21,456 nt of DNA from a virus: the IMG/VR virus record IMGVR_UViG_3300010430_000514, positions 1 to 21,456 of that record; one strand, written 5' to 3'. The translations under genes were made by a program, and so were the position numbers. Shown here one piece after another: positions 1-21,456 of this stretch (the stretch's first letter is position 1; every line of letters starts with the position of its first letter). A model generated the notes under the pieces. The model was given only the letters and a program-made list of their open reading frames with translations. It was not told where the DNA came from and did not search any database.

Positions 1-1118
1 CCAGTGGCGCTTAACAAGTTAAGACCGACTTGTTCAAAAGCCTTTGTATATAAGTTTTCGAGCTGTAGAAATAAATCTTGTGGGACTTGCATTAAGGTGC
101 TCATCTCAGGTCTAGTCCCAAGATATTTAATAATCCCACCAATTTCATTATTAATGTGAGAGCTTACAATTTTAGATCCAGCCTCAATAAAAACCTTTGG
201 AATAGATCCAAGGTGCATTGATAGTTGAATAGTTCGCAAAAGCTTATTTATTTCAATTTGAATACCAGTTAAAACTTCTGCAATGCCTCGACCCCAGAAA
301 CCGGCGATTCGGTCAGCATAATTAAAATGCTCGTATGGGAACCAAGTCTTATTCCATTCCTCATCAATTAGCGCTTTTTCCGAAATGCACATACAGTGCC
401 TTCCGCCCTTTCCGTCAAGGGTGCCAGATAGGTGATGGCTTTCCACAACTTTGATTAAATCGGCGGCATAAGCATCAACTAGAAGTTCTTCTTCGATTTC
501 AGATTTGGCATTATATATTTCATTTTGAAACTTAGGGTATAAATGCGCCATCTTGTCACGGCTTACATATTTAGTTCTGTGCCATTGCTGAGGGTTTCCA
601 TAAAAAGCCTCATCTTCATCCGTGACTAATTCCTGGGCGAAAACGTTCTCCACTTCAATTTGCTTTTTATAAGTATTGGGGAAAATATTAATTGATCCAG
701 TTCCAAAAATAGATCCCTCTAGAAATGCCTTTGGAGCTTTTTCGTAAATTTTTTGATTATAATAAACGCCGGATATATATTTTTCTAATTTTTTAGCTCG
801 TCTCTCTAGTCGATAATCACCACCACTTGTAAGAAATCTTGGCTTAACCTTATTCTTCGCAATCCTCGCCTGGGCAGTGTCGCAAGCTGACTGGATCACG
901 TTTAAGGTTAACTTCTCGACTGATCCCGTCCCGCTTAGTGGATCGTTTCGCATTCCTAAAATATTGGCGTTTCCATATAGGCGAAGGTGTCGCATATTTC
1001 CTTCGACGGTTGCGCCCTGTTTGTTTCTTAACATTCTTGCGTGGCCAAACACCTTTTCCGGCAATTCTTCCTTGCTTGCTTCCCACCAAAAATTCCCTTT
1101 TTTGTATGAACTTTGCAT
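1..1118 (-). CDS. Phage portal protein (C-terminal part off the window)
   Basis: The portal forms the dodecameric ring at one capsid vertex through which DNA is packaged and ejected. I translated this frame by hand from the ATG at 1116-1118, which has a GGAG ribosome-binding site overlapping the stop of the upstream gene. It stays open to the left edge, giving 372 residues without the C-terminus. Recognisable portal segments are NVIQSACDTAQARIAKNKVK followed by PRFLTSGGDYRLERRAKKLE (about residues 72-111), then GRGIAEVLTGIQIEINKL and GSKIVSSHINNEIGGIIKYL further on. These match portal proteins of tailed phages by family recall. It is the most downstream gene seen in the packaging operon, after the large terminase and an 82-aa protein, which is the usual order. 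The family is clear; which phage group it belongs to is not. Confidence 0.88.
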   Translation of the reverse strand, partial: MQSSYKKGNFWWEASKEELPEKVFGHARMLRNKQGATVEGNMRHLRLYGNANILGMRNDPLSGTGSVEKLTLNVIQSACDTAQARIAKNKVKPRFLTSGGDYRLERRAKKLEKYISGVYYNQKIYEKAPKAFLEGSIFGTGSINIFPNTYKKQIEVENVFAQELVTDEDEAFYGNPQQWHRTKYVSRDKMAHLYPKFQNEIYNAKSEIEEELLVDAYAADLIKVVESHHLSGTLDGKGGRHCMCISEKALIDEEWNKTWFPYEHFNYADRIAGFWGRGIAEVLTGIQIEINKLLRTIQLSMHLGSIPKVFIEAGSKIVSSHINNEIGGIIKYLGTRPEMSTLMQVPQDLFLQLENLYTKAFEQVGLNLLSAT

Positions 1119-1126
1119 TATTACTC

Positions 1127-1375
1127 CTACATATCAGACGAGTGAAACATTAATTTTTCTTCTTCTTTTTTACGAAACTCTTCTTTTTGTTCTTCAGTTA
1201 AATCCTGGAAAGAATCGACTGGCTCGTCAAATAGGTCTGGATTCAATCTTCCTTTAAATGCCATAGCAGTAAATTGCCCCTGCATTTCAAAATCCCCATC
1301 TTTAACGTGGAAAACAGATAAATTTAATTCCAATGCTTTCTGTGCCACGGCTTCCATTCTCTGTTGAGTTGTCAT
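1127..1375 (-). CDS. Hypothetical 82-aa protein between terminase and portal
   Basis: An 82-residue protein with no motif I recognise. The N-terminal half looks globular and the C-terminal third is a charged helix (LTEEQKEEFRKKEEEKL). Its ATG overlaps the terminase stop as ATGA (1372-1375), and an AAAGGAGA ribosome-binding site lies within the end of the terminase gene, so translation is probably coupled. Its stop is 8 nt before the portal start. Small proteins in this position are common in phage packaging operons and may be accessory head or connector proteins, but nothing here shows a function. Confidence 0.75.
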   Translation of the reverse strand: MTTQQRMEAVAQKALELNLSVFHVKDGDFEMQGQFTAMAFKGRLNPDLFDEPVDSFQDLTEEQKEEFRKKEEEKLMFHSSDM

Positions 1376-2838
1376 GCAGCCATTCTCCTTTGAATATCGA
1401 ATCGGTTTTTCATTGCTATTAGTCTCATAAAATTTTCTTCTTCAATTTGTTGCCGCATTTGCTCGGCTTCTTTTCGCTCTAACTCTTTCATAAATTGATC
1501 CGAGTTGGGATCGGTTCGTTGCTCTGGTGGATCATATAAATAATGCCTTAAAGCTCGCCATGCATAAAGAGTGGAATCTGAGGCGTGATTTTGACATCTG
1601 TCGTCCTCTTTCTGCTTATTTTCGTCCTTCCATATTAATGAGCTCCATTCCGTGATTAGCTCGCCACACTCAGGTTTTAACGCCTTTACATGACCAGTAA
1701 CAATATCATCCCTCAGAAGCCTTAAATATGTGGCTTTATCTGATTTTTCCGCTGACTCTAATGGAATTCTATGACGGTTTTTAATTTCTTCCACACCTTG
1801 TTTGTTCGCCCCATCTACAATAATTTTATTTATGCTATATTTTCGCTGAAGATTTCGTATTGTATTGGCAACATCTGTTAAATCCTGTTGAGACTCCTTG
1901 AATGATTGCATAATAATTGCAAAATCTTCATTAAACCTGTGCCCAACGATAGAATAACTACAATCGTCATTATATCCCAAGTCAACGCCTAAAACAGTGT
2001 TTTCCGGTTGCCAGCCAGCCAGGTTATCGAAATACATATCTTCGGGAAGTAGGATAATTTGCAAATCATCATCTGTAACCCATTGATTTAAATAGTGAGT
2101 TTTAAACCAACTGGCTTCTACGACTAGCGGATTCTGCTTGGTCATCTCATCAATTTCTTGAGCCCACTGCTTGGCCATAAATGGATTTTCATGGGCTGAC
2201 CATTTAAAAACCTTCCAGTCAGCGCCTCTTTCGACCCCATCAACTACTTTTTGGAAAAATGTATTTGGTATATTTTCACATGTGCCAAGAAGGGAAAGCC
2301 AGGTATTGGGGCGCAGGTCAATCAGTGCAGGGCCAATCATTTGATAGCAAAGCCTGGCCATGTTGATTGTGATCGATCCTGCCTCGTCTATTGAGACTTT
2401 ACGGATCTTTTGACCTAGAACCTTGCGCATTTCCCGCTCGCCGGAATCAACGCCAAATAAGCGGCATTTAGAGCCGTTAGGAGCTATCACAATTTTTTTA
2501 TCCAGGGTTTTTAACCCTAGCTCGTATTTATCGCTAAGCCCCTGCCAAATATCCCAGGTGATCTCCCTGACAGAATCCAGGGTTAGCCCCATATATAAAT
2601 TACGGCTCCCAGGAAATTCCGACATAATCTCAAGGTGGTCTATTACCTCTCCTTGAGACTTGCCGCTTCTCCTGGTGCAATTTATGGCCTTATATCGGTG
2701 CTGACGAGCATCTAAGACTTCATTTTGCTTGGTGAAGTGTGGGCATCTTAATTTTCCGAACCTATCCGACATATTATGTTTGTCTAATTGTCGGCGGTAA
2801 TATTCCTCTAAGATTGCCCTTTTATATTCCTCACCCAT
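1372..2838 (-). CDS. terL: Terminase large subunit (ATPase/nuclease)
   Basis: The motor of DNA packaging: it translocates phage DNA into the prohead through the portal and cuts concatemers. The 488 residues show both domains. The N-terminal ATPase has a terminase-type Walker A (CTRRSGKS, residues 54-61) and a Walker B followed by the catalytic acid (KVSIDEAG, 147-154). The C-terminal RNase-H-like nuclease shows three acidic positions: D286 in VLGVDLG, D342 in IIVDGANK and D421 in NHASD. Length is typical of the family. The start overlaps the upstream gene by 8 nt and has only a weak ribosome-binding site, so translation is probably coupled. The C-terminus is rich in Q, E and R. The gene sits between terS and the portal, as expected. 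Confidence 0.95.
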   Translation of the reverse strand: MGEEYKRAILEEYYRRQLDKHNMSDRFGKLRCPHFTKQNEVLDARQHRYKAINCTRRSGKSQGEVIDHLEIMSEFPGSRNLYMGLTLDSVREITWDIWQGLSDKYELGLKTLDKKIVIAPNGSKCRLFGVDSGEREMRKVLGQKIRKVSIDEAGSITINMARLCYQMIGPALIDLRPNTWLSLLGTCENIPNTFFQKVVDGVERGADWKVFKWSAHENPFMAKQWAQEIDEMTKQNPLVVEASWFKTHYLNQWVTDDDLQIILLPEDMYFDNLAGWQPENTVLGVDLGYNDDCSYSIVGHRFNEDFAIIMQSFKESQQDLTDVANTIRNLQRKYSINKIIVDGANKQGVEEIKNRHRIPLESAEKSDKATYLRLLRDDIVTGHVKALKPECGELITEWSSLIWKDENKQKEDDRCQNHASDSTLYAWRALRHYLYDPPEQRTDPNSDQFMKELERKEAEQMRQQIEEENFMRLIAMKNRFDIQRRMAA

Positions 2839-3385
2839 CCAGTCTTATTTTCTGATCGTTGGTTTTATCAACGTCCGGCTTATACGCCTTCATGTGTTTT
2901 ACGTTTGAAAGACCATGATAATAATCATAGGCCCAATGTGGTTCAGAAAGACGAATCATGCCAATGACTGGGAAAAATTCTATTTTAAGATCATTTAAAA
3001 CTAGAGATTCCCGACTAATGGTGTTCACGCTTCTAGAGTGAATTTGAATAGCTTCGTTAAACATTACTTCATCTAGCAAAATACATTTATGTTTGATTTC
3101 TGGGCTTTTCGCTGGCTCTCGCAGTCCACCCTTGTATCGTCCACCATGGGCACCAACTTTTGCCACGCCTTGCTTTGGCATTAGCTTCATTGCGTCCGTG
3201 GCTTCTTCCCCGACCATTCCGCCAACTTTTGGGTTTGGAGCTTCTTCGTTATTGCCTAGCTTTTCTTTCAAGGCTTTCATTCTTTGGTCTTTTTCCTGTT
3301 GAAGCCGTTGCTGTTCTGCTACGTCGTCAATCTGCACAATTCCTTTTGGCTTGGCATTGCCAGGTGTTCTTTGTGTTGTTTGCAT
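2831..3385 (-). CDS. Hypothetical 184-aa protein in the packaging operon
   Basis: Not recognised. The first 75 or so residues are low-complexity and charged, with a predicted helix rich in Q, K and E (QQRLQQEKDQRMKALKEK). A Gly-rich stretch (about 73-89) follows, then a mixed alpha/beta region (about 95-184) that looks folded. The start has an AGGAGA ribosome-binding site 5 nt upstream. The gene overlaps terL by 8 nt and follows the GNAT-like gene by 8 nt. Its place between the terminase subunits suggests packaging or virion assembly, but that rests on position only. Confidence 0.72.
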   Translation of the reverse strand: MQTTQRTPGNAKPKGIVQIDDVAEQQRLQQEKDQRMKALKEKLGNNEEAPNPKVGGMVGEEATDAMKLMPKQGVAKVGAHGGRYKGGLREPAKSPEIKHKCILLDEVMFNEAIQIHSRSVNTISRESLVLNDLKIEFFPVIGMIRLSEPHWAYDYYHGLSNVKHMKAYKPDVDKTNDQKIRLDG

Positions 3386-3393
3386 GGTTTCTC

Positions 3394-3861
3394 CTAGAAA
3401 TCTGCTGTTAAAAATATATACGGGTTAAAAAATACGTTTTCATAATCTGATAACACTGCCATTAACTGATTAAGGCTTTTCTTTTTGCAGTAATGGGTGG
3501 TGACAATAATTTTCTTGCCTTGGTTGCGCTCTCTCATTTCATCAATCAAGGAACCAGCAACGCCACTGTCTCTAAATATATTTTTTGTGTAAATCCAGTG
3601 TAATATATCCGGTCTTGTTTCATCATCTGGAAATATTTGAAAGACTGCATACCCCAGGATCAAGGTTGGAACCTCTGGGTCAACCGCAAGGATACATTGG
3701 CAATTGTTTAAGCAGCTTAAAATTAAATTATTATGGTTTGAAAAGTAGACTTTATCGCCTATGAATTCAGCAAATTTAGAATGCCTATAATGGTTTAGCC
3801 AGGTAGAGGTGACAAACTCAATGTCATCTGTTTGCATTTTTCTAATGATCCATTTCTTCAT
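3394..3861 (-). CDS. GNAT-like N-acetyltransferase
   Basis: A 155-residue protein with the outline of the GNAT fold. An N-terminal strand and helix (KMQTDDIEFVTSTWLNHY) resemble the usual 'I-R-x-A-x-x-x-D' opening. The middle strand pair ILAVDPEVPTLILGYAVFQI is typical of motif D/A geometry. LHWIYTKNIFRDSGVAGSLI (about 87-106) corresponds to motif A, where the acetyl-CoA pyrophosphate loop (R/Q-x-x-G-x-G/A) normally lies; here it reads RDSGVAG. GNAT enzymes move an acetyl group from acetyl-CoA to an amine; the acceptor here is unknown. The start overlaps terS by 20 nt, with a GAGGAAG ribosome-binding site. A non-catalytic role is also possible. Confidence 0.7.
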   Translation of the reverse strand: MKKWIIRKMQTDDIEFVTSTWLNHYRHSKFAEFIGDKVYFSNHNNLILSCLNNCQCILAVDPEVPTLILGYAVFQIFPDDETRPDILHWIYTKNIFRDSGVAGSLIDEMRERNQGKKIIVTTHYCKKKSLNQLMAVLSDYENVFFNPYIFLTADF

Positions 3862-4390
3862 TCGCTTCCTCTAGTAAGAATTTTTTTGCTTCCGCTTCCA
3901 GATCTTGGTCACTCATTTTTTCAATCTTGCCGACTTCAATTGTCTTGGTGTCTTTCCAATCTTTCCCACGCTTATTTTTCAGCCAGAATCTTCCGGCGTT
4001 TACGTTAGGGGGGTGGTATCTCTCATATTCAACAATTTGAATTTCTTCTTGGAATTTATCAACCTTCACCACCATTGGCTTTTGCTCAACTTCATGAAAT
4101 CCCAATGCGCTCTTATATACAGCTGCTTCCACTCGGTCGGTCGCCGCCTGCTTCCAAACTCTAATCTCTTCCCGAAGTTCATCATGCGCCATTACGAAAC
4201 GCTTCAATGAAGTCTGGTGAATTTCCAGCTCTTTGGCAATCTCCCTATCGGTGAATCCCTGCTTGTACATGAATCTGATTAACTTTAGGTCGTGCGGAGT
4301 GACTTTGAAAGGTTTGCCCCTTCCACCTTTTATAAATTTCGGTTCACCCTGCCACTTTTCGACAAAATTTGTCGGCGTTTCTTCACTCAT
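3842..4390 (-). CDS. terS: Terminase small subunit
   Basis: The small terminase recognises phage DNA and loads the large subunit. The 182-residue protein has a helix-turn-helix near the N-terminus (KLIRFMYKQGFTDREIAKEL then EIHQTSLKRF, about residues 36-65), the usual DNA-binding part of this family. A helical region (ELREEIRVWKQAATDRVEAA) follows, likely for oligomerisation, then a beta-containing part ending in FWLKNKRGKDW, a pattern common in terminase small subunits. The acidic C-terminus is the usual contact with TerL. It is two genes upstream of terL. The ribosome-binding site is a weak GGGCAGG. The identification rests on the fold pattern, the FWLKNK motif and position. Confidence 0.85.
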   Translation of the reverse strand: MSEETPTNFVEKWQGEPKFIKGGRGKPFKVTPHDLKLIRFMYKQGFTDREIAKELEIHQTSLKRFVMAHDELREEIRVWKQAATDRVEAAVYKSALGFHEVEQKPMVVKVDKFQEEIQIVEYERYHPPNVNAGRFWLKNKRGKDWKDTKTIEVGKIEKMSDQDLEAEAKKFLLEEANEEMDH

Positions 4391-4419
4391 CGCCTGCCCA
4401 TCTTCACTAATTGGTTAGA

Positions 4420-4764
4420 CTATTTTTTTCTACTTTTTAACATTTTATATGATTTCAAAGCTTCTTGTAGAGCTTTTCTATTCTCAGGTGTTTTGTCCTG
4501 CTCAAATTTACGCTTAAAAAATTTCAATGTTTTCCTGCGCCGCTGTTCTTGTGACATATCTTGGGGAAATTCCGGTTTATCTACCATGCTTGGACGCATG
4601 GCCGGAGTCATTGGCTCTCGCTTGGGCTCTGATTTTGGTCCCTTAATTGCGAAATCTGATTCAAATTTTTCCTCTTTCATCTTCTTTTTTAGGGCATCAC
4701 TAACCATTTTTCGGTTTTTCTTCCTTTTCATGGAGTTGTCATAACCTGAAACTGTGGTGGGCAT
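4420..4764 (-). CDS. Hypothetical basic 114-aa protein, first gene of the packaging operon
   Basis: Very Lys/Arg-rich, with runs such as MKRKKNRKMVSDALKKKMKE near the start and a basic helical C-terminus (KTLKFFKRKFEQDKTPENRK) that ends in KSRKK. The centre is Pro- and Met-rich and probably disordered. No known domain is recognised. An AAGGA ribosome-binding site lies 8 nt before the ATG. It is the first gene of the leftward packaging operon and diverges from the endolysin gene. The composition suggests binding to nucleic acid or to an acidic scaffold, but this is a guess from charge. Confidence 0.7.
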   Translation of the reverse strand: MPTTVSGYDNSMKRKKNRKMVSDALKKKMKEEKFESDFAIKGPKSEPKREPMTPAMRPSMVDKPEFPQDMSQEQRRRKTLKFFKRKFEQDKTPENRKALQEALKSYKMLKSRKK

Positions 4765-4871
4765 ATTTGAATCCTTGGCGATTTTTTTGCATATTAGCTA
4801 TTTAATCTTCGCTTATTTCTATGAATTTTTCAACGTGTTCAAATTATCAACTAGTTACACAGTGCAATAGT

Positions 4872-4901
4872 TTGCCCCCATTTGGCTTTTGCGTTTATAA
4901 T
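4872..4901 (+). promoter_or_regulatory. Sigma70-like promoter of the lysis cassette
   Basis: TTGCCC at 4872-4877 and a perfect TATAAT at 4896-4901 are separated by 18 nt. Transcription would start at about 4907-4908, on or just before the first base of the endolysin ATG at 4908-4910. No Shine-Dalgarno sequence is seen there. The upstream position fits a divergent intergenic region between the packaging and lysis operons. Confidence 0.5.
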
Positions 4902-4907
4902 CCCATC

Positions 4908-5285
4908 ATGCCTGCCGAACTAAAAGATGGAGTAAAAGCCGAGGAAATTTTGAGCCTTCACCCTTTTATGTATCCCATCATTGGATTTTTTATTGGTTAT
5001 TGTGATGCTCACAAGCTTCCTTGCGTTTTTACGAGCATTACAGGTCATGCCCTTGGAAGGATTAGCAAAACCCACTCAGAAGGCCGTGGGGTAGACGCTA
5101 GGTCTAGGGGGTGGTCAGATTTTCACAAGCAACGAATAGTTCATTTAATAAATAAGAAATTCAAAGGCACCGCCGCTAGATCCAAAAGCGACGGGAAAGC
5201 CCGCGCTATAATCTTACATTCAGTAAAAGGGGGAGCTGAGCATTTCCACATGCAATGCCGCCCTGGTAAGCTTCAAAATATTTAA
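4908..5285 (+). CDS. Endolysin-like peptidase, M15 family
   Basis: A putative peptidoglycan peptidase that would cleave peptide cross-links in the cell wall at lysis. With the start at 4908 it has 125 residues. The zinc-site pattern of M15 D,D/L,D-peptidases is visible: ISKTHSEGRGVDAR gives H56 and D63 (the S-x-H-x-x-G-x-x-x-D motif), and GGAEHFHMQ gives the downstream H-x-H at 112-114. The conserved Ser-Asp-Gly segment (SKSDGKARAI) precedes it, as in phage M15-like proteins. The frame is open from 4821, but the extra 29 residues are unlike the family and neither start has a ribosome-binding site. I chose 4908 because family proteins begin near this LHPF region and the promoter fits. It heads the lysis cassette. 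Confidence 0.8.
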   Translation: MPAELKDGVKAEEILSLHPFMYPIIGFFIGYCDAHKLPCVFTSITGHALGRISKTHSEGRGVDARSRGWSDFHKQRIVHLINKKFKGTAARSKSDGKARAIILHSVKGGAEHFHMQCRPGKLQNI

Positions 5286-5303
5286 CATTCCAAGGGAGGA
5301 ATT

Positions 5304-5591
5304 ATGCCAGAAGAAAGTGAGAAACTAGGCCTAAAGGAAACATTAGAAGTTGTTAGCGCTGTCCAGACATTGGCGGTAGATGTGATTAACGCTTCAAAGG
5401 ATGGACTGGACGTTAATGACGTTGCGGTACTATTAAAAAATGTTGAGCCATTAAAAGAGGCGGTTGTTGGCGCTGACGTAGCTGTCAAAGAATTAAAAGA
5501 TCTTGACTGGCTTGAAGTGCAGCAACTAGTAAGTTCGTGCGTTGGTCTTGGCTTTGCTGTCGTTGAGGCGCTCAAAGCAAAAAAGGCTTAG
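5304..5591 (+). CDS. Hypothetical 95-aa phage protein in the lysis cassette
   Basis: Strong GGGAGG ribosome-binding site before the ATG. The protein is helical and rich in Val, Leu and Ala, with regularly spaced hydrophobics (LEVVSAVQTLAVDVINASKD, VEPLKEAVVGADVAVKELKD), and ends in a possible hydrophobic helix (VQQLVSSCVGLGFAVVEALK) followed by KKA. I know similar small helical proteins beside phage lysis genes but cannot name a function. The last helix could be membrane-associated, so a holin-related role is conceivable, but its hydrophobicity is broken by charged residues elsewhere. Confidence 0.75.
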   Translation: MPEESEKLGLKETLEVVSAVQTLAVDVINASKDGLDVNDVAVLLKNVEPLKEAVVGADVAVKELKDLDWLEVQQLVSSCVGLGFAVVEALKAKKA

Positions 5592-5594
5592 GCC

Positions 5595-5768
5595 GTGTGG
5601 GGAAGGGTATGGAATATCCTCCGTATCCTATCCCTATTACCCGCGGCGTTTACTGGCCTGAAATATCTACTGAATCAATTTAAAAAAGGTTTTAATTATG
5701 TCATTACCCGTTGGGATTCCCATAGAAACAATCGCAATGATAGTTCTGGAGGGGATGAAAATATTTAG
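5595..5768 (+). CDS. Small membrane-protein ORF (57 aa, GTG start), lysis cassette
   Basis: Found by hand; it starts with GTG 3 nt after the upstream stop, with AGG (AAGGCTTAGG) just before it. The 57 residues begin MWGRVWNILRILSLLPAAFT, then GLKYLLNQFKKGFNYVITRW, and end in a polar tail (DSHRNNRNDSSGGDENI). One probable transmembrane or amphipathic helix (about 7-27) is followed by a basic and then acidic tail. It overlaps the next ORF by 71 nt in another frame. A small single-helix protein between an endolysin and a spanin pair could be a holin or pinholin-like protein, but there is no family match. Confidence 0.55.
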   Translation: MWGRVWNILRILSLLPAAFTGLKYLLNQFKKGFNYVITRWDSHRNNRNDSSGGDENI

Positions 5769-5964
5769 AGATGAAAGAAAGCATAAATTGCATAAGAAAT
5801 ACAAAAAAACTTTAGAGAGGCTACAAGATGCTCAAAATAAAATTTATCCGCATTATTCTGATGATGACCTTACTCTTGCCAATGATGAGTTGCGCCAGTT
5901 CTTACAAGTTTATGGGCGTGAGCTTAGAGCGGAAAAGCTGGAGACATTGCAGCAGAGAGCGTGA
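5698..5964 (+). CDS. Possible inner-membrane spanin-like protein (Rz position)
   Basis: An 88-residue protein with AAAGG 9 nt before the ATG. The first 21 residues are moderately hydrophobic (LPVGIPIETIAMIVLEGMKI), followed by a long charged helix (RDERKHKLHKKYKKTLERLQ and on to about residue 47), then DDDLTLANDELRQFLQVYGR to the end. Short N-terminal hydrophobic part, long helix and overlap with a lipoprotein gene starting inside it in the +1 frame is the arrangement of lambda Rz/Rz1. However, the N-terminal helix is weak for a membrane anchor (it contains Glu twice), so the spanin role is inferred from context. Confidence 0.6.
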   Translation: MSLPVGIPIETIAMIVLEGMKIFRDERKHKLHKKYKKTLERLQDAQNKIYPHYSDDDLTLANDELRQFLQVYGRELRAEKLETLQQRA

Positions 5965-6124
5965 TGGAGAAGAATTGCATCGCAAAGGCTGGTGTAATTC
6001 AGAAACTTGGTGCAAGAAAAAAGCTATTTTCTGGAAAACTTGCAAGGTTAAAATAAATTTTTGTAAGTATGGGGATCTAGAATGCTTTGAGAGATTCAAG
6101 CTATTCCCCAAAGTAATGAAATAA
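5828..6124 (+). CDS. Rz1-like outer-membrane lipoprotein (o-spanin candidate)
   Basis: A 98-residue protein whose N-terminus is a lipoprotein signal: positive start MLKIKFIR, hydrophobic IILMMTLLLP and lipobox MMSC with C22 as the lipidated residue. The mature part has six more cysteines (in HC, WC, WC, TC, FC and EC contexts), which could form three disulphides in the periplasm. It starts inside the preceding ORF in the +1 frame (137-nt overlap), as Rz1 does in Rz. An AGAGG ribosome-binding site lies 8 nt upstream. O-spanins fuse the outer membrane with the inner membrane at the last step of lysis. It is longer and more Cys-rich than classical Rz1, and lacks the Pro-rich segment of lambda Rz1. 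Confidence 0.65.
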   Translation: MLKIKFIRIILMMTLLLPMMSCASSYKFMGVSLERKSWRHCSRERDGEELHRKGWCNSETWCKKKAIFWKTCKVKINFCKYGDLECFERFKLFPKVMK

Positions 6125-6141
6125 CCCCTCTTTCGAGGGGT
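6124..6141. terminator. Hairpin terminator between convergent units
   Basis: ACCCCTC (6124-6130), loop TTTC, GAGGGGT (6135-6141): a perfect 7-bp stem just after the lipoprotein stop and just after the stop of the facing minus-strand gene at 6148. The T-tracts on both sides are short (ATTATT on each strand), so it probably acts in both directions but less strongly than the terminators at 17111 and 17216. Confidence 0.7.
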
Positions 6142-6147
6142 ATTATT

Positions 6148-6489
6148 CTACATAGGACTTGCGTCTTCAACTGGTTCAGTTTCATCTTCGGAAGAATCTT
6201 CGCTAGATTCCTCTGTTGAATCATCTTCAGCAACATCTTCGCCCATAACTTCAGCAGCTCCTTCGGTTAATGCAACCGAAAGAAAATCAACTTCTTCCTG
6301 AGTACATCCCTGTGGAAACTCTTCTGTTTTTAGCCTAAGAGTCACGCTTTTTCTTCGGTGGTTTAGCACTACCGCTTTTTCGTCGTGAAGCTCTAGGAAT
6401 TCTTTTTTGGGAAGCTCCGCTTTTAGGTGTAAAATTTTGTGGTTTCCTAGGTGGGTCAGTTCTCTAAGTCGTTCAAACTCTCTTGACAT
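6148..6489 (-). CDS. Hypothetical 113-aa protein with acidic tail
   Basis: Not recognised. The first 75 or so residues look folded (FERLRELTHLGNHKILHLKA, HRRKSVTLRLKTEEF). The last 35 are strongly acidic and Ser-rich (EDDSTEESSEDSSEDETEP), probably disordered. A good GGAGG ribosome-binding site precedes the ATG. It overlaps the upstream gene by 34 nt. Acidic tails occur on phage DNA mimics and chaperone-like proteins, but no such role can be shown here. Confidence 0.7.
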   Translation of the reverse strand: MSREFERLRELTHLGNHKILHLKAELPKKEFLELHDEKAVVLNHRRKSVTLRLKTEEFPQGCTQEEVDFLSVALTEGAAEVMGEDVAEDDSTEESSEDSSEDETEPVEDASPM

Positions 6490-6761
6490 ACGTCCTCCAA
6501 ATCTGGTGTTTCGAAGTGTTCATTTAGCCAGAAACGCGCTTCGCCGACTTTTGTCTCAAGCTTAGCTATTTCGGGGAACTCTTCGGCTGGGAATTCTTTA
6601 CAAAATTCTTCTACAATTAGAAGGAGATCGTCAAGGTATTCCCCAGTTTCATCAGCCTGGATATATTTTTTCAAGTTCTGGATTCGATTTAAGATAGGGT
6701 CGCCGTGATATGGAAAACTCAAAAGCTTCATCCTATAATTATGAAGCACAATCATATCCAT
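6456..6761 (-). CDS. Hypothetical 101-aa helical protein
   Basis: Not recognised. Mostly helical and acidic (ILNRIQNLKKYIQADETGEY, LDDLLLIVEEFCKEFPAEEF, AKLETKVGEARFWLNEHF). Two starts are possible: ATG at 6761, with no ribosome-binding site, or an internal ATG ten codons later at 6731, preceded by TATAGG. The region with plus-strand gene 6827 upstream is a divergent intergenic space of about 65 nt. No membrane segment or catalytic motif is visible. Confidence 0.65.
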   Translation of the reverse strand: MDMIVLHNYRMKLLSFPYHGDPILNRIQNLKKYIQADETGEYLDDLLLIVEEFCKEFPAEEFPEIAKLETKVGEARFWLNEHFETPDLEDVCQESLNDLEN

Positions 6762-6826
6762 TCAACCGACTTTTTTAGTTTAACTGCATTATTTTGAGAT
6801 TCTAGATATTTGTGAGACGATTAGGC

Positions 6827-7663
6827 ATGGCAAAAATTTATGACCTACCCACGCCGGGAAAAAACGAGAAGATCACCTATTTAACTATATCTGATTTACA
6901 TAGCTTGAAATGCGACCCTGTTGCGATGGAAAAAATTTTCCAGGCGTTCCAGTTTGTGCCAATTCGAGAGCGCAGAATCATTTTACTGGGAGATATATTA
7001 GACATTAGCTTTCTTTATTCCAAAGATCCTATTTTCCAAAAGGCGATGAAATCTAAAGATTGGGATTATTTTATTGAGGAAGCGACTAAGGAAAAAATCT
7101 GGTTCGATGAATTTTACCAGCGTATTAGAAAGTTGGTTATAAATGACGAATATATCGTTTTTGCGCTAGGGAATCACGAGGAAAGGCTGACTAGAAGTTA
7201 TTTTCTTCCGCATATCCCGCATTCACTCCTTCATAATTTCGCCATGCCTGACATAGCGGAAGCTGAAAAACGTAAGATTAAAATAATAGATTACAATGAC
7301 TGGTTTAGAATAACGACTCATAAAAGCCCTAAGCTATACTGGACCCACGGGCAATATTGTGGACAAAATCCAATAAAGAAACATTACCTGGATTCTGTTG
7401 GTGGCGGTGGCGCTGTCATCTTTGGACATACTCACGAAGCTGGTATGAAATCGTTTAAAAATCTTGAACATACGATAATTTGCTACAATAACCCGTGCCT
7501 ATGTGGGATTGACCCAGAAACTCAGCCGAGTTACTTAGAAGGTAAAAGCCACAATTGGAGCCAAGGAGCTACATTTGCGACAATTACCTGGGATCACCAT
7601 TTTATTAATTTGTTATTAGTTAAGGATGGCGAGTTGGCTTTGCCGACTGGGGAAATCTTTTAA
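6827..7663 (+). CDS. Calcineurin-like metallophosphoesterase
   Basis: A binuclear metal phosphoesterase that would hydrolyse a phosphomono- or diester; the substrate is unknown. The full motif set is present in the 278-residue form: D23 and H25 (SDLH), D56 (LLGDILD), N116-H117 (LGNHEE), H174 (YWTHGQ) and H201/H203 (FGHTH). It should therefore be active. The frame is open from a GTG at 6812, but the ATG at 6827 gives the better start (AKIYDL) with a nearby AGG. It is alone on the plus strand between two leftward operons and its 3' end overlaps the facing gene by 44 nt. Phage enzymes of this family have been linked to nucleic-acid or nucleotide processing, so a DNA-metabolism role is plausible but unproven. 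Confidence 0.9.
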   Translation: MAKIYDLPTPGKNEKITYLTISDLHSLKCDPVAMEKIFQAFQFVPIRERRIILLGDILDISFLYSKDPIFQKAMKSKDWDYFIEEATKEKIWFDEFYQRIRKLVINDEYIVFALGNHEERLTRSYFLPHIPHSLLHNFAMPDIAEAEKRKIKIIDYNDWFRITTHKSPKLYWTHGQYCGQNPIKKHYLDSVGGGGAVIFGHTHEAGMKSFKNLEHTIICYNNPCLCGIDPETQPSYLEGKSHNWSQGATFATITWDHHFINLLLVKDGELALPTGEIF

Positions 7664-7805
7664 ACAATTTCTTTTCGGCCTGATATCGAATCCTTCCTGG
7701 GGAAGAACAAACAATCACACCATTACTATAAACATTGTACTGGCGTTTTTTTAGTTTTTCGGGACATGTAAACCGTCTAATTCTCTTTGCTTGTCTTGCG
7801 TTCAT
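7620..7805 (-). CDS. Small basic phage protein, 61 aa
   Basis: Starts MNARQAKRIRR, an opening I know from many small uncharacterised phage proteins ('MNAKQAKRLR'), and continues with a basic region ending in RIRYQAEKKLFKRFP. A strong GGGGGAGA ribosome-binding site lies just before the ATG. The start overlaps the stop of the upstream membrane protein by 4 nt. The 3' end runs 44 nt into the metallophosphoesterase on the other strand. Function unknown. Confidence 0.7.
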   Translation of the reverse strand: MNARQAKRIRRFTCPEKLKKRQYNVYSNGVIVCSSPGRIRYQAEKKLFKRFPQSAKPTRHP

Positions 7806-7984
7806 TTCTCCCCCAGTAAACTGTTAACCATTTTACATTGAAAGCTTTCGTTATCAAAAATCAACACGTTTCCACCTTTGATTCTGGCTTGTGGTTCAAA
7901 ATGTGTGGCCGTAAATAAAATCATTAATACAGCTCCCACAACCACACCACTAAGCAATAAACCTATTGGTTCATAATTATCCAT
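7802..7984 (-). CDS. Single-pass membrane protein, 60 aa
   Basis: A short polar N-terminus (MDNYEP) is followed by one clear transmembrane helix (IGLLLSGVVVGAVLMILFTA, residues 7-26) and a 34-residue soluble tail with one cysteine. It starts 10 nt after the 22-aa hydrophobic microprotein, with AAGG upstream, and overlaps the next gene by 4 nt. Function unknown. A second small membrane gene in a row suggests a membrane-directed task, such as superinfection exclusion or a lysis helper, but this is inference. Confidence 0.7.
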   Translation of the reverse strand: MDNYEPIGLLLSGVVVGAVLMILFTATHFEPQARIKGGNVLIFDNESFQCKMVNSLLGEK

Positions 7985-7994
7985 AAATCCGCCC

Positions 7995-8063
7995 TTACCT
8001 AAAAACTAGGTTCATAAAAATAATAAATAATAAAATCAAAAAAATACCGATTACAATATTCAT
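7995..8063 (-). CDS. Hydrophobic 22-aa microprotein ORF
   Basis: The ORF reads MNIVIGIFLILLFIIFMNLV plus FR, a single transmembrane helix and nothing else. Its ATG (8061-8063) overlaps the TGA of the CsrA-like gene (8060-8062) as ATGA, the coupling pattern used throughout this operon. Without it the gap between the CsrA-like gene and the next gene would be 75 nt, unusually long for this operon. The bases are AT-rich, and AT-rich sequence can encode hydrophobic runs by chance, so confidence is moderate. Confidence 0.5.
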   Translation of the reverse strand: MNIVIGIFLILLFIIFMNLVFR

Positions 8064-8266
8064 TTCGCCTTATTCCCATGCAGTCCGGCCACAAGGCTAG
8101 ATAACCTTTTCGACGTTCGTCTGACTGCGCTTTTAACTGTTTTAATTTCTACGGCCTTAGGGGCATCAATTGCTAGTTTAACAAATCCTCCCCCCATTTT
8201 CTTAACCGTGATAATCGCGCCACCGATTTTTAGGTGCTCGCCTTTTTTAATGGTCTTTACAAGCAT
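8060..8266 (-). CDS. csrA: CsrA-family RNA-binding regulator
   Basis: CsrA is a small dimeric protein that binds GGA motifs in mRNA leaders and usually blocks ribosome access. This 68-residue protein follows the CsrA pattern: ML at the start, GEHLKIG (9-15, against GETLMIG in E. coli CsrA), strands with Val/Ile and Gly, VKLAIDAPKAV (29-39, against VRIGVNAPKEV) and a C-terminal helix with basic residues (KSAVRRTSKRLSSLVAG). Two RNA-contact positions of E. coli CsrA differ: L4 is Lys, and the residue aligned with R44 is Thr. It is coupled to bet by a TAATG overlap, with GGGGGG as ribosome-binding site. Family assignment is from sequence pattern; whether it regulates phage or host RNA is unknown. 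Confidence 0.82.
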   Translation of the reverse strand: MLVKTIKKGEHLKIGGAIITVKKMGGGFVKLAIDAPKAVEIKTVKSAVRRTSKRLSSLVAGLHGNKAK

Positions 8267-9297
8267 TATTTCCCCCCAAGCTTAAAGGAAACATCACCGG
8301 CCCCTTTATGTTGCTGCTTTGGTTCTGGTGCTGGTTTTGCTGGCTCTTCCTTTTTGGGTTCTGGTTTCGGAGTCGGCTTTGGCTGTGGATGGACGTGTTT
8401 TTTTACTGCCTCAATTTCCTTTGCCGTTTCCTTGCCAATGAAATCCTCTAGATTATCTATATAACTATCAATTTGAGACACGGAAGACCCCCTTAGTTTG
8501 CTTGTGTCGTCTAATGCGGTAATTTGGTGAAACATGCTGACTTTCTGATCGATTGGTTTTCCTGAGAAGTAGCTGTCAAATTTATTCATAAATATATTAA
8601 TCTTCTCAGTTTTTTCCTTGGAGCATTCCAAAGCTTTTTGATTAATTTTCGTATTGGTTTCAATGTCAGAATCGAATTGTTCAAGTTGTATTTCTTTGTC
8701 CATGTTCTCATTAAATTCTTCCTCTATGTACATTCCAGTTAAAGCGTTTGGAAATGCCACTCTCAAGCAGTTTGCTAGGGCGCATTTCCTAATCATTGTA
8801 TACGGCTTTCCTTTCCAGATTGGGCTTTTATGGTCAACGAATTCCTTAAACCACGCCTCAAAAACAAAGGGGGTCGCACGGTCTGTTCGCTCTACGAAGG
8901 CAGTAGCGCACAATTCTTTTCTCTCTTCGCCTGTAAATGGATCAAAACAGTCCTTCGGTCCAACCTCCACCCTTACACTCTTCAGTTTTCCACTTTGTTC
9001 GGCTCGGCTTAAAAAGAAATGATACGAAAAAACCGTACAACCCACTTTTACCCACTTGTCGCGCCCGCCTTCATTTACTTTTTTATTCCTAGTAATTAAA
9101 AAGGCTTGCCCAAGTCGTGGGTCAGCACCAGTTAATTGAACTTTTTGAACGTAATCAATTATGTGGCGCAATCCTAAATCTGGGTTTTGTTGTACTACTA
9201 ATTGCAGGAAATTATCGTCAAGCGTTCGCTTAACATCATCTCCGGTACTTAAAAATGATTTAATTTTTTCTACATTTGGTGAAATTAATGCTGTCAT
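8266..9297 (-). CDS. bet: Bet/RecT-superfamily single-strand annealing protein
   Basis: A recombinase that binds single-stranded DNA and anneals complementary strands, used in phage replication and recombination. The core matches the Bet pattern: IIDYVQKVQLTGADPRLGQA (about 46-65), VFSYHFFLSRAEQSGKL, the W-x-x-E-F-V-like FEAWFKEFVDHKSPIWKGKP, then YTMIRKCALANCLRVAFPNA and GMYIEEE. The last 50 residues are Pro/Lys-rich, probably a flexible tail, ending in SFKLGGK. Length 343 is long for Bet because of this tail. It has its own promoter candidate and carries the 17-nt leader motif over its ribosome-binding site. A partner exonuclease is not seen in the window. Confidence 0.87.
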   Translation of the reverse strand: MTALISPNVEKIKSFLSTGDDVKRTLDDNFLQLVVQQNPDLGLRHIIDYVQKVQLTGADPRLGQAFLITRNKKVNEGGRDKWVKVGCTVFSYHFFLSRAEQSGKLKSVRVEVGPKDCFDPFTGEERKELCATAFVERTDRATPFVFEAWFKEFVDHKSPIWKGKPYTMIRKCALANCLRVAFPNALTGMYIEEEFNENMDKEIQLEQFDSDIETNTKINQKALECSKEKTEKINIFMNKFDSYFSGKPIDQKVSMFHQITALDDTSKLRGSSVSQIDSYIDNLEDFIGKETAKEIEAVKKHVHPQPKPTPKPEPKKEEPAKPAPEPKQQHKGAGDVSFKLGGK

Positions 9298-9299
9298 GT

Positions 9300-9358
9300 C
9301 CGTCTTCCTGTTTCGGGTTTATGTTTAGTTACTCTACCTCTTTTGATTTATCTGTCAA
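9300..9358 (-). promoter_or_regulatory. Promoter plus 17-nt leader motif upstream of bet
   Basis: On the minus strand, TTGACA (9358-9353), 16-nt spacer, TAGAGT (9336-9331), then 14 nt later the 17-mer CCGAAACAGGAAGACGG (9316-9300), 2 nt before the bet ATG. The -35 and -10 lie in the 3' end of the Gp157 gene, allowing separate transcription of bet and the CsrA-like gene. The AGGA in the motif is the ribosome-binding site, and CCG/CGG at the ends could form a short stem with AGGA in the loop. Confidence 0.6.
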
Positions 9359-9877
9359 TTTCTTAGATTGTCCGGCTTTAATGGGTTTAAATTGCGCGCC
9401 TCTTTTTCCGTCTACCAGGCAGGCTCCCTTTACTAAATAGCCCATGGACAGATGCTTTTTAAGCTCGGCTTTATTGACTTTAATATTTCGCTCCACGGTT
9501 ACAAACTGCATGGGTATTTTATCGGGATTTGTAACCTCTACAACTTTTTTAGCTTTGGGGATTACGATCCTTTCAAGATCTCCCACCGCCTCATCTATAC
9601 CTACTTTGTCTAGACAATAGGTTATGTATTCCGCGAAATTTTGCTGCTTGTTATTGATTGATTTTTTTAAGTTATTTAATTCATCCACTCGTTTAGTAAT
9701 GGATTCCATGGTGTCGTTTAAATATCTATTATAGCCGACTATACCGTCAATCTTGTCCTCTAGTAGCTTGGTGATGTATACAACGGCTTCCTCTTTTTCT
9801 TCACCGTCCAAGCAGCCATCAAGCGCCTGGATGTCATCGGTTATTTTGTACAGCGTGGTTTTTACTTGTCCTTTCAT
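9329..9877 (-). CDS. Siphovirus Gp157-family protein
   Basis: Matches the layout of the Gp157 family: N-terminal LYKITDDIQALDGCLDGEEK, two long helices with GIVGYNRYLNDTMESITKRV and LNNLKKSINNKQQNFAEYIT (coiled coil, about 50-95), then a beta part with RIVIPKAKKVVEVTNPDKIP, PMQFVTVERNIKVNKAELKK and a final VKGACLV. The spacing of DKIP-x-x-F-V and the K-A-x-L-K-K segment is typical. The family is usually next to recombination genes, as here with bet, and has been proposed to act in phage resistance or recombination, but its mechanism is not settled. The start overlaps the upstream stop as ATGA, with GAGGTG upstream. Confidence 0.78.
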   Translation of the reverse strand: MKGQVKTTLYKITDDIQALDGCLDGEEKEEAVVYITKLLEDKIDGIVGYNRYLNDTMESITKRVDELNNLKKSINNKQQNFAEYITYCLDKVGIDEAVGDLERIVIPKAKKVVEVTNPDKIPMQFVTVERNIKVNKAELKKHLSMGYLVKGACLVDGKRGAQFKPIKAGQSKKLTDKSKEVE

Positions 9878-10074
9878 TCACACCTCACGTCCAGGCAATC
9901 CCGGCAAAATCTAGTTATTACTTTTTGTCCCCTTTGCATTTTATAATGGGGGATTCCATGCAATTGCGTTTCACACAAGAAACACTTTTTAATTTTAAAT
10001 TTAGGATTATTTCTAGGGTGGCAAAAGACTAGCTTTGTCTTGCCTGATCTAGTTACCACCCAACCATTATTCAT
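9874..10074 (-). CDS. Small zinc-binding protein, 66 aa
   Basis: The best start is the ATG at 10074, which overlaps the upstream stop as TAATG; a longer frame from 10104 is open but has no such signal. The 66-residue protein has CFLCETQLHGIPHYKMQRG in the middle and RFCRDCLDVRCE at the end, two C-x-x-C pairs that could bind one zinc ion. The N-terminal half is basic. Zinc-ribbon proteins of this kind are common in phage early operons, with largely unknown roles, often DNA or RNA binding. Confidence 0.7.
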   Translation of the reverse strand: MNNGWVVTRSGKTKLVFCHPRNNPKFKIKKCFLCETQLHGIPHYKMQRGQKVITRFCRDCLDVRCE

Positions 10075-10334
10075 TAGTAAAGTACCTGTTGAATCTGCTC
10101 CCACATGAAATTGTGATCGTCGCTTAGATCTTCAAGTTCTTTTTCAGTTAGCATTATTTCTTTGCCGCAATTGGGACATGTCCAGCTTGCTGATTGAACG
10201 TAGGCATCACAAAAATCTGGGTAATCTTTAGTGTTAATGCCTTCAATTTCAATGTTATCAAGCTCTTTCATAACATCAGGATTTAATACGTTTAAATTGT
10301 GGTAGCTTTTGAATTCTTTGCAATCGTGGATCAT
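10074..10334 (-). CDS. Hypothetical 86-aa zinc-knuckle protein
   Basis: Not recognised as a family. SWTCPNCGKEIMLTEKELED (about 50-69) contains one C-x-x-C knuckle; C5 and C42 are two further cysteines. The rest is acidic and helical. The ATG follows directly after the second copy of the leader motif CCGAAACAGGAAGACGG, which supplies AGGAAG as ribosome-binding site, so the gene likely heads its own transcript. Confidence 0.68.
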   Translation of the reverse strand: MIHDCKEFKSYHNLNVLNPDVMKELDNIEIEGINTKDYPDFCDAYVQSASWTCPNCGKEIMLTEKELEDLSDDHNFMWEQIQQVLY

Positions 10335-10336
10335 TT

Positions 10337-10395
10337 CCGTCTTCCTGTTTCGGTTTTTGATAACTAAATTTAGCTCCTTTTATTTGTCGTGACAA
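10337..10395 (-). promoter_or_regulatory. Promoter plus 17-nt leader motif upstream of the 10334 gene
   Basis: On the minus strand, TTGTCA (10395-10390), 17-nt spacer, TAAATT (10372-10367), then 13 nt later the 17-mer CCGAAACAGGAAGACGG (10353-10337), 2 nt before the ATG. The element is built like those at 9300-9358 and 15355-15414. The -10 region also contains the perfect palindrome CTAAATTTAG, which could be an operator. Confidence 0.58.
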
Positions 10396-10577
10396 GTATT
10401 ATTTTTAATTTTATCCATCCTTTTTAAACCACCCTGATTACAGTAGTTTATAAGAAGATCTAAGCCGTGCTGCGGCTTTAAATCTCCCATATATTCCAGG
10501 ATTTCAACTTGCCAATCGTATAAACGATAAGTTCGCCGCTTTTTTGTCTCTGTTTTTTTTAGCTTATTTCTACCCAT
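10380..10577 (-). CDS. Hypothetical 65-aa basic protein
   Basis: The first 16 residues are Lys/Arg-rich (GRNKLKKTETKKRR). TYRLYDWQVEILEYMGDL followed by LDLLINYCNQGG has a strand-helix-helix rhythm that faintly recalls ribbon-helix-helix DNA-binding proteins. I would not assign that family without a search. The start overlaps the upstream stop as TAATG at 10577. Confidence 0.6.
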   Translation of the reverse strand: MGRNKLKKTETKKRRTYRLYDWQVEILEYMGDLKPQHGLDLLINYCNQGGLKRMDKIKNNTCHDK

Positions 10578-10816
10578 TAAACGTTCCGCTTTCTTAATAC
10601 TCTCAACGCCTCCCTGGCGCTTCCATTAAATCCTGAAATCTGCTTCGTGGTCGCTAATCCTACGTTCCTAGGAATGCCTAAAATCTTACCGGCCTTCATA
10701 AATGAAATTTCCCGACTCTTTTTAGGGCGCAATCTATTAAGCTCATCCGCGCACAATAGCACTGTATGATTAAGTATTGCGACAAGATCCATTTTTCTGC
10801 TTCTTGATTTATTCAT
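10577..10816 (-). CDS. Hypothetical 79-aa basic protein
   Basis: Not recognised. A basic N-terminus (NKSRSRKM), a helical middle (LVAILNHTVLLCADELNRLR) and a C-terminal part that could be a small helical DNA-binding unit (FMKAGKILGIPRNVGLATTK, then NGSAREALRVLRKRN). It overlaps the upstream gene by 8 nt and the downstream gene by one base of a TAATG junction. Confidence 0.62.
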   Translation of the reverse strand: MNKSRSRKMDLVAILNHTVLLCADELNRLRPKKSREISFMKAGKILGIPRNVGLATTKQISGFNGSAREALRVLRKRNV

Positions 10817-11180
10817 TTGGCACCCCCGCCTCTATATAAATTTCGTTAGTCTCTGGGTCGCACTTAATTTGCCTGCACTCACCCTGGGCTATAGCAGACG
10901 CTGCCGTACGCATACTGCAATCCAGTCTCCAGTCTCCCTTTGCGGAATAATCAAAATGTTTATACGCCCACAAATAAAGTCGCTCTGGCTTAGATTGCTT
11001 GATAGTCCAGTTTCTTATGCCATCTTCCCTGTAGTTATAGACGTTTCCAATTTCATCTAGAAATATAACCAGTTCTGGTGTTAATGAGTTGAAACCAAAA
11101 AACAAAAATTTATATTTTCCTTTACCGTGTAGCCAGGTTTCCCCCGCCACGCCATTCTCTCTTAACTCTTCAAATGTCAT
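10809..11180 (-). CDS. Hypothetical 123-aa protein
   Basis: Not recognised. It contains a beta-rich part (YKFLFFGFNSLTPELVIFLD, GNVYNYREDGIRNWTI) and an aromatic-rich centre (RLYLWAYKHFDYSAKGDWRL). The start overlaps the DUF5662-like gene stop as ATGA, with AAAGGA upstream. No membrane segment or metal motif is seen. Confidence 0.65.
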   Translation of the reverse strand: MTFEELRENGVAGETWLHGKGKYKFLFFGFNSLTPELVIFLDEIGNVYNYREDGIRNWTIKQSKPERLYLWAYKHFDYSAKGDWRLDCSMRTAASAIAQGECRQIKCDPETNEIYIEAGVPNE

Positions 11181-11740
11181 TGATTGTCCTTTGCTTGTCT
11201 CTCAAAGCACTCGATAGCTTTTTCCATTAATGGTAAACTTGACCAATACCAAGCATCGTCTGGTTGGAAATATTTACCATGCTTGGGCTTCCATTTCTCC
11301 ATAAAGAATTCCCTACAACTTCCCTCATTGAATTCCTGGGCCATTGCCTGTAGATCGCAAATAATCTCTAGGCACTCTATGTGAGTGAAACAACAAAATA
11401 AACCCTTATATTTTTCAGGGTGATGATTCTCTTGCATATAGTGATCTTGTACGGCCTCATCTACTTGCTTTTCAATTTCTTCCGATGGATATTTGTGAGC
11501 TTTATTATATCGTTTAACATCATAATAAGCTGTAAGCTCAATATAGGGTTCAAATTGTTTTTCTGAGAACTTGGACCTATCGTGATTCATTACGTTCCAC
11601 ATGGCCCCTCGGCACTGTTCCCTTGTTAATTTTAATTCTTCCGCGCATTCAGAAATCAAGTACAGCATATTTTTTTGAACTCGGTGAATATGCTCAACGG
11701 TTCTATTTAAATATCTGTGTAGTTTTTGATCGTAAGGCAT
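11177..11740 (-). CDS. DUF5662-like protein, possible metal-dependent hydrolase
   Basis: The 187 residues contain conserved His/Asp/Glu clusters known to me from DUF5662-type phage proteins: NVMNHDRSKFSEKQFEPYI (about 46-64), DHYMQENHHPEKYKG (about 98-112) and a later helix with LEIICDLQAMAQEF (about 123-136). The H-D-x-S-K-F, H-x-x-x-N-H-H and C-D-x-x-A-M signatures could form a metal site resembling that of HD-domain enzymes. The activity is unknown. The ribosome-binding site AAAGGGGTGAG is strong, and a 30-nt gap separates it from the upstream gene. Confidence 0.65.
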   Translation of the reverse strand: MPYDQKLHRYLNRTVEHIHRVQKNMLYLISECAEELKLTREQCRGAMWNVMNHDRSKFSEKQFEPYIELTAYYDVKRYNKAHKYPSEEIEKQVDEAVQDHYMQENHHPEKYKGLFCCFTHIECLEIICDLQAMAQEFNEGSCREFFMEKWKPKHGKYFQPDDAWYWSSLPLMEKAIECFERQAKDNQ

Positions 11741-11770
11741 ATTCTCACCCCTTTATTATTTACCCTGGAT

Positions 11771-12058
11771 TTAATCCAACCTAATGTTGTACTCCCTACA
11801 GTAAGACCTGGCGCGTTTACCACCGATAGCATTTATCGGACCGCTACTTCGCCAGTCGCTATTATGAATAGTCGTCCTATAATAATCATTGTCCTGCCAA
11901 TTATTTTTCTTGCCATAAAAAACCGCGACCTTATTCGCCTCGTTTAGTTGAGATTTAATTAATAAATAATCATCCAACTCAACAAACCTATCGCCATGAT
12001 TAAAGTCTTGACTGTCACAAAGCTCCTCCCATTCGTATCCCATATCTTTATCGCTCAC
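11771..12058 (-). CDS. Paralogue-family protein with EANKV-FYG domain (95 aa)
   Basis: Not a named family. Its C-terminal half (QLNEANKVAVFYGKKNNW, then GGKRARSYCREYNI) matches that of the gene at 12225-12587 (QLGEANKVISFYGEINNW, then GGFVAREYCTKYNI), so the two are paralogues. The N-terminal half differs, lacking the coiled coil. The start is GTG, overlapping the stop of the gene at 12055-12228 as GTGA, so translation is probably coupled. Function unknown. Confidence 0.65.
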   Translation of the reverse strand: MSDKDMGYEWEELCDSQDFNHGDRFVELDDYLLIKSQLNEANKVAVFYGKKNNWQDNDYYRTTIHNSDWRSSGPINAIGGKRARSYCREYNIRLD

Positions 12059-12228
12059 TCATCCCCCTCGGTTAAATCTTTTTCTATTTCATTCATTGTG
12101 CGAGCGAGCATTATCCCAGCACGAAAATTATCCATATACGAAATCTCGTTATCATAAGGGAGTTCAATGAATTCGTTACCATAAAACAAATTAATCCCGT
12201 CCATGTCTACAACGAACCACTTGCTCAC
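12055..12228 (-). CDS. Hypothetical 57-aa acidic protein (GTG start)
   Basis: Found by hand in a gap of about 170 nt. It begins GTG AGC AAG (MSKWFVVDMDGINLFYGNEF) and ends in RTMNEIEKDLTEGDE, an acidic amphipathic helix. It overlaps both neighbours by 4-nt GTGA junctions (12225-12228 and 12055-12058), the same coupling used by its neighbours, which is good evidence that it is translated. No family recognised. Confidence 0.62.
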   Translation of the reverse strand: MSKWFVVDMDGINLFYGNEFIELPYDNEISYMDNFRAGIMLARTMNEIEKDLTEGDE

Positions 12229-12587
12229 TCTTCACTCTCCGTTATATTGTATTTAGTGCAGTACTCTCGAGCAACGAAACCACCACAATTAAACCCGCTT
12301 GATATCGAGATGTCTGATTTATCAATCTGATTAAAAAATGCGGGTATTTGATTTTGAGTCATCCACCAATTATTTATTTCTCCATAAAAACTTATAACCT
12401 TATTCGCCTCGCCTAGTTGTTGTTTAACTGACTGTAGCTTTTTAAATAAGTCATCTGCATAGGAGGCTTCCGCATCGGCAGCAGATCTATAATCTCTCAG
12501 GTCGCTTTCAACCTGCGCTAATTCAGCTTCTCGCTTCTTCAGTCGCCTAATTAAAAACTCTTCATTTGACTCTACTATATCGGTCAC
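12225..12587 (-). CDS. Coiled-coil plus EANKV-FYG paralogue (120 aa)
   Basis: A mosaic of two modules found separately nearby. Residues of about 15-57 form a coiled coil (KKREAELAQVESDLRDYRSA then DAEASYADDLFKKLQSVKQQ), shared almost word for word with the gene at 13695. The second half (GEANKVISFYGEINNW to REYCTKYNI) is shared with the gene at 11771. The start is GTG in a GTGA overlap with the upstream stop. Small phage proteins with such coiled coils are common and mostly uncharacterised. Confidence 0.68.
   Translation of the reverse strand: MTDIVESNEEFLIRRLKKREAELAQVESDLRDYRSAADAEASYADDLFKKLQSVKQQLGEANKVISFYGEINNWWMTQNQIPAFFNQIDKSDISISSGFNCGGFVAREYCTKYNITESEE
12413..12482. repeat. Dispersed repeat, copy 1 (partner at 13823-13892)
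   Basis: The 70 nt from CTAGTTGTTGTTTAACTG to GCATCGGCAGC match 13823-13892 closely at DNA level, with mostly scattered single-base differences. The stretch encodes the shared coiled-coil segment of two paralogous proteins. It reflects gene duplication or exchange rather than a regulatory element. Confidence 0.7.
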
Positions 12588-13087
12588 TCTTCCCCCTCTA
12601 CCCGCTCGGGGTACTTATCGAAGTATTCGTCTGCCACTTCAGATTGGGCTGCAAAACCTTTGTTTGCGCCAATTTCGTGGATGTGCTCAATGGTTATCCA
12701 ATCATCAATTTCGGATGGCCCAAGAATTGTACTTGAAGCATTTTTCTTGATCTCAGATAGCCTGCTTTCAGCAAAGATAAGCTTCTCTTTAAGCTCCGCT
12801 ATCTCTGCGTTGGCTTGGTCTAGTTGGGATTGGAGGGATTTATTTGTATTAACCCAGTGCTTGTCTGATAACTGAATATCGTCTTGTCTTGGGTGGTTCA
12901 GCTCAAAAACATTCTTTAATATCGCCTTCTTGTATTCACCCCTTGTGTATAAGACCATGGCTCCGCTTTCATTTTCTGACCACTTCACAGCGCCGCGATT
13001 ACCGCAGGCATTTAAAATCTTCCAGTGCTCATAGCATGTTTCAAAAACTCTAGTTGTTATGTCTTTTATTTTTTCTATATCACTCAT
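12584..13087 (-). CDS. Hypothetical coiled-coil protein, 167 aa
   Basis: The best start is the ATG at 13087 (MSDIEKIKDITTRVFETCYE), which follows GAGGCGGGTAGAG; the frame is open five codons further, to 13102, without a signal. An N-terminal helical domain is followed by a coiled coil (LQSQLDQANAEIAELKEKLI, about 86-105) and a C-terminal region with WITIEHIHEIGANKGFAAQS. It resembles the neighbouring paralogues in layout (coiled coil, then a small domain ending near the C-terminus) but not closely in sequence. It overlaps the upstream gene by 8 nt. Confidence 0.65.
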   Translation of the reverse strand: MSDIEKIKDITTRVFETCYEHWKILNACGNRGAVKWSENESGAMVLYTRGEYKKAILKNVFELNHPRQDDIQLSDKHWVNTNKSLQSQLDQANAEIAELKEKLIFAESRLSEIKKNASSTILGPSEIDDWITIEHIHEIGANKGFAAQSEVADEYFDKYPERVEGEE

Positions 13088-13352
13088 CTCTACCCGCCTC
13101 AAATTGCTTTATTATTTTTTGAAATTCATTGTATTCGTGAATAGCTTCGTTTTCAGTATATGGCGTGAAACTATCGCACAAAACCTGATCTCGACTTAAT
13201 CCAGTAGTTACACAAGGTAGCTTTCTTAAATACCCGCGCCTTTCTCCGCCTGTAATGTTTAAATAGTTAATACCTTTTGCGCATTCCGACTGGTGAATTG
13301 GCGACAGGTAGTGTTTGCACGTTTTCATTTTTTGTTTTATATAGTCTTTCAT
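13080..13352 (-). CDS. Hypothetical Cys-containing 90-aa protein
   Basis: Not recognised. It contains cysteines at about 12, 24, 47 and 59 (TCKHYLSPIHQSECAKG, LPCVTTGLSRDQVLCDSF), which with H14 and H20 could bind a metal. The C-terminus is an acidic helix (NEAIHEYNEFQKIIKQF). A TTTTAGG sequence upstream could serve as ribosome-binding site. It starts 9 nt after the 43-aa membrane ORF. Confidence 0.64.
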   Translation of the reverse strand: MKDYIKQKMKTCKHYLSPIHQSECAKGINYLNITGGERRGYLRKLPCVTTGLSRDQVLCDSFTPYTENEAIHEYNEFQKIIKQFEAGRDE

Positions 13353-13361
13353 TCGTTAAAC

Positions 13362-13493
13362 CTAAAAGTTAATTCTAAAGTCAGTGCAAAACTTCCACCC
13401 GATATAAGCAAAAAATATAATCACTACAAAAAGTGGTATTCCTAACCCTAGTCCGATAATCCATAAAACCCACTCTGGAATATTAAGTATCAT
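13362..13493 (-). CDS. Single-pass membrane microprotein, 43 aa
   Basis: Found by hand in a 158-nt gap. It reads MILNIPEWVLWIIGLGLGIP, then LFVVIIFFAYIGWK, and ends FCTDFRINF. One long transmembrane helix (about 8-31) is followed by a short tail. The ATG follows the operon's repeated GAGGCGGGTAGAG segment at the usual distance, and the stop is 9 nt before the next gene, so it fills its gap exactly. Function unknown. Confidence 0.6.
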   Translation of the reverse strand: MILNIPEWVLWIIGLGLGIPLFVVIIFFAYIGWKFCTDFRINF

Positions 13494-13510
13494 CTCTACC
13501 CGCCTCTGGT

Positions 13511-13705
13511 TTATTTCTTTTTAAACGCTTGGATAACTTTCTTATTTTTTTCATATAAAAGCTCATTTTCTTCCAGTATTTTCTCAACGCTCATTTTTGA
13601 GTTTTTTGCATGGATGGATTCACATTGTGTAACTACAAGTTTATTAACGCTTTTTCTACCGCATATTCGGCACTCAAATTTCACCATGTTGTAATCAACT
13701 TCCAT
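13511..13705 (-). CDS. Small zinc-finger-like protein, 64 aa
   Basis: FECRICGRKSVNKLVVTQCESIH (split as FECRICGRKS and TQCESIH) gives C-x2-C-x12-C-x3-H, a plausible single zinc site (residues 12, 15, 28 and 32). The second half is a charged coiled coil (SVEKILEENELLYEKNKKVI). The start at 13705 follows GAGGCGGGTA; an alternative ATG lies six codons later. It overlaps the upstream gene by 11 nt. Confidence 0.65.
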   Translation of the reverse strand: MEVDYNMVKFECRICGRKSVNKLVVTQCESIHAKNSKMSVEKILEENELLYEKNKKVIQAFKKK

Positions 13706-13952
13706 TATTACCCGCCTCTGGTTTGTGTTTAGCTAGGACTTCATTGGCCACAAGTCTGGCCTCCTGGCATTGTTCGCAACAAGTGTTTTTACTTATCGAT
13801 TCAAGCGCCTGCTCATACTCGGCTAGTTGTTGTTTAACTGTCTGTAGTTTTTTAAACAGATCATCGGCGTACCCCGCCTCTGCATCAGCAGCGCTTTTGT
13901 AATTCCTTAACTCAACTTGCAGCGGTTCCACATGTTTCCTCCAACATGCCAT
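13695..13952 (-). CDS. Coiled-coil paralogue with C-terminal Cys pair (85 aa)
   Basis: Residues of about 10-43 (LQVELRNYKSAADAEAGYAD, DLFKKLQTVKQQL) are nearly identical to those in the gene at 12225. The C-terminal half differs: TCCEQCQEARLVANEVLAKH, which recalls the C-x-x-C...A-R-x-x-A-x-E-x-L motif of small phage coiled-coil proteins. Its start lies inside the 43-aa ORF at 13907-14038 in another frame, so this protein could be the continuation of that ORF after a frameshift. The ribosome-binding site GAGGGGCG is acceptable. Confidence 0.65.
   Translation of the reverse strand: MACWRKHVEPLQVELRNYKSAADAEAGYADDLFKKLQTVKQQLAEYEQALESISKNTCCEQCQEARLVANEVLAKHKPEAGNNGS
13823..13892. repeat. Dispersed repeat, copy 2 (partner at 12413-12482)
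   Basis: Direct repeat of about 70 nt with 12413-12482, encoding the shared coiled coil. See the other copy for detail. Confidence 0.7.
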
Positions 13953-14038
13953 CCACGCCCCTCAAGGCTGTAATCCATACCGGGACTCGGGGAATGTGTC
14001 GCCCACTTCTCAAATTCCTTTACCGCTTCATCATCCAT
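13907..14038 (-). CDS. Small ORF of 43 aa upstream of and overlapping a coiled-coil gene
   Basis: Found by hand. GGAGATTTGA lies directly before the ATG, a good ribosome-binding site. It reads MDDEAVKEFEKWATHSPSPG, MDYSLEGRGWHVGG and NMWNRCKLS. The opening 'EFEKW' and the later W residues resemble the N-terminus of a widespread class of phage proteins in which this part is fused to a coiled coil. It overlaps the start of the gene at 13952 by 46 nt in a different frame. Either these are two genes or one gene split by a frameshift. Confidence 0.5.
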   Translation of the reverse strand: MDDEAVKEFEKWATHSPSPGMDYSLEGRGWHVGGNMWNRCKLS

Positions 14039-14112
14039 TCAAATCTCCGTAGGTATATAGTAGACTGGTTACTGTGTACTGTTTCCATATCAATACTCCA
14101 AATACCACTTAT

Positions 14113-14436
14113 TCATTCATACTCCCCGGGAAAAAGCTCTCTAAGTGTCGATTGGGCACGCTCTGCAAATTTATCGCTATCAAACGATCTGACACTACTA
14201 TTTTCAACTTTAAATAGATCAAAAATATCCAAATAAATATCGTTAGTATTAAACGGCTCCCCGGCGTAGTGTTCAACGACAGATTTGAGCTTGGCGATTA
14301 TCTCGTCTTTATTAGGGCCAACACTGTCCCAATCAATGGAACTGGTTTTGAAATCACAATTTAAGCACTTCGTATCACCAGTTGGCCCCTGCTCTCGAAG
14401 CACCACGTTTGAGCCGCATTTTTTACATGGTTTCAT
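14113..14436 (-). CDS. Zinc-ribbon protein, 107 aa
   Basis: Starts MKPCKKCGSN and continues to DTKCLNCDFKTSS, a C-x2-C (4, 7) and C-x2-C (24, 27) pair forming an N-terminal zinc ribbon, like the 'Lar' or restriction-alleviation type opening of many phage proteins. The C-terminal 70 residues are helical (IIAKLKSVVEHYAGEPFNTN, SDKFAERAQSTLRELF). A GAGGAAAA ribosome-binding site is present. I do not assign the Lar function because the rest does not clearly match. Confidence 0.66.
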   Translation of the reverse strand: MKPCKKCGSNVVLREQGPTGDTKCLNCDFKTSSIDWDSVGPNKDEIIAKLKSVVEHYAGEPFNTNDIYLDIFDLFKVENSSVRSFDSDKFAERAQSTLRELFPGEYE

Positions 14437-14671
14437 TTTTCCTCGCCTTGGACTTCCAGTAACATAGTCCCCGAAATATATTTTCGTACCGCTTTTTATA
14501 TTCTTCCACTTCTCGCCGGGCTTTACGGACTTCTAACTCCAGCCATGTCACATCAAGATCCTTACTATACGTTGAGTAAATCTTGTCGTTTGGACAATAA
14601 ATAGAAACTTCCTCAACTACTTTAATTTTCCCGACACTACAGGGGGCCATTATTAATGTTAGGGTTTTCAT
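14423..14671 (-). CDS. Hypothetical 82-aa coiled-coil protein
   Basis: The N-terminal half is beta-like (MKTLTLIMAPCSVGKIKVVE). The C-terminal half is a charged helix (LELEVRKARREVEEYKKRYE) ending in LCYWKSKARKNETM. It overlaps the zinc-ribbon gene by 14 nt, and its start overlaps the upstream stop as ATGA. An AAGGAAA sequence is a possible ribosome-binding site. No family recognised. Confidence 0.63.
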   Translation of the reverse strand: MKTLTLIMAPCSVGKIKVVEEVSIYCPNDKIYSTYSKDLDVTWLELEVRKARREVEEYKKRYENIFRGLCYWKSKARKNETM

Positions 14672-14919
14672 TTCTGAAATTTCCTTGGATCTCTTTTTGT
14701 AATTTCTAAATAAATCAATCCAACAACTAGCGCTAGGGTTAATAATGCCCCTGTAATTAAGATCCCAGCAGATTCAATTTTTATTGGAATTTTCTCGCAT
14801 GGGTTAATTGACTCTATGGTGCCGAAATCTTCAGTCATTATTAACTCTACTGGCTCGCCTGGTTTGGAATTTATGTGCCTTTCCAGGTTTACTAAATGAG
14901 GGGATTTTAAGTGCTTCAC
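14668..14919 (-). CDS. Membrane-anchored 83-aa protein
   Basis: A soluble N-terminal part of about 47 residues is followed by one transmembrane helix (ESAGILITGALLTLALVVGL, about 49-68) and a short basic tail (TKRDPRKFQK). This arrangement suggests a protein anchored near its C-terminus. The start is GTG, overlapping the upstream TGA as GTGA, with AAGGTAAGGG as ribosome-binding site. Function unknown. Confidence 0.66.
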   Translation of the reverse strand: MKHLKSPHLVNLERHINSKPGEPVELIMTEDFGTIESINPCEKIPIKIESAGILITGALLTLALVVGLIYLEITKRDPRKFQK

Positions 14920-15353
14920 GCCCTTACCTTCATATTTTTATAACTCTGTGTCATGGTCACCGCTGCAAGTTTCCAAGCCAGCTCCTTTGGGACTTGATCG
15001 GCTTTAAATTTCTCGCCAACTTCCGTTTCCCATCTCGCTACATTTGCCCCGGCCAGTTCGTAATTATTAACTTTCAAATATGACTCGACTCGTTGTCTAA
15101 ATATTTCTTGTTTTGATACTTCCACTTCATTTTTCTCATCTTGGAGCAGGCTACTTAGTAATCCTTCTTTTACCGGCTTATTTGCCCAGCTGTAGAGCCC
15201 GTAGCTGCGACTTCTGATATAAAGCCTATATCTTCCGCCTCGTGGTCCTGTGAGCGAATAAACTTCGCAAACCTTTGACTCGCTAACTAGACCTTTAACG
15301 CTGTAGGTTGTTGATCCAATTGTAATTTCTTTGTGATTTTTTAAATAATTCAT
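14916..15353 (-). CDS. Hypothetical 145-aa protein under the leader motif
   Basis: Not recognised. A beta-rich N-terminal half (EITIGSTTYSVKGLVSESKV, GRYRLYIRSRSYGLYSW) is followed by a helical C-terminal half (KQEIFRQRVESYLKVNNYEL, PKELAWKLAAVTMTQSY). It is directly downstream of the best promoter in the operon and the third copy of the leader motif, which gives its ribosome-binding site. It therefore heads a transcript that may include the genes to its left. Confidence 0.68.
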   Translation of the reverse strand: MNYLKNHKEITIGSTTYSVKGLVSESKVCEVYSLTGPRGGRYRLYIRSRSYGLYSWANKPVKEGLLSSLLQDEKNEVEVSKQEIFRQRVESYLKVNNYELAGANVARWETEVGEKFKADQVPKELAWKLAAVTMTQSYKNMKVRA

Positions 15354-15354
15354 A

Positions 15355-15414
15355 CCGTCTTCCTGTTTCGGTTAGTGTTTAATGAAATCTAGCCTTGGCT
15401 GTTTTTTATGTCAA
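15355..15414 (-). promoter_or_regulatory. Promoter plus 17-nt leader motif upstream of the 15353 gene
   Basis: On the minus strand, TTGACA (15414-15409), 17-nt spacer, TAGATT (15391-15386), then 14 nt later CCGAAACAGGAAGACGG (15371-15355), 1 nt before the ATG. It lies in a true intergenic gap, unlike the other two copies. Transcription would start near 15379, so the motif would lie close to the 5' end of the mRNA. Confidence 0.68.
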
Positions 15415-15419
15415 GACAA

Positions 15420-15731
15420 TTATAAAATATATGCATCCGAAGCTCCTGATACATAATTAGATACCTGTTGAAGCCTTTGGCGCAGATTAGCATTTTCCTG
15501 CCTTAGCTTCTCCATTTCTGGCTCAGCATCAAAAGTTAACTCAATTGGGCAGTGAATTTTAACCTTTCCATCAATTTCCAATAATTGAGGCTCGTCGCAC
15601 TCTTCAAACTTGATAACTCCTTGAGAAATCATCCTATTTAAAAATATCTCGATTTCCGTAGTTCTTTCTCGCCTAAATTCCTTGAAAAGATCCTCTGCAA
15701 AATCTCTCTGGTTCTTATAATTACTTAACAT
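15420..15731 (-). CDS. Hypothetical 103-aa coiled-coil protein
   Basis: Starts MLSNYKNQRDFAEDLFKEFR, similar in rhythm to the 'DYRSAADAEASYADDLFKKL' of the paralogue family at 12225 and 13695, so a distant relative is likely. A beta part in the middle (LLEIDGKVKIHCPIELTFDA) is followed by a C-terminal coiled coil (EMEKLRQENANLRQRLQQVS). A strong AAGGAGGA ribosome-binding site is present. Function unknown. Confidence 0.68.
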   Translation of the reverse strand: MLSNYKNQRDFAEDLFKEFRRERTTEIEIFLNRMISQGVIKFEECDEPQLLEIDGKVKIHCPIELTFDAEPEMEKLRQENANLRQRLQQVSNYVSGASDAYIL

Positions 15732-15742
15732 TTATGTCCTCC

Positions 15743-15928
15743 TTAAAAATCTATCGGGTCTTTTTCAGCCTTAGTTTTACAGTTAAAACACAATCGATTT
15801 TGTATGCCAAAGCTCTCAAATTTTTTATTGCAACATAAACAAACTCTTTGCGCTCTGTCTTTTTTGGATAGTGCTCTAGTATTTCGTTTGAAATTTACTT
15901 CCTTTCTGTTTTCTTCACCTTCTTTCAA
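15743..15928 (-). CDS. Small zinc-ribbon protein, 61 aa (TTG start)
   Basis: A basic N-terminal part is followed by RVCLCCNKKFESFGIQNRLC and FNCKTK: C-x-x-C and C-x-x-C about 15 apart, a treble-clef or zinc-ribbon pattern familiar from small phage proteins ('C-x-x-C-x-x-x-F-x-S-x-G-x-x-N-R-x-C-x-x-C'). The start is TTG, overlapping the upstream stop as TTGA, with GGGGGAA as ribosome-binding site. Function is probably DNA- or RNA-related but unproven. Confidence 0.7.
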   Translation of the reverse strand: MKEGEENRKEVNFKRNTRALSKKDRAQRVCLCCNKKFESFGIQNRLCFNCKTKAEKDPIDF

Positions 15929-16158
15929 TGTAATTCCCCCAGATCTTCTTTTTTAGTTTTAATAATCGGTGAGACTTTTCCCATGGCCAGATCTTTTAAT
16001 TTCTCTAATAGAAAAAGAACTTCACCAGATGTAATTCCCGCAAAGCAAACTCTATTTTGTGTGCCTGAAATCAATCCAATGCATACCTTGTATCCAGCTT
16101 CATTTGCGTCGGTTGCTAGTTTAGTAATGTATTCTAGCATTTCATTTTCCTTACTCAC
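15925..16158 (-). CDS. Hypothetical 77-aa protein, first gene of the early operon
   Basis: Not recognised. Helix, strand, helix: ENEMLEYITKLATDANEAGY, KVCIGLISGTQNRVCFAGIT, SGEVLFLLEKLKDLAM. It starts with GTG, preceded by AAGGAG at good distance. It is the first gene to the left of the 1.1-kb gene-free control region and would head the early operon. Confidence 0.65.
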   Translation of the reverse strand: MSKENEMLEYITKLATDANEAGYKVCIGLISGTQNRVCFAGITSGEVLFLLEKLKDLAMGKVSPIIKTKKEDLGELH

Positions 16159-16500
16159 TTTGAAACTCCTTATTTTATTTTCAATACCTTGAATTTTGAG
16201 TATGCGAAGCCAAAGATAATCTATGAAACTTTCTTAAAAAAATTCCAGGGATCACCTATTCCACGTTCATCTCGCCGGTGTATGCCGTCATTCCTTTTCG
16301 GAACTTTGGATGAGGTTGTCGGTAAGCTTCTCGGACTATGTAAGGGCGAAACCTACCCGCTAACACATTCTAGTAAGGACACTTAGCTATGCCCAGTCTA
16401 ATACCCGTCATTCATCGCAGGTCAGCCAGCCGGTCTTTAAACGTACAGCATGCGCCAGTTTTGGCCATACGCTTGGGCATCGGTTTCCCCTCTCTGGTAC
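16159..16500. other. Gene-free block, possible long structured leader
   Basis: About 340 nt without a convincing gene. From about 16240 it is visibly richer in G and C than the T-rich flank at 16500-16800. Both strands show open stretches with few stops: plus 16189-16386 (a TTG-start frame with no ribosome-binding site) continues past two stops at 16384 and 16396, and minus frames show a 22-codon ORF starting at 16480 with GAGAGGGG in front. Open reading on both strands with internal stops fits a structured RNA or a decayed gene better than an active protein. It would lie in the 5' leader of the early operon if the promoter at 16643-16670 is right. Confidence 0.35.
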
Positions 16501-16515
16501 TGTTTGAATTTATTT

Positions 16516-16560
16516 TTGATAGTTGTTGAGTGTATTCTGTGATAAACCTAAAACTATCAA
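16516..16560. repeat. 9-bp inverted repeat
   Basis: TTGATAGTT (16516-16524) and AACTATCAA (16552-16560) are perfect reverse complements 27 nt apart. The position, between the early operon and its probable promoter, fits a repressor operator pair or an RNA hairpin in the leader. Confidence 0.6.
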
Positions 16561-16642
16561 CGCACTATTAGGTTGGTTTAGGTCTAGACTTTTGTCAAAA
16601 CTTAAATCAGCCTAATTTCTAAATCCTCAATCAAATTTATTT

Positions 16643-16670
16643 ACTTTATATTCGCGTTAAAAGTTGTCAC
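16643..16670 (-). promoter_or_regulatory. Candidate leftward early promoter
   Basis: On the minus strand, GTGACA (16670-16665), 16-nt spacer and TAAAGT (16648-16643). Transcription would start near 16636 and leave a leader of about 480 nt before the first gene at 16158. The fit is fair (5 of 6 and 4 of 6 consensus bases), and the surrounding sequence is AT-rich, so other start sites are possible. Confidence 0.35.
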
Positions 16671-16818
16671 GATTCTTTTGTTCATAGGGGATTTCGTAAT
16701 TGTTGTTTAGAATAACGCTATGTTCTTATCTAGGTTTTTGCGCTTTTTCCTCTATTTTTGCCTTTTTTTCGCGTTTTTCGTGGTGTTTGTGCACTGTTCT
16801 TGATGTTTGGAAATAATG

Positions 16819-16831
16819 TACGACCTACGAC
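16819..16831. repeat. 13-nt direct repeat, left copy
   Basis: TACGACCTACGAC, identical to 17147-17159. Each copy is made of heptamer-like CTACGAC/TACGACC units. The two copies bracket the palindrome-rich patch and the short plus-strand transcription unit. Confidence 0.75.
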
Positions 16832-16847
16832 CCCGAGGCGCATTATC

Positions 16848-16913
16848 TCGAGAGCTCATTATTTCTACTTATGACAGGATCCGGTACCTCATTAGTAATT
16901 TTAATGACCCTGC
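16848..16913. other. Patch rich in 6-bp palindromes
   Basis: Within about 65 nt there are CTCGAG (within the 8-mer TCTCGAGA), GAGCTC, GGATCC directly followed by GGTACC, and CTGCAG. Two short inverted repeats with CATTA/TAATG and TCAT/ATGA arms lie between them. It carries no gene. Confidence 0.6.
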
Positions 16914-16925
16914 AGTAGATCACGA

Positions 16926-16954
16926 TTCCTATATTAAATTCGTTTAGTTATAAT
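16926..16954 (+). promoter_or_regulatory. Promoter of the short plus-strand unit
   Basis: TTCCTA (16926-16931), 17-nt spacer and perfect TATAAT (16949-16954). The -35 is weak. Transcription would start near 16961. Confidence 0.5.
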
Positions 16955-16990
16955 GGTTTCATCATGAGTAAGCGTAACGAAAGTAAGCTC

Positions 16991-17020
16991 GGGACTACAG
17001 GAATAGTCCCTCCTTTTTTT
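16991..17020 (+). terminator. Rho-independent terminator or attenuator 1
   Basis: Perfect 7-bp stem GGGACTA/TAGTCCC, loop CAGGAA, then TCCTTTTTTT. Confidence 0.7.
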
Positions 17021-17110
17021 GAAAAATCCCGAAATTATGATATAAATATTTTGTGTCTGTCTCCAAGCATACACAGGTCATCATCCGTGACCATCCTTGA
17101 ATAGTGTCTG

Positions 17111-17136
17111 GCCCCATAGGAATGGGGCTTTTTTTT
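17111..17136 (+). terminator. Rho-independent terminator 2
   Basis: Perfect 7-bp stem GCCCCAT/ATGGGGC, tetraloop AGGA, then eight T. Confidence 0.85.
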
Positions 17137-17146
17137 GTAAATGACC

Positions 17147-17159
17147 TACGACCTACGAC
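17147..17159. repeat. 13-nt direct repeat, right copy
   Basis: TACGACCTACGAC, identical to 16819-16831, 328 nt away. The extended copy from 17143 holds two tandem CTACGAC units. Confidence 0.75.
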
Positions 17160-17209
17160 ATCATGGACCGCAATAGACAACGGCCATCAATAATCAAATA
17201 TTAAGGGAT

Positions 17210-17233
17210 AAAAAAGCCCCTCCGAAGAGGGGC
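17210..17233 (-). terminator. Rho-independent terminator of the tail operon
   Basis: On the minus strand GCCCCTC, loop TTCG, GAGGGGC, then TTTTTT: a 7-bp stem with a stable UUCG tetraloop. It lies 64 nt after the stop of the last tail gene (17297) and would stop leftward transcripts before the control region. Confidence 0.88.
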
Positions 17234-17296
17234 GACCCGAGAGAACAAGAGAGAACAGAAAACAAGAAAAGCCTCGCCTCTAGTGTATCACGATTT

Positions 17297-17623
17297 TTAC
17301 ATTCCCTTAGCGTAGAAATGAGTATTTAATGTGCCATTGCCGCCCGTCGCCACCCATCTGTGTCGAAAATAGCGATATTCATGGTCAACTTTTTCATAAC
17401 TGAATGTCCCATTGGCAGCGACCGCCTGAGTATCCCTCTGGACCCATGTAACGCCATCATTTGAGCTTTCCGATATTAGATTGCCTGTTAGTGCAGCCGC
17501 CGCCGTAACCACGCTAACAACGCTTAAATGAAGGTATTGATCTAGGTCTAGGCTTGCACCGACAATGCTAACATTCATCGCTTCATCGTCAATATAATCT
17601 GATTTATCTGCTTTAGTGAACAT
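17297..17623 (-). CDS. Putative virion-associated beta protein, 108 aa
   Basis: After a short charged N-terminus it is a beta-sandwich-like pattern: MNVSIVGASLDLDQYLHLSV, LTGNLISESSNDGVTWVQRD, ANGTFSYEKVDHEYRYFRHR, GGNGTLNTHFYAKGM. The 'G-x-L-x-x-E-S-S-x-D-G-x-x-W' and 'Y-R-Y-x-R-x-R' segments are familiar from small phage structural proteins near tail fibre genes. A TAGGAG ribosome-binding site is present. It is the last gene of the tail operon. The role in the virion is inferred from pattern and place. Confidence 0.65.
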   Translation of the reverse strand: MFTKADKSDYIDDEAMNVSIVGASLDLDQYLHLSVVSVVTAAAALTGNLISESSNDGVTWVQRDTQAVAANGTFSYEKVDHEYRYFRHRWVATGGNGTLNTHFYAKGM

Positions 17624-17634
17624 ATCTACTCCTA

Positions 17635-19023
17635 TTACGCGACAATATCCTCTAGGGTCGCTGTCGATTGATTTGGCACGATTATTTTAAATTCCTTAGC
17701 TTGGGCATTACCGCTTAAATCGGTGTACTCAACTAAAACGTCGAGCTTGTAATTCGCAGTGGCGGTTTCCGCTAGCGTAAACTCGAAATATCCTGCTGCG
17801 TTAGTGGTTAATTCCTCGGCTATTGAGTGAAGGCTATCATTTGTGAAAAATGGATTATCCGGGTCACTTGTGATTGTAAGTTTTGCCCCTGAGATCGGTT
17901 GGCAGTTATCCAGGATATATCCGGTCACAATGCATTGATTACAAGCTCCCTGTGGTTGGAAGTGATCGTATGACATTGTTAACTCGTCAACGTCTGGAGT
18001 AGTACTTCCATCATCAGAGTGTAAATAAACTACAGGAAAGATAATCGCTCCACTTGAAATATCTAAAGCTGCGGCATTTGCGGCAATATCGGCTGCGCTA
18101 TTCGTCTGCGCTAGAGTTCCGTTGGAATCCACCCAAGCGGCTCCATCCCAATATTTCTCCTGGCCAGCTACTGAAATAGTATAGGTCACAGTATCAGATC
18201 CAGGTGTGGTAACAGTTTCCGTTAAGCTCGTTAAGGCATCAGCTGCAACGGAAGTGTTAGGCTTAACCGTCGGGTTAGTCGTGACATAGGTTGTTTGTGG
18301 TACAGATCTAGGAATTTCACTGGCAAAATTTGCTGTGTGTTTTATTGCAGAAAATCTTTGGAAGTCATCGGCATCGAAATTTTGAACAATTGAACTAATT
18401 CCTATGATCCCAAGTGTTGCGGTAGCTGTGCGGGTAAAGGTTGCCCCATGGTCCCCGCCAAGTTGTACGCCATCAATATAGATCTTTTGTGTTCCGGTGG
18501 TCGTGTTAAAATTTAATTCAATTTCGTAAGTTGTCCCACTGACTGGAGACCAGGCAGTTGATAGTGTACCTTCTCCTGACCCTGCGCTATTTCTCCACTC
18601 TACCGCTAGGTTTCCAGAAGTATTATGATAAATCCAAATTCTATTCTGTCCACCAGATTGCTTTTCCTCGTAAAAATATTGATTAGTTCCAGGTGATCCG
18701 CTGTAGTTTGGAGTGATTTTTAATCTGATGCAGCCAATATTCGGATCTGCACCAAGCATACTTTGTGGGTTGAATGTCCACGATGCTGTGGCGTTTGGTA
18801 GATTTAATAAACCGCCGACAATGGCAGCTGAGCCAGCAAGTGTTCCGATAGCACTCCCAGCGATATTTCGAAACAAGTCTTTAGTTGTAAAATTATTGTA
18901 AGCCGTTTCGTCTGAATCAATCTGGTCTTTTAGCTGCGCCTTTCCACCGACTATTTCGACCAAGCTAGAATCATAGGTGTAGTTTGCCGGGGTTGTGAAT
19001 GGATATAATTGTTGTAATGCCAT
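17635..19023 (-). CDS. Tail/adhesin protein with LamG-like and carboxypeptidase-regulatory-like domains
   Basis: A 462-residue, probably beta-rich protein. About residues 80-215 look like a concanavalin/LamG fold (TASWTFNPQSMLGADPNIGC, RIWIYHNTSGNLAVEWRNSA, TYEIELNFNTTTGTQKIYID), the usual sugar-binding fold of phage adhesins. The middle (about 240-350) is Thr/Ser/Ala-rich. The C-terminal region (about 365-455) looks like a transthyretin/carboxypeptidase-regulatory domain (IVTGYILDNCQPISGAKLTI, TTNAAGYFEFTLAETATANY). AAAGGAAAG precedes the ATG. It likely binds a host surface structure or lies at the tail tip. The operon context with the fibre at 19651 agrees. Confidence 0.72.
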   Translation of the reverse strand: MALQQLYPFTTPANYTYDSSLVEIVGGKAQLKDQIDSDETAYNNFTTKDLFRNIAGSAIGTLAGSAAIVGGLLNLPNATASWTFNPQSMLGADPNIGCIRLKITPNYSGSPGTNQYFYEEKQSGGQNRIWIYHNTSGNLAVEWRNSAGSGEGTLSTAWSPVSGTTYEIELNFNTTTGTQKIYIDGVQLGGDHGATFTRTATATLGIIGISSIVQNFDADDFQRFSAIKHTANFASEIPRSVPQTTYVTTNPTVKPNTSVAADALTSLTETVTTPGSDTVTYTISVAGQEKYWDGAAWVDSNGTLAQTNSAADIAANAAALDISSGAIIFPVVYLHSDDGSTTPDVDELTMSYDHFQPQGACNQCIVTGYILDNCQPISGAKLTITSDPDNPFFTNDSLHSIAEELTTNAAGYFEFTLAETATANYKLDVLVEYTDLSGNAQAKEFKIIVPNQSTATLEDIVA

Positions 19024-19277
19024 TATTGACTTTCCTTTCTTTTTTGGTGCCCGCTAATAATTTCAGCGCAAAGCTCTGGGGCTTCGTCTATATTGTTTTT
19101 TATAGCTTGCTTACATTGCAAAATACTCATAATTGAAATCTGGTTATCATGCTTTAAAACTTTCTTTTTTAAATCTCTGAAATCATAAATTGCGCCCGCT
19201 GTAGCTGTCAGGCTCCCAACAATTCCCGCAATAATTACACTGTTAAGAATCTTTTGGGTTTCGATTTCCAATTTCAT
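19023..19277 (-). CDS. Small membrane protein, 84 aa (holin-like layout possible)
   Basis: One hydrophobic segment near the N-terminus (ILNSVIIAGIVGSLTATAGA, about 10-29) is followed by a charged helix (DFRDLKKKVLKHDNQI) and a tail with two cysteines (C54 and C69). It starts in an ATGA overlap with the upstream gene. This layout (one helix, then a coiled coil) is seen in phage membrane proteins including some holin-like ones, but a lysis cassette with its own candidates is already present, so the role is left open. Confidence 0.62.
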   Translation of the reverse strand: MKLEIETQKILNSVIIAGIVGSLTATAGAIYDFRDLKKKVLKHDNQISIMSILQCKQAIKNNIDEAPELCAEIISGHQKRKESQ

Positions 19278-19654
19278 TGCACCCTCTTATCAATCCTTTT
19301 GCACATACCCAGGATTATACGTCTTAAAGCAGCAGGTAGTTGAGTATTATCCTTGACCGCTATGCAGTCATCTCGAAAGCCGTCTTTCTTAGTCTGACTT
19401 GAGCTTCTATCGCTAGTAACCTCGGCAACCTTTCCTTTCATACAGTCTAGCTTATCTGTATCGTCTGTCTGTCTCATGCTCTTGATAAAAAGTTCCATAT
19501 TGGGGTTGCTATATCCGCACTTGTGCATAAATGCCCGTATATCAACTTCTCCAGGTTCAGTGCTTTCATTGATAGCGGAGATTTCTGCATCCCATTGGGC
19601 AGGGGTTAGGGCCAACAAAGTAAGTGGAAAAACTAAAATAATTAGTAATTTCAT
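19274..19654 (-). CDS. Exported 126-aa protein with signal peptide
   Basis: The N-terminus MKLLIILVFPLTLLALTPAQ is a signal peptide (n-region MK, hydrophobic core, likely cleavage after about residue 15-18). No lipobox cysteine follows. The mature part is helical, with four cysteines (HKCGYS, LDCMKG, DDCIAV, GMCKRI) that could pair in the periplasm. AAAAGGA precedes the ATG, and the start overlaps the tail fibre stop as ATGA. An exported protein in a tail operon could act on the envelope or in superinfection exclusion, but no catalytic motif is seen. Confidence 0.7.
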   Translation of the reverse strand: MKLLIILVFPLTLLALTPAQWDAEISAINESTEPGEVDIRAFMHKCGYSNPNMELFIKSMRQTDDTDKLDCMKGKVAEVTSDRSSSQTKKDGFRDDCIAVKDNTQLPAALRRIILGMCKRIDKRVQ

Positions 19655-21456
19655 ATTTCTATAATCCTTTTAACCGTTACAATACAGTAGGTTTCGGCCC
19701 CAGTAGGGTTAGAAGCGTGAACATCGGCAGCAACGCCTAGCCCATTGGTTGCTTGTCCCAAGTTCGTCCAGTGCCTAATCTCTAGCACCCTAGCACCAGG
19801 GAAAGCCGCTGTAGCCCGCCTGATAAAACTTCTATTTTGTACATCGTTGGTAGAGTCGGCGTATTCACTGGTTCCTTCCCATGTGTAACTTGTGCCAGTG
19901 GCATCATATAAAAATATTTGGTGGTTTCCTGCTTTGTAGGCGGGGCATGAAGCATTTATCTCATATACTCCAGCATGATTTAAATTGATTTGGTTGCTGG
20001 ATACAGTTAAAAAATCACAATCACCTTGAGTGTTGTTTAGATTTCTAGTGTGAACTGTTTGAGCTGTAGACGTTCCACCAGCTCCAGATCCTTTTCGGTC
20101 ACTAACGACACAAGTTTGATTGTAATTAGCAGCAATGTTAAACCAATTTGTTCCATCCGTTGTGATTTCATAGGATTTATGCTGCCCCGATATGAATACT
20201 TGGGTTACTCCATCTATAGTTTCGGCGGAAGCATTTCCTATAGAACAATGGTTTGCACTTGAATCAATTTTAATAACCTTGATTCTTCTTCCGCTATTTC
20301 CGCTAGGAGAGTAAACGGTTAAATCAACATCATTGGAGGAAGCATCACATTTAATAATGTCGTCAGTTGTTAGTATTGTATAGGTGGAAGCCGTAACGGT
20401 TGTAACTGTTAAGGCGCTACCGGAAGACCCACAACTTCCCCAATCTGTTACGCCGGAGCCGTCAGTTTGAAGACATTCGTTAGCTGCGCCATCATCCGGC
20501 GGGAGTGTAATAGTATAACTCGCTGCAAGTCCGGCCAGCGCCTTAATCCCTGTTTGCTGAGTATTTCCCGTATTCTCGAATAAGAGTGAAGCCCCATCTC
20601 TAATATCTACGGCCCCATTCCCATCTGGATTTAGGAGAATACTTCCATTGGTATTGGTAGAACTGATAGTATTAGCATCAAGACGTAGGTTGTCAGCATT
20701 GAAGATACCAGTAATGCTAAGAGTGTCAGTAGGATCGTCCCAATTAAAATTTGCATTATCCTCATTAACCGCCCCAGTGGCTCCGATAAATAAAACGGAA
20801 TCCTCTGTAAATGATGATAACACAAGGTCGGAAAATGTTGGGGTTGCGCCTGAGTGTATATCCTGGGGAGTTGAAAGTGTGATTGACCCATCAGCATTTG
20901 CAATACCTACCTGATTAGCCGTTCCAGTAATTGTGCTAAGATCAAAATCGTTATTTGTATCATTTCCGATAAGAATTTGCCCAGCAGTGACAGTGCTTGC
21001 ATCAAGACCAGTACCCCCATTTGCTACGGGTAGGATTCCCGTGATTTGAGATGTTAAATTCACCGCTCCAGTTGTTAGGGCGCTTCCAGCAGTAGTTTGA
21101 ACAACGCTACTTGCTGCCAGACCAGAAACAGTCATTCCCGTAAATGTCGGGCTCGACCCGGTAGCAATGTCCTGAACCGTCCCAACCGTGATAGACCCTG
21201 CACCGTTTGTAACAGTTGTCTGGTTTGTTGTAGGGGATATGGTGGCAATGACCGGGGCAAGCCCTGTAGATCCGATTGCGATTTGGCCATTTGTAAGGGC
21301 ACCAGATTCAACGATTGCGCCACCGGAACTTAACATTAATCGATTGTTATTTAGGGCAGTGGAAGAATTTGTACCGCCATTAGCTATTGGCAAAACTCCA
21401 GTAATATCGTTTGCAATGTCAATATCACCGGAAGTTACATTATTAGATCCATCTAG
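19651..21456 (-). CDS. Long tail fibre with sequence repeats and C1q-like head domain (N-terminus off the window)
   Basis: The frame is open to the right edge (LDGSNNVTSGDIDIANDITG leads into the rest), so the N-terminus is outside. It contains degenerate repeats of about 75-80 residues: ITGVLPIANGGTN / ITGILPVANGGTG, GQIAIGSTGLAP / GQILIGNDTNND, GSITVGTVQDI / GSITLSTPQDI, SPTFTGM / TPTFSDL. These resemble the shaft repeats of many tail fibres. The C-terminal 150 or so residues (INLNHAGVYEINASCPAYKA, GNHQIFLYDATGTSYTWEGT, SEYADSTNDVQNRSFIRRAT) have the strand pattern of a C1q/TNF-like trimer head, likely the receptor-binding tip. It should trimerise. AlphaFold or HHpred-type comparison would settle the head fold. 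Confidence 0.85.
   Translation of the reverse strand, partial: LDGSNNVTSGDIDIANDITGVLPIANGGTNSSTALNNNRLMLSSGGAIVESGALTNGQIAIGSTGLAPVIATISPTTNQTTVTNGAGSITVGTVQDIATGSSPTFTGMTVSGLAASSVVQTTAGSALTTGAVNLTSQITGILPVANGGTGLDASTVTAGQILIGNDTNNDFDLSTITGTANQVGIANADGSITLSTPQDIHSGATPTFSDLVLSSFTEDSVLFIGATGAVNEDNANFNWDDPTDTLSITGIFNADNLRLDANTISSTNTNGSILLNPDGNGAVDIRDGASLLFENTGNTQQTGIKALAGLAASYTITLPPDDGAANECLQTDGSGVTDWGSCGSSGSALTVTTVTASTYTILTTDDIIKCDASSNDVDLTVYSPSGNSGRRIKVIKIDSSANHCSIGNASAETIDGVTQVFISGQHKSYEITTDGTNWFNIAANYNQTCVVSDRKGSGAGGTSTAQTVHTRNLNNTQGDCDFLTVSSNQINLNHAGVYEINASCPAYKAGNHQIFLYDATGTSYTWEGTSEYADSTNDVQNRSFIRRATAAFPGARVLEIRHWTNLGQATNGLGVAADVHASNPTGAETYCIVTVKRIIEI

Follow-up and report, generated by a model that had tools for sequence, protein, structure and literature searches.

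The start-associated sequence (SAS) of cluster K mycobacteriophages, GGGATAGGAGCCC, has the form GGG...AGGAG...CCC, with the Shine-Dalgarno sequence located between complementary GC triplets (PMC3203893). The ESAS, a promoter with a 17-bp imperfect inverted repeat, lies upstream of the SAS, and ESASs contain SigA-like promoters (PMC11373665). A SAS-like motif, GGGAAAGGACCCC, has been described in Microbacterium cluster EF phages (PMC7302621). The SAS has no known reader (PMC3203893, PMC11373665), and DUF3310 has been speculated to act on SASs in Adephagia (PMC11373665). The window analysed here, a whole stretch of 21,456 nt of viral DNA, contains an element for which these cluster K and cluster EF systems appear to be the closest match. 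It reads as a SAS-type element, already known and functionally unexplained; the new part would be a SAS-like sequence variant outside clusters K and EF. The element is the 17-mer CCGAAACAGGAAGACGG, which occurs in three exact copies (a count from a genome fragment), on the minus strand only. The features of the three cassettes are as follows.

8060–8266, minus strand: CsrA-family protein (PF02599); the start overlaps the recT stop (TAATG)
8266–9297, minus strand: RecT/Bet-type single-strand annealing protein, first gene of cassette 1 (PF03837, 66.6 bits; phrog_10056)
9300–9316, minus strand: start-associated sequence copy 1, 2 nt 5' of the recT/bet ATG
9331–9358, minus strand: sigma70-like promoter 1, TTGACA-16-TAGAGT, inside the 3' end of a gp157-like gene
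10074–10334, minus strand: 86-aa protein with CxxC, first gene of cassette 2; no convincing family match
10337–10353, minus strand: start-associated sequence copy 2, 2 nt 5' of the ATG of the 86-aa gene
10367–10395, minus strand: sigma70-like promoter 2, TTGTCA-17-TAAATT
14916–15353, minus strand: 145-aa protein, first gene of cassette 3; no convincing family match
15355–15371, minus strand: start-associated sequence copy 3, 1 nt 5' of the ATG of the 145-aa gene
15386–15414, minus strand: sigma70-like promoter 3, TTGACA-17-TAGATT, wholly intergenic

The repetition of the 17-mer is not explicable by chance: 0.03 matches are expected, and none of 100 shuffles reached three. A fourth copy with up to three mismatches was not found in the whole window, antisense included. 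Every copy adjoins a start codon, and none occurs without one. The copies are identical at 17 of 17 positions. Over the adjoining 20 nt, the matches number 4–6 downstream (background 5.4) and 4–11 upstream; conservation has sharp limits, at the edges of the 17-mer. A recent duplication of genes as the origin of the repeat was rejected, since the flanks are near background and the proteins encoded by the three first genes are mutually unrelated. Within the 17-mer, which can be written CCG-AAACAGGAAGA-CGG, the Shine-Dalgarno AGGA sits 7–8 nt from the ATG and inside the complementary CCG...CGG triplets. Pairing with 16S rRNA does not account for the conservation of these outer triplets. A search of Rfam gave no match.

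The −10 box is separated from the 17-mer by 14, 13 and 14 nt in copies 1, 2 and 3, and the promoters score 10, 9 and 10 of 12. Promoter-like sites are not enriched across the region (22 seen, 24.6 expected). A site scoring at least 9/12 at this exact distance is found at 0.35% of minus-strand positions, and one scoring at least 10/12 at 0.06%; the coupling of promoter and 17-mer is not explicable by chance. Two of the three −35 boxes lie within the 3' end of the preceding gene. The initial annotation had placed the 17-mer at three minus-strand sites 1–2 nt before an ATG, behind promoters at a nearly constant distance, and our analysis re-found the positions and start-codon distances (2, 2 and 1 nt) and all promoter sequences, spacers and the 13–14 nt gap. 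Also supported are its three transcription units with a common promoter-leader module, the position of the CsrA-family gene next after recT, and the Shine-Dalgarno sequence in the motif. We infer promoter and leader activity of the cassettes from their sequence.

The likeness to the cluster K SAS/ESAS covers several features. In both, a repeated element occupies the ribosome-binding site of non-structural genes, a Shine-Dalgarno core is flanked by complementary GC triplets (here CCG...AGGA...CGG), starts are mostly ATG, conservation extends beyond 16S pairing and no reader is known; a SigA-type promoter lies upstream for a subset. The gaps ahead of the genes are unusually large, here 31, 45 and 66 nt; most gene junctions of the block overlap. 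The 17-mer is confined to the early region, and no copy occurs in L070, a 99.6%-identical contig that continues for about 5.3 kb on the structural side. The differences are the sequence itself, CCGAAACAGGAAGACGG being outside two mismatches of GGGATAGGAGCCC, the length (17 nt here, 13 in cluster K), the distance from the ATG (1–2 nt versus about 3–7), the copy number (three in a fragment versus 11–19) and the setting, an unrelated phage with a CsrA-like gene. As its sequence is unlike GGGATAGGAGCCC, the element would be classed as SAS-like and not as a cluster K SAS. The SAS was recovered in Anaya at 16 sites with at most two mismatches, and a CsrA match is absent from the Anaya genome. No local inverted repeat of at least 15 nt was found at the three sites (positions 7600–17300); the promoter is present. 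DUF3310 was not detected in the window in a search made without a positive control. The cluster EF motif (PMC7302621) is similarly positioned at the ribosome-binding site, flanked by GC triplets and tied to a conserved upstream sequence; it differs in sequence, copy number and host.

Searches with CsrA, RecT, Gp157 or DNA gave no close relative covering the early region. Exact matches to the 17-mer in viral contigs and genomes were isolated, in unrelated phages or bacteria and none with the promoter layout, and were taken as chance. A relaxed scan for CCGAAACAGGANNNCGG-ATG gave scattered, mostly GC-rich matches in which neither repeat nor promoter was seen. Comparable cassettes were observed in two unrelated IMG/VR phages. 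In L007, which lacks CsrA, there is a pair of the form promoter-CAACAAACAGGAAGAAC-ATG; L185 has many TATAATAgCCCCATCTTAAC..GGAGCAA-ATG cassettes and a canonical CsrA. Both (with CAACAAACAGGAAGAAC and CCCATCTTAACACGGAGC, respectively) share with our locus a consensus sigma70 promoter, a short constant leader with a Shine-Dalgarno sequence and an ATG, repeated within the genome, but complementary outer triplets were not noted in them.

CsrA/RsmA represses translation at the Shine-Dalgarno sequence, for example in glgC, and its target GGA is typically located in a six-nucleotide hairpin loop. The initial annotation proposed that the phage CsrA-like protein, by binding to CAGGAAG in each of the three leaders, would block ribosomes and so autoregulate recT-csrA together with two other transcripts. 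The locus resembles CsrA repression in having GGA at the Shine-Dalgarno sequence and a CsrA-family gene, directly behind recT. CAGGAAG does fit the CsrB repeat CAGGA(U/A/C)G (PMC7652899), as had been pointed out; AGGA is, however, also the plain Shine-Dalgarno core. The protein matches PF02599 with 35.5 bits (cut-off 27) over model positions 1–42 of 53, and L4, R6, R44, E46 and I47 of Escherichia coli CsrA are replaced by K, I, T, K and S. The R6-E46 pair is absent (I6, K46). Among the 80 phage CsrAs most similar to the E. coli protein, L4, R44 and E46 are present in 80/80, and with R6 included the conservation is 79–80 of 80. R44 is reported as essential for RNA binding by CsrA; with R44A or L4A, RNA binding or regulation is lost or reduced (PMC6692469; PMC7652899; PMC7366521). 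Control of the 17-mer by the phage protein is unlikely because the protein has lost these key RNA-binding residues of the family.

The CCG/CGG hairpin is marginal. It is predicted as a 3-bp stem with an 11-nt loop; folding of the short leaders gives −1.3 to −2.9 kcal/mol with z-scores of −0.3 to −1.5, no better than shuffles, and the stem-pair probability is about 0.4 at 9300, 0.2 at 10337 and 0.9 at 15355. The triplets could make the short stem proposed earlier, but the loop is 11 nt and not 6, and the low probabilities (0.2–0.4) concern two of the three copies. The co-occurrence of motif and CsrA-like gene anticipated for related phages did not appear: the 17-mer is in none of 21 terminase relatives, several of them fragments, and four of these records have CsrA-like genes. 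Start-associated repeats are not in excess at csrA-bearing phage loci (14/80, 1.20 Mb, versus 10/66, 0.57 Mb), and the promoter-AAACAGGAAG-ATG layout also occurs in phages without CsrA. With a single site in a short leader and no hairpin hexaloop, the locus departs further from known CsrA repression, and we regard a phage regulon of three transcripts repressed by its own CsrA-like protein as distinctly unlikely. Host CsrA could instead read the leaders while the divergent phage protein interferes, for instance as a putative binding-defective partner. The phage protein does retain N-terminal CsrA similarity with its RNA-contact residues lost, and the presence of phage CsrA correlates with that of host CsrA (PMC8450108), but GGA occurs just once in the copy 3 leader, and AlphaFold modelled the protein with low confidence (pLDDT 60.6), not well enough to search for similar folds. 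This possibility seems very unlikely.

The 17-mer could also be a DNA operator at about +7 to +24, where a phage repressor or activator would bind and control the three promoters, the overlap with the ribosome-binding site being incidental. The fixed 13–14 nt spacing to the promoter would agree with this, as would the repression by a transcriptional regulator suggested at ESAS sites in Adephagia (PMC11373665). We consider an operator unlikely: the 17-mer is not palindromic except for its 3-nt ends, the distance to the ATG is equally fixed, and each copy carries a correctly spaced Shine-Dalgarno sequence next to a start codon. A good Shine-Dalgarno sequence might be all that matters, the 17-mer having been spread by short gene-conversion events with functionless outer bases. 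Promoter plus AAACAGGAAG leaders in unrelated phages point this way, but three 17/17 matches with near-background flanks would need conversion tracts of about 17 bp or continuing selection, which makes the account very unlikely. We also find it improbable that cluster K, cluster EF and this phage independently reached one RNA device, a Shine-Dalgarno sequence between complementary GC triplets that is reused at multiple early promoters and read by a translation factor specific to the phage; here the reader would possibly be a CsrA derivative without the R44-type contact that recognises the 17-nt element.

Our preferred reading, to which we give a probability of about 0.6, is that each copy belongs to a SAS-like promoter-leader cassette in a densely packed early operon, outside the cluster K and EF groups. 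Host sigma70 RNA polymerase would start about 6–7 nt upstream of the 17-mer, giving a 5' untranslated region of roughly 25 nt of which the 17-mer makes up most. This leader would present the Shine-Dalgarno AGGA flanked by the complementary CCG and CGG. The cassette would restart transcription within the operon and may make translation initiation uniformly efficient for recT-csrA and two further early operon segments. Selection beyond the Shine-Dalgarno sequence may reflect the RNA form of the leader or a putative reader, as proposed for SASs; a dedicated regulator would not be required. The best fit is the simpler alternative in the initial annotation, an early promoter and ribosome-binding module in repeated copies, with the amendment that conservation exceeds the Shine-Dalgarno sequence, as in SASs.

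The residue analysis is a warning that a Pfam match and a GGA in the ribosome-binding site are insufficient to infer a CsrA regulon. With their fixed distances to promoter and start codon, the three cassettes are a compact system for testing what bases beyond the Shine-Dalgarno sequence do. SASs have been known since 2011 and their function is unexplained; a three-copy case in an unrelated phage suggests that the start-associated architecture recurs across phage groups.

The 17-mer CCGAAACAGGAAGACGG is present in three exact copies, all on the minus strand and each 1–2 nt before an ATG, as the initial annotation had proposed; the window has no other site at up to three mismatches. Dinucleotide shuffles of the window contained a mean of 0.03 copies and never reached three. 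The relevant features are as follows.

9300-9316, minus strand: copy 1, 2 nt from the ATG of recT/bet, promoter TTGACA-16-TAGAGT
10337-10353, minus strand: copy 2, 2 nt from the ATG of an 86-aa gene, promoter TTGTCA-17-TAAATT
15355-15371, minus strand: copy 3, 1 nt from the ATG of a 145-aa gene, promoter TTGACA-17-TAGATT
8266-9297, minus strand: recT/bet
8060-8266, minus strand: CsrA-like gene, directly behind recT/bet

The promoter-like hexamers described earlier at a near-constant distance are found upstream of each copy. Hexamer-pair sites are not enriched across the region overall. A promoter-like site (at least 9/12) is located 13–14 nt upstream of 0.35% of minus-strand positions as compared to 3/3 copies of the 17-mer (scores 10, 9 and 10 of 12), and the coupling is therefore beyond chance.

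Identity between the copies is 17/17 in the motif, 4–6/20 immediately downstream (background 5.4) and 4–11/20 upstream, where the promoter hexamers contribute. The proteins encoded downstream are mutually unrelated. The near-background downstream flank and the unrelated proteins rule out a duplicated gene cassette as the source of the repeat; the 17-mer itself is the unit kept or copied. Its AGGA is the Shine-Dalgarno, 7–8 nt from the ATG, and the other 13 bases would be unexplained by 16S rRNA pairing, judging from the standard anti-Shine-Dalgarno sequence; they may act through the form of the RNA itself, a phage factor or binding at the DNA level. None of the window's other ribosome-binding sites resembles the 17-mer.

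The copies are restricted to the early region, a long block of minus-strand genes (recT, gp157-like, DUF5662 and numerous small ones) that overlap at most junctions; the motif genes follow gaps of 31, 45 and 66 nt. The window is a 21.5-kb fragment of an incomplete phage genome, and further copies may lie beyond it. With the terminase large subunit as query, 21 IMG/VR contigs were identified as relatives. One is 99.6% identical and extends the structural side by about 5.3 kb; the 17-mer is absent (up to three mismatches) from this extension and from every other terminase relative. A search for a relative covering the early region at a useful distance found none. The window also holds a second start-associated repeat, AAACCAGAGGCGGGTA (13482-13512 and 13694-13724, minus strand), a few nucleotides upstream of two small genes, and a diverged internal duplication (12408-12493/13818-13903, 77% DNA identity over 86 nt; proteins 12225-12587 and 13695-13952, minus strand, 70% identity over 43 residues). 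In the gene-poor stretch adjoining the early block, ACGACCTACGAC is repeated at 16806-16831 and 17134-17159, close to terminator-like hairpins (16991-17010, 17110-17129).

Repression of all three transcripts by the phage CsrA-like protein had been proposed. Pfam does assign the product of the gene behind recT to the CsrA family (score 35.5 bits; cut-off 27), but its match stops at model position 42/53, short of the R44-bearing segment. Aligned to Escherichia coli CsrA, the RNA-contact residues L4, R6, R44, E46 and I47 are replaced by K, I, T, K and S; a MAFFT alignment moves the region by two residues, and position 44 lacks arginine in both versions. Loss of R44 or L4 abolishes or reduces CsrA RNA binding or regulation, and R6–E46 is a required salt bridge (PMC6692469; PMC7652899; PMC7366521). 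In the 80 phage CsrAs nearest the E. coli protein, a sample selected on similarity that gives the norm rather than the range, R44, L4 and E46 are conserved in 80/80 and R6 in 79/80. The window protein is possibly a protein–protein or altered-specificity derivative.

The leader hairpin is weak, and the expected co-occurrence failed to appear: four records among the terminase relatives (two apparently one phage) carry CsrA-like genes, none has the 17-mer, and one has a plain GGGGGAAAT as its recT leader. Start-associated 13-mer repeats show no excess in csrA-bearing loci (14/80, 1.20 Mb) versus controls (10/66, 0.57 Mb), which were fetched by leader patterns and may be enriched for such repeats. 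As a divergent CsrA-like protein could recognise a different RNA, we leave its control of the leaders a small probability, but no observation specifically favours it and we regard it as unlikely. That the 17-mer is a DNA operator is also unlikely.

A pattern scan for a promoter plus AAACAGGAAG met the same layout in unrelated phages, and the five such records checked (L007, L013, L016, L025 and L031) gave no CsrA match. L007, a 363-kb phage record, has two promoter plus CAACAAACAGGAAGAAC leader cassettes at 4841 and 5096, 255 nt apart. Another record, L185 (IMGVR_UViG_3300042383_000902; 2344-15824, 6170-6243), has many cassettes based on CCCATCTTAAC..GGAGCAA and a canonical CsrA (91.5 bits). 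Many of its early genes, including csrA, have a consensus sigma70 promoter and a short leader upstream; in several cases the leader carries ACACGGAG, which is close to the CsrA consensus (A/U)CANGGANG, at the Shine-Dalgarno. A CsrA regulon would be more plausible in L185 than in the present phage, although the bases preceding GGA differ among the L185 cassettes.

The closest described element to the 17-mer is the Start-Associated Sequence (SAS) of cluster K mycobacteriophages, GGGATAGGAGCCC, which lies at the ribosome-binding position in front of non-structural genes that follow large gaps, has symmetric outer bases and is conserved further than 16S pairing needs (PMC3203893). It is often downstream of an element (ESAS) holding a SigA-like promoter (PMC11373665); Microbacterium cluster EF phages provide a second instance, GGGAAAGGACCCC (PMC7302621). 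In phage Anaya, we recovered the SAS at 16 sites (up to two mismatches), and the genome gave no match to the CsrA family. As the anatomy is common to both but the sequence is different, the 17-mer looks SAS-like in kind and outside the cluster K family. We favour, with a probability of about 0.6, an SAS-like promoter-leader cassette for which CsrA would not be needed: transcription would start from the three promoters, giving a leader of about 25 nt with a predicted role in translation initiation.
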